Part shown: positions 1 through 64,000 of the stretch, one piece after another
Layout of the letters: every line of letters starts with the position of its first letter
Numbering within the stretch: position 1 is the stretch's first letter
Assembly: GCF_026914185.1 (NCBI RefSeq)
Contig: NC_070559.1
Coordinates: 8,353,501-8,417,500, forward strand
Origin: Puccinia triticina
Lineage: Eukaryota; Basidiomycota; Pucciniomycetes; Pucciniales; Pucciniaceae
Reading direction: 5' to 3'
DNA: 64,000 nucleotides
Translations under genes and position numbers: made by a program
Notes under the pieces: generated by a model
The model's input: only the letters and a program-made list of their open reading frames with translations
Database searches by the model: none
What the model was told of the DNA's origin: nothing

Positions 1-245
1 AACTGGGATAGGGGACAGGGACAGGAACTGGAACTGGACAGAGGACAGGACAGGAACAGGGAACTTTACTGGAGACTGGGAAAGAATACTTTACTGGGGA
101 CTGGGGACTGGGGACTGGATAATTTACTGGGGACTGGGTACTGGGGACTGAATAATTTACTGGGGACTGGGGACTGGGGACTGAAGACAGAATACTTTAC
201 TGGGGACTGGGCACTGGAAAATTTACTGGGGACTGGGGATGGTAG
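1..245. repeat. Low-complexity GGGGACTGG-type repeat
   Basis: Irregular tandem copies of ggggactgg and ggactggaa words, interspersed with aatactttactgg. There is no open reading frame of note. It resembles the TGGACT-rich tract near 50690-50960, but I see no direct homology beyond base composition. Confidence 0.8.
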
Positions 246-264
246 GGGAATGTGAGCGGACAGA

Positions 265-640
265 GAGACAGATATTCTGACAAACCTGCTCGCCGAGCAG
301 GTACTGTTTCCTGGCCAGCAGGTTGACCTGCTGGCCGAGTCGGAGCAAGTACCTGTAACCGTACATGCTCGACAAGCAGGTTATGCTAATGGCCGAGCAG
401 GTAAAAGTACCTGCTCGACAAGCTTTTACCTGCTCGGCGAGTAGGTCAGCCTGCTCGCCGACCAGGTACTGTTACCTGCTTGGCCAGCAGGTTGACCTGC
501 TCGCTGGCCAGGTACCTGAACCTGCTTGGCCTGCAGGTTGACCTGCTCGGCCAGCAGCTCGACAGGTTAACCTGCTGGCGAAGCGGGTATAGTACCTGTA
601 CGTGATCGGGCAGCACTGCTCGCTAGTCTGAGCAGTCTGC
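265..640. repeat. Palindrome-rich CCTGCTCG/CGAGCAGG repeat block
   Basis: The words CCTGCTCG, CGAGCAGG, CCTGCTGGCC and GGCCAGCAGG alternate on both strands every 15-40 bp, so much of the block can fold into short hairpins. No coding potential is seen. Origin unknown; it could be a decayed repeat element. Confidence 0.6.
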
Positions 641-758
641 TTGGACCGGCGAGTCGAGTTCTTGGACCAGCAAGCAGACTGCTCCGGCCACTGTGGCTCG
701 ACGTGCTAACTGCCGGAGGGCTCCTCCCCGGGAAAGTTCTCCGAGGAGGGTGGAACAG

Positions 759-950
759 CCGATGATTCAAAATCATCAGCTGTTGACTCACCGATGATTC
801 GAAATCATTGGTGATTTACCCACCGATGATTCGAAATCATCGGTGATTTACCCACCGATGATTCGAAATCATCGGTGATTTACCCACCGATGATTCGAAA
901 TCATCGGTGATTTACCCACCGATCATTTGAAATCCTCGGTGATTGACCCA
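759..950. repeat. 32-bp tandem repeat with a palindromic core
   Basis: Six or more copies begin at 759, 791, 823, 855, 887 and 919, a constant 32-bp period. Each unit carries the perfect palindrome GATGATT-CGA-AATCATC followed by a ggtgatttaccca spacer. The middle copies are identical and the outer ones diverge, as expected for local expansion of a minisatellite. Confidence 0.9.
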
Positions 951-1290
951 CCAATGTTCATTTTACTCGGTGGGTCCGTAACCGAGCTTTCATATCAGAT
1001 GAAAGCTCGCTTGAGCTGTCAACCAAGCTTCCATTGCTCGGTTGGTGGCGGCCGAGGTTAACTCGGCTGGCCACTGATCGAGGAATTTACTTCGTCGGTC
1101 AGACAGCCTGCCGATTTTGGCTCGGCCGCGGACCAGCCGAGTTTGAATCGGGTGGCAAAACCCTCGGGTTACTGTCCCCCAATGTCAACTCGGATGCGGA
1201 TTGCATCGGATACGCGCAACCAATGTTAAATCGGTTGCGTGCATCCCAGATTGACGGGGATGCGCGCATCCGAGGCTTAAATGCTGGCAG
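951..1290. other. Unassigned flank, no gene seen
   Basis: GC-rich sequence with repeated ctcgg/ccgag words, continuous in style with the palindromic block to its left. An open frame that crosses from here into the LTR has no recognisable protein character. I see no gene. Confidence 0.5.
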
Positions 1291-1523
1291 TGATAGAAAT
1301 TCAACGGTACAGGCAGTACGTGCGTGTACAGGTCACGCCTGGTATGAAGAAAGAAGGAAGAACAGAAAACAACAACCCCTTGCGTGCAGTTATACGCAGG
1401 GGCTTTGGCACCTCTAACTCCTAGCTCATGCGGAGCCGGAGCCGGAGCGGGAAGAACCTAACACGCGTACAGTGCGCCCCTAGTATGGGCGCCTGTCGCG
1501 TAGCCAATTGTAGCACGGCTACA
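1291..1523 (-). repeat. 3' LTR of Gypsy-1
   Basis: Read on the minus strand it begins TGTAGCCGTG and ends TTTCTATCA, so it has TG...CA ends. It matches 6975-7208 over nearly its whole length, with a few substitutions and indels. The minus-strand purine run immediately upstream (1524-1536) is the polypurine tract. Confidence 0.9.
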
Positions 1524-1534
1524 ACCACCCCCCC

Positions 1535-4500
1535 CTAGACAGGGGCTGCCCCAGCACCTTCCGGGAGCAGCTGGCCGTCAAAACGGACGCGTATCTTTCG
1601 CGCCGGCTGAGCCGGGGTAACAGCAGAATCAGTAGCCGACGGGGCCGGAGTCTTTCCGGCACCTTTAAATTTTTTTTCTTTCACAGGCTTGGATAACTTT
1701 GCCACCGAAGTGGTCTTCTTAAGCAGGGCTTTGGCCACGCGGGGCTCAGCTTGCCGCTCCCGCTGAGCAATTGCGGGGGGCGTCGCCCACATCCCGTTGA
1801 CCACCAAAGACCGTAGGGACACCGGCTTCAAGCTATTGCCGTTCACGGGCCTCGAGTATTCGTCGCCATTTTGGTCGTTAAGAATGTAAGCGTTATTTGG
1901 CAAAATTGCCTTGATCTCGAAGGGGCCAAACCATCGTGGACTACCCTTTGTGTGCTCCTCATTGCGAAGTTTAACGGATTGGCCCACAACAAGGGCGTCA
2001 ATATCGCGAGCAAATCTAGTTTTATTATCGAAAGCGGCCTTGTTGGCTTCGGCGCGAATGGCAGTGTTGCCTGCGGCCGCCAACCTGAGCTTATTTAGCT
2101 GCTCAATCCTGGTGGCTAACTCGTGCTCTCCAGGACAGGCCTCATCTGCGGCAACCATGCGCCGCTTATCACCCAGAAGCCGCGGCTTGACGCCGTAAAC
2201 CAGCTCAAATGGGGAAAACTTACTACTATCACTTGCGTGAATCCTGGTAGAAAACAGCGCCGCAGGGAGGAAATCTTCCCAGCGCTTGGGGTCGCCGGTA
2301 GTATTAAGGCAAAACAGCGCCTTCTCAAGTATACCATTGAACCTCTCACATTTCCCGTTGGTGCGGGGATGATAACCGGAAGTATTTAACTTCTTAACAC
2401 CCGCCTTGGCCAAGAAACTGGCAAACCCAGCGGACAAAAAATTAGACCCGCGGTCCGTGAGGAACTCGCGAGGCAAACCAAACGGTGTGATTACATGATC
2501 AAAAACAGCTTCCGCAATGGCGTCAGCCGTCGCGTTTTTCAAGGGAATGGCTATTGGCCAAGAGGTACAATGATCCACTATGGTCAGTATCCAATTGTAT
2601 CCAGCCTTATAACTCTCCGGCATCTTAATGAAGTCAGAGGACCACCTTTCAAACGGCATCACGGCAGGCAGAGGGGTCTGAAGACCCGTCTCCTGCGACG
2701 CGTGCGCACGCTCATGCACTTGACAAGGCGCACAAGTGGCCACGTAACTTTTAACGTCCTCGTAGCGCAGAGGTCACCAGCCTCGGCCTCGCAGCACTTG
2801 TAGAGTGCAATCGCGGCCTCTATGGCCCAGATCATCGTGAACTGTTCTAAGCAAGTCGAACCGATGTGCCAGAGGAATAAACGGCGAGCGCTCCAATAGC
2901 CCGGGACGCCCCAGATAAATCAGGGTTTCATTGTCCGGGTCATATAACTCAAACAACTTTTTGTTTTGCTCAGCTCTGATTACGAGCCCCTCAGGGACCC
3001 AAGCGGGGATCTCCCTTTTATCATGCAGGTAAGGGATCAGTAGAGGCCAATTGGTCTCATCAAGGACGTCGCCTATCTCGTCGACGAGTGATAGATCACT
3101 CCGCCGCGAAAGCGCGTCAGGAACTATATTATCAGCGCCTTTTTTATAACGGATCTCTATATCCATCTCTGCGAACTCCTCCAACCAGCGGCAAAGCCGT
3201 TTGGAAGGAAGTTTTTGGCATTTAAGGTAAACCAAGGACGCGTGATCAGTGTACACAATAGTAGTGGCGACTGCACCGTTCAAATAAACGTGCCATTTCC
3301 GCCAAGCGTGGATAATGGCCAGCAGCTCCCGCTCTTGAGCAGGATAATTGATCTGCGCTTTGTTGAGTTTGCAACTCTCAAACGCAACTGGATGTAGACG
3401 GTCGTCGTCGCCGTACTGCAACAAAACCGCGCCGACGGCAAAGTCGGACGCGTCGGTCTCCATGACGAAAGCCTTCAAAGTATCTGGGGTGAGGAGGATT
3501 GGTGTAGACACCAGTGCCTCTTTGAGCAACCCGAAAGCCGCCTGGTGGACAGGCAACCAAAGAATCTTCTCGCGTTTCTTGACTCCCCCAGCTGTCAAGC
3601 CATGCAGGGGAGCCGCAATCTTCGCGAAGCTTTTAACGTAACGGCGGTAAAAACCGCATAAACCTAAGAAAGCTCGGACGTTGTAGACTGTCGCAGGGCG
3701 CGGCCAAGATTGAATACATTCAATCTTTTCTTTCATTGGCCGGATGGTATTAAAACCAACAACGTGGCCAACATATTGGATCTCACGTAAACCAAAGGAG
3801 CATTTGGCTCTGGAACACTTCAGCTCCTCGTCCTGAAGGACTTGGAGCACCCGCCGTACATATGTAACATGCTCGGCTTCAGACGCCGAGTACACCAGGA
3901 TATCATCCAGGTAGACCTGGACAAAATCATCGATGAATTCCTGTAGTATGTGGGTCATCATGCGCTGGAACGTACTGGGCGCGTTAAATAAGCCAAAAGG
4001 CATAACAAGCCACTCGAAGTGGCCGTACTTCGTCCCAAAAGCAGTTTTGGGCACATCCGCGGGGGCAATCCGCATCTGGTGGAACCCCTGCTGCAAGTCA
4101 ATCTTGGAATAGAATTTAGCCCCACGGAGCGCATCAAAACATTCCTGAATCACCGGCAGTGGATGTCTGTCCTTCTTAGTGACAGCATTCACCTGCCGGT
4201 AATCAACGCATAAGCGCACCTTCCCAGAGGAAGGATTTTTAACAAAATCAATCGGGGAGGACCATGCCGACGTTGAAGGCCGGATAAATCCGGTGTCTTG
4301 AAGGCCTGAGAGTCTCTCCTTCAGCGTCCCCAAGAGAGCGGGCAAAAGCTGACGAACCGGCTGGTAGATAGGCGCAGCCGCACCTGTATCGGCCACTAAG
4401 TGCTCAATGACGCGCTTGCGTGTTGAGGCTTTAACAATAGGGGAGAAAAGATCGGCGAACTCGGCAGTCAGTGCACGTAGTTCATCACCCAACCTTTCAT

Positions 4501-5345
4501 CTCCAAACGCAGTGGGCAGCTCCGCCGGCCTCTCGTCGCGCGGTCCCGAAACTCCCTCCGACTTGGTAAGCGCCAGCAGTTTCTCAGCTGCGCCTTCCCA
4601 GATACCTCGGCGCCTAAGGTGCTTTGGCAAAACAATCTCATCCTCGTCCGTCAGCGGCGCGAGAACAGTCTCCTGGACCAGGGAGATAGCGGGCAAACTC
4701 GGTTCAAAAAGAGCTACTTTACCGTTTGGGCCCTTCAAACACCACAAATTGTGTTCCCAATCCGTCGACGACACATGTGTTGCGATCCAATCACGCCCTA
4801 GAATCAAATCGTAGCTAGATAACGGCGCGATCCTACAGACACAAAGAAAATCCACCTCAGAAAAAGAGAAATGGATGTTAGCTAACCGGTTATCTTTATT
4901 CCTGTCTCCAAAGGCGCCGGCGACGCATAACAATGAGGGGGAGGAGAAAACAGGGAGTGAGTGAGATGAAATAAAAGAAGAAGACACGTAGGACAATCCG
5001 GCGCCTGTGTTGAGAAGGACTCTGGCCAAGTGCCCTTCAATCTCATGTAGGAAGTCTACACAAATCGTGCTCGATTCAGCCACCGCATTTGCGGCGGCTA
5101 GAGGCACGGAGCTCAAACTATTGTAAACAACGTCGGTGGCGTCCTCAGACAGCTCTACCAAAGTGGTTGTCCCCACGCCTGGGGTATCAACCAAACTCAG
5201 GGAGGGGTATTTCACCCTCAGGCTCGGCAGGAACTGTGACAGGAGATAGATTGCGGGAAAAGGATGAGGGAGGAGAGGTCACAGTAACTACAACAGGTGT
5301 CAACGGGAGAGACGGTTCCACATTGACTAAGCTTTTTTCTTCCCT
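1535..5345 (-). pseudogene. Gypsy-1 pol (protease-RT-RNase H-integrase), broken
   Basis: The polyprotein starts in the -1 frame relative to gag (open from 5345) and should continue to 1535. The -1 frame ends at a TGA at 5187-5189, while the downstream frame (open from 5278) carries all enzymatic domains, so a 1-nt indel lies near 5190-5215. The protease motif reads LLNTGAG, with Asn where the catalytic Asp belongs (AAC for GAC, a change at a CpG). RT has the active-site motif YLDD; RNase H has ETDASDFAVGA and TDHASLVYL. A TGA at 2774-2776 splits the integrase zinc finger: HDDLGH lies before it, and CAPC follows in the same frame after Tyr-Glu-Asp-Val-Lys-Ser. A related W codon TGG is the likely ancestor. 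Integrase D...D...E residues are visible (DFIK, DRGSNF, CERFNG). No chromodomain is seen; the C-terminus is Lys/Ala/Pro-rich. Confidence 0.9.
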
Positions 5346-6457
5346 TTATTGGTAGGGGGGTGGGCGGCTTCGTACGCCGCTTGGCGCTCCATCTTGGGCT
5401 CTTTGCAGTCCGCAAGAAGGTGATCCTTCAACCAACAGTTGTAGCAATACAGCTTTTTCTTGCCAGCCTTGTTGCCTCCACCTTTGGTTTGACGCTTGCC
5501 GGAACCGGAACCAGAACTTGCCGTCGAAGTCAAAGCTAAGGCGGCGTCGCCGCGGTACGCACTGTTGTACTCCATGGCCGTAACAACAACCTGGTCCAAA
5601 TCCAACGGGGTACGTTGAACCTGGCAGCGGGTGATCTCTTTGAAAACCCGTTTTGCAAGCCCCTTCGTCAGACAATTGACAAAAGAAGTGATCGCATCGA
5701 AAGGATACCCGTGCGATTTCGCGCGGGACATCCAAGCACAATACCTAGCGTAGAACGCTTGGAGGGTCTCATTGGGGCCTTGCTTCAACGCGCCGAGCTC
5801 CCTAGCTAGTGCCGCCGGACTGGTACCTAGCGGGCTTAAACGAACCAACCAATGCTTGAATTCGTCCCAATTCCTGGGGCGAGTTCCGGCAAGGGCGGCG
5901 TCACAGTAATCATCTGAGGCCTTGCCGCCCAAACGGAGGCCGCCGACCTTGTGCCAGATGGCGGGGTGGGCGCTGCGATTGTTGAGGTGTACCGCCAACC
6001 TGCTAAGCCAGGTTACGGCATCATCGCCCGGTTGCCCCTTGAACTTCGGGTGCTCCTCGGGCCAGTACTTGAGGACTTTCAGCGGGTCCTCCTCATACAC
6101 GGTCTTCAACGGCTCCGCGTTGACGGGCGGGGCTGGACCAAAACAATTGGAATCCGCCGGTTCCTTCTTCACAGGTCCGTCAAGATTCATCTGCCCAACA
6201 AATTGGGTCAACATCTTAACAATGTCACTACTATTCGTGGTAGTGTGACTTACAGCATCGTTATCGTACCCGATGAGATCCTCTTGACATTGAGGGAGGT
6301 CTCGGTGGTTATCATACCACAGACGCTTGGCTGGGTTCATTGCCTCGACCTCGCCTTTCGAGTACCGGACGCCATCCTGCGGTGGTTTAGGGACAACCTC
6401 GCCGCCAACGGTAGGAAGAGGTTGCTTCCCACCTGGGGGACTGTGACCAACGGGCAT
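5327..6457 (-). CDS. gag: Gypsy-1 Gag
   Basis: A 376-residue structural protein. The N-terminus is polar; the capsid-like retrotransposon-gag region covers about residues 130-290 (WPEEHPKFKG, ARYCAWMSRA). A zinc knuckle of the C-x2-C-x4-H-x4-C type (CYNCWLKDHLLADC) lies near residue 340, followed by a Lys-rich tail. Gag packages element RNA into cytoplasmic virus-like particles. The ORF ends in TAG at 5327-5329, immediately after an A6 run on the minus strand (5333-5338); the -1 frame is open from 5345 across this stop into the pol leader, so ribosomal frameshifting is the likely route to Gag-Pol. The frame is intact. A long plus-strand ORF over the same bases is only its shadow. Confidence 0.9.
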   Translation of the reverse strand: MPVGHSPPGGKQPLPTVGGEVVPKPPQDGVRYSKGEVEAMNPAKRLWYDNHRDLPQCQEDLIGYDNDAVSHTTTNSSDIVKMLTQFVGQMNLDGPVKKEPADSNCFGPAPPVNAEPLKTVYEEDPLKVLKYWPEEHPKFKGQPGDDAVTWLSRLAVHLNNRSAHPAIWHKVGGLRLGGKASDDYCDAALAGTRPRNWDEFKHWLVRLSPLGTSPAALARELGALKQGPNETLQAFYARYCAWMSRAKSHGYPFDAITSFVNCLTKGLAKRVFKEITRCQVQRTPLDLDQVVVTAMEYNSAYRGDAALALTSTASSGSGSGKRQTKGGGNKAGKKKLYCYNCWLKDHLLADCKEPKMERQAAYEAAHPPTNKGKKKA

Positions 6458-6974
6458 CTAATCACGGACAGAAACAAAAACAAAAGAAAAAATTTCGACA
6501 CGTCAGTGACCGTGAAGAAAAAAACACCAGACGGATGCGCGCGCAGCATGCCAAACAGGACCCTGCCCCAGAGGACCAGTCAACAAGAGACTGGGGAACT
6601 CCAACTGAGGCAACCGTTACCCAGACCAAATCAAGAAAATTCTAATCTTACGTTTTATTTTGCCGAAGCGCAAAGAAAAGACTATGATTGTCATAGGGTG
6701 ATGTGATTGGTATTATAGGAGAAACTGTGCCGAATGTGGAGTCGAAAAACGTCGGAAACGTGAAAAAGAACTCGCTACCACTTGTAGGCGGGCAAGCTAC
6801 AAGGCTATAAAAATGGGCCTGCGGCGGAGCAAAGCTACACGCGGCAAAAAGGCAAACGAGAATGTGTCTGGATTTCCAACGACAGAGGATGGATGGGGAA
6901 ACAGACATACAAAGAGAGGCCCTTTTATGAGGGCCGACAATGGAAAAGGAAACCAAACAACAAGAAGGATCCGT
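6458..6974 (-). other. Gypsy-1 untranslated leader
   Basis: Lies between the 5' LTR and the gag start. I see no gene in it. The bases just inside the LTR (minus strand acggatccttcttg) do not obviously match a tRNA 3' end, so the primer type cannot be stated. Confidence 0.6.
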
Positions 6975-7208
6975 TGAATAGAAATTCAACGGTACAGGCA
7001 GTACGTGCGTGTACAGGTCACGCCTGGTATGAAGCTGAAAGAAGGAAGAACGGAAAACAACAACCCCTTGCGTGCAGTACGCAGGGGCTTCGGCACCTCT
7101 AACTCCTAGCTCGTGCGGAGCCGGAGCCGGAGCCGGAAGAACCTAACACGCGTACAGTGCGCCCCTAGTATGGGCGCCTGTCGCGTAGCCAATTGCAGCA
7201 CGGCTACA
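6975..7208 (-). repeat. 5' LTR of Gypsy-1
   Basis: Matches the 3' LTR at 1291-1523. Its outer end (7208) is only 50 bp upstream of the ATG of the RAI1/DXO gene on the opposite strand, so the LTR promoter and the host gene are divergently arranged. Confidence 0.9.
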
Positions 7209-7258
7209 ACCTGGTGTCGTGCTAGGCCCCGCTTTCTCGCTGCCGGCCATCGCCCGCC

Positions 7259-9165
7259 ATGCCCGTCAACCTCAACACCCTCCTCAACAGCACCCCAGTC
7301 TCACCCCCGCACTCCCAGTTCCACCCCAGCCACAGCCAGGGACCCTCGGCCATCGAGCTCGCCAACCTGCTCTCACCAGCAGTCGACTCCCATCGCGCCC
7401 TGCCCAAGCAAGCCCACCACCAGCAGCAGTACTCCGAGCACGACGAACAGCAGGAGGACGACGATGAGCACAAGCAGTTCCGCGAAGCCCTCCAGGCCCT
7501 CCCCTTGACCCAGCCCGCCACTCACACCCTGCCCGTCGCGGCCTTCAACCGCTCACGCCCTCCCAGAGCCGCCAAACTCGCCTCCTACCAACGCCCGGTC
7601 CCCTTCACCTCTTTCTCCTACGACGATCACCGGCTCATCAGGACCGGCAAACACCAGTTCGAGTCTCTCAGACCGTTCTCGGTCCCTCAGAATCTCGTCG
7701 GCTTCGACCTCAGTCATCGGATCGATCGGGCCGTCTTTCGAGACGAATCGATCGACGAAGGCATCGACGGACTCCTGATCAGGTATCAAGTATAACCCAC
7801 ACACACACTCAAAATAATCTCTTGGCTGATTTTGGTGACCTTTAGCCTGATAGGATTCTTGGACAAGGCTGATCCGAAAGAGCGTCTGGATCTGTGTCGA
7901 GGGGTGTTCTCAGCGAGCCTGATAACCTGGCGAGGCGTGTTAACGAAGCTATGTGCATCGGTGTACGAGACGGCTGGGGAGGGCGGAGGAGGGGGAGGGG
8001 GATGGACGAAGGAAGTGATGATGGTAGACGGGACGGTGTACATGATCGATGGGCCGAAGACGGCCGAAGAGCAGGGGGGCTCATCGGCCCAACAGACGTA
8101 TTACGGCCATTCGTACGAGAGTCTGCTGACGAATCCGAGCGGGTTCGAGGACGTGAATACCAACACCCAATGGGTCTCCGTCGTCAAGTCTAACCTTAAT
8201 GGGAACAGACTCATCCTCGGCGGAGAGGTCGATTGCATCGATCCGAATGCCTTCAATCACCATCGCCATCAGCTCGCTCATAACTCCGACCAGCCCTCTG
8301 AGACCGTCCCTATCGACCAGTTCATCGAAATCAAAACTTCGATCATGCCCGCTTCCGATCGCGATCACTGGAATCTATATCGCTTCAAGATGCTGAAGTT
8401 CTGGCTCCAATCCTGTCAGCTTGGTTCTTCCCCCAAATAACCGTGGTCTTTTTGGCTCTACGGGTATTGAACAGAGAAGATTGACTGTGAATCTTTGGGG
8501 TTTATATTGCAGATCTGTTGGGTGTGCCGAAAATCCATGTGGGATTGCGCGACCGGAGCGGGATAGTCCGGGGGGCGCAGGACTATTTGACGGAGGAGAT
8601 CCCGGCGCTGGTGAAGCAGCGGCAGGCGAAGCCGGGGGGGCGATGGTCGAGCGAGCAGTGTCTGGAGACGGGGGGGTCGATCATCGGGTTTGTGCGGGAC
8701 CGGCTGAGCAGGACCGCCGCGCCGGGGGCGCGGACTCGGCAGAGCGTGTGCCAGGCCCGGCTGGATACTATCGTCTCGCAGGAGGCCGCCCGCCGGCGCG
8801 CGGAGAGTGCCCACAACCACACGGGGGCTGGAGGGCTGTCGGACACCTGCGCCCGTCAGATCGCCGCGCTCGCCCACTGGCCTGTCTACACTCTCCGCTT
8901 CAGACCCCCCAAAAACCACAGCCTCCCCGGGACACTCGAGCTCGTCGAACGGCCCGCCGACGCCGTCGCCCACTCGGTCGCACAACGCATGTCCGACGCC
9001 CTCTTCGGCTTCCGCCATCCCCTCCTAAATCCCCACCACCATCAGCATGGTGGCTCGAGGGTTGGGTTCTTGCCCTTGCTTTGGATGTCTTATCTTGTAC
9101 TGACTCGCGTCCAACTCGCGCTCGAAACCGAGACCCCGTCACGGAACTTGTACCACTCAACCTGA
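7259..9165 (+). CDS. RAI1: RAI1/DXO-family mRNA decapping nuclease, 3 exons
   Basis: Exons 7259-7782, 7846-8414 and 8513-9165 join in frame to 581 codons. Intron 1 (7783-7845, 63 bp) and intron 2 (8415-8512, 98 bp) are GT...AG; splicing produces ...DGLLISLIGFLD... and ...FWLQSYLLGVPKIHVG..., both of which read as family sequence. RAI1/DXO enzymes remove aberrant or NAD caps from RNA and, in yeast, stabilise the 5'-3' exonuclease Rat1 in the nucleus. The active-site motifs are all present: Arg204 (TWRG), GHSYE with Glu266, GEVDC with Glu302/Asp304, EIK with Glu336/Lys338, and Gln363 of FWLQS. The protein is longer than the usual ~390 residues, with a Pro/Gln/His-rich N-terminal extension of about 110 residues, an insertion after the core, and an unconserved C-terminal end that could hide a further intron. 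The start is the first ATG after the retrotransposon LTR; an upstream exon cannot be excluded. Confidence 0.93.
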
Positions 9166-10042
9166 ACCAAACCCTTACCCAATATATCCGTTTAAGTTTA
9201 TGTATTACTTACACTGTTCTTACTGACGATAGACTTGATATAAATACAAGGATTAGTCATGAAAGCCCCCCCCCCCCCCCCTCGGTCAGCCGAGCAATCG
9301 GTGTGCCTCAAAACCATGTTGCTTCAGGCCCAATCAAGATGCACATGGATGTTTCAGCCTTATGAGGGAAACATCCTTCAAAAGAACACATGCGGGGAAT
9401 GCCAAACAACGGGATAGTGAAGCGCTTGCTCTCAGAGAAGCATCCATACTTTTTTTTTTGGCCCGACTGCGCTGCACTGTTTATTAGCTCTTTGAGGGCT
9501 GCATACGCTACTTGCTACTTTCTTAGACCGGCCGCATTGTTTTGAAGGTTTTGTGGCCTCTCAGTCGCACTAGACCGTTAGCAATCTCGTAGCGGATTGT
9601 TCCACGTTATCTTTGGAGTTAGCGCTCACATTCTCATTTTACCTGCTGTGACAGCTTTTGGGGATAGGCGCGTAGCTATGCCAAAACACATAGCGTCATG
9701 ACCTGACCTTCTACGGTTGCGAGCAACTGAATCAGTAATAAATATATGTGTATTGGGCGATGGAAGCAACAAAAGGATAACTTTCAGCAAGCAAAAAGGA
9801 ACCCTAGTCAGAGGATTAATATCAGCACAGACTGTAGGATTCTGGTCTTCATGTACATGAAAAATCCCAACAGAGTGCAGCGACAAGAAAAAATTGATCA
9901 ACCAATGAGATATGAGTGTTCTTTTGAGGTATGAGGAAGAAGATAGTGTAATTCCAGAAAACAAAAAAATCAATACCATTTGATCATGAGCTGAATATAA
10001 GTCTGGGAAAACGATTTTCAAAATGATTGTGGGGGGTGTAAT
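9166..10042. other. Intergenic, no gene seen
   Basis: Contains a run of about 15 C near 9268-9282 and a T run near 9450. It separates the convergent RAI1-like gene and the secreted-protein gene, so both 3' UTRs probably lie here. No recognisable element. Confidence 0.6.
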
Positions 10043-12613
10043 TTATCCTCGCAAAGCTGTGATCTCAGCTCTAGGGTCGGTATATTTGGGATATTGAATG
10101 ATTTTTGCTGGATGAGATTGAGGAGAGTTATCTGGGGTTGCAATATGTCCCTTAGGCTTCAAGATGCTTTCAAAATATTCCCTAAATTCAGGCAACTTTT
10201 GGTAAAGCAAGTTTTCAATATTCTGAATCCGATCTTCCAGATACTCCCGGATTGCTATCTCAGTCTCCGAGGCAACAGGTGCATCTTTGAAAGGGTGAGT
10301 AGCGACTACAGAGTCTATGTAAGCTCTTGCTAAGCTATTCGGGTTGGCTGGATTCTTGATGAATTTATTAGACTCGGGATGGTATACATTCAGAGCCTCG
10401 TCAAATCGGAATGAATTTGGTTTTGTAAATGAATCTGTTGTGAGATATTTAGACTTGGCATCCTGATCAAGTTGATTTAGCTGTGACTGAGTTACCCGAG
10501 ATGCAGCCTGGTTTGTTATTTCCTGTGTCACTCTTGATGATAGCTCTCTGAGGTGTTTGTTCATATTGGTTTCAAATTGATCCATCACACCTTTTTGGAA
10601 CTGTTCTGAGGTACCCAACGCCTTCAAAAAGTCTTGTTCATTTCCTCTAGCTCCTTGAATCAAGCTGTCATTGATGATCCCTTTTTCTGTCAGCTCCTGG
10701 ACCAGTGGTAGATTGAACTGATAGGTTTTTTCAGCGTCTCTTCTCAGATTCTTCAACTTTTCTACTCTTGTAGATGCCTTGTGATCACCACTTTTCTCAA
10801 ATATTCTTTCAAATATTTTAACTTGGTCGGTGAAGAGTTTACGAGTGGGTGCCTGCCAAAGCATATCCCATTGAGCTTTTTGAAGAAAATCAATTGAATC
10901 AACATTGTTCTTGATAGTATACCTAATTATTTCTTCTTCTTCTGGGTGATTTCTTAACCTTTCAAACAATTGTGATGGCATCACAGCAGTTCCGTAGAAT
11001 TTCATAAAGGCATTTTCCTTCCATTCTAAATCATCTTTGGAAGCAATTGCCAAAATAGATTCTTCTTCAGGATTTGAATTCAAATGTTTTGCAATAACAT
11101 TGGTAATTCCAGCTTGAGCTTGGCCATGAAGAGTTGGTTGTAATTTCAGGCGCATTTTCTCCAGAATGTTTTCAAATCCTTCTACCATGGAATAACGGAA
11201 TACCAGTTTATTCAAGTCCAGATCCGGGGGAAGATTTCGAAAGACATGCTCAAGGTCCAAGAATCTTCGGTCTGTAGGGTATTTCTTCTTTAACTGAACC
11301 TCGCGAGCACTAGCAAGCTTCTCCAGGTTGATTTGTTTATCGGAATTGCCCTTTGGAAACATACCCAACAAAGCTGAGTAGACCTCTTTCTTTTTTATCT
11401 GTCCTTTTGCAGCTTTAACAGTGGTTTTCACTGCATCATCCAATTCTGTTTTGAACTGTTCTTTGATTCCTGGTTTGTTTAGCTCTTCCAACGAGTTTTC
11501 TAGCTCAGCAATGATCTTTGCATGGTCAGGAAGCTGTTCTGGTGGCAGCTCGGACAGCCAGCTTTTCCTAGGCAGATTTTTTCCATCAGCAATAAGCTGG
11601 TATTTTTTGAGGATTTTGAGGTAATCTTCGTAATATGATTCCATTGGGACTCTATTCTTGTCGCTGGGGAATAAGGGGGATTTCTCCTCAAGAGTCTTGG
11701 CTACAGACTTCAAATCGAAAGGCTTTCCGTCGGCTAATTTAAGCTCACGCTCATTCAAAGCAAGGTACTTTCCAATTGTATCCCTTGCATTCTCTGCCAA
11801 AAACACAGAATTTGATCCCAAAAAGTGAAGTAATTTGACACGAGCTGGGTGGTAAAATTACAATAAAAATATTGTGCTATTTGAAAGACTTACCAAATCT
11901 AACAATCTCCCAATCATCATGACGCTTCCTGAAGACAATCCTACTGCAATAAATAAAGTCTTTCCAGTATTTTACACTTACCAGGTGTTGTAATGAACCA
12001 GAAGTATTTGAGTATGAAATTCCAAATGAAGATCAATTATTAAAGCTGGAAACAAAAACTCACAAGCCCTGAAATGGTGCTTTCAGCATTTGATAAAATG
12101 CAGCAAACTTTGACTTAATTTTTGGAACCTTTCCAAACAATGGGTTGTATTTCAGTAGAGTTTGATACAAAATATGCAAAATTCAAATCAAGTCACACTC
12201 ACCAGGTTTTTACCTTTTTCGGGGGATTCTGCTGCGGCAGGAATAGGGTTCCCAACTTTTGAAGGCTCGCCAGAACCTTGGAATTCCTGCTCCTTTCCAG
12301 ATTGTGTGGCTGTAACCTGTGGATCACCCAATGCTCCTTCGCGGTTTGGGGCATGTGGGACCACTTCACCGGTAGCTTTCCCATGAGGTCTAAAGCCTTC
12401 TAAGATGGGCGAGTTGGCGCTTGAACTTCCGAGATGGACCAAGTCTTGTGTGCTGTCAAGTGTTTCTGCTGATTTGGTGGCGGTCGATATAGTATGCGGA
12501 GTGTTTAGATTTGCTAATGATCGAGCTCGAAGCCGATTAATCTCGAGAGAATGATAAGATGAGATGAAGCAAATGAAGCGGAAGAGGAAGAGGTATGCTT
12601 TGAAGACGTTCAT
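10043..12613 (-). CDS. Predicted secreted alpha-helical protein, 4 exons
   Basis: Proposed exons on the minus strand: 12613-12203, 12128-12064, 11943-11894 and 11844-10043. They sum to 2328 nt (775 codons plus stop). Donors GTGAGT (exons 1 and 2) and GTAAGT (exon 3) and AG acceptors keep phase throughout. The ATG at 12613 begins MNVFKAYLFLFRFICFISS, a basic residue then a hydrophobic stretch, i.e. a signal peptide. Residues about 25-135 are polar and low in complexity; the rest is charged and helix-rich (many E/K/L/Q), without recognisable catalytic motifs, Cys pairs or membrane segments. I do not recognise the family. Secretion plus no known domain would fit a candidate effector or cell-surface protein of a plant-associated fungus, but that is inference. 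The boundaries of the two short internal exons are the least certain part. Confidence 0.72.
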
Positions 12614-12699
12614 TTGGTGCTTTGCTTGGATAAATCTCAAGTCGTAATAAGATCGAAAAACTTGTGACCAAGTATAGCGCTTGTAATCCACAATCGCAA

Positions 12700-15600
12700 T
12701 AAATAAGACCGCGTATCAAGAAGCTACGGGGATTATATTTATATATGTGGCGGAAAGGAAGGCTTTTATAAATATGTTGGAACGCTCACCAACCACGCAA
12801 TTCTTGCAAAACACAGAGGGTATTTATTATGGGTGTGGATCATCAGCTGATGGCAGAACAAACCATCCTCAGCGAAGTAAATATCTATTTGCAGTTTCGT
12901 GGATGACCTGTATCCTATCAAAGCCTTGGCAGCGGTATTTTCCGACCAGCAGCAAGCACTCCAGCTTGCCTGATCGTCCCAGACAGACAACAGCCTGTGT
13001 CATCGTCGCCGTGAGCGTGGTGGCTGTGTAGTGGGATGTTTACCGCCAGTTTTCATCTCCGCCTTTGGCAACCTCAAGTGAGGACGGGGAAGCATTTACA
13101 TACAAGTTCGGTCAAAGACTTGGCTTACTCCCTGTAACATGCTAAGAGAGGAACCAACTCTTGGCCAAAACACATATTTATGTTGGTGTAAACAGGCTGG
13201 CGCAGTAAATCTTGGCAGCGCAGTACGTACCATTGACGCCCACGACTACGAATTAAGCGTCACTGTCGTCAGCATGTTATGACGAGGAGGAGTCTGGCGA
13301 GCTCGACTCTCTCCTTCGGAATCCAGGCTCTGCGAATGAATCTCGTTCTCCGCTCGAAGCTCAATCGTGTCAAACAGAGACCCTTGCCAAGATATACATT
13401 TCTGGCTGCGCGCAAGAGAATCTTGCTCCGGCGGCGGCTCGCACAGATTACACACCCGGACCATCGGGGCGCCCACTTAACGCAGTAAGGGGCGCCACCT
13501 GCGACCCGCAAGGGGGGAACGCCAGCTGGGCGTGGCTCCCCAGGATACTCAATTGACGTACACCACCGCTCGATGAATTTTGAATCAGCGCGTGGGCTTG
13601 GCTGCGGGGTCAGGAACAGGTCTGGCATGACCTCTCCTCCCTGCTTTTCACGACGGAGACGGTTCGACGCCGGCGATGGGTCAGAACTACGTGGGTCTGA
13701 CCCATCCGACCCGCATGCCAAGCCAACACCGCCGACACATTGTGTCGGCATGATACGTGGGTCGATCAGGGGTCATGGATTGCCCAGCCGACCCCATCCA
13801 GCCCTGGCGAGCAGACCGACGGTGTCATCAGGTTGGACATGCCTGATTGGCTCCGTCAGCTTGATCACCTGTCAAATCCAAGTCCAACAGGACTCCGCAG
13901 CGGACGAAGGCTTGTCTCATTGAGCAAGCCAACGCCGCCAGCTGGTTGGACCTGTGTCGAGCCTCGGTCATGATCGGCTCGCCGTCCGGGTTAGCTAAAC
14001 AATTGGTTGGGCTTCTTATTTTTTTTTTTTTTAATCAAGTCACCTGGATGCGCCTCTTTTGCTGTAAGAAAGAGGCTACACAGTTCAAAATTTTACAAAA
14101 AAAAAGTAAAACAAACAAACATCTCAAGAAGAAAAGCCTCCAAACTTTACAGGAATACATGTTTTGCTGTCTATATACGACAAACAGGGAAGTCAGGAAC
14201 AATGCTTTGTGCCGTAGCGGTTATTGGTGGCGTTGCGGTGTAAGGACTCCAGTTGGGAGTCCTTCACTGTTTGTCGAGTGGGGCATAGAGAGGGGGACCT
14301 CAAGACGAGATCTAGTTCACAGGGCTGTATATTGCAGATGAAGGGGACAATCTGGCTCAGAGAGAAGGGAAATCAGTTCTCTCCTAAGTACAACTAGAAG
14401 AAGGAGAGATTAAAATGGAATAAAAGGCTTACCTGGCTCAGAGAGAAGGGAAATCAGTTCTCTGCTGAGCCAGGGAAGAAAGGGGAACTGGCTATGTATC
14501 TAAGTGTGAAATGTCTTGTGTCACCTTGTGAACCCCAAGTGAGGGAGGGGGTTTACATGCGGCCTGGCCAAGGGTCGTGGCTGACGTTTGAGTCCCGATG
14601 AGTGAACTTTTTGATGGGCAAGCTCAATGACCAGCCAACACCCACTGTTTTGTGCGGCCACTGTTGGAAGATACACCAACAGCTGCCCTTCCGTGGGCCC
14701 GCTGTTGGAAGATCAGCCAACAGCCGGCATGCTGTAGGCCCGCCAACAAAAAATCCCAATACATCCCGCTATGAAACATTAGGTTGGTCACCCAAATTTT
14801 TGGGTGGGGTCGGGGGGGTTGGGCCGACGCAATTCATTACGTCGGCACCCAATCAACCGCAACCCGTGGTGTACAGGCCCCACGCCATACGTTCGCCCTA
14901 GTGGGCGCCAACCTGTATCGACCAGATGACACCTAGGCCGGAGGGGGCGTCAACTTGACATACCGGGGAAGCAGGTCAGGTTGGCACGGGCAATGGCAGG
15001 CGCTAGGCGAGGGGTTTGGCCCTCCTAACGACACCCGTATGGGCGGCATGCGGTCCCTTGGTGTGTTGTCAGGGTATGACTACCTGAGCCGTCCCCTGGG
15101 AAGCCCAGGTGGCCGGTTGGATGCCGCCATTGTGGCATCATTCTTGTCAAGCGCCGCTACTCCGCGCTGGAATGGGTAGCCCATCATCAAGGGTGTCAGG
15201 AGCAAAGCCGGGTGGCCAATGCTAGGCCTTCATGGTGGTCGACATGGGCCACCGGTGGCGGGCGCCGCAGGGGCATCATGGGAGCCACCATGGATCTGGC
15301 AGGACATTAGTGTGGGCTGCTCAGCAACGGCTGCGGCCACTGAATCCATTACGCCTGGGCAGCTTGGCGCAATCACACCGTCAAGGGTCCCTCCTTGCAT
15401 CACGCTAGCAGTAAGTCACCCATTTGTGTAACTTGGCCTATGGTATTGCACAAAATGAACATAAATGAAGCTGACCAGAGGACAAACTAAAAAACTAAAC
15501 ACTACTACGCTACCGCTGATGATATGAGGAAAGAAAGAGAGAAAACCAAAGCAAAGAGAAGAGGAGAAAAAGGGAAAACCAAGGGGCCGGGGGAGGGGGG
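12700..15600. other. No convincing gene; hairpins and GC-rich repeats
   Basis: Short open frames on both strands lack protein character. Visible structure: a 9-bp-stem hairpin at 14242-14264 (aaggactcc/ggagtcctt), the paired hairpin repeat at 14352-14474, and repeated ccaacag/ctgttgg words at 14630-14740. From 13460 onward it is GC-rich and probably decayed transposon sequence, but I could not place any terminal repeat. Confidence 0.5.
14352..14474. repeat. Duplicated hairpin, GGCTCAG...CTGAGCC
   Basis: The word ctggctcagagagaaggg (followed by aaatcagttctct) occurs at about 14352 and 14433. The second copy closes with gctgagccagg, giving a stem of cctggctcag with ctgagccagg, extended inside by agagaa/ttctct. 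The layout resembles the paired hairpins at 58093-58230 in the Gypsy-4 LTR. Confidence 0.7.
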
Positions 15601-15603
15601 GCT

Positions 15604-17890
15604 TCAGGCCATCAAGGACATCTTGATTTGGACCTTGTCATTGGTGGGGGACTTGCAGTTGGCTGTGTCAAGGTTGGCCAGGCCTGCGGCTAGCGCGCCT
15701 GGGGATCCTTGGGTTTGGGTCTCTTGGCGCTGCAGGAGCGCCGCAAGACGGACAAAGATCATCACGCTTTGTTCAGACTCTAGCATCTGTGGGGATGGGT
15801 GGGACGTAGTGATGGGCGGTGTAAGACTCAAAAGTGGTAATGAAACCCTTTTGCTGAATGGTGAAGGGTATGATGGAGTTGCAAGCTCTGCCCTTCTGTT
15901 ATCAGTCAACAAGACCTACCAAGCTCAGCTTGGCAAGTTTTATTAAGTGATAGGTCTGGTCTGTTCCAGATGAAATCTGTTTGACTGGCAATGTGTAAGT
16001 GTTTTAATTACTTTGTTATAAGGGTTGAATTGTTGTTATAAGGGTTGATTTATTGTTATAAGGGTTTTAGGATTTGAGTGTGGATGAGTGTTGGGTGAGT
16101 TGTGAGTTCTGGGTGAGGAACTGGGGAGCAGGCCACTGGGGGTGGAGAGAGCTCCTTTTATAGACAAAAGGGGAGCCCCAAAGGGGCTTGTGGGTTAGGG
16201 TTTCAGCTAATCTAGACAACAGGGTGAGGGATTTTAGCTGGTGGGAGTAGATACAAATGATGTCATAGCCCCTCAGGGGCGCATGAATGGTGTCAGAATA
16301 TACAACAGAACATTCTAACGCATGCATGAGGTGACAGTAGACTGCATGAGCTGTCATACAGGGGGAATTAGTGTATACACAAAGTCTGAGGCTGCAGAAA
16401 CAGTGTAAATGATGTCATACTATGTATATAAAGGAGTGTATGTAGTTAATATGTAATGAGTGTAGCCTGACAGGGAGATGTATGTTTGTATCCTGTGATA
16501 TGTATAAGTGTACTACTGTGAAACTTGGGTTGAGGCAGGTGACAGCTGGGTTACTGGGGCTGGCCGTGTGATAGGTGTCCATGAGATGTAACTTCCACGC
16601 TAGAGGGGGTCCAGGGGTGCTTCCAGTGGTGACTAGGGGTGAAATTGGCCGTAGAATCCATTTCTGGGGTCCATTTGATGGTATCTTGAGGCCTAGTATG
16701 AGTAATTATGTGGCATAGAAAAAACTTTTTATTTTTCCACTTTTCCGTCTACCACAGCGGGGGCGGTATGGGGGGTCAGCAATCAGAGGTAGGAATTGGG
16801 ATATGCAGGGGGGGATGAGGGGCACGGCCGATGACTCACGATCTCAATTTGGGCCGCTAGCTCTGCTTGGATAGGCGAGATGGCAAGATCGGCGTAGATC
16901 TGCCGCGTTGGGGTCAGAACTATTGGGTGGGGTGCTAGGTCAGGCAGGTTGTCACCCTGACTGGCGCCTGATTGTTTGAAGTGGCTGAACGTGTTGGACC
17001 CGCCTTGGGGTGGAGGGGGAGGTGGTTCGCGGCAGATGATCCTCGGGAACTCGGATGCATGTCAGCAATGGTCCTGGGTGGGGGGACTTACTGTTGTTGC
17101 TGGGGGTGCCGGCCCGACGGCTTGTCGGGGTTTGGGTCAAACTCATGGGCACAAACGACATGTAGGGCTGAGGCTGATGGTTGTCAAAGCGAAGGGGATG
17201 GGGTGGTGGTGACGGCAAGGTGCGGTGGGTTCCGGTGGTTGGTGGTGTGGGAACTTGGCTCCTATGTAGTCCCTGGCCAGGGGATCTCTAGGTAATGGTC
17301 GAGGGCCCGCGGGGTGGGACCCTACTTGGCTGGTGAGGCTGCGTCAATAGCTGCGCACATAGCCCTAATCGGGCTTATGCAATCAAGCTGATGCAGCTGC
17401 GGGGCGAGTGGCGGACCTTGGGTGAGCATCCCCACCAACCAACAGACCCGCCCGTGAAAGCCGGGTTTGGCCCGGTCGGGCCCCTGCCCGTGATAGCGGA
17501 GGGTGAGACAAGGACAAAGTCCTTGTTTGCCACCCAAGGCGGCAGAACTGACTATTTTTGAAGCCCTTTGAATCAAACTGTGATTGCTTGGAGCCCTTCA
17601 AATGATGGACGCCTTGAAAGGAAATTGGGCTTGACCAGTGAACCCGCACTTGACAGAAGTTTTTCAGGCAAGTCATTTCCGATCATCCCTTGCATGATGG
17701 GATCAGGAGCTCTTGCTGCTGCAATGGGGTCCAGAGAAATCTGCCTGCTTGCGGTTTCACACCGCTCAATGTTCCGTTGGTGGGCCTCGGAACGGATATG
17801 GCGACTCCAATGCTTTGTCCCCCTCGCCAGGGGACAGAGATTGCAGTAGTATGAGTTGTCAGAGTAGAAGAAGTCAATGTCGGGGTTCAT
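15604..17890 (-). CDS. Spliced gene with C2H2-type zinc finger, partly resolved
   Basis: ATG at 17890 opens a first exon that runs to at least about 17600 and holds Cys16, Cys19, His31 and His37 (C-x2-C-x11-H-x5-H), similar to U1/matrin-type RNA- or DNA-binding fingers. The 3' part is clearer: an exon ending at 17092 (donor GTAAGT), exon 17041-16840 (REPPPPPPQGGSN ... AELAAQIEI, donor GTGAGT) and terminal exon 15786-15604 ending in TGA; these three keep phase. One or two exons between 17600 and 17190 are not settled; a candidate is 17398-17327. The last intron (16839-15787, 1053 bp) contains a 937-bp solo LTR; without the insertion it would be 112 bp. I do not recognise the family; it could be a host gene or part of an old GC-rich transposon. 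Confidence 0.55.
15820..16756. repeat. Solo LTR, copy 1 (TSD GCGG)
   Basis: A 937-bp sequence beginning TGTAAGACTC and ending GTCTACCACA, flanked by the 4-bp direct repeat gcgg (15816-15819 and 16757-16760). It is nearly identical to 62914-63851. TG...CA ends, short TSD and lack of coding capacity fit a solo LTR left by recombination of a full element not present in this window. It contains a TATA-like tatatataaagg-type stretch (about 16425) and three gttataagggtt repeats (about 16015-16065). Orientation cannot be fixed without the parent element. Confidence 0.9.
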
Positions 17891-18861
17891 TTTCAGTTGC
17901 GTGTTCGGAGAGAGGTTGTGGGGGTGATGGATCTGTGGAGGTGATGGATAAAGGGCCGGAGCGGTATGAATGAGAATCAAGGGGTGCTGCAACACCCCAG
18001 TTGAGCGGAGAGGCCAGGTCCCTGCCAAGGGAACTGCACAGCAGGGGGTGTTTCCTCCCCAGTACGGTCTCATAGCCTGTAAGGGTCGCCGGCCTGAAAC
18101 AGCGGGCATGCTCAGGTCGATGGCCAGCGTCATCAGGTCTCCAAGAGGCCGCCTCGCCCGCGCGGTGGGGCCAGACACCTCAGTGGGTCGCCACACAGGC
18201 GACCGGGGCATGTAGGCAGCGTGGGGGCGGCCCCCTGATGTGGACCTTGCATGCCGCCTACCTGACCCGGCCGACCCGGTGGCGGCCCCTCGTGGTGCCA
18301 CGGCTGCGCAGGTGATTGATGCCTGCCTGACCATCCCGACCGGTTGGCCTGCGGGACGGATGACCGGCAGGCGCCCAGACTGGCATACAGCAAACTGAGG
18401 TGGGTCCTGACACCACCTGGTCTTAGGCGCCCCGCCCCCTATCACAGTGACGCCAAACTGGACTCCGGGTCAAGATGGCGTCATGTAGCGCCCACCGGGC
18501 GCCTGTACGGCCCTGGCGTCCTCATGGCGCCGCGGCTTTGCCCGATTTGTCCAGGTGTGTACTGAACTTAACTAAAGTCCCTCCTGGGCGCAAAGCGCCC
18601 GCCTCCGAAGGAAGGACTTACAAAGCAATGGAATTTTTTGGTGTGAGAGGTATGCAGAAGTACACCTTCTTTGTTTGGCCCTATCTTTCCCAACACACAT
18701 CCAAAAAAATTCATAGAACATGTAATGAGTAGCCAAGAAGCTCAGCTACATTCTGCAATTTTTATTTGATTTTTCAAGCAACTTGTTGCCACCAAACAAC
18801 CAAAGGAATTGGAGTCTCAGTTTTTCCCCCGCAGAGGCATGCATTTTGCGGTCCCGTGCGG
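17891..18861. other. GC-rich upstream region, no gene assigned
   Basis: Open frames here have the composition of repeats (Gly/Arg/Pro-rich). An imperfect hairpin at 18573-18620 pairs aagtcc with ggacttt-side bases and gggcgc with gcgccc. It may hold the promoter of the minus-strand zinc-finger gene. Confidence 0.45.
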
Positions 18862-19498
18862 TGTGGTGCTCCATTCCAAGTCACAAGTAGTATTTTATTA
18901 TCTTCTTTTTACATATATTCATCATTACATTGCCCATTACCCCATAACCCTTCACAAATACTTCATCATTATTGCATATTCAGATTCTACGCCTCATTTC
19001 ATCTATAGTCACTCACACATAGTACCCCTTTATCTTCAATGGTTCAATAGTTAAAGAGGATATAAGACTTACAGAAAACCTACAGTCTTCATTAGTTACA
19101 ATACTCATTTAATTAGTAATTTACTTAAATCATTACATAACATTCTTTTTACAGATACTTTCTCACATACTAAACCCTTTGCATACATTACTCATTATGT
19201 ACAGTGCCCCGCACCTCTTCTCAACTACCCCTACAGGGGTGTTCCACATTTTGGGGGGGGGGAAAATCCAAAAAAAAATTTGGGGGCAGGGGCTTTTCTC
19301 CGATGATTTCTGATGTTTCTAGGGGAAAATGATGCTGTACAACAGCTGTCAGAACTTTTAGCCTGAGAAATAAGTGTTATACATACATTGTAATACATAT
19401 TTGAATATATTACATAAGTGTACATATTATGGTCATTGTGAGGTCTCCTGGCATCCTGGCTTTGGCAAATCAAGAGACCTTCAAAAAAACAACTCACA

Positions 19499-19759
19499 AT
19501 GGCGCCTGCTAGCAAAGCTTCTAAAGCACAAAGAGCCCACCGCAGATGTGAATCAATGCTGAGGAAGAAGGTTGACCGCACAATCAAAAAGCAAAAATTG
19601 AATTCCAATCAAAGCTGTCCTATTGAGATTTCTGATGAGGGTGAATGGGCTGATGAACAATTTTTTTACAATCCCGACAAAGATCAATTCCCACCGGCAA
19701 GAACTCAGCCAATTGCACTCACCAAATGCCGTAATCATATGGTTTACAGTGTTTTATGA
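19499..19759 (+). CDS. Orphan 86-residue ORF inside the mariner-like element
   Basis: Starts MAPASKASKAQRAHRR, basic at the N-terminus, then acidic (SDEGEWADEQFF). I recognise no domain. It lies within the transposon, left of the nested LTR, and could be a remnant of a transposase N-terminus or of a captured gene. Expression is doubtful. Confidence 0.3.
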   Translation: MAPASKASKAQRAHRRCESMLRKKVDRTIKKQKLNSNQSCPIEISDEGEWADEQFFYNPDKDQFPPARTQPIALTKCRNHMVYSVL

Positions 19760-19822
19760 AGTACATAAAACATACTTTATAAACCCATAGTACATACATT
19801 TAAACCCATAGTACATACATTT

Positions 19823-22431
19823 TGTCAGCTGGCTACTATAGCAGAGCCACCGTAACATAAAAATAAAAAGTAGTATTACATATGTGTCAGCCGGGCTACT
19901 ATAATAAGTTAGAGCCCGGCTAACTATTGTAGCATCACAAAATTGTATGTAATAATAGCGGCGCAGAGCGCCGCATACAAAATATACTTCTTTCTTGTAA
20001 AAAAAACTAGCTGCGGCGCGGAGCGCCGCGTACATAAAAAAGATCCCTTAAAAATGAGTAAGGCTGGTACGCTCCGGCCGAAGAAGCGGCAGGAGAAAGA
20101 ACAGTAGATTCAAAACCTGTTCTCAAGCCTAGAGAACGGGTTGCCAGACACTCTCAGGAGACTACTTAACCAAGAGTAGTCTCCATGAGAAATAGAAGGG
20201 CTTCGGTAGGGGAGGAGAGAAAGAATTATACTACTCCTCCCCCGGCCAATGATGGAACACAAACCACGCTATTCATCGAGCCAAGGAATAGCAAAAGGAT
20301 TGAATAACAAATAAAGTGAACGGGAGCGAAGGGACTAGTAGAATCCCCCTTCACTCCCGTCACCCTTGAAAGAAGCACTACTTCCTCCGGCCGAGAAACC
20401 GAGGAAGTATTTGCAATAAGAGCTACAACCCTACCGGTTGTAGCTCGAATATATAATCAAGGGCCTTCGGGCAAAGGAAGGCCCCTCAGATACCTTTATA
20501 ACCAACTTGCAGCCTCGCCAGACCCGCCCTCGTCTTATCCGACCAGCGCGCCTTCTGACCTAGCTCCGATTACGGTTTCTTCGGAATCAATCGTCTTTTT
20601 TCTTGCAAACCTACCTTAAAAAAGTAAGTTTGCGTTTTTTTGTCTTTCTATTGGGATTTCTATCCCTAGTACTATCCTGGGAGCGATTTATTGCGCAATC
20701 ACCCCCTTTCCAAGGGCCCCAGACGACACAGGCCACAAAAACCCCTGCACATTCCGTGCGCGGGCCCTGTAAGAACTGCGGAGGGCACTAAAAAACCCCA
20801 GGCGCCCCTGGCCCCTCAGTTAAACCTATTTTTTTGGTTCATTAGAAATAGCTTTTTAAGCTATTTCACACTTATACCGCGCCTTTTTGCTGCGCGCGCT
20901 ACCACTCCGTGCTCTGTCGCCGGCGTAGCTAGAAGAGTATTCTTACTCTTGGCATCACCGAGCCTGAAAATATGAAAGAGATATTATTACACTCTTACAC
21001 ATGTAATACCATAAAATAAAAACATAAAAATAATTAAGACATCATTAATGTCTCTTACATAAGTAAAAATCTGAATATTATTTTATATTCTTAATCTAAG
21101 CCTAAATTAACCTAGGGTACCCCACTCACAGGTACCCTTAATTCTCACTGTTTCATTGTGTAATCACCCAATTAAGAATTTACAAGGTATCCTCGAATTG
21201 AGCAACCTTTATGCTTGTATACATATGTACATATGCTTATAACACTTCAATAGCCACGAAACTGAAGTGTTATGTTAAGCTTAGAAGATAGCCCAACTTA
21301 GGTTGAGTTAACTCTAAACCCGCGGGCTGCGCGCTACACCTGAAGACAGCCCAGAGCTCTAAAAATGAATGAAACCCCAAAAGAGCTACCTGTACATTAC
21401 AGCACGCCCACCAGGGAAGTAATGACATCAATTCTGCCCCTCCACGTGAAACACTACACACATTACTTAAGCTGTACATATGTAATGATGTCACATGGAT
21501 GCAAACAGAATATTCCTGACGCATTAAAACAATTCAATACCTAATGCATACACAGTACAGACCAATTGGGAAGCACTGTGGCCCATTTGAATAAATATGA
21601 GACACGTGACAGCTCATCTGCCTGGATGAGGGAATCCTCAACTGTAGGCACCCACAAATGGCCAGTACATATTCCCAAAGAAGACTAGCTTCTATGGCGC
21701 CATCAGCCAGGATGGAAATTCGCCTGAAGGCGCCCCAAATAGGCTAGTACATCTTCCCAAAGAAGAATTAGCCCTAGTAGCATCAACAGTCTGGCCAAAA
21801 AGCACCCACAAGTTGGCCAGTGGCCCTGTAGCTCCCCCAGGCGCCCCAGAGAGCTGCCACGGGTATTTAAAGGGCCCCCTGGTCGCCCCAAAAGGCTTTT
21901 CCTCACGCTTTTACATACCTAATTGAATTTACCCGCCTTCAACATGTGCTCAATAGCCTGTTTCTAGCCTGGTAAGTCCCTTAGTAGTTGTTTTTAGCCT
22001 CATTTTGTCGCCAGAAACTGCCCAGTGTCTACCAAGCCTTCAGAATCAACCTCTTCAAGCGCTTTCAACTGCCCAGTTTCCACCCAGAAGAACCTCAAGA
22101 CTTTAAGGGCTTTTTACTAGTAAGTTCAAACCCCTTTCTCTTGAGATTCTTCGCCATTCCTTGCTGGGATTTAAACCACACCTTTTTACAGGCCCCAGTG
22201 TTTGCTTTTGAGGGATTAAAACCCCTGATTTTATCAGGCCCCTCTTTATTTAATTATATTAATTTTATTAATATAATTACACCATTTTTTCATATATTTT
22301 ACGCCATAATTACCAATATATCCATTGGAATTATCCCTTATACTTTTGTCTTGGAGTTTTATACTCTTTTATCTTATTCTTGCACCACGTGTAGCTAGAA
22401 GGGTTTGTCCTTGGCATCACGTAGGCTGACA
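19823..22431. mobile_element. LTR-Y: LTR-like insertion (TSD CATTT)
   Basis: Begins TGTCAGCTGG and ends GGCTGACA, with the 5-bp repeat cattt on both sides (19818-19822 and 22432-22436). It holds no pol genes. After removing the nested LTR-X about 1.5 kb remains, with promoter-like gtatttaaaggg near 21860, so a long solo LTR is the best reading. Its 3' end (gtagctagaag...cttggcatcac) matches that of LTR-X. Confidence 0.75.
19885..20969. mobile_element. LTR-X: solo LTR nested in LTR-Y (TSD ATATG)
   Basis: A 1085-bp sequence beginning TGTCAGCCGGG and ending GAGCCTGAAA, flanked by atatg at 19880-19884 and 20970-20974. The end probably was GACA, as in its relative LTR-Y, with one substitution. 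It contains several perfect short hairpins (e.g. gagcccggct with agccgggct near 19890-19925, gcggcgcagagcgccgc near 19956). Confidence 0.75.
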
Positions 22432-23108
22432 CATTTAAACCCATAATATAGGCAAGTGTTCCAAATTTGACCACCCAAAAAATGATAACTTTTGAAGGAG
22501 ACATCCCAGAGGGATGTGCTATATAAAATCCTTTTCTACAAGCTCTATAGAGCTCAAAAATGTGTTTTATGGAGTTATAGGGTTGATGGTCAAAAAGTTA
22601 TGGGGGGTCAAAAACTTTTGCAGGCGCAGGGTAGTCGATAAGAGATGCGGGGCACTGTACTATGCCTATTGTACACATTGCATCATTAGATCTGTGCTTA
22701 TCTCTTTCAGTAGTGCTCATCATTATAAGTTGTTACTATTTCCACATCACCTTCCCCATTTGTACAGTCTTTTATTCCCATAGCCAGAACCCTTCCCCAT
22801 TTGTACAGTCTTTATTCCCATAGCCAGAATTCCTCTTGACTGCTCATTGTTCATCTTAACATAAGAACTTTCCTTCCCCCCACTTGTAGATTCCCCAGTC
22901 AGTTAGAATTAGGCAAAAATTATCAGTGAAGATTATACAGAAATATAGTAGAAATTCCTCATCACCCATTACCCATTGAACACTGCCCCTCTGAACTCAC
23001 CATTGCTATTGAACCATTGCCATTGCTTTCCCCTCTTCAATTATTGCCCCAACCCTCTCATCCTCAGTAGTCAGTAGTTAAGCTCTGTAGAGACTTTAAA
23101 ATGAAGAT

Positions 23109-23193
23109 TTGTCTGGTGAGAGTCAAACTCACAAACTCAGCTATGCTGAGACACATACTAGAGTGCTGCCTTTACCAACTAGGCTACAGACGC
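23109..23193 (-). tRNA. tRNA-like sequence with long variable arm (Leu/Ser type)
   Basis: On the minus strand: D arm GCC...GGC with loop tagttggtaaa (box A tagcctagttgg), a long variable arm CTCAGC-ATA-GCTGAG, a perfect T arm GTGAG-tttgact-CTCAC (box B), and five acceptor pairs GTCTG/CAGAC. The outer two acceptor pairs do not match and the anticodon arm (gcac/gtgt) is imperfect, so this may be a pseudo-tRNA or a tRNA-derived SINE head. The likely anticodon position reads TAG, which would be Leu. A TTTT follows within about 15 bp, as for Pol III termination. It sits between the truncated LTR remnant and Gypsy-2. Confidence 0.5.
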
Positions 23194-23297
23194 TTGTGGC
23201 TGCCAGCTGGGTGGTTGGTTGGTAGTGCTCATGGGTCCATCCAACAGCGCTCCATACTGTGGTGATACATCATGGTAGCAGACTAACAGACAACTCA

Positions 23298-24192
23298 TGT
23301 CAGCCTCCTGCTAGCTTAGACAGCGCAGAGGACGACAAGCTGCGCCCAAGCGCAGCCTTGCTAACGGGTCACGGGCCTCTTACGGGCTCTACACCCCGCC
23401 TCTCCGAGTGAAGCACCCAAGGAAACGCCTTGGCTCACAAGCAGGGCCAACGCCGGCGCAAGTGTTGAGGTGGACCAGGCTAAGAGAGGACTGAAAGTCA
23501 CAGACGCTGGGTCTTGTGACAGTGACTGGACACAAAGATAAAGTGGTTCTGATTCAGTGAGGAGAGCGCCTTGGATCTGAGGCACCATAGACTAAATACA
23601 ATGTGTAGTTTGGATAGAAGCATACACTAAGTATAAGGATCTCAACAGCAAGAATGAGCACATTTCCGTCTACCCGGAGGAATCATCTACAATGATTCCC
23701 AGGATATGAGATTCCCTGAACCGTCGAGATGTTGAGTATCTTTGAGCCACCCACAAGTTGGCCACGCAAGACATGAGTATAAGTACGAGGAGCTCGTCCC
23801 CAAAGAAGAGCTCCCCAGATCAGTTACCACACCCGCTTCCATTGTTGCCTTTGACTACGCACGCCAAACACAACGATTGGGGTTTTACTTGATCCATCTC
23901 TTTCTCTTTCCATCCTTTCTGCACTCAACCCGGCTCCCAGTTCCACTAGGTAAGTCGGGCCTTTTCCCTTTTCTCTCTTTCCTGTCCTAGACAGGACCAA
24001 ATCTTCAAGTCCCTTGGACTTCGTTTGTATACGCTCAACCAGCCCCTCCAGACGGAGGCGCGGCTTTTCCTCCTTGCACTGCGGCCAAGTCGAGCTCCGA
24101 CTGACGTCGTGACAGCTGAGATCAGCTGAAACCTTATATCATAACTAAGGTTTATATTCAGGGCGCGGCCACAATAGAGACCCGCCCTGACA
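23298..24192 (+). repeat. 5' LTR of Gypsy-2
   Basis: 895 bp from TGTCAGCCTCC to GCCCTGACA. The first ~46 bp recur at 57953-57998 with C-to-T/G-to-A differences. The primer-binding site follows directly. Confidence 0.88.
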
Positions 24193-24215
24193 TTTGGGGG
24201 CCTCATCGGGAATTT
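24193..24215 (+). promoter_or_regulatory. Gypsy-2 primer-binding site, tRNA-Pro-like
   Basis: Immediately after the LTR CA end comes tttgggggcctcatcggga. The TGGGGGC core followed by TCxTCxGGGA resembles the complement of a tRNA-Pro 3' end, with a one-base gap. The assignment of primer tRNA is inference. Confidence 0.55.
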
Positions 24216-24893
24216 TTTTGCCTGAAACCTTGGCTACTGTCAACTTACACAAAGTTTGACTCTTCCTTTCCTCAGATACAATTCGTGCAACCACGATCTC
24301 GTTCTTCAAATTCCCCATCGTCCATCTTGAAACTCTACCGGTATACCAGTAGTAAGTTTCTCAATTCAAGTCCCAAGTTTCTACGTGTGTAGCTAAGCGC
24401 TAGCCTTCTAGTGTCTACCCGTAAAACCTCGCTACACAGCTTTTTCCAGTCCAACAGACCTAGACCCGCCTCTGCCAACGACGAAGACGCTAACGTCAGC
24501 GGCGACAACCTTGTCAATCAAAACTCAGCCCCACCACATTCAGCCCCTCCAGCTGGCTCTAACGGAGTCGCGGAACTGTTTGACCAGTTGTTCAGAAGAA
24601 CCGGCAATACCGCGGACCCCGGTCATTGAGACCCAGCAATAGCTCAAGCAGCTCCAGTGGCCCCGGCCATCAATCCTGCACTCTCGGCTACAATTAGCCG
24701 GCCTGCTCACCCAACGGTTGCTAGGTTGATCAACAATATCCAATCCCGCGAGAGGCTCCACCGCTGAAATCAAAAGGCAGCTTACTCTTGGCGACCCTAT
24801 CCGGCTCAATAGCACGGTGCAAGGAACCTCGCCAGAAAGCGCCGAGTCCATAATAGTTATTACGGAACCAACGGGTTAGTCCTAACATTTAAC

Positions 24894-27342
24894 ATGCCTC
24901 CCCCTAAGAAAACCGAAAAAACTGGCAGTAACACTGGATCTCATTCATCTTCTACTAGGTCCGCAAAACCCTCCATCGTCCCAGCCGGCGAATTTAAACG
25001 CGGCAGCGGCCCGTCGCGGGTGGAATCCCACGACGGAACTACTCCTGCAGACCCACCTACGCTTCAAGCAGGCGTTCTTGGAGGCGCGCGCGGGCAACAA
25101 CCAGGAGCCGATGATTCTCCTGCGGGACCAGGCAATCACGACCCACAACAGTCTCAAAAGACTGATCAGCCGGGAGATTCTCTTATCGCTAACCAAGGGA
25201 TGGAACCCTCACGTGACTCACCCAAGCCACCCAGCAAACCGTCAGCCAAAGCATCCGGCAAATGATCCGGCGAGCATTCCGCGCAGCCGAGCTCGGGGCC
25301 AAAACCGCCAAGCAGCCTCTGCACGCCAGCGGGCCCCCCAGCCAGCAGCGCCTCCGGCCAACGACCAGCAGGAAGCGGCTCCGCGAGCAGCACGACTCCG
25401 ACCGGACCAAACCGGGCCGGGCCAGTCGCATGAGGGGCAGACACAATTACAGGACGTCCATTTACGACGAGTTGTTTCGCATGAGTCGGACAATCCAGGG
25501 CGGTTACCAGTCGATCGACCAGACTCAGGCCAGAAACAACGGGAATCAGCAGCGCCACTGACTCTGGTGGATGCCAGTAACATACTCAAGAAAATGTTTG
25601 CTGAGATTGAGAAGGTAGTTGATGGTAATACCCACCGAATGTTGTCACATACTACCTCTACCCTTAATTCCCTTGTTAAGTCTGTCCATAAAGATGTTTC
25701 TACCCCTGTTTCTAATAATGTTCACCTCCTGAAAGACATCATCTCCGATAATTTTAAAGCTGTAAAATTTTCCCTAGCTGGTATCTCTACTATAAGCAAT
25801 TCTATATCTACGTCTATTTCTACTTCCGTCGCCCCCATTGCCGAGACTGTCAGAACCATGGGTACGAGGTTAGACGACTTGGAGGAGGCTTTAGGGAGGG
25901 TCAAGCTTGATTCCCCTAGCAAGAAGTTAGCCGAAACAGAGCGCAATCTTAAGGAATTCGTGCAGAATGCGCTGGATATCACGGTATCCGACTTGGTTAG
26001 CCGCGAGCCCAGTGATCCAAAACTCATCCATGAGATGCAGGGCATTAGCGCGAGGTTGTTCAAGCTGGAGAGTCATATCCTGAATCTCTCTTCCCCGGTA
26101 AAGCCAAGTGCCGCCAGTTTCCCAGATAATCTGGCGAGGGATCTAATGGAGAGGTTGGAAGCAGGTTTTGAGCGGTTACAGGGTGCTCTCCTTCGGAAAA
26201 ATCATGCTGCCAGTGAGTCTGTCCTTGGGGAAGAAGTGGAGCAGAAGCTTGAGGAGCAAAGCGAGAACCAGCAGATTGATTTTCTGAATCTGAATGGAAA
26301 AATTGATAGGATGATGAGTCAATATCGGGCTGAGGGCGCTAGGTTGAGGGAGGAGATCGCAGGGCTCACCAATACTGTTCAGGCCTTGTCAACCTCAAAC
26401 TCTGGCCGTGATCCTCCTCCTCATCTGCCCACGGGCCCCGCACGGCAAGCACGCCGCAAAGATAGCGGAGTAGACCCGGAACTCAAAAAGCGCCTCAATC
26501 TCGCCATTGCAAAGTCGGACTGGCCTAGCTTTTCAGGCGAGGGCGAGTACGATCACCTCCGTTTTGTGCAGTGGATCAACACCGCACATCGTGATAGCCA
26601 CATAGACGATGAGGTTATTATCCTTAAACTTCTCACGATGTTCACGGGTACTGCTCTCTCTTGGTATGAGACTATGCGGCTCACACACCATGATACCTCC
26701 TGGGCCTTCTGGAGGGCGGAGATATGCAAAAAGTTTGGTCACTCGCCCTGGAAGCGCAAGAAGCAGAATGCTTTCACTGCGGATAGATTCATTCCGGGAG
26801 AGACAGAGCCCGCTCAGTGGGTTACTCGGCAGTACAACAGGTTGAAATGCTTCAAGCCCGCTATTGACCAAGAATCTATCAATTTCAAGTTGTCGAACTT
26901 GATGGAAAACGAGGTTGAATACGCGCCTAAAAACGGGATGAGAGAACCGGATGTTGACCTTAGTAGCTTCATTAATATCCTCAAAGACATCTGCGACAAG
27001 ACAAGGCTAGGCTGCAGACGCTTTTCCCCCAAAACATCCGCACTTCCCGCTGCGAAACCCGGAAGTCTGGACAAGAGTAAGCCCCTGCCCTCCAACATCA
27101 AATGTTACACTTGCAAGGAAACTGGACACACCGCAAGGAACTGCCCTAAACAAGTGAACAACGTCGACAACAAGGCAGAGGCTAAAAGAGAGGACAAGGA
27201 CAGCAGCGAACCGGAGGGGGAAGGTCCCATCATCGGAGTCATTTCCGACGGGGCTGCCGCGGTAGATACCTTGAGGGGGAAAAACAACCTCGTCGCGATG
27301 ACCTGTTGCAACAAGGATTGCCTGGTCCTTTTAGATAGTTGA
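24894..27342 (+). pseudogene. Gypsy-2 gag (to protease start), frameshifted
   Basis: The ATG at 24894 (MPPPKKTEKTGSNTG) opens a Pro/Ser-rich N-terminus. Coding character leaves this frame near 25260, continues in a second frame (YDELFRMSRTIQGGYQSID, to ~25555) and then in a third (LTLVDASNILKKMF onward), so at least two indels have occurred. The third frame carries a coiled-coil-like region, a retrotransposon-gag core (WPSFSGEGEYDHLRFVQWIN ... FTGTALSWYETM) and the zinc knuckle CYTCKETGHTARNC at about 27103. It ends at 27340-27342 with TGA in place of Gly in the protease motif (LLDS-stop-AVRSVV). Confidence 0.85.
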
Positions 27343-29531
27343 GCGGTCCGCTCCGTGGTCGGCAAAAGCTACCTGGAGCGCTTCTGCCCAGGATGGGAGA
27401 AATTCATACTACCAATCCAGACGGGGCGGTTCCACAGCGCATCAGGATTGTTGATCCCACTCGGGGTGGTTAACATTTGTCATGGAAAACATGACTTCAC
27501 GATACTTCATCGTGGGGAATGACTACTTGTTAAAGTACAAAATCTCATTGCTGAACACGGACCGGAGGCAGTTCACTGTAGGAAAACGCGTGTTTGACTT
27601 TGATGAGTCTATCAATGTCGTAAGCCTGGGGCCGTCGAAAGCCTTATTGTTTTCTGAGGAGGTCTGCCGAGACTCTAAAATCAATGCTGACCTGGATGAG
27701 ACGCAGAAATCCGCTCTGCTCCAGAAGCTGACGGAGAATAAGGGCGCGTTTGCTACGGCGGACCAACCTTTTGGTTCTATCAAGGGGCACGAGGTGGAGA
27801 TCACCCTCACGGTCGAAAAACCTTATCCCCTGGCTCTCAGGAAGTCGCCATACCCGGCGAGCCCCTGGACTCAAGCCGCAATCAAGGAACACGTCACCCA
27901 GCTGGTGAAGATGGGTATTCTTTGCAAGGTCGGTTCTAACAAGGGTGTCGCCATAACCACACCGGTCATTATCGCCTGGAATAAGGAGAAGTTGCAACTA
28001 GTGGGCAACTTCCGGGCCCTGAACACTTATACCACTCCGGATCGCTATCCCATGCCCAAAATCACGGAGTCCTTGACTAAGCTGCATGGAGCGAAGTTCA
28101 TAACATGCATGGACGTCCTTAAGGGCTTCCATCAGAATAGGGTTAGCCCCAGCAGCAGGCAATTTCTCCGAATCATCTCCCATATGGGGGTTCACGAGTA
28201 TTTGCGCATGCCGTTTGGGATTAAGAACGCCTCGTCACACTTCCAGCGGATGATGGACTCCGAGTTCCGCGTAGAGCTTAGCAAGCTTTGGTTGATAATC
28301 TATATAGATGACATTATCATCTTCACGGATACCTGGGAGGATCACCTGATTAAGCTGGGGATCATTCTCCGCAGAGTCACAGCGATGGGAATGAAGATTT
28401 CTCTTACAAAGTGCTCCTTTGGGTTTGCTGAACTGAAGGCGCTAGGGCACATTGTTAACGGCCTTTCTTTAGGTATTGATCAGCATAGGGTAGCTGCGGT
28501 GCTCCTGAAACCCATTCCGGTTACGGTTAAGGAGCTACAGTCTTTCCTGGGTTTCGCCGGTTACTACCGGCTCCACATCAAAGATTTTAACTGCATGGCG
28601 TCGTGTCTATACAAAATCTGTAGCCCCAACGTGGCATTCAAGATGACGTTGGAGCGGATTGAGGCTTACAAATTGCTTCGGGTGGCGTTGACCACAGCGC
28701 CCCTCCTGTTCCACCCAGACTCTAGTCGTCCTTTCTTGCTCTATGTTGACGCGTGTATGGACGGTATAGGGGAAGCCCTACATCAGATTCAGATGATCGG
28801 AGACGGGGAGCAGGAGGGTCCTATCTGCTTTATTTCTCGGTAGTTAAAGGACTCGGAGAAACAATACGGGGCCTCTCAACTCGAGTGTCTGTGCCTGGTT
28901 TGGGCATTAGAGAAACTCTATTATTACCTCGAGGGCTGTGTATTTACGGTCATCACTGACTGTGTGGCTCTGAAGTCCTTGCTGAACATGAAAACCCCTA
29001 GCCGCCATATGATGAGGTGGCAGATCTCCATCCAGGAGTGGCGCGGTTCCATGACTATTGTCCACCGGGATGGCCTGATTCACAAGAACGCTGATGGCTT
29101 GTCCCGCTGGGCCCTCCCTAACAATAGGGATAACCCAGCGGCGGATGAGGAAGATAGTCCCCGGGAGGTTCCCATAATGGCCGTTAGCGTAAGCGGTCTA
29201 GCAGACGAGTTTTGGGACTCTGTTGAAAAAAGCTACATAACTGACGCCAATACCGCGGCACTAATAGGCATGTTGCAGTCCAAGCATCCCCAACCGGATT
29301 TGATAGTGCAGCTGAGCGAACCTTGGAAAGCCAAGTTCAGTGCGGGACAATTCGTCCTACTTGACGGTCTCCTGTATTATCAAACCGGGAACCACTGCGC
29401 GTTGGTGCTGGTTGCGGAGGATCACATCACGTCCATGTTGCATGAATGCCACAACAACGTTGCGGCGGGCCACTTTTCCAGGGATAGGACTGTGGAACGC
29501 TTGAGGGTGCTGGCGTGGTGGCCCGGTTGGA
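27343..29531 (+). pseudogene. Gypsy-2 pol part 1: protease, RT, RNase H, integrase start
   Basis: Protease continues in the gag frame (AVRSVVGKSYLERF) to about 27470, after which a +1 change puts RT in the frame opening at 27482. RT has the catalytic motif YIDD (IIYIDDIIIF) and ITCMDVLKGFHQ. RNase H follows (LLYVDACMDGIGEAL); a TAG at 28841-28843 replaces what is probably Gln in [12 protein letters not shown], and the frame continues without a shift through [13 protein letters not shown] and KNADGLSRW. The integrase zinc-finger histidines ([12 protein letters not shown]) are present, and coding stops at WWPGW where LTR-Z inserted. Confidence 0.88.
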
Positions 29532-30239
29532 TGTCAGCGGTGGGTTACTCCCGGGAAGATGTGAATCCACTCGATGGAAGTTTACTCACTAACAAGATGG
29601 ATGAATTTGCGATGTCGTATATTGATCAATATAGCGTATATTGATCAATTTTTTTTATTTGTATTATTCCTATTGATACCTTTGTCTGTTTTACATGTCT
29701 CCTTGATACTATTCTATAATCTCTCTCCTTCTGCCTGTGTTAGCTTCAAGCCACAGGAATTTTCTTTTTCTTTTGCCTGATAACATTCATAAATTTCTAC
29801 ATACACCACTCTATTCTTCCTGAAAAAAAGACATTGCAGGTTTTACGATTAAGCCAGGGTAGCTGAGGGGTCTCAATTTTTTTTTCTTTTTTTTTTTACT
29901 TCAACAATTGATGTTATCAGAAGTCTCCAAATCGACTTTTTTTCAAAAGAGGAAAAAGATTGACCCCTGACCTCTCTCATGATACCATCCTGCACACATT
30001 TTTAATTTGGTTGGTTGAACTTGCTCAAGATATTGCATATCATACTTGAAGTGCTACATGCATAGAAGGCCTTTTTGGAATTAGTTTACCATGGTTTAGC
30101 ATATTTTTGTCAGGTCCTTTTTTTTATCTACTTTTGTTATCAACCACAGATTAATGAGGAATATTTCCACATAAAATTTCATCAGACAATTTTTCTACAT
30201 ATGAAACCCAGAAATATTTTAAAATATAATTTATTTGGG

Positions 30240-32775
30240 GTCGCATCCATTATGCAGCAGCAACAATGTGATCAGTTGCCAAATATCACTAATTTGGTGT
30301 TTCTGCCACTATATCTCAGCGCAGCATGGGAGTTCTTCCATGATATTGGTACCAAAATGATCACATGCCCCTGAAGACTCATTGTGTACCTTGAATGACC
30401 ACAATACCCCCAAATGTAGCAGCCACACTGTGATCAGTTGCAAAATATCACTAATTTGGTAGTTTCTTGGTGTTTCTGCCACTATATCTCATCACAACAT
30501 GGGAGTTCTTCCATGATATTGGTACCAAAATGATCACATTCCCTCAAACATTCATTGAGTACCTTGTGTGGCCACAAAACCCCCGAATGTAGCAGCCACA
30601 ATGTGATCAGTTGCCAAATATCACTAATTTGGTGTTTCTGCCACTATATCTCAGCGCAGCATGGGAGTTCTTCCATGATATTGGTAACAAAATGATCACA
30701 TGCCCCTGAAGATTCATTGTGTAGCTTGAATGACTACAAAACACCCAAATGTAGCAGCCACAATGTGATCAGTTGCCAAATATCACTAATTTGGTAGTTT
30801 CTTGATGTTTCTGCCACTATATCTCAGCACAGCATGGGAGTTCTTCCATGATGTTTGTAACAAAATGATCACATGCCCTCAAGCATTCATTGGGTACATT
30901 GGATGACCACAAAACCCCCAAATGTAGCAGCCACAATGTGATCAGTTACCAAATATCACTAATTTGGTAGTTTCTTGGTGTTTCTGCCACTATATCTCAG
31001 GCCAGCATGGGAGTTCTTCCATGATATTGGTACAAAAATGATCAAATGGCCCTGAAGATTCATTGTGTGCCTTGGATGACCACAAAACCCCCAAATGTAG
31101 CAGCCACAATGTGATCAGTTGGCAAATGTTCTAATTTGGTAGTTTCTTGGTGTTTCTGCCACTATATCTCAGCGCAGCATGGGAGTTCTTCCATGATATT
31201 GGTACCAAAATGATTGCATGCCCTCGAACATTCATTTTGTACCTTGGATGACCACAAAACCCCCAAATGTAGCAGCCACAATGTGATCAGTTGCCAAATA
31301 TCACTAATTTGGTAGTTTCTTGGTGTTTCTGCCACTATATCTCAGCGCAGAATAGGAGTTCTTCCATGATATTGGTACCAAAATGGTCACATGCCCTCAA
31401 ACATTCATTGAGTACCTTGGATGACCACAAAACCCCCAAATGTAGCAGCCACAATGTAATCAGTTGCCAAATATCACTAATTTGGTAGTTTCTTGGTGTT
31501 TCTGCCACTATATCTCAGGCCAGCATGGGAGTTCTTCCATGATATTGGTACCAAAATGATCAAATGGCCCTGAAGATTCATGTTGTACCTTGAATGACCG
31601 CAAAACCCCCAAATGTAGCAGCCACAATGTGATCAGTTGACGAATATCACTAATTTGGTAGTTTCTTGATGTTTCTGCCACTATATCTCAGCACAGCGTG
31701 GGAGTTCTTCCATGATATTCGTAATAAAATGATCACATGCCCTCAAGCATTCATTGGGTACCTTGGATGACCACAAAACCCCCAAATGTAGCAGCCACAA
31801 TGTGATCAGTTGGCAAATGTTCCAATTTGGTAGTTTCTTGGTGTTTGTGCCATTATATCTCAGCGCAGGATGGGAGTTCTTCCATGAGATTGGTACCAAA
31901 ATGATCGCATGCCCTCGAATATTCATTTGGTACCTTGGATGACCACAAAACCCCCAAATGTAGCAGCCACAATGTGAACAGTTGCCAAATGTCACTAATT
32001 TGGTAGTTTCTTGGTGTTTCTGCCACTATATCTCAGCGCAGCATGGGAGTTCGTCCATGATATTGGTACCAAAATGATTGCGTGCCCTCGAACATTCATT
32101 CTGTACCTTGGATGACCACAAAACCCCCAAATGTAGCAGCCACAATGTGATCAGTTGCCAAATATCACTAATTTGGTAGTTTCTTGTTGTTTCTGCCACT
32201 ATATCTCAGCGCAGAATAGGAGTTCTTCCATGATATTGGTACCAAAATGGTCACATGCCCTCAAACATTCATTGAGTACCTTGGATGACCACAAAACACC
32301 CAAATGTAGCAGCCACAATGTAATCAGTTGCCAAATATCACTAATTTGGTAGTTTCTTGGTGTTTCTGCCACTATATCTCAGGCCAGCATGGGAGTTCTT
32401 CCATGATATTGGTACCAAAATGATCAAATGGCCCTGATGATTCATGTTGTACCTTGAATGACCGCAAAACCCCCAAATGTAGCAGCCACAATGTGATCAG
32501 TTGCCAAATATCACTAATTTGGTAGTTTCTTGATGTTTCTGCCACTATATCTCAGCACAGCGTGGGAGTTCTTCCATGATACTGGTACCAAAATGATCAA
32601 ATGCCCTCAAAGATTCATTGAGTACCTTGGATGACCACAAAACCCCCAAATGCAGCAGCCACAATGTGATCAATTGCCAAATATCACTAATTTGGTAGTT
32701 TCTTGGTGTTTCTGCCACTATATCTCAGCGCAGCATAGGAGTTCTTCCATGATATTGGTACCAAAATGGTCACAT
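30240..32775 (+). repeat. 173-bp satellite array, left arm of CACTA-1
   Basis: About 14 head-to-tail monomers. The landmark tgtagcagcc recurs at 30415, 30588, 30750, 30923, 31096, 31268 and so on, i.e. every 173 bp with one shortened copy. Monomers differ by point changes and end-word variants (cattgagtacc, cattgtgtacc). The period is not a multiple of three and no ORF crosses the array. Confidence 0.93.
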
Positions 32776-34680
32776 TCAAGGTACACAATGAATCTTCAGG
32801 GGAAGTTGATCATTTTGGTACCAATATCATGGAAAAACTGATCCCATGCTGGGGTGAGATATAGTGGCAGAGACACCAAGAAACTACCAAATTAGCGATA
32901 TTTGGCAACTGATCACATTGTAGCTGCTACATTTGTGGGTTTTGTGGTCATTCAAGGTACACAATGAATCTCCAGGGGCATTTGATCATTGTGGTACCAA
33001 TATCATGGAAGAACTCCCACACTGAGCTGGAATTGGTGGCAGAAACACCAAGAAACTACCAAAATAGTGATATTTGGCAAGTGTTCACATTGTGGCTGCT
33101 ACATTTGGGGGTTTTGTGGTCATCCAAGGTACCAAATGAATATTGGAGGGCATGCGATCATTTTGGTACCAATATCATGGAAGAACTCCCATGCTGCGCT
33201 GAGATATAGTGGCACAAACACCAAGAAACTAGCAAATTAGAACATTTGCCAACTGATCACATTGTGGCTGCTACATTTGGGGGTTTTGTGGTCATCCAAG
33301 GTACACAATGATTCCTCAGGGCCATTTGATCATTTTGGTTACAATATCATGGAATAACTCCCATTCTGGCCTGAGATATAGTGGCAGAAACACCAAAAAA
33401 CTACCAAATTAGGAACATTTGGCAACTGTTCACATTGTGGCTGCTACATTTGGGGGTTTTGTGGTCATCCAAGGTACACAATGAATCTTCAGGGGCATTT
33501 GATCATTTTGGTACCAATATCATGCAAGAACTCCCATGCTGGGCTGAGATATAGTGGCAGAAACACCAAGAAACTACCAAATTTGCGATATTTGGCAACA
33601 GATCACATCGTAGCTGCTACATTTGGGGGTTTTGTGGTATTTCAAGGTACACAATGAATCTTTGAGGGTTTTAGATAATTTTGGACAAATATCAAGGAAG
33701 AAATCCCACGCTGCGCTGAGATATAGTGGCAGAAACACCAAGAAACTACCAAATTAGTGATATTTGGCAACTGATTACATTGTGGCTGCTACATTTGGGG
33801 GTTTTGTGGTCATCCAAGGTACTCAATGAATGTTTGAGGGCATGTGACCATTTTGGTACCAATATCATGGAAGAACTCCTATTCTGCGCTGAGATATAGT
33901 GGCAGAAACACCAAGAAACTACCAAATTAGTGATATTTGGCAACTGATCACATTGTGGCTGCTACATTTGGGGGTTTTGTGGTCATCCAAGGTACAAAAT
34001 GAATGTTCGAGGGCATGCAATCATTTTGGTACCAATATCATGGAAGAACTCCCATGCTGCGCTGAGATATAGTGGCAGAAACACCAAGAAACTACCAAAT
34101 TAGAACATTTGCCAACTGATCACATTGTGGCTGCTACATTTGGGGGTTTTGTGGTCATCCAAGGCACACAATGAATCTTCAGGGCCATTAGATCATTTTT
34201 GTACCAATATCATGGAAGAACTCCCATGCTGGCCTGAGATATAGTGGCAGAAACACCAAGAAACTACCAAATTAGTGATATTTGGCAACTGATCACATTG
34301 TCGCTGCTACATTTGGGGGTTTTGTGGTCATTCAAGGTACACAATGGATCCTCAGGGGCATTTGATCATTTTGGTACCAATATCATGGAAGAACTCCCAT
34401 GCTGCACTGAGATATAGTGGCAGAAACACCAAGAAACTACCAAGTTAGTGACATTTGGCACCTGATCAGATTGTAGCTGCTATATTTGGGGGTTATGTGG
34501 TAATTTAAGGTACACAATGAAACCTTGGGGGCTATTGATCATTTTGATACCAATATCATGGAAGAACTCACAGGCTTTGTTGAGATATAGTGGCAGAAAG
34601 AGCCAGAAACTACCAAATTAGTGATATTTGGGAACTGATCACATTGTTGCTGCTGCATAATGGATGTGACCCCAAATAAA
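32776..34680 (-). repeat. 173-bp satellite array, right arm of CACTA-1
   Basis: Roughly 11 monomers of the same family in inverse orientation (landmark ggctgctacatttggggg). The switch of orientation is abrupt, at tggtcacat/tcaaggtacac near 32775. The two arms are of unequal length (about 3.2 and 2.6 kb including terminal parts), so unit number changes independently in each arm. Confidence 0.92.
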
Positions 34681-35765
34681 TTATATTTCAAATATATCTG
34701 GGTGTTATATGCAGAAAAATTGTCCAATGAAATTTCATGTTGAAATATTCCTCATTAATCTGTGGTTGATAACAAAAGTAGATAAAAAAAAGAACCTGAC
34801 AAAGATATGCTAAACCATGTTGGTAAACTAATTCCAAAAAGGCCTTCTATGCATATAGCACTTCAAGTATGATATGCAATATCTTCAGGCAGTTCAACCA
34901 ACCAAATTAAAAATTTGTGCAGGATGGTATCATGATAGAGGTCAGGGGTCAATGTTTTTCCTTTTTTGAAAAAAAGTAGATTTGGAGACTTCTGATAATA
35001 TCAATTGTTGAAGTAAAAAAAAAAGAAAAAAACATTGAGACCCCTCAGCTACCCTGGATTAATCCTAAAACTTGCAATGTCTTTTTTTCAGGAAGAATTG
35101 AATGGTGTATGTGGAAATTTATGAATGTTATCAGGCAAAAAAAAAAAAAAAAAATTTCGGTGGCTTGAAGGTAACACAGGCAGAAGGAGAGAGATTATAG
35201 AATAGTATTGAGGAGACATGGAAAACAGACAAAGGTATCAAGAGGAATAATAAAAAAAAAAATTGATCAATATAAATTGATCAATATATGCTATATTGAT
35301 TAATATACGACATCGCAAATTCATCCATCTTGGTAGTGACTGGGATAATCCAGTGGCTCTGAGTCGTAGATGGGGTTGAATCTGATCCAAAGAGTTTACT
35401 CCCAGCCGGTGATAAGTATTTGAGACAGTCAGGCTTGAGTTTCCGGACAGTGATTTGTTGATATGAGGGAAACTGGCTATTTGAAGTAGTGATGTGTTGA
35501 TGTATCTTCAAATAAAGAGGAATGAATAAAAGATGTTTATTATGTTCTTCTCTTCTGAAAGTCTGGGGAACAATAGAATCCAGCGAGTACAACTTATGAG
35601 CTTCCATCTACAAGTATCACTAGGTAGAAGCATAAATCATATGTCAATAACAAGGGAAATGAAAGTGAAACAGATGTGAAATTTGTAAGGAGGGCAGATG
35701 GTGTAGTAAAAGCTGATCTGGCAATCTAAGGGGTAGAAGGGTTTCACTTGCCAGCTGACATTGGA

Positions 35766-36123
35766 CTTCGAGGGTGGAGCAATACTGTGCCAGCTGTGAC
35801 CGGTGCCAAAAGGCGAACAGGGCCACCTGTAAACGTTTTGGGCTCTTGCAAACCATTGAGGAGCCTAAACAATGCTGGGAGGTCATTAACATGGATTTTG
35901 TTACCACTCTGCCGATGGGTGGCAAAGACAGCTTCAACGCAGTCCTGGTGGTAGTGGATCGCTTCTCCAAACGGGCCCGGTTTCTGCCCTGCTATAAGGA
36001 CAATACAGCGCTGGATGTTGCGCTCTTGTTCTGGAACTCCATAATCCATGATGTTGGGTGCCCAAAGGTTATAATTACTGATCACGATCCTAAGTTCACG
36101 TCTGAGTTCTGGCAGAGCTTATT
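35766..36123 (+). pseudogene. Gypsy-2 pol part 2: integrase zinc finger and core
   Basis: Resumes the frame left at 29531: joined across the TSD it reads WWPGWTSRVEQYCASCDRC, supplying the two zinc-binding cysteines. The core follows with Asp in NMDFVTTLPMG and Asp in ITDHDPKFTSEFW. It breaks off at QSLF, where CACTA-2 inserted. Confidence 0.88.
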
Positions 36124-37379
36124 CACTACCAAGATGGATGAATTTGCAATGTCGTATATTGATCAACTAGAGTACAAGGCGGCTACGCCGCCGCAACCCC
36201 AGGGCGTCAACTCCACAGCCCACCGCCGGCCCAAGGCCCAAGCCCAGCGGCCAAAGGCACAAGGGCCAAGGTTGCCACCCGCGCAACGGACACCCCCGCA
36301 GGCTTTACGCTCATTTTAATCAGCCATCTGGCAATGCCCCGCAAATATGCCCAAAATGACCGCAGGTACCCGCACCCGCCACGAGTACCCGGGTCCACTC
36401 AGCGATCTCTAATTGACAGTAAGTACCCTCTTTCACTGACCTTGTTTATATCAGAGGAAACCCTGTTGCTCTTGACTTCTCTTCCCTTCTTCCAACACTC
36501 AAAGATCAATCAGGTTATCTCTTGTTAAGACCTTAAAAACCAGAGCAGAGTAGAAACCCTACTTCTGATTCCCACCACCGTTTCCTTGGTGTGAGTGGAG
36601 ACTGTTGCACTCTTTCAGCACAGTTGGCAGCCTACATTTCCAGTTAGAGCTTGGCCCATATTAAATCTTAATAAAAGATCATCTCTCTCTACTGCTTGTA
36701 TTTCTTTATCCCAAAAAATTCAATCAGTGCCCACCCAACTTACTTTTGTCATGTTGTCACTTTAGAGACACAGGCTCACAGATATCAAGGTAAATACAAG
36801 CATGAGTGTTTTATAATTAGGGGGTTTCACAATTGAAATTTGTAGGACACATTTTAAGGTATTCATGAACATTTTTTTCAAAAGTTGATTAATTGCATTG
36901 ATTGATCAGTATCACCTGCTGCTTTCCATCTTACCAAAATTCTTGAATTCTGGTCATATAGGTCTTAAATCTAGCTCCAAAGTTTTGTAAAATTTGACTG
37001 TGAATAACCTTCTTGTTTCACTGCCTGCATGTAAAGTACTGCTCAAAAGATACAAATTTTCAGATGTGCTACAGCCACATTGGTCTTTTTGTCATTCATC
37101 AAGTGTTGCAGAAACCTATCCTCACTTTTTCAGTGGAACCAGTTGTAATTCACATTGACAGAAAATTCAGCAGCTTATAAAAATGAGCCTCCATTCCAGT
37201 CAAAATTCTGTCCAGTTTCAGGATTGTTTTTTTCCCTTTTGTCTGATGATTCATGATTGTTGGGCTGCAAATATATTGAGTCCAGGACTCAATTCACTTG
37301 ACCTTTTACAATATTCAAAGTTTGTTTGACCTTAAAAGCTTCACAAACAGCATAATTTCATGTTGGGGTAGGTCTGAGC

Positions 37380-37960
37380 TCAAGACTCAAGTTCAGCACC
37401 AAGTTGTACTCCCAATAAAACAAGATATATCAGTTGGGGTTGTTGCATGAGCCCAATAACTTGGACACCACCGGCTGGGGCCATCAAATGGTCATGAGGC
37501 CTGGCACCACTGGCTTTGGAGGTGTCACCCTGGGATTGGCCCGCAGCTTCAGGAACTGGAAGATAAAGTAGCGCACCCTGTTGAGGCTGATGATGGGGGG
37601 GAAGTGTCTGAAGGCGCCGGCATGGGTGGTGCGAGCCTCGCCGCTGGCGCGCGGGCCGGAGACGCCAGCGGCGACGGGAATCAAAGGGCCGCGTGTGCGG
37701 GGCGAGTAGCACGGCTTGGACCCGCCGGGCTCATCTGATAAGGGCTTGCTGGATGGTGGTGTGTCCGGAGAGACCAGGCCAGCGGGGAAGGTGCGCGGAC
37801 TGTCGGGGAGGTCCGGGTGGCTTGACTGGCCGCCACCGCCGCCTCCGTCGAAGCCGGGGGATTAACGCTCGTGGGGGACAAGTATGTAGAGTGAGCTAGG
37901 CGAGTAGACGGGCTCCTAATTCGGGTTTAAATGGCGCAGCGTCGCAAGGGTGCAAATGTT
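37380..37960 (-). other. GC-rich insert in Helitron-1, possible captured gene fragment
   Basis: A GC-rich block in an otherwise AT-rich element. On the minus strand an open stretch at 37484-37684 ends VRYFIFQFLKLRANPR... then stop; it has protein-like composition. I do not recognise the source gene. Capture of host exons is common in Helitrons, but here it is inference. Confidence 0.4.
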
Positions 37961-38139
37961 GGAGGCGCCACCAACCCGCAAGCAGTTTCTTGTTTTGATT
38001 GCTCCGAAAGGGTGCGGACTGTTGCGGACGATGTATCAGGGCTGCTGTTTCAGGTCGTCCGCGAAAATGAGGGGTTTGACTTGATGGGGTGAACATAAAA
38101 AGGCGTCCTGGCCGTGTCCTATCCTCCACGGATCCAGTT

Positions 38140-38480
38140 CCCCTCTTGCACTTGCGGAGGTAGAACACAATCCGTCGGTCGATAACCCTCTCCACCCTTG
38201 CCTTTGTAGGGGCCCGAGGGGGTTAATCTTATTTCTCTCTCCCCTGTCGCACTTGCGCAGGCTGATAGAAACCCCTCCGCCTTTGCACTTGCAATTGCCC
38301 CAGGAAAAATGTATTATTCTGCCCCCCTGCTGCACTTGCACAGGCTGGTCAAAAAAAAAAAAAGAACACACAAAAAAAACCTCCCCTGTTGCGCTTGTGC
38401 AGGCTGAGCAATTCATTTGAAACCAACCATTTGCCCGCCTCTCTCCCCTTGCATTTGCAACAGGCAGAGGAGGGAGAATC
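38140..38480. repeat. GCACTTGC/AGGCTG motif cluster in Helitron-1
   Basis: Six imperfect units containing gcacttgc followed by aggctg or aattgcccc, at intervals of 50-80 bp, toward the Helitron 5' end (minus-strand sense). Similar units lie at 53245-53400 in Helitron-2. The units are partly palindromic (tgcacttgca). Confidence 0.65.
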
Positions 38481-39329
38481 CGGTCCCTTTTCATTCATGT
38501 TTCATGAATTGGGGGATCAGTCCGAGGCATTAATGTTTGGGGACTTTAAATTTAATTTTCACAGCAGCAAAGTCAAACATACTTCTGCCTGAAAAGATGG
38601 GAAATGTGGGAAACATTGCCAAGTTGGCCACTGCCACACTGGCAGCCCCCTTTTGGGGCCTTTTTGGAAAGGGGGAGGGTGAACCCATGAACCAAATTTC
38701 CACAAAAGTGTGGATTTAATATACTTAGATATAGCGTATATTGATCAATTTATATTGATCAATTTTTTTTTATTATTCTTCTTGATACCTTTGTCTGTTT
38801 TCCATGTCTCCTTAATACCATTCTATAATCTCTCTCCTTCCCCTTGTGTTAGCTTCAAGCCACAGGAATTTTTTTTTTGCCTGATAACATTCATAAATTT
38901 CTACATACACCGTTCAATTCTTCCTGAAAAAAAGACATTGCAAGTTTTAGGATTAATCCAGGGTGGCTGAGGGGTCTCAATTTTTTTTTCTTTTTTTTTT
39001 TACTTCAACAATTGATCTGTTATCAGAAGTGTGCAAATTGACTTGTTTTTCAAAAAAGGAAAAACATTGACCCCTGACCTCTCTCATGATACCATCTTGC
39101 ACACATTTTTAATTTGGTTGGTTGAACTTGCTCAAGATATTGCATATAATACTTGAAGTGCTACATGCATAGGAGGCCTTTTTGAAATTAGTTTACCATG
39201 GTTTAGCATATTTTTGTCAGGTTCTTTTTTTTATCTACTTTTGTTATCAACCACAGATTAATGAGGAATATTTCCACATGAAATTTTGTTGGACAATTTT
39301 TCTGAATATAAAACCCAGAAATAATGTTT

Positions 39330-40600
39330 TTGGGGTCACATCCATCATGCAGCAGCTGCAATCTGATCAGTTGCCAAATCTCACTACTTTGTTAGTTTCT
39401 TGGTATTTCTGCCACTATATCTCAACCCAGCCTGGGGTTCTTCCATGATATTGGTATCAAAATGTTCAGTAGCCCCCAAGGATCCATTGTGTACCTTGAA
39501 TGACCACAAAACCCCCAAATGTGGCAGCTACAATCTCATCAGTTGCCAAATCTCACTAATTTGGTAGGTTCTTGGTGTTTCTGCCACTATATCTCAACAC
39601 AACCTGGGAGTTCTTCCATGATATTGGTTTCAAAATGATCAATAGTCCCCAAGCATTCATTGTGTACCTTAAATTACCATGAAACTCCCTAATGTAGCCC
39701 TACGACCTGATCAGTTGCCAAATATCACTAATTTGGTAGTTTCTTGGTGTTTCTGCCACTATATCTCAAAGCAGCCTGGGAGTTCTTCCATGATATTGGT
39801 ACCAGAATAATCACATGCCCTCAAACATTCATTGAGTACCTTTAATGACCACAAAACCCCCAAATGTAGCAGCCACAATGTGATCAGTTACCAAATATCA
39901 CAAATTTGGTAGTTTCTTGGTGTTTCTGCCACTATATCTCAGCGCAGCGTGGGAGTTCTTCCATGATATTGGTACCAAAATGATCACATGCCCCTGAAGA
40001 TTCATTGTGTACCTTGAATGAACAAAAAACCCCCAAATGTAGCAGCCACAATGTGATCAGTTGCCAAATATTACTAATTTGGTAGTTTCTTGGTGTTTCT
40101 GCCACTATATCTCAGCACAGTGTGGGAGTTCTTCCATGATATTAGTACCAAAATGATCGAATTCCCCTGAAGATTAATTGTGTACCTTGAATGACCACAA
40201 TACCCCCAAATGTAGCAGCTAGGATGTGATTAGTTGCAAAATATCACTAATTTGGTAGTTTCTGGTGTTTCTGCCACTATATCTCAGCGCAGCTTGGGAT
40301 TTCTTCCGTAATATTGGTATCAAAATGATCAAATTCCCTCAAAGATTCATTGAGTACCTGGAATTACCACAAAACCCCCATATGTAGCAGCCACAATGTG
40401 ATCAGTTGCCAAATATCACCAATTTGGTAGTTTCTTGGTGTTCCTGCCACTATATCTCAGCGCAGCGTGGGAATTCTTCAATGATATTGGTACAAAAATG
40501 ATTAAATGCCCTCAAAGATGAATTGTGTACCTTGAATGACCAAAAAACCCCCAAATGTAGCAGCTACAATGTGAATGGTTGCCAAATATCACTAATCTGG
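39330..40600 (+). repeat. 173-bp satellite array, left arm of CACTA-2
   Basis: About seven monomers in the same orientation as the CACTA-1 left arm, more diverged among themselves. The last is cut within catctggcaa at about 40605, where orientation inverts. Confidence 0.88.
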
Positions 40601-40604
40601 CAAC

Positions 40605-41930
40605 TTATCACAGTGTGGCTGCTGAATTTGGGGGTATTGTGGTCATTCAAGGTCCACAATGAATCTTCAGGGGAATTTGATTATTTTGGTACCAACATCA
40701 TAGAAGAACTCCCACGCTGAGCTGAGATATAGTGGCAGAAACACCAAGAAACTACCAAATCAGTGATATTTGGCAACTGATCACATTGTGGCTGCTACAT
40801 TTGGGGGTTTTGTGGTCATCCAAGGTACTCAATGAATGTTTGAGGTCATTTGATCATTTTGATACACCTATATCATGGAAGAACTCCCATGCTGGGCGGA
40901 GATATAGTGACAGAAACACCAACAAACTACCAAACTAGAACATTTGCCAACTGATCACATTGTGGCTGCTACATTTGGGGGTTTTGTGGTCATCCAAGGT
41001 ACACAATGAATCTTCAGGGCCATTTGATCATTTTGGTACCAATATCATGGAAGAACTCCTATGCTGCGCTGAGATATAGTGACAGAAACACCAACAAACT
41101 ACCAAATTAGTGATATTTGGCAACCAATCACATTGTGGCTGCTACATTTGGGGTTTTTGTGGTCATTCAAGGTACACAATGAATCTTTGGAGGCATTTGA
41201 TCATCTTGGTACCAATATCATGGAAGAACTCCCACGCTGCGCTGAGATATAGTGGCAGAAACACCAAGAAACTACCAAATTAGTGATATTTGGCAACTAA
41301 TCACATTGTGGCTGCTACATCTGGGGTTTTGTGGTCATGCAAGGTACACAATGAACCTTCAGGGGTGATTAATCATTTTGGTACCAATATCATGGAAGAA
41401 CTCCCATGCTGCGCTGAGATATAGTGGCAGAACCACCAAGAAACTACCAAATTAGTGCTATTTGGCAACCAATCACATTGTAGCTGCTACATTTAAGGGT
41501 TTTGTGGTCATTCAAGGTACACAATGAATACTTGAGGGCATTTGATTATTTTGGTAACAATATCATGAAAGAAGTCCCATGCTGTGCTGAGATATAGTGG
41601 CAGAAACATCAAGAAACTACCAAATTAGTGATATTTGGCAACTGATCACATTGTGGCTGCTACATTTGGGGGTTTTGTGGTCATCCAAGGTACTCAATGA
41701 ATATTTGAGGGCAGGTGACCATCTTGATATACATATATCATGGAAGAACTCCCATTCTGGGCGGAGATATAGTGACAGAAACACCAACAAACTACCAAAT
41801 TAGTGATATTTGGCAACCAATCACATTGTGGCTGCTAAATGTGGGGGTTTTGTGGTCATTCAAGGTACACAATGAATCTTTTTGGCCGTTTGATCATTTT
41901 GGTACCAATATAATGGAAGGACTCCCACGC
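40605..41930 (-). repeat. 173-bp satellite array, right arm of CACTA-2, first part
   Basis: Inverse-orientation monomers, continued at 54548 beyond Gypsy-3. Gypsy-3 landed in the word ctcccacgctgcgctgag of a monomer. Confidence 0.88.
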
Positions 41931-42911
41931 TGTGGTGCTCCATTCCAAACCATAAGTAGTATTTTTATTGCTTTCTTTTACATATATTCATCATTACATT
42001 GAGCATTTCCCCATAACCCTTCACAAATACCTCATTATTATTGCATATTCAGATTCTACATCAAATTTCACCTATGGTCACTCATACATAGTATACCCCT
42101 ATCTTCAATGGTTCAGTAGTTATAGAGGATATAAGACTTACAGACAACCTACAGTCTTCATTAGTTACAATACTCATTTCATTAGTAACCTACTTGAATC
42201 ATTACAGTACATTCCTTTTACATATTTATTCTCACATACTAAACCCTTTACATATATTTCTCATTATGTAACACATTACATCATTAGATCTGTGCTTACC
42301 TCTTTCAGTAGTGCTCATCATCACAAGTTGTTACTATGTTCTCATCACTCTTCCCCATTAGTACATTCTTTTATTCCCATAACCAGCATTCCCCTTTCAG
42401 CATTGCTCATCATTACATACTGTTACTATTTCACATCACTCTTCCCCATTTGTACATTCCTTTATTCCCATAGCCAGAATGCCTCCACTGTCTGTGATCA
42501 TCCCTCCTTACTATAAGAACTGTCTTCCCCCCCTCACTTGTACCTCACGAGAGAACTATATGCAGAATTCTATATACAGAAATTATAAGTTAGAAATTAC
42601 TCATCACCCATTGATATCAGTGCAGTTGCTCCTGAACCCATTGCTATTGAACCTTGCCATTGCATTCCCCACTCTCATCACTCCTCCAACTCTCTTACCC
42701 TCAGTAGTCAGTAGTTAAGCTCATAGTACTAGCTCCTAAGATCAAGCAGAAATCAGCCACACCTTTTCTTCTTTTTCTTAGTGTTACTCTCATCCCCTCA
42801 GCATTAGTCAGGAAGGCAGCCTCATCAGCACCCTTGCATCGCTTACATTAGTACTATTGTTGCTATCCATTTCCCTTCCAAGCTCTATTCTCCCCTTTGA
42901 GTATTTCCACA
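41931..42911 (+). repeat. 5' LTR of Gypsy-3
   Basis: 981 bp, TGTGGTGCTCC to TATTTCCACA. Compared with the 3' LTR it lacks a few bases after cattatgta (near 42270) and differs at scattered positions. Confidence 0.93.
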
Positions 42912-42932
42912 AGTGGTGTCCCAACAGTGGCC
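42912..42932 (+). promoter_or_regulatory. Gypsy-3 primer-binding site region
   Basis: agTGGTGTCCCAACAGTGGC directly after the LTR; the same bases follow the Gypsy-4 LTR at 59141. Conservation between the two diverged elements and the position mark it as the primer-binding site. Which tRNA is used is not determined here. Confidence 0.7.
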
Positions 42933-43135
42933 TTTCTATACTTCAGATATCGTCAGCTCTAGTAACACTCTTACCATCAGCCACATACTACTTCACCTAC
43001 ACTCCTCATACTCCTTTCTCTATAAATCAACTCCCTGCTTTCAGAATCAACTTCAACCAACAGTAACACTATCAGCATCTCCATTATCAACCTTCAACAC
43101 CCTTCAGATTTAGATTCAACTTATCTGCTTCAATC

Positions 43136-45607
43136 ATGTCTGCCCAAGGATCTCCCAACACCAATGTTGCTCCCAGTCTTTACCCTCCAGTGGATCCTTC
43201 GAGTAATGCTGCAGTTCAGGACTCCACCACTTCCAATGATGGTCAGACTCAGGTTCCTCCCACTGGTCCAGGTTACCAACCTTCTTCTACTGGTCCAGGT
43301 CCACAGGCTTCTTCCAATGCTCCAGGTCCACAGGCTTCTTCCAATGTTCCAGATCCCCAGGGTTCTTCTACTCCACAAGTCAACTCCAGTTCTTACAGAC
43401 CTCCACCTGGACCTCAGACTTCCAGTATCCCTAGATACACAGGATATAGAGATACCAATCAGCCTTCAGAAGATTCAGAAGATTTAGATGCACCACCACC
43501 CCGCTTTCCCAGGTTCCAGTGCCGAAGGGACGACGCAACACACTCCACCAGGTCCAACACTCACTTTTTAAATAAGGAACCAGCTATGCCTAGGTATCAG
43601 GATCCTGTCAGCAGAAGAGTAAAGATCAAACCCATGGACAAAGAGCTCTTCTTTGATGGAACCAACATGCCTGTGGAAAAATCCATTAGAAGGTATGAAA
43701 GTGCTGGAAGAGATGATGGTGCTAACTCTAAGGAACTGGCTGGAAAAATCAATGCTTTTATCAAAGGGTTGGACCTTAAGGATGAAGTGGAAGACATGTC
43801 AGGCCATGAAAACTTGGATTGGGAAACCCTGAAGAAACAGCTACTCACCAGGTTTGGAACTTCTCAGCCATTGGTCAGATATACCAGGGAGGATCTCAGG
43901 AAACTAGTCTACAAATCTGCCCAGGATGGAGGAATCACCACCTTGGAAACCTTCAACACATTCAGAAACAAGTTTGAAACCATCACTCACTACTTGGTAA
44001 GAATGGGGTACAGTACCAGCCTGGAGGAATTCAGACACCTTCTTTTGGAAACTCTTCACAAGGATCTGGATCAAAGGGTTACTAGGAGCTTGATGAAGGA
44101 CAATCAAATGCTAGCCTCAAAGGACGGAGGTGATATCTTGCCAGACACTGAAACTCTTCTTACCTACATTCACCAGGAAGTTTACTCAAGATCAGTGGTC
44201 AACAGAAGGACTGAATGGAGGGCAGAAGAGAAATTCACTTTGGACAACTCACCTAGGACCTCCAAACCCACACCTGCTACTCAGGGAGCTGCCCCTACTG
44301 CTTCTACTTCTCTGGACAAACAAGTGGAACTCCTTACCAAACAACTTGCATCTCTCACTGCTGGCAAAGGACTACCTCCCCACATGGACAAACCTGCTAG
44401 GACCTGGCCATTCAAATGCTATTATTGTCATCAGGAAACCCATGGAACCAACAGCTGCTCTCAACTTGCCCAGGACATGTCTAGTGGTGCTGTTATCAAG
44501 GATGGAAGAGATTACAAACTTCCAGACAAATCAGTTATTCCATGGATTCCAAGCAGACCAATCAGAACCCCAGTGGAAGAGTACTCTAAAACTAAGCTCA
44601 CATCTTCTTTTGGCCAACTAGAGGAGGACCCAGTCTATTATCAAACCCATAGTTATGAAGCAGACCTTGGAAAGAGGACCAGAAACAACTCTAAGGATCA
44701 GGATGAAGAGGAATCAGCCAAGTCAGACAAAAGGGTCAGAAAGGAAAAACAGGACCTAATGGACATGGATACAGAGGACTTACTTCACATGACACAGCCC
44801 CCCACTCCTAGTGCTTCCAAATCCCCTACTTCAAAAGGCTCCCCTCAAGTCAGATTCCAGGATAAGGACAAGGATTCAACCACTGCACCTAAGGACAAAC
44901 CAGTTAAGAAAACCTATTTGGAAAAGACTTTGGCCAAGGAGTACCCAGGAATTGAAGATGAAGTGGCTAGTAGGATGTTGACTGCAGGAAAGATGGAGTT
45001 GGCCTTTGGAGAAATCTTTGCTATATCACCAGGAGTTACTGACTGTATCAGGAAGAAGATAACCAACAGAAGGGTCCCATTGGATGGTGTCAAATCAGCA
45101 AACTTCACAGACATGGAGGATTAAGAAGAACCAGCACAGGAGCAACCCACTACTCACTACTCCTGCCCCCTTGGATACATCACCATCACTATTGGAGGAG
45201 AGAAACATCAAGCACTCTTGGATACTGGCTCTATGGTCAACATTATTCCTGAAACTCTTGCACATAAACTTGGATTGGTACTCACTGCTAAATCTATGAA
45301 GCTCAAAGGAATTGGAGGCCACCTTACTGATATACCTGGAATTGCTGAAGATGTGGAGGTAACCATTGGGAAAGTAGTCAGGACAGTTCATTTCTGGGTA
45401 GCCAAAGGACCAGTTCAGATGATTATTGGAAAGCCTTTCTTGATGGATGTCTCAGCTAACATCAACTACAATGGAGCCAGAGGAGAAGCACTTTCAATCA
45501 TGGATTCAGCTGGTCAGACTTTTTTGGTTCCAATCATACTCCCCAGTAATCAGAAGTGGGAAACCAGCATACCTTCCAATTCCGGACTGGTAAATTTTTT
45601 AGATTGA
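43136..45607 (+). pseudogene. gag: Gypsy-3 Gag-protease with internal TAA
   Basis: The ATG at 43136 opens 662 codons: a Pro/Ser-rich N-terminus with a repeated TGPGPQASSNAPGPQASSN pattern (about residues 40-80), a gag core (KELFFDGTNMPVEKSIRRYE onward, about 160-350), and a zinc knuckle CYYCHQETHGTNSC near residue 425. TAA at 45122-45124 ends it, but the same frame continues with the retropepsin motif LLDTGSMVNIIP (Asp-Thr-Gly-Ser intact) to a TGA at 45605-45607. In Gypsy-4 the equivalent codon is AAA and Gag-protease is one ORF, so TAA is a single A-to-T nonsense change here, unless it is read through. A slippery site precedes the final stop. Confidence 0.9.
45595..45601 (+). promoter_or_regulatory. 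Programmed -1 frameshift site T TTT TTA (Gypsy-3)
   Basis: The heptamer TTTTTTA lies in the correct register (AAT TTT TTA) two codons before the protease TGA. A -1 slip gives a frame that stays open through SAKYKSTLKKIKPVN to the RT-deletion point. The same heptamer in the same register occurs at the same place in Gypsy-4 (61937-61943). This is the canonical X XXY YYZ form. Confidence 0.82.
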
Positions 45608-47788
45608 GACCAGGTTTTCAGTTCCCTTCCCTTACAACTGCAACCCTGGAAAACAACCAAAAGCAACAAACTGTAGACACTCATTCAGCAAAATATAAAT
45701 CAACTCTAAAAAAAATAAAACCAGTAAACCAACCAATGCCATTATCTCTCAATCCCCCATTATCAAGGCCACCACTCTCCAGAGATCCTTACCTCACTCC
45801 TTTGAGCCCTTTTCCTCCACCATTCACTTGTTAGAATGTTCATTAAAAATTACTCAACCCTCACTGCTCCACTCAGAAGACTCACCAGGAAGGACTCCTC
45901 TTGGGATTGGACTGAAGATTGCCAGGATGCCTTTGAGGACCTTAAAAGGATTGTTGGAACTGATATCACCCTGAAGAAATTGGACTATGGACCTGATGCT
46001 GGCTTAATCAAACTCTCAGTGGACTCCAGTGTTATTGCTGCAGGTGCTGTTCTTACTCAACAGGATTCTGATGGATTGGATAGGCCTGTGTTATATGAGT
46101 CAGTAGTCTTTTCACCCAGGGAATCAAAGTACTCACAATTCAAATTAGAACTCTGTGGTGTTGCCAAGATCCTCAAGAAACTTCAAACAAAACTGTGGGG
46201 CCAACATTTTCAACTCAGAGTGGATGCCCAGTGCCTTATTGGAATGATCAACAACCCTTCACTTCCCAATGCCCCTATGAACAGATGGATTGGATTTATT
46301 CAGTTATTCTCCTATGACCTTGTTCACACTCCTGGAAAAACTTTCACCTTACCTGATGGACTTTCAAGAAGACCCCCTGATTCTGATGAAGATGATTGTC
46401 CTAGCTTTGATGAAGATGAAACCTGGATCAAACCTCACCCTGGATTTGGAACTAAACATTCTTCTTTTGGCCTGCTTCTGGGGACATCAGCTAAGTTGGG
46501 GGAGGGGGTAAGTGACTTGCAGCAAGGAATTTGGAAGCACCTCCAGGAATACCTTTCAACCATGAACAAACCTCCAGGATGCAGCAGCCTGGAATTCAAG
46601 CAAATTTTGCACAAATCAGCCAACTTCTTCCTTTCCAATGAAGTCTTGCACAGGATCAACAAATCATTCTCCCAGATAGTAGTCACCTCTCCTTCAGCTC
46701 AGAAATCCATCCTCAATTCCCTTCATGAATCCTTAGGCCACAGGGGTATTGCTGAAACCTACAGAAGGATTAAACTCAGATTTTGGTGGCCAGGTCTCAA
46801 GAGAGGTGTTACCAAGTGGGTCCAGTCTTGTGAAGCTTGCCAGAAGAGGAGTTCAAAATTGCCAATGGAACCCAAGAAACATACAGGAGCAGCAACCATC
46901 TTTGGAAGAGTCAGTTTGGATACAGTTCACATCAAAGCTGGCAAATGGAAATACCTGGTAATTGCAAGAGATGACCTCTCTGGATGGGTAGAAGCAGTTG
47001 GACTAGAAAAGATTCAAGCAAAGAAAATCTCTCAGTGGTTCTTGGACAACTGGATCTACAGATATGGAGCTCCTTGGTCAGTCACAGTGGATGGAGGCTC
47101 TGAATTTGGACAGCAATTTCAAAAATCCCTTCTGGAATCTGGAATCAAAATCAAAGTCACCACTCCTTATTATCCTGAAGCAAATGGTATGGTAGAAAGA
47201 GGACATCAGGCAATTAAGGATACCTTGGTCAAGCTCTGTGGAAAAGAAGGCAAGAAGTGGAGGAATTATTTACCTTTAGTTTTATTTGCAGACAGGATTT
47301 CCACCAAGAGATCAACTGGGTACTCGCCTTATGAACTAGTTCTTGGAAAGCCCCCCATCTCACCCATTGATTTAGAATTGGAAACCTTCTTTGGAGTGGA
47401 TTGGTCAAAGGTAGAATCAACTCAGGATCTTTTATTGGCTAGGACTCAGCAGCTTGAAAACAGGGATACCATCTTGCAGCAAGCACACCAGCAGCTCATG
47501 GATTCCAGGAAAAACTCTGTGGATTATCGGAACAAGAAGAAAACATTAAGGCAGCCACTAAAGAAAGGTCAATTAGTAGTAGTGTATAACAAATCTTTGG
47601 ACTCTCAGTTTGGCAAGCTCTTTGAAAATAAATGGAATGGCCCTTACAGAATCAAGGCTCAAAATCCAGGAGGATCTTACGATCTTACATCTTGGAAGAA
47701 TTGGATGGCACAGAATTGGCCAGAAGGTTTGCTGCAACTCATGTCAAGGAATACCACTCCAGGAAAAAAAACAATAAATAAGGAATAA
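45602..47788 (+). pseudogene. pol: Gypsy-3 pol with RT deleted (RNase H-integrase)
   Basis: After the frameshift the frame encodes the pol leader (KPVNQPMPLSLN ... SRDPYLTPLSP), ends at FTC-TAG (~45834), and the next codons already belong to the region after RT (MFIKNYSTLTAPLRRLTRK). In Gypsy-4 the leader is followed by over 300 RT residues, so roughly 1.3 kb including the catalytic domain is gone; the junction is near 45830. Downstream 45836-47788 is intact: RNase H (SVDSSVIAAGAV, LRVDAQCLIGM), integrase zinc finger (HESLGHRG ... CEACQKR) and the D-D-E core (LDTVHIK, TVDGGSEF, GMVERGH). Without RT the element cannot copy itself and would need an RT from a relative. Confidence 0.92.
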
Positions 47789-47934
47789 TCAATTCATTTC
47801 TCTTCTCTTTTCTCTTTCTCATCTTCTTACACAATAACATAAAAACAAAATAAAATAAAATCTATAAACAAATCAGAAATAAATCAATAAAAATCAGTTT
47901 CAAACACTCTCAAATAAAATAACTAAATATAAAA

Positions 47935-48070
47935 TCAAAAGCTCACCTCTTCTTCTTTTATCACTACATCACCCTCTTCCATTTCACTTTCCTCCTCCTT
48001 CTCTCTTCCCTTCTCCTTATCTAAAAAATAAAAATCAAAAGACATACAAAGAAAATTTAAGCATAACATT

Positions 48071-48104
<34 letters not shown>

Positions 48105-48736
48105 CAATAAAGAATAAAAATAGAACTTACCCTCAGCTCTTATCCTCTCCATTTCTGCTTTTACCCTCCAACCATCTTCCTCCTGTTCCACTTGGTCCCT
48201 CACCCTTAACAACTCCAGGGCATTCCTTTCTTCAGTTTCTGCTACCATGGCATCTATTATAGAATGAGTATCCATCTAGCAAATCGAAATAGAAGCAGGG
48301 ATTAAAGTATTAGTATTATAGTCAATTTTTTTCTTCTAGTTTTTTTTTTCCGTTATATACATACAGAATCCACTCGACATACATGTGCAAAGGCGTCGTG
48401 AAACCGGCTGTATAACCTGAGACGGGCGTTTCGAGCCGCTACTGGGTCGTCGAAGTCCTCACGAGCGAAGGCGAGGAGTCCCTGCTGGATATAATGGCGA
48501 AGAGCATCCACTTCTTCTGGTTTAAAGCTATCTCTCGAGAAAGCATTGTATGCGGGAACGTTGTTGACAAACGAATGCGCTCGTCGGACAGAAAACGGGA
48601 ATTTGTGCGCTGGTCTAATTACGGCTTCTTCGTTGAGCTGCAAAGAAGAAATGGACGTGTTGGAAGAATAATCTATTGAGTTTTTGGTGTTATTTTTTGG
48701 CAACGATGGTGTGGACATAGCGCTGGACGAAATCAT
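47935..48736 (-). CDS. Antisense spliced gene carried by Gypsy-3
   Basis: Opposite to pol, between pol and the 3' LTR. Exons 48736-48365, 48275-48131 and 48020-47935; introns 48364-48276 (GTATGT...CTAG) and 48130-48021 (GTAAGT...TTAG, holding a run of about 30 T on this strand). Phase is kept and a 200-residue protein results: a Ser/Asn-rich start (MISSSAMSTPSLPKNN), a central segment (FSRDSFKPEEVDALRHYIQQ ... LRLYSRFHDAFAHVCRVDS) and an acidic/basic helical tail rich in Glu and Lys. If the GTGAGC at 47946 is used as a donor, a further exon overlapping the pol end is possible. I do not recognise the protein. The central segment may mediate protein contacts; function unknown. It could be a captured host gene. 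Confidence 0.65.
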
Positions 48737-49960
48737 TGTGGATAATGTAGAGCGATAACGGGAATGTCCCTTTGGCTGACAACCTTGACCTTATAGATAC
48801 CACTTCCTACTCATATTATGACGTCACTAGGGACGCCTTCACCGCTCAGAATTGTGTTGCGCGGATTCTCTTTCATTTTCTTAATATTGACTCTGGTGTT
48901 CGACCCAGTTTAATTAATCTTTGGATCGCTTTTTGGATTGCCTACACGTCATTCATTATTCCTAAAATTGTTTTCAGGCGAAAGGCCAGCTTCAGGAGTC
49001 TAATTGGACAGCTCCTTGGCGTTACCTTAAGATTATTTCATCATGTATTCATCTTCCTTCAACTCCTATACGATGAAAACTGCGGGGAATCATAATGACA
49101 CTCTGAACGGCTTCAACAACTTCTCGGCTGGTCGCGAAATTAACATTCAAGGTTTCAGAATTGATCTTTCCGATCTTGCCTTTCATTTGAACTCTGTTCC
49201 AGTTCATTCTACCGAGTGGTTCAAAAGTTATACGCGCTCAAAGTTCCCTTAGTATTTCCACGGTCTCATTTACGGTTTTCATTCAGCGTTCACGGCTGCC
49301 CCTCGGCCGAATTAATCTTTAATATTGCTCGGTTGTCCGTTCATCCTCTCCTTCTCGCCTTTCTAATGAGCCCGGAATTAGAACTTTTAATTGACGGACA
49401 TCCAAGTTATACCCGAAAACATATTGCCTTATATTTATGCGGTGTTACTACTATGCGCGCCCGCGGATTTCGCCTGGATCCTTAACCGGCCCTACACAAT
49501 TGATAATCAAATCTTAAAAATAATTAGTATATACCATTTTGATCAATGGAATCGGCTCTTTCGAATGGGCTTGGTTCCAAGAAAGTTCATCGAGCCTTTC
49601 CGAAGATACAGGTCGACCATTTCCTTTCTTTTTTTTTTTGGCGTTCCGCACGCGCGCCTTCCGCATGGAGCCCCCGCTCAGACATCAGGACCCCTCTTTT
49701 GACAGTACACGCGGATGGACACATGTTCCATTCCCCATCTGGACAAAATTAAGGCTGTTTCGTCAAAAGGGTGAATTCCAAAGTGCCCAGTACTGAGGAG
49801 GAACCATAAATCATTCATTCCCCCCCATTATGAGGGGAAGGGGGGATCAATCCCGGAGAGCCATTCATCCATGGAGGGTTGATTCATTCCTTATTGTCAT
49901 CCTGAAGGATTCTTTCTGGAAATAATCATTCATTCATTCCTGAACATCAATCATTCTGCT
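48737..49960. other. Non-retroviral segment of Gypsy-3, no gene assigned
   Basis: About 1.2 kb of mixed composition upstream of the antisense gene. Four overlapping plus-strand frames of 70-107 codons exist but none has a clear start context or domain. It may be the promoter and upstream flank captured together with the antisense gene. A T-rich run sits at 49628-49638. Confidence 0.45.
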
Positions 49961-49964
49961 CCAT

Positions 49965-50065
49965 CATCATCATCATCAATCATTCTGCTCCATCATCATC
50001 ATCATCAATCATTCTGCTCTATCATCATCATCATCAATCATTCTGCTCCTTGATCATCATTATCA
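49965..50065. repeat. Minisatellite, ~33 bp unit, in Gypsy-3
   Basis: Four copies of a unit containing catcatcatcatcaatcattctgctc, just upstream of the zinc-knuckle ORF. The unit itself is built on the catcat microsatellite. Confidence 0.85.
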
Positions 50066-50096
50066 TCAATCATTCAAATCTTTCTTCTCCACCATC

Positions 50097-50387
50097 ATGG
50101 TCAGTTTCCCAATGGACCCCACTCCTGAAAATCAAACCTCTTCAATCACTCCCAAACAGAAGAATTATAAGTGTTTATATTGTTTTCAGAAGGGTCACAC
50201 CATCACTAGGTGCCATCTAGTTACTTATGATAAACATAAAGGATTAGTTAGACAGATTGGTAAAGCAGGCATATGGCTTTCAGATAATTCCTACATCCCT
50301 TTAGATTTTTCTAGGTCTGTTAAAAGCTTAGTTGAACTTCTAGGAGTAGCTGGGACACTTTCAGAAACCACCCAATTGGATCATTAA
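50097..50387 (+). CDS. Stand-alone zinc-knuckle (nucleocapsid-like) ORF in Gypsy-3
   Basis: 96 codons, ATG in a good context (ccaccatgg-like). Carries CLYCFQKGHTITRC (C-x2-C-x4-H-x4-C) at about residues 29-42, then DKHKGLV...G...LSDNSYIPLDFSRSVKSLV. This pattern matches the Gypsy-4 Gag segment CNYCHMIGHTIHRC ... GLVKKEG ... LPDGTQIPYDRTRPFKTVV more closely than Gypsy-3's own Gag. It is therefore a detached copy of a Gag nucleocapsid module placed after pol in a separate ORF. It could bind element RNA or act on Gag in trans; that is inference. Confidence 0.7.
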   Translation: MVSFPMDPTPENQTSSITPKQKNYKCLYCFQKGHTITRCHLVTYDKHKGLVRQIGKAGIWLSDNSYIPLDFSRSVKSLVELLGVAGTLSETTQLDH

Positions 50388-50689
50388 CATTCTCTGGACA
50401 GCTTATCAACCTCCCTGGACTTCAAATTCTCTTCACAGAACTCTACATTATATACTCAGATACTCAAAAATTCAGTCATTCAACTCCAAATCATTCACAA
50501 CCTTCAGAAATTACAATTATCAACCCCATCAATCATCATCAATCATTGCATTCTTCCATTGGCCTCAGTTAGGCAGGAAAATTATTGTACTCTTCAGAAT
50601 GGAATTTAGTCTAATATGTGTCTGTCTCAAGGATATTGCCTTCAGCAGAGTTAGATCTTCTTAAACATTCACCCCTCATTGATAATTGG

Positions 50690-50960
50690 ACCTTCTTTTG
50701 GATACTGGACTCTTTGGATTGGATACTGGACTATGGATACTCTGGATACATAGGACTACTGGACTTTGGATTGGACTTGGATACCTTGGACTCAGATATA
50801 CTGGACTTGGATTATACTTGGATTCTATTTGGCTTTGGATACCTTGGACTCAGATATACTGGACTCTGGATTTGGACTACTACTCAGGACTTTGGATTTC
50901 ACCTTCTGGAGGAACACTGGACTTTGGACTTTGGACTCTTGGACTCAACACTCTTCAACT
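50690..50960. repeat. TGGACT/TTGGAT-rich low-complexity tract
   Basis: Irregular tandem words ggatactggact, ttggactttgg and cagatatactgg, open in several frames because it lacks stops by composition. Not a gene. Confidence 0.8.
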
Positions 50961-51008
50961 CATTCTGGATCACCTTTCTCTTGGGTGCATTGCCTGGGGA
51001 CAGACAAT

Positions 51009-51022
51009 AAGTTGGGGGAGGA
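51009..51022 (+). promoter_or_regulatory. Polypurine tract of Gypsy-3
   Basis: aagttgggggagga directly before the 3' LTR start at 51023; this is the plus-strand priming site. Confidence 0.8.
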
Positions 51023-51053
51023 TGTGGTGCTCCATTCCAAACCATAAGTAGTA

Positions 51054-53580
51054 CTAGAGTCCAAGGCGGCTACGCCGCTGCACTTTCAGGGCTCTTGCCA
51101 TTATCATCAAAGAGGCACATGTGTCCCCCAAAGGGGCCTGCCATAAGGCCCTGTTTGGCAGTGGTTATTTTATATCATACCTGCCCATTTTGCACAACTG
51201 GGACTCACCAAGGCCCATATCACATCACTTGCATGTTTAGCAGATTTGGGAAGTCATGAGGGTCATCAAAATTTTCCTCATCACTTCTCATCATCCCAGC
51301 CATTTTCAACATATGATTCAATTTTGAAGACCACTAATGTCAATTGAACCTCCCAAAGAAATGGCCATGTTACATTAAAAATTTCACACTGCTCTTGTCA
51401 AATATCAAGGTAAATACAAGCATCAATTTTTCATCGTTCTATTGCCCCAAAATTTGAGATGCGCCACAGCCACAATGGTCATGTTGATCAAGAGTTGTAG
51501 AAACATATCTTCATTATGCTCAGTAGAACCAGTTGTGATGCACATTGATCAAAAAATGCACAAACTCATAAGATTGAGCCTCCCTCCCAGTCTGATATCA
51601 TTGTGTTTCATTTTTGGATAATGATCTATGTTTAATTGGCTATAAACTGATTGAGCTGAGTCACTTGACCTTCTTTTTTTAGTCAAAAATCACAAGTTAC
51701 AGTTTTTTTAATCTAAAATTGTAGATTGAGTTGTGTACAGAGTTGAAGAGGACATGCCATGGCAACAGCTTCAGAAACAGCAAAAATTGTGTGAGGTCAG
51801 AGAGGTGGAGAGAGCTGAGGATACAGCAATCCAGCCTAGCAAAACAAACCTCTTCAAGGGAGGTGGAGGCGGCAGTAGGGGTGTGGTCTTTGGGGCGGGA
51901 GAAGAGGCTGGCGAGTGGGTGGTGGGTGAGGAGGAAGACAGAGAATTACTGGCGAGCCAGACGGGTGAGATGAGCGGGAAGGAGGGCCGACGAAGTGCGA
52001 GGGAGACCAGCGGCCAGGGCTTGAGTGCCACCGAGCCAAACAACAAGAACGTTGCTCCGTGTAACTTCCCCCTGTCCAGACCAACGGTCACAGCGTCACC
52101 GGATAGCTGAGGTGGTGTATCAGCTGGCAGAGAGGTGGGAAAATTGTCTAGAGCCAGGCTATGCTCTAACCCATCAGTTCCAGTGTCTGTTTGAGGCTTC
52201 ACACTGGGTTTCATATGGAATGGCTCACCAACTTCCATGTTGAACACCGCCGATGCTCCTACGAGTACGGGACTGCAAGTAGAAATACCTTTGAGCAGAT
52301 GTGAGCTTTCATTGAAGCTTTCGGCTGCAAGGGATTTGTGAAAGAGGCTATGCGCTAACCTGGGACGGGTCGTCGGGTAGGCAACAATGACGACGACAAT
52401 TGCGTAGCGCTCTACCATCATCCTTGAGAATTGCAGCATTTTTCATATATATCCTTCTCTATTAGTCTTGCTTCTTCCTCTCCTTGGAAGTTGAGAAAAA
52501 GGTGAGTGCTTACCTTCGATGGAAGATCAACAAGGGAATGATCTGCGAGTCCCGGTCTCCGTAGACGATGAACCTGAGTTTGCGGAGCCCCAAGAAGAGA
52601 TAGCGGGCATTGAAGGCGAGTCTGCGGAGCCGTTCCTGGCCGCCTTCGGGTTATATGTACCATTGGCCGCTCCACAGCCATCGTCGTCCCCCCCGCGGGA
52701 TCCTCGGGACTCGGCGTCGGCTCAGACTACTTGAGCCCACCAGTCAGGGTCAATAAAGACATGATCTGCTGGATTACGGCCGGACTCATTAATTCTGAAT
52801 ACACCGACGAATGTATCTTGGCCCGTGGGGATTGATGATCGCTGATTTGGCCGCAATGGATCCCGCACTTGCTCCGACTATCCTCACAACATGAATATAT
52901 CCAGCGCTGTATCCTGACCCGGGACAGAATCGAGACCATCAAGAATACATACATATGCACCTTCCCAACTGGCCATCAATAGTTCATCGTGAACAGTTGT
53001 TGTGATGGCTTGGTTGTGAGGGTGGACAGCTTTTTTGTTGGCCTGGCGGAGGCTGGTTGACTTGGAGAAATGTATCACATATCACAGCTAGTGTCTAGCA
53101 ACCACAGCGGCGGGCGTCACAAAAATATTGTGGCTTGGCGGGCCATCCTGGGCCAAGGCAACGCTGAAGCGCTCTGCAATCATGACCTGTTGATATATAA
53201 GGGGGCATCATCTGCATCAAGAGTTATGCCCCAGGTGATTTGCCCTCCCCTGCATTTGCAGAGGACCGGCGGAGATCCTCCCCCTTCCCAATTGCACTTG
53301 CAATTGGCTGAGGGGTTTCCAGCCCTGACTTTTGCCCCACGCACTTGCGCCAGGCTGAGCGGGTTAACTCCGGGACCTTTTTACCTGTGGCATGTCACAG
53401 GCTGGGGGATCGTTATAAGTCAAACCTCTTGTATGTTAGATGTGTAGAATATTGTTGTATTGTTATTGCTCATTTTTAATTTGTTAGCATTGAACCTTTG
53501 TTATTTTTTAGTGATTTTTTATAAACAGGGGAAACCCTTGAATTTTTTTTTGGTGAAACTGTGGTTTTAATAAACTTAGA
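51054..53580 (-). mobile_element. Helitron-2, non-autonomous
   Basis: 2527 bp. Minus-strand 5' end TCTAAGTTTATTAAA, 3' end CTAG with hairpin built on GGCGTAGCCGCC just upstream. The empty site is known: aagtagta|tttttattgc in the 5' LTR of the same element (near 41950), so it entered between A and T without duplication. Since it is present in only one of two otherwise near-identical LTRs, it arrived after Gypsy-3. No Rep/helicase. Internal frames at 51733-52110 (+) and 51771-52439 (-) overlap and neither is recognisable. Confidence 0.9.
51771..53080 (-). other. Possible captured gene fragments in Helitron-2
   Basis: The minus strand has an open stretch 52439-51771 beginning with a hydrophobic segment (ERYAIVVVIVAYP) and a second stretch near 53000-52880 (VHDELLMASWEGAYVCILDG). 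Frames shift between them, and the plus strand is also open at 52519-52734. Protein-like composition, no family recognised. Consistent with assorted exon fragments picked up by a Helitron. Confidence 0.35.
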
Positions 53581-54547
53581 TTTTTATTGCTTTCTTTTAC
53601 ATATATTCATCATTACATTGAGCATTTCCCCATAACCCTTCACAAATACCTCATTATTATTGCATATTCAGATTCTAAATCAAATTTCACCTATGGTCAC
53701 TCATACATAGTATACCCCTATCTTCAATGGTTCAGTAGTTATAGAGGATATAAGACTTACAGACAACCTACAGTCGTCATTAGTTACAATACTCATTTCA
53801 TTAGTAACCTACTTGAATCATTACAGTACATTCCTTTTACATATTTATTCTCACATACTAAACCCTTTACATACATTTCTCATTATGTACTATACCTATT
53901 GTACACACTACATCATTAGATTTGTGCTTACCTCTTTCAGTAGTGCTCATCATCACAAGTTGTTACTATGTTCTCATCACTCTTCCCCATTAGTACATTC
54001 TTTTATTCCCATAACCAGCATTCCCCTTTCAGCATTGCTGATCATTACATACTGTTACTATTTCACATCACTCTTCCCCATTTGTACATTCCTTTATTCC
54101 CATAGCCAGAATGCCTCCACTGTCTGTGCTCATCCCTCCTTACTATAAGAACTGTCTTCCCCCCCTCACTTGTACCTCATGAGAGAACTATATGCAGAAT
54201 TCTATATACAGAAATTATAAGTTAGAAATTACTCATCACCCATTGATATCAGTGCAGTTGCTCCTGAACCCATTGCTGTTGAACCTTGCCATTGCATTCC
54301 CCACTATCATCACTCCTCCAACTCTCTTACCCTCAGTAGTCAGTAGTTAAGCTCATAGTACTAGCTCCTAAGATCAAGCAGAAATCAGCCACACCTTTTC
54401 TTCTTTTTCTTAGTGTTACTCTCATCCCCTCAGCATTAGTCAGGAAGGCAGCCTCATCAGCACCCTTTCATAGCTTACATTAGTACTATTGTTGCTGTCT
54501 ATTTCCCTTCCAAGCTCTATTCTCCCCTTTGAGTAGTTCCACAACGC

Positions 54548-56010
54548 TGCGCTGAGATATAGTGGCCCAAACACCAACAAACTACCAAATTAGTGATATT
54601 TGTCAACTGATCACATTGTGGCTGCTACATTTGGGGGTTTTGTGTCACATTGTGGCTGCTAAATTTGGGGGTTTTGTGCTCATCCAAGGTACCCAATGAA
54701 TTTTTGAGGGCATGTGATCATTTTGGTACCAATATCATGGAAGAACTCCCACGCTGTGCTGAGATATAGTGGCAGAAAAATCAAGTAACTACCAAATTAG
54801 TGATATTTGTCAACTGATCACATTGTGGCTGCTACATTTGGGGGTTTTGTGGTCATCCAAGGTACTCAATGAATTTTTGAGGGCATGTGATCATTTTGGT
54901 ACCAATATGATGGAAGAACTCCCACGCTGTGCTGAGATATGGTGGCAGAAAGGGCCAGAGCTACATTTGGGGGTTTTGTGGTCATTCAAGGTACACAATG
55001 AATATTTGAGGACATTTGATTATTTTGGTAACAATATCATGGAAGAACTCCCATGCTGCGCTGAGATATAGTGGCAGAAACACCAAGAAACTACCAAATT
55101 AGTGATATTTGGCAACTGATCACATTGTGCCTGCTACAATTGGGGGTTTTGTGCTCATTGGAGGTAATAAATCAATTTTTGAGGGCATTTGATCATCTTG
55201 GTACCAATATCATGGAAGAACTCCTATGCTGCGCTGAGATATAGTGGCAGAAACACCAAGAAACTACCAAACTAGTGATATTTGGCAACTGATCACATTA
55301 TGCCTGCTACATTTGGGGGTTTTGTGGTCATTCAAGGTACCCAATAAATCTTCAGGGGCATTTGATCATTTTGGTACCAATATCACGGAAGCACTCCCAT
55401 GCTGCGCTGAGATATAGTGGCAGAAACACCAAGAAACTACCAAATTAGTGGTATTTGGCAACTGATCACATTGTGCCTGCTACAATTGGGGGTTTTGTGC
55501 ACATTGGAGGTACTCAATCAATCTTTGAGGGCATTTGATCATCTTGGTTCCAATATCATGGAAGAAATCCCATGCTGCGCTGAGATATAGTGGCAGAAAC
55601 ACCAAGAAACTACCAAATTAGTGAGATTTGGCAACTGGTCAGATTGTAGCTGCTACATTTGGAGGTTTTGTGGTCATTTAAGGTACACAATGAATCCTTG
55701 GTGGCTATTGATCATTATGATACCAATATCATGGAAGAATTCACAGGCTGTGTTGAGATATAGTGGCAGCAACACCAAGAAACTACCAAATTAGTGACAT
55801 TTGGCAACTGATCAGATTGTAGCTGCTACATTTGGGTTATGTGGTAATTCAAGGTACAAAATGAATCCTGAGGGGCTATTGATCATTTTGATACCAATAT
55901 CATGGAAGAACTCCCACGCTGTGTTGAGATATATTGGCAGAAAGGGCCAGAAACTACCAAATTAGTAATATTTGGGAACTGATCACATTGTTGCTGCTGC
56001 ATAATGGATG
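54548..56010 (-). repeat. 173-bp satellite array, right arm of CACTA-2, second part
   Basis: Continuation of the array interrupted at 41930 by Gypsy-3. Monomers are more irregular (short copies near 54640 and 54960) than in CACTA-1. From 56010 to 56663 the arm-specific terminal sequence follows. Confidence 0.88.
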
Positions 56011-56666
56011 CGACCCCAAATAAATTATATTTTAAAATATTTCTGGGTTTTATACGCAGAAAAACTGTCCAATGAAATTCTATGTGGAAATATTCCTCAT
56101 TAATCTGTGGTTGATAACAAAAGTAGATAAAAAAAAGAACCTGACAAAAATATGCTAACCCATGGTAAACTAATTCCAAAAAGGCCCTCTATGCATGTAG
56201 CACTTCAAGTATGATATGCAATATCTTGAGCAAGTTCAACCAACCAAATTAAAAATGTGTGCAGGATGGTATCATGAGAGAGGTCAGGGGTCAATGTTTT
56301 TCCTCTTTTGAAAAAAAGTCGATTTGGAGACTTCTGATAACATCAATTGTTGAAGTAAAAAAAAAAGAAAAAAAATTTGAGACCCCTCAGCTACCCTGGA
56401 TTAATCCTAAAACTTGCAACGTCTTTTTTTCAGGAAGAATTGAGTGGTGTATGTAGAAATTTATGAATGTTATCAGGCAAAAGAAAAAAAAAATTAATGT
56501 GGCTTGAAGCTAACACAGGCAGAAGGAGAGAGATTATAGAATAGTATCAAGGAGACATGGAAAACAGACAAAGGTATCAAGAGGAATCATAAAAAAAAAA
56601 ATTGATCAATATACGCTATATTGATCAATATGCGACATTGCAAATTCATCCATCTTGGTAGTGATT

Positions 56667-57859
56667 CCAACTAATTGGGACTAAGTTGTCCTTCTCCACG
56701 GCGTACCACCCGCAGACGGATGGACTGGCGGAGCGTATGATCCAGACGCTTGAGGACATGATTCGCCGTTACTGCGCGTTTGGGCTGGAGTTTAAAGACA
56801 GTGAAGGTTACACCCACGACTGGGTCTCATTGCTGCCTGCGTTGGAGCATGCGTATAACTCTAGTGTGCACTCCAGCATGGGTAAGACTCCGTTTGAGCT
56901 GGAGCAAGGATGGATCCCGCATATGCCTAGGGACCGAGTCCTGAGCAAGGCCGTAACACTACATCCGTCGGCGGCGTGTTTTCAAGACATGATGCTGGCA
57001 GCCGAAAAACAAGCTAGCAACTGTTTGACGGAGGCGGTGGCCTATAACAAGGAACGTTGTGATAAGTCCCACCGGGACCATGATATAAAAGTTGGCGATC
57101 GAGTACTGGTCTCGACAATCAATTTTCAGAATCTTGGCGGTAACCGCAAACTGAAGGACGCGTTTGTTGGTCCTTTTTTCGTGAAGGCTCTTCATGGTAG
57201 GAACGCAGTAGAGGTGGTGCTGACTGAGGGATTTGATCTCAAGCACCCGACATTCCCCGTGAGCCTGCTGAAGAAATACATTGTTCCAGCAATTAGTCAG
57301 GAGGCTCCACCGCCGCTAGTACCCGATCTGATCCCAGATCAAGATGGCGAAAAAATCGCGTACCGGATATTGGATGAAAAGTTAACCAGGGTTCAGGCAA
57401 TGGTGAAACAAATACAATACATGTATCTGTATCTGCCTGTATTTGTATCTGTTTTGCACCCAATACTATCTATTTGTATTGTATTCAAAGACCAATACTA
57501 TACAAATGTATTCAAACTTTGGTATCTTGTTGCAAATACAGCCCAATACAAGATACTGTATTTTTATGTTTTTTGATAGTTTTCCTGTATACAGTCCACT
57601 GTGGCCAAAAACAAGAAAATCAAGTTTTAATAATTTATTGATACAATACTATGGTATTTAATCTTCAGGCAGATACAATAAATTTGTATTTACAATTTTG
57701 TATTTTTTAACAGATACAATACACAAGTATCTGAAGATACTGTATTGTATAGTATCTGTTTCACCTTTGGTTCAGGGCCATGATTGTTGGCTGTACCTTA
57801 CCCGCTTTAGGAACCTTTCCGCGGACCACAACAAGTGGATAAGGAAAGAAGAGATTTAA
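56667..57859 (+). pseudogene. Gypsy-2 pol part 3: integrase end and chromodomain
   Basis: Joined across the CACTA-2 TSD, the frame reads SEFWQSLFQLIGTKLSFSTAYH, supplying the third catalytic region (HPQTDGLAERM, Glu). The integrase C-terminal domain follows (KVGDRVLVSTINF). A chromodomain begins at about DGEKIAYRILDEKLTRV and, after the 371-bp MITE is removed, continues QGHDCWLYLTRFRNLSADHN to KEEI-stop at 57857-57859. No extra frameshift is seen in this part. Confidence 0.88.
57398..57768. mobile_element. hAT-like MITE (8-bp TSD GGTTCAGG)
   Basis: 371 bp. Left end caatGGTGAAACAAATACAATAC, right end the inverse aaaGGTGAAACAGATACTATAC; 8-bp direct repeats ggttcagg at 57390-57397 and 57769-57776. 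An 8-bp TSD with short TIRs is typical of hAT. The interior is AT-rich with tandem gtatctg words and no gene. Excision in silico restores the chromodomain frame. Confidence 0.85.
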
Positions 57860-57940
57860 AACGCGGATGTCCTGTTAAGAAAATTTAGGGCAGCAAAACG
57901 GAGGAATCCCGGCACTACTCCAATTAGAGCAGTGCTTTTT

Positions 57941-57998
57941 CGGGGGGGCAAGTGTCAGCCTCCTGCTAGCTTAGACAGCGCAGAGGACAACAAGCCGC
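57941..57998 (+). repeat. Gypsy-2 polypurine tract and truncated 3' LTR
   Basis: cgggggggcaag (57941-57952) followed by TGTCAGCCTCCTGC from 57953; 46 bp match the 5' LTR, then sequence switches to Gypsy-4 at 57999. The rest of the LTR should lie beyond the window, on the far side of Gypsy-4. Confidence 0.8.
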
Positions 57999-59140
57999 TG
58001 TGAGACCGCGGCCCGCGAGCTCACCGAATCTATCACAAGAGTGTCACCGACCGGGATCCGACCGCCTACTTAGATCCCATCGCCCCGCACCCACCTAGCT
58101 CAGTAAGGAAGGACTGACCTTCCTCTGAGCTAGGTAAGCATTCCCTCTCCTTCTCTCCGATTGTTCTCCTCTTTCTCTGCTTCTCCCAATTGTATGTAGT
58201 AAGGAAGGACTGACCTTCCTCTGAGCTAGTTCTTTGAAATACATATTGCACAGTGGTTCCAGAATCTCTACAAGGGTCCCTCCTTGCCCTTTTTTGCCTT
58301 GAACCACTGGTTCCTCTTCGCTCAGTGAAGCTCCCCTCGTCGGGAGCTTACAGCCGCTGTGGTGAGCCTAATCAAAACCTTATTACATCACTCAGACACT
58401 CACCAGGAAGGAATCACCGCCAAACACCCTCTAGAAATCACTCTGGTACCTGTAATCCACGCCCACAGACACTTCATAATAGCCTAGAATCATCTCTACA
58501 AGGCACCTCAACTTCTCAGTATTCACTTTCATGGATGGCCCTCCACAATGGGTAATAAAATATGTACACAATCAGGTTCAAAGTGGGAGAAAGTCCACCA
58601 TCAAACAGAGCCAGACTATTAGGAAGGACCCTGAGTGTTCACTAGAATTAACTCCTCTATATTCCAGCAAGGCGTAACTCTTTCTCAGATGCATGGCGGC
58701 TGATGCGCCATGGTTATTGTTTTCCTCTTATGTCATCCCAAGCCATGTAGTAGATGCCTTGTTGTTTTGTTGCCTTGTCACCTTGTTGGAGGCTTTTTGT
58801 ACCCTGTTCCCATCTTTCTCTTCGTCTCAGAACCACCTGTTGTCCCCTCACTATAAATGTAGAGCCTTTTGGCCCATTCTGTTTGTCCCCCATCAGATTG
58901 TCACTTTGCATCCCTGGTCACAGAATAAGAATTACATAGCCTATTTTACCACATATTTTACAGTATATTTTCCCCCTTGATTTCGTCTAGAAAGCACTAT
59001 TCTCAATACTTCATCAGCCACACTTTTCTTTAAGAGTCCATACTCTTATTCTTGTCCCATATTACTCTCCCAACCTGAGAGGCAGCTTTTCACGCACTCA
59101 TCCCTCTCTAAGCTCTATTCCCCCAAAGAGTAGTTCCACA
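57999..59140 (+). repeat. 5' LTR of Gypsy-4 (start inferred)
   Basis: Begins TGTGAGACCGCGG at the point where the Gypsy-2 LTR is cut, ends TAGTTCCACA as in Gypsy-3, and is followed by the same primer-binding site. The length, 1142 bp, is plausible. The partner LTR is outside the window, so the left boundary rests on the break in Gypsy-2 alone. Confidence 0.7.
58093..58230. repeat. Duplicated hairpin in the Gypsy-4 LTR
   Basis: acctagctcag (58093-58103) pairs with ctgagctaggt (58125-58135), enclosing aaggaagg/ccttcctt-type arms around ctga: an almost fully paired ~43-nt hairpin. The same unit returns at about 58198-58230 with the outer stem partly lost. Confidence 0.75.
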
Positions 59141-59417
59141 AGTGGTGTCCCAACAGTGGCCTGAAGATCTTTAGATTTATAGTCTCGTCATTTCTAGGCT
59201 AAATAAATACATTAGTTAAAAATTACTCTAAAGATTCTATTGATCTTAGTAGAAAAATTACTCTTACTCTTAGTTTAAAATCTTTTCAAACAAAATTCCG
59301 ACCTAGAATTCTTCTGAAATACCTTTAAACTCGACGCACCCAAGTCTTTCTACCTTAAATAACTATATCATCAACTTAGTAGACTCTAGAAACTTAACCG
59401 TAGAAATACCGCAAGAA

Positions 59418-61967
59418 ATGCCTAACGCCGGCAGACGAAGCTCTTTCTCCGGACCGTACCCTAGGTTCCATTTATCTAATATGGAAATTCCGCCGTTTGG
59501 AGGAAATACTAGACAAGCAAATGTTGGATTAGCGCCTGCGCCAATGGACGTTGGATCGTCGGTTCCGCCGGGGAACGCTGGATCGTCAGTTACGCCGAGG
59601 AACGTCGGAGCTATGCCAATAGTGAATAGCGGGCTTACATTTTCATCAAATCAAGCGCCCTCAGTGCCATTTAATCCTGGACCAATGAGAAATACTAGCC
59701 CTTTGACCACAGGAAGCGCAGCGTTGGATCCACTCCTAGGAAATAACTTTTTAAACAGTCAATACCGCCCTGCGCCGCAATACGTAAACCAGACTCGCCA
59801 ATCAGGCGCAGCAGCTCAAATTACGCCACATTTCTTACAAACTAGCATTCAGCTCCCCGCCTATAACCCAGAACCATTTGGAAGGAAACCAGTTAAAATC
59901 AAAGCTGGCGCCAAAGGACTTATCTTTGATGGTACAAACATGGACATTGGAGATTTTATTAAGCGCCTGGAATATGCGGCTAGATTGGATGGCGCCCAAG
60001 GATCTGATATTGCTCTACAAATTATATTCTTCTTGGAAGGGGAATCTTTAATCAAAGAAGTACAGGAAATGGCGGAGCGGGAAAGACACGACTGGGAAAA
60101 ACTCAAGCTTAAATTAGTTCAACATTGGGGAAAAATGCTTCCACTTCTGCAGTACACAAGGAATGATTTGGACAAACTTATTTCAACCACGATGGCGAAG
60201 GGAATCAAAACCCAGAAGGAGTTCCAGGATTTCAGTATCCAGCTAGAAAACTTAGTAGCCTACTAATTAGTACGCTGTCGACACATGGTTAGCGCGGAAG
60301 AAATCAGGCACTCGGTTCTAAATTGCTTATCTTTTCCTATCCGGATCGCCGTAAACCGCGAACTCATAAGAGATAACCACATGGAAATGGCCTTGGATGG
60401 ATCTCACATTCTTCCGCCGTATAACACTATCTTGGACTATATTAATAGAGAACTTAGGACTATGGCTATTTTAAACAACGAAAACATTCAGAAAGAAATT
60501 CAAACAATTCAGCCACCGGCGCAGAAAGCTCAACCAAAAGATAATGCTATGGATCAACTTACTAAAAGCCTCTCTAGCTGGAATGTACAAAAGCAGCCGT
60601 CTCCATTTGTGTCGTCAAGTCACGTTCCTTATAAACCCGCCCAACTAGACCGGTCCCCATCTAGCTATAAATGTAATTACTGTCACATGATTGGACATAC
60701 CATCCACAGGTGCAATCAAGTTAACTTGGACGAAATCAACGGATTAGTAAAGAAGGAAGGAACCAATGTTATTTTACCAGACGGAACTCAAATACCTTAT
60801 GATAGAACCAGGCCTTTTAAAACCGTAGTTGACACTTATCACCAAAGCAGAGGACAAACAGCGGGAGTTATCAATCTACCGCCAGGAACGCATACGGGAA
60901 AAAAGGAAGATAGCGCACCAGAAGTCCAGACCTCTTTTGGAAAGCTTGAGGAGTTTGAATATGCGGAGGAAGACACTTTTGACTGCGACATTGGAAAGAG
61001 AACCAGAAGTGGTGCAGAATATCCTGAAGGGTCAGACAATTCAAAAGCAAAAAAAGTCAGAAACACAAAGGAAGAGCTCATGGACGTCGACGACGAGAGG
61101 ATCTTGGAGATTGCTCGACAGGATGATTATGACCCAGTTCCTCTTCCTGCATCTTCAAGAAAAGAAAACCCCGCACCGAAGAAGGTTAAAATCCTCACGC
61201 CTCAGGACTCTACCAGCGCGCCAACAAAGGAGAAACCTGCCCGCAAAACCTATGTGGAAAGACCATTAGCTACGCAGTTCCCCGACACGGAAGAGAAGTT
61301 GGTCTCACAAATGTTAAATGAGAAAATTCAACTCACCATTGGAGAAGTTTTCGCCATATCTAACGGCGCTGTGGATGCATTCAAAAAGAAGATTAGTCCT
61401 AAAAGAGTTCCTATAGATCAACCTAAGACAACCAACGCTGTCGACGTCAACTCTGAAGACAAAGAGGAGGAAGCGCAAGATAGCGGTCCAGCGCATTACG
61501 CTTGCCCCTTAGGATATGTTGCTGTCACCATTAATGGGAAGCAAATTCAGGCGCTCTTAGACAACGGTTCTCAAGTTAATTTTTTACCTAGGGATCTAGC
61601 GGGGAAAATGGGGCTTATAATTACTCAAAAACCTATGAAACTGCGCGGTATTGGCGGACACAAGAGTGACATTCTGGGAATTGCGGAAAATGTACCGGTT
61701 AAAGTAGGAAATATTACGAAAGAAGTGCATTTCTGGGTCTCTTCTGCGGCGTTACAGCCTATACTAGGAAAACCATGGTTGATAGACGTCTCAGCTACTA
61801 TTCAATTCAAGGACAGCGGTGTGGAATCCCTCTCAATAAATAAAAATGGTCAGACTTACCTGGTTCCAATTTTAAACCCATCAAACCAAAAATACGAGAC
61901 CACTTTTCCTGTCAATTCCGCCACAACTTTGAGTCATTTTTTAGCTTCTGGCACCTTCCAGAAGTAG
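59418..61967 (+). pseudogene. gag: Gypsy-4 Gag-protease with one in-frame TAA
   Basis: ATG at 59418 (MPNAGRRSSFSGPYPR). Pro/Asn/Gly-rich N-terminus to about residue 150; gag core (GLIFDGTNMDIGDFIKRLEY) homologous to Gypsy-3; TAA at 60264-60266 (LVAY-stop-LVRCRH), after which the same frame continues to 61967. The zinc knuckle CNYCHMIGHTIHRC lies at about 60672; an acidic linker follows; then the protease motif LLDNGSQVNFLP, where Asn stands in place of the usual Thr/Ser after the catalytic Asp. Unlike Gypsy-3, no stop lies between gag and protease. The frame ends FLASGTFQK-TAG, just after the slippery heptamer. Confidence 0.9.
61937..61943 (+). promoter_or_regulatory. Programmed -1 frameshift site T TTT TTA (Gypsy-4)
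   Basis: CAT TTT TTA in the Gag-protease frame, 21 nt before its TAG. A -1 slip gives FFSFWHLPEVGDWKVPKYSVEEK, which runs directly into the RT ORF. Same heptamer and register as in Gypsy-3. I did not model the downstream RNA structure. Confidence 0.85.
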
Positions 61968-64000
61968 GTGATTGGAAGGTGCCCAAATATAGTGTAGAAG
62001 AAAAGTTAGTGTTTGCGGCAAAATATAAATCAACGTCAAAAAAAATCAAGCCAGTAAATCAGTTCATGCCGCAGAACATAAACTCACCCTTATGTAGTCC
62101 TCCTTTATCTAGAGATCCTTATGTAACACCTTTAACTCCTCACCCGCCTAATTTTACCCCTACTTGGAAAATCACAGAAGACCGCCTTAAAGTCATTAAT
62201 TTCGGTCCACCCGGGTGGCTCAAACCTGAAAAACTTAAATTATTCAAACATATCATCGTAATGCGGCAGGGAGGACTTGCTTTTCGGGAGGAAGAGAGAG
62301 GACTTCTCAAACACACTTACGGGAAACCTTACATCATTCCCGTCATCGCCCACGAACCTTGGCAGCAGCGACCTATTCCAATTCCTGCCGCAATTAAAGA
62401 TCAATTCATAGAGTTAGTGCGGGAGCGCATCCGAACAGGTCTTTATGAGCAGTCTTATTCCTCTTACTCTAGCCCGGTCTTTTGCGTCAAAAAACAAGAT
62501 GGAAGGCTCAGGATTGTCCACGACTTACAAAAACTTAATAAAGTAACCATTAAGGACTCTGGAATACCGCCTTCACCGGAAGAATTAATTGAATCTTTTA
62601 CCGGGAGAGCTTGCTACGGTCTGGGAGATATAATGGGAGGCTACGATGAAAGAGAGTTATCATTAGAATCTAGGCCATTAACCACCTTTGAAACTCCTCT
62701 GGGACGATTTCAGCTTACCAGATTACCACAAGGAGCAACCAATTCTGTCGCCGTATACCAGGCGCAAATGATGTGGATTCTACAAGACGAAATTCCTCAA
62801 AATGTCGGTATATTCATTGATGATGGCGGTATAAAAGGTCCTGTTTCAGATTACAATCAAGAAACTTTGGCAGAAAACCCTGGCATCAGGAAATTTATCT
62901 GGGAGTACGCCGTTGTAAGACTCAAAAGTGGTAATGAAACCCTTTTGCTGAATGGTGAAGGGTATGGTGGAGTTGCAAGCTCTGCCCTTCTGTTATCAGT
63001 CAACAAGACCCACCAAGCTCAGCTTGGCAAGTTTTATTAAGTGATAGGTCTGGTCTGTTCCAGATGAAATCTGTTTGACTGGCAACGTGTAAGTGTTTTA
63101 ATTACTTTGTTATAAGGGTTGAATTGTTGTTATAAGGGTTAATTTATTGTTATAAGGGTTTTAGGATTTGAGTGTGGATGAGTGTTGGGTGACTTGTGAG
63201 TTCTGGGTGAGAAACTGGAGAGCAGACCACTGGGGGTGGAGAGAGCTCCTTTTATAGACAAAAGTGGAGCCCCAAAGGGGCTTGTGGGTTAGGGTTTCAG
63301 CTAAACTAGACAACAGGGTGAGGGATTTTAGCTGGTGGGAGTAGATACAAATGATGTCATAACCCCTCAGGGGCGCATGAATGATGTCAGAATATACAAC
63401 AGAACATTCTAACGCATGCCTGAGGTGACAGTAGACTGCATGAGCTGTCATACAGGGGGAATTAGTGTATACACAAGTCTGAGGCTGCAGAAACAGTGTA
63501 AATGATGTCATACTATGTATATAAAGGAGTGTATGTAGTTAATATGTAATGAGTGAAGCCTGACAGGGAGATGTATGTTTGTATCCTGTGATATTTATAA
63601 GTGTACTACTGTGAAACTTGGGTTGAGGCAGGTGACAGCTGAGTTACTGGGGCTGGCCGTGTGATATGTGTCCATGAGGTGTAACTTCCACACTAGAAGG
63701 GGTCCAGGGGTGCTTCCAGTGGTGACTAGGGGTGAAATTGGCCGTAGAATCCATTTCTGGGGTCCATTTGGGGGTATCTTGAGGCCTAGTATGAGTAATT
63801 ATGTGGTATAGAAAAAAAACTTTTTATTTTTCCACTTTTCCGTCTACCACACCGTCACTCTGGAGCGGATCTTGTTTAGAATAGAAGAAGCTGGACTCAC
63901 AATTTCCGGAAAGAAATTTGCCTGCTGCGTCCCCGCGTTGGATCTTGTGGGTCACGTTGTGTGCAGGGAGGGCAGAAAAATTTCGAAAAAACAGCTAAAT
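61944..64000 (+). pseudogene. pol: Gypsy-4 pol (RT), interrupted and incomplete
   Basis: Leader (KKIKPVNQFMPQNINS ... DPYVTPLTPHPPNFTPTWK) then RT: SPVFCVKKQDGRLRIVHDLQ, GLGDIMGGYDERELS, TRLPQGATNSVAVYQ and the catalytic motif FIDDGGIKGP. The frame is cut at IWEYAV by the solo LTR (62914-63851) and resumes at 63852 (TLERILFRIEEAGLTISG ... LVGHVVCREGR) to the end of the window. Removing the LTR and one TSD copy restores the frame exactly. Confidence 0.9.
62914..63851. repeat. Solo LTR, copy 2 (TSD CCGT)
   Basis: 938 bp, TGTAAGACTC to GTCTACCACA, with ccgt at 62910-62913 and 63852-63855. Nearly identical to 15820-16756, so both are recent. Insertion within the RT gene of Gypsy-4 makes this one of the youngest events in the window. 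Confidence 0.92.

What the first reader, a model, noticed from the sequence alone, without database searches (positions are those of the whole stretch)
29587..35338. CACTA element that is almost entirely an inverted pair of 173-bp satellite arrays
Ends, 3-bp TSD (ACT) and tattgatcaata subterminal motif define a CACTA transposon. Instead of a transposase it holds about 14 monomers of a ~173-bp repeat facing about 11 inverse copies. Short subterminal repeats are known in CACTA elements; a nucleosome-length satellite filling both arms, Foldback-like, is not something I know to be described. Such an element could seed satellite DNA, make very long dsRNA, or form large hairpins.
Basis: partly seen in the sequence, partly recalled or inferred. 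Interest (0 to 1): 0.9.

Follow-up and report, generated by a model that had tools for sequence, protein, structure and literature searches.

The report
Transposon with mirrored satellite arms
A CACTA-ended jumping element in a rust-fungus genome consists mostly of two facing arrays of a 173-base repeat, and its family shares, at 67 other places in that genome, one central join that was likely made once by a DNA strand folding back and copying itself and then spread by transposition.

Summary
Window 29587-35338 has CACTA ends, a 3-bp duplication (ACT), 14 forward and 11 reverse copies of a 173-bp monomer, and no unique middle. It belongs to a large family: 577 ends genome-wide, reversed-pattern control 0. 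Of 25 end pairs, 19 have perfect 3-bp duplications; both window copies have related empty sites.

In most examined copies the palindrome is inherited, not remade. One centre, a hairpin built on the monomer's own inverted repeat, occurs at 67 places and in 14 of 23 centres read. The ~690-bp arms form two clades, and centre polarity agrees with them in 14 of 14 elements. The window element is an exception: both arms fall in one clade (moderate support), its centre differs, and its arms share a 474-bp identical tract. A sister subfamily has related ends but the arrays turned round.

Likely origin: snap-back copying of half a satellite-bearing CACTA element, then transposition in trans. No autonomous partner or asymmetric ancestor was found. 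Tetris (Drosophila) and Chenopodium CACTA elements with 171-bp arrays are precedents: a new variant of a known kind.

The parts
29584..29586 (.). left copy of the target-site duplication, ACT
   Evidence: empty-site matches
29587..29648 (+). left CACTA end with subterminal TATATTGATCAATATA motif; terminal stretch shared with subfamily B (62 bases, 85%)
29649..30252 (+). left non-satellite arm, clade Y
30253..32775 (+). forward array, 14 monomers of 173 bp
31045..31518 (+). 474-bp tract identical to the inverse of 33716-34189
32773..32775 (.). centre of the palindrome (3-bp overlap of the two arrays), not the J1 centre
32773..34658 (-). reverse array, 11 monomers
33716..34189 (-). partner of the 474-bp identical tract
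34659..35338 (-). right non-satellite arm with right CACTA end; basal in clade Y (support 0.82)
35339..35341 (.). right copy of the target-site duplication, ACT
36124..56663 (+). second copy of the family, TSD ATT/ATT, interrupted by later insertions at about 36167-38734 and 41957-54544
39347..40600 (+). forward array of the second copy
40578..40610 (+). J1 centre of the second copy (2 mismatches)
   Evidence: C2:8394078-8394110
40598..41932 (-). reverse array of the second copy, first part
54611..56002 (-). reverse array of the second copy, remainder beyond the nested insertion

Best explanation
This is a CACTA-ended foldback element without a transposase gene of its own, whose mirrored 173-bp arrays were likely created by a snap-back copying event inside an older satellite-bearing element and then multiplied by transposition predicted to use a transposase supplied in trans. 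Shown: the ends, 3-bp duplications, related empty sites, one centre shared by 67 places, two arm clades whose polarity follows that centre, and array lengths that differ from copy to copy. Inferred: the monomer's inverted repeat CCAAAT-7 bases-ATTTGG let a 3' end ATTTGG pair with the CCAAAT just upstream and copy its own strand back to the CACTA end, which would give a second end and drop any gene beyond the switch point in one step. The window copy is likely a re-made version, formed by recombination between two Y halves or by replacement of its X half.
For: Perfect 3-bp duplications at 19 of 25 end pairs; empty sites for both window copies. J1 centre identical in kind in 14 of 23 centres read and at 67 places, reversed control 0; 12 of those 14 are among the 67, L013 and L031+032 have 3 mismatches. 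58 of 67 have an inward exact end within 16 kb, against a mean of 1.1 for shifted positions. J1 = GTTGCCAAAT-ATCACTA-ATTTGGCAACTGATCA, exactly what self-copying from the monomer's inverted repeat gives. Arm clades X (17 arms, support 0.99) and Y (18 arms, support 0.82; 0.99 for 14 of them); centre polarity agrees in 14 of 14 J1 elements, 11 with both arms placed and 3 with one. X-Y divergence 6.4% within and 6.5% between elements, Y-Y 3.4%, X-X 4.1%. 86.1% of monomers have their nearest neighbour in another element in the same arm type, 49.8% under random flips, maximum 78.7% of 1000. Window copy: 24 of 25 monomers nearest to Y arrays, 474-bp identical inverted tract against 62-153 bp in 21 other elements and at most 314 bp between elements.
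Against: No transposase could be tied to these ends: PF02992 within 8 kb inside exact ends 3 (A) and 1 (B), expected 2.0 and 1.0. Six of 25 pairs lack a perfect duplication (L012, L016, L020, L024, L025+026, L031+032), and some of these have outlying or mixed arms (L024_5, L031_032_3, L020_5, L025+026), so recombination between elements is common too. Nine of 23 centres are not J1; L019 and L029+030 share another one. Subfamily B's centre has no clear 6-base repeat at the switch point (read by eye). Support for placing the right window arm in Y is only 0.82, and its distance to Y (5.7%) is not far below that to X (6.9%). The snap-back step is read from the product and was not observed.
Confidence: 0.68

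Rival explanations
1. The palindrome arose by recombination between two elements with one-directional arrays lying head to head, not by snap-back copying; transposition then spread it.
For: The window copy looks like such a recombinant (two Y halves, other centre), several elements without perfect duplication have mixed or outlying arms, and nine of 23 centres are not J1.
Against: The J1 switch point coincides with the two halves of the monomer's own inverted repeat, 7 bases apart, as snap-back predicts; exchange between arrays would not need that site.
Confidence: 0.22
2. The 173-bp repeat is a host satellite (for example centromeric) and CACTA-ended elements merely captured or inserted into it.
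For: Nucleosome-like length; nine of 67 J1 centres have no exact end within 16 kb; a C. quinoa CACTA element is read by its authors as having captured a satellite (PMC8978399, passages).
Against: 58 of 67 J1 centres have an inward-facing exact end within 16 kb against 1.1 for shifted positions; ends with mismatches were not listed, so 58 is a lower bound. Exact ends lie on all 18 contigs, 5 to 16 each. No element-free array was demonstrated, but the two probes at arrays without a listed end were too short to tell.
Confidence: 0.07
3. The mirrored structure is an assembly artefact.
For: Inverted arrays of 1-9 kb are hard to assemble and I had no reads.
Against: Forward-then-reverse arrays recur at 23 of 25 loci with different flanks and lengths, and one 33-base centre recurs at 67 places.
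Confidence: 0.03

Closest known systems
Tetris foldback element of Drosophila virilis (PMC4079207, passages read)
   Same: Long inverted ends made of a flanking domain plus a variable number of ~220-bp tandem repeats; no autonomous copy found; tandem repeats with internal turnover.
   Different: 8-10 bp duplications and suggested Mutator membership, a variable middle domain, only three structurally complete copies, and repeats also in long arrays. Here: CACTA ends, 3-bp duplications, no middle, one inherited centre at 67 places.
CACTA-like elements of Chenopodium quinoa with a 171-bp satellite array; Jozin (PMC8978399, passages; PMC7320549, outline and abstract)
   Same: CACTA superfamily; array of a nucleosome-length monomer (32.5 x 171 bp) inside the element.
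   Different: There a single array near the 3' end of an element that still has a Transposase_21 gene; here two mirrored arrays and no gene. The Chenopodium layout resembles the ancestor inferred here.
EnSpm/CACTA families of rust fungi (PMC12730594, passages)
   Same: CAC..GTG termini, 3-bp duplications, Puccinia hosts including P. triticina.
   Different: Those carry transposase and TET/JBP genes; no satellite or foldback form appears in the passages I read.
Galileo and FB foldback elements of Drosophila (Galileo mentioned in passages of PMC4079207; FB recalled)
   Same: Very long inverted ends with internal tandem repeats.
   Different: [quoted passage not shown] repeat units and duplications differ (recalled).

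Membership tests
CACTA/EnSpm (CMC) transposons | termini CACTA...TAGTG | tested here: met
   window element and all 24 fetched pairs, which were chosen by that end
CACTA/EnSpm (CMC) transposons | 3-bp target-site duplication without fixed sequence | tested here: met
   19 of 25 pairs perfect, with many different triplets; empty sites for two copies
CACTA/EnSpm (CMC) transposons | subterminal repeated motif | tested here: inconclusive
   TATTGATCAATA occurs two or three times near each end; no binding evidence; the TGATCA sites of the monomer are not specially conserved as a pair (83rd and 18th percentile of 6-mers)
CACTA/EnSpm (CMC) transposons | tnp2-type transposase (PF02992) encoded by an element with the same ends | tested here: inconclusive
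   at least 150 PF02992 matches in the genome, but contacts with listed exact ends are at chance level; window element has no frame of 150 codons
Foldback elements | inverted ends that make up most of the element and contain internal tandem repeats | tested here: met
Foldback elements | can fold back into a long stem | not tested
   complementarity 88.7% over 2576 columns; no folding run
Tetris | 8-10 bp target-site duplication | tested here: not met
   3 bp here; Tetris value from PMC4079207
Classical satellite DNA | tandem arrays independent of transposon ends | tested here: inconclusive
   9 of 67 J1 centres have no exact inward end within 16 kb, but ends with mismatches were not listed; two short probes stayed inside arrays

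The most novel reading that the evidence does not exclude
Half-element snap-back is a one-step route by which a satellite-bearing CACTA transposon becomes a mirrored, gene-free element with two working ends, and it happened at least twice from opposite halves of one ancestor: subfamily A kept one end with the array reading inward one way, subfamily B kept the other end with the array reading the other way. The satellite monomer, through its own CCAAAT/ATTTGG hairpin, is the switch that makes the palindrome.
Probability: 0.35. Interest if true: 0.78.

Novelty: new variant of a known kind. Interest (0 to 1): 0.62.

Why it matters
How foldback elements arise, and how satellites and transposons are linked, is usually argued from few, degraded copies. 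Here one centre marks a single origin at 67 places, arm divergence orders that event before the later spread, and array growth can be followed per arm in copies with known insertion sites. Mirrored arrays estimated at about 1% of the genome (extrapolated) would also be natural sources of double-stranded RNA and of chromosome breakage; neither was tested here.

Tried and rejected
Autonomous partner: PF02992 (150 of 179 candidates scored) and PF18759 (29 weak matches, many at PF02992 places) were sought. PF02992 places were compared with 201 listed exact A ends and 100 listed B ends; contacts were at chance level. The A contacts at C11:2407608 and C12:1974608 and the B contacts at C6:2721191 and C13:2520779 remain possible but unread; the third A contact, C6:5315710, has its partner end before the PF02992 match, so it lies outside that element.

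Asymmetric A/B ancestor: no mixed inward-facing pair under 31 kb among the listed exact ends. Ends with mismatches were not in that list.

Homogenisation between arms: rejected for the ~690-bp arms (X-Y 6.4% within, 6.5% between elements). For monomers, 28 of 772 nearest neighbours lie in the other arm of the same element against about 11 expected, so some exchange happens, most clearly in the window copy.

A transposase-binding role of the monomer through TGATCA: not supported by conservation.

L010:4418-5428, which I took by eye for a hAT transposase, has no Pfam match at 0.001, so I do not name it. Coding frames in other long loci were not classified.

Papers: passages read from PMC4079207, PMC12628747, PMC8978399 and PMC12730594; outline and abstract of PMC7320549; all others seen only as search listings. 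The library holds open-licence papers only.
Full report
WHAT IS IN THE WINDOW. The window is C2:8353501-8417500 of an unnamed 122.8-Mb genome in 18 contigs. A tnp2 transposase of this genome has its closest named relative in Puccinia graminis (69% identity), so the host is a rust fungus; size and contig number would fit Puccinia triticina (recalled, not tested). Element 29587-35338 begins CACTAACAAGATGGATGAATTTGCGATGTC, ends with the inverse of CACTACCAAGATGG..., and is flanked by ACT on both sides. It holds 14 forward and 11 reverse monomers of 173 bp that meet at 32773-32775 with no unique middle, and no stop-free frame of 150 codons. The halves match as an inverted repeat at 88.7% over 2576 columns. 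A second copy spans 36124-56663 (TSD ATT/ATT) and carries two later insertions, at about 36167-38734 and 41957-54544; the second has 97% direct repeats at its ends. Flanks joined with one copy of the 3 bp match uninterrupted sequence elsewhere. For copy 1, 38 of 40 scored matches cross the join, best 99% over query bases 66-240. For copy 2, 38 of 40 cross it, best C14:2577696 at 98% over all 240 bases. In each search the other two matches are the window's own flanks. These are precise insertions.

A LARGE FAMILY. The 26-base end occurs 286 + 291 times at up to 3 mismatches, reversed control 0; this includes subfamily B, whose ends differ at 3 places. With CACTACC and 0 mismatches there are 101 + 98 ends. 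Among the 201 exact ends that I could list (one of the 199 was not printed; three with another sixth base were added), neighbouring ends form 41 inward-facing pairs under 16 kb against 4 outward-facing; each contig has 5 to 16 ends. The first 100 listed ends gave 25 inward pairs under 16 kb: the window element and 24 others on contigs 1-8, all fetched. Of these 25, 23 have a forward array followed by a reverse array (in L022 the forward piece is only 98 bases); L020 (one short array) and L035+036 (reverse arrays only) do not. Nineteen of 25 have a perfect 3-bp duplication; L012, L016, L020, L024, L025+026 and L031+032 do not. Monomers matching a 44-base stretch at up to 3 mismatches number 2021 + 1988, control 0. 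Calibrated on the 25 loci and window copy 2 (398 hits for 752 monomers), that suggests roughly 7,600 monomers or 1.3 Mb, about 1% of the genome, an extrapolation from loci picked by exact ends.

MADE ONCE, THEN CARRIED. Of the 23 centres read, 14 are the same, here called J1. J1 occurs at 67 places at up to 2 mismatches, control 0; 12 of the 14 are among them and two (L013, L031+032) have 3 mismatches. Of the 67, 58 have an inward-facing exact end within 16 kb, 19 on both sides; shifted positions give a mean of 1.1. A FastTree of 48 of 52 arms (dropped for short overlap: L020_3, L023_3, L033_034_3, L035_036_5) splits the main lineage into clades X (17 arms, support 0.99) and Y (18 arms, support 0.82). 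In the 14 J1 elements the polarity of J1 always agrees with arm placement; 11 have both arms placed, and L024, L031+032 and L033+034 have one. X-Y divergence is 6.4% within an element (14 elements) and 6.5% between elements, Y-Y 3.4%, X-X 4.1%. So the palindrome is older than the spread of the copies, and the non-satellite arms are not homogenised. For 511 monomers of 17 elements (three arms labelled from their partner), 86.1% of nearest neighbours in another element have the same arm type, against 49.8% when orientations are flipped at random, maximum 78.7% of 1000. Local duplication is strong: 262 of 772 nearest neighbours are in the same arm against about 24 expected. In those 17 elements arrays hold 3 to 19 monomers on the X side and 6 to 55 on the Y side; Y exceeds X in 12, equals it in 2 and is below it in 3 (Wilcoxon p = 0.003).

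HOW THE CENTRE LIKELY FORMED. The monomer contains CCAAAT-ATCACTA-ATTTGG (consensus). J1 reads GTTGCCAAAT-ATCACTA-ATTTGGCAACTGATCA: up to ATTTGG it is the ordinary monomer, and from there it is the reverse complement of what precedes CCAAAT. That is the product expected if a 3' end ATTTGG pairs with CCAAAT 7 bases upstream and copies its own strand. Fold-back priming at short inverted repeats is an established route to large palindromes (general knowledge; one search gave related listings only). Inside an element the copy would run back to the CACTA end, so one event would supply a second end and drop whatever lay beyond the switch point, a transposase gene included. This step is inferred.

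THE WINDOW COPY IS UNUSUAL. It lacks J1. Both its arms fall in clade Y, the right one basal with support 0.82 and 5.7% from Y against 6.9% from X arms; 24 of its 25 monomers are closest to Y arrays. It carries a 474-bp exact inverted match between its arms (31045-31518 with 33716-34189). The 21 other elements measured have 62 to 153 bp, and arms of different elements share at most 314 bp. It is likely a recombinant of two Y halves, or an element whose X half was replaced, with recent exchange between the arms.

A SUBFAMILY TURNED ROUND. The element at C1:2735558-2747061 has ends CACTACAAACATGGATGAATTTGGGAAGGC, TSD ATA/ATA, and a ~530-base arm (93% between its two ends) unrelated to arm A beyond the terminal 62-88 bases. 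Its arrays run reverse first, then forward. A second element on C2 (about 6082600-6100831) has the same arm type on both sides, 96.9% and 95.6%, and the same order. Listed monomer strands at two further B pairs (C3:78585-89475; C2:165541-171815, left part only) agree by eye. B ends number 66 + 62 at up to 2 mismatches. The B centre occurs at 9 places at up to 3 mismatches, control 0, and by eye each lies between or beside listed B ends. The simplest reading is that A and B are palindromes of opposite halves of one ancestor, TIR-armA-array-armB-TIR. I did not find that ancestor: 0 mixed inward pairs under 31 kb among listed ends.

MOBILISATION. The genome has at least 150 PF02992 matches and another CACTA family with CACTACAAGAAAA ends (213 exact against 8 for the reversed control). 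No transposase could be tied to the foldback ends beyond chance. Mobilisation in trans is predicted, not shown.

COMPARISON. Tetris is alike in layout but has 8-10 bp duplications (PMC4079207), so this is not a Tetris. CACTA elements of Chenopodium quinoa with a 171-bp array near the 3' end (PMC8978399) are the nearest in superfamily and resemble the inferred ancestor. Rust EnSpm families with 3-bp duplications are in print (PMC12730594). My searches turned up no CACTA foldback built of satellite arrays; most of their hits were seen as listings only, in an open-licence library.

Noticed in passing
genome-wide; L001-L008: A separate CACTA family with plant-like ends: CACTACAAGAAAA occurs 213 times against 8 for the reversed control, and in four of eight loci (L001-L004) an inverse partner CACTGCAAGAAAA lies 0.2-1.4 kb away, so its two ends may differ at one base.
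   Followed up: partly
41957-54544: Insertion in copy 2 bounded by direct repeats 97% alike (41957-42912 and 53577-54544), with RNase H and integrase domains in the frame 45836-47788: an LTR retrotransposon younger than copy 2.
   Followed up: partly
15817-16756 and 62911-63851: Direct repeats of about 940 bases, 97% alike, 47 kb apart; both contain a 20-base tandem repeat. They may be the two LTRs of the gypsy-type element that hosts this nest of insertions.
   Followed up: no
about 29532-29586 and 35339 onward: The DNA hit by copy 1 is itself a repeat: empty-site matches mostly begin at query base 65 or 66, so copy 1 sits in a repeat that in turn lies beside gypsy-type frames (27482-28843).
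   Followed up: partly
monomer consensus positions 18-78 against 79-157: One half of the monomer is clearly more conserved than the other across 772 monomers; the best 12-mers lie in GCCACTATATCTCA. Whether this is protein binding or mutation bias is unknown.
   Followed up: no
L019 and L029+030: These two share another centre (GAATTGTTCTGCCAGAGTGTTAGTA...) and arms of another subfamily, perhaps an independent palindrome within type A.
   Followed up: no
17 elements with X and Y arms: Array length is lopsided: Y exceeds X in 12 of 17, with Y up to 55 and X up to 19 monomers. The cause is unknown.
   Followed up: no
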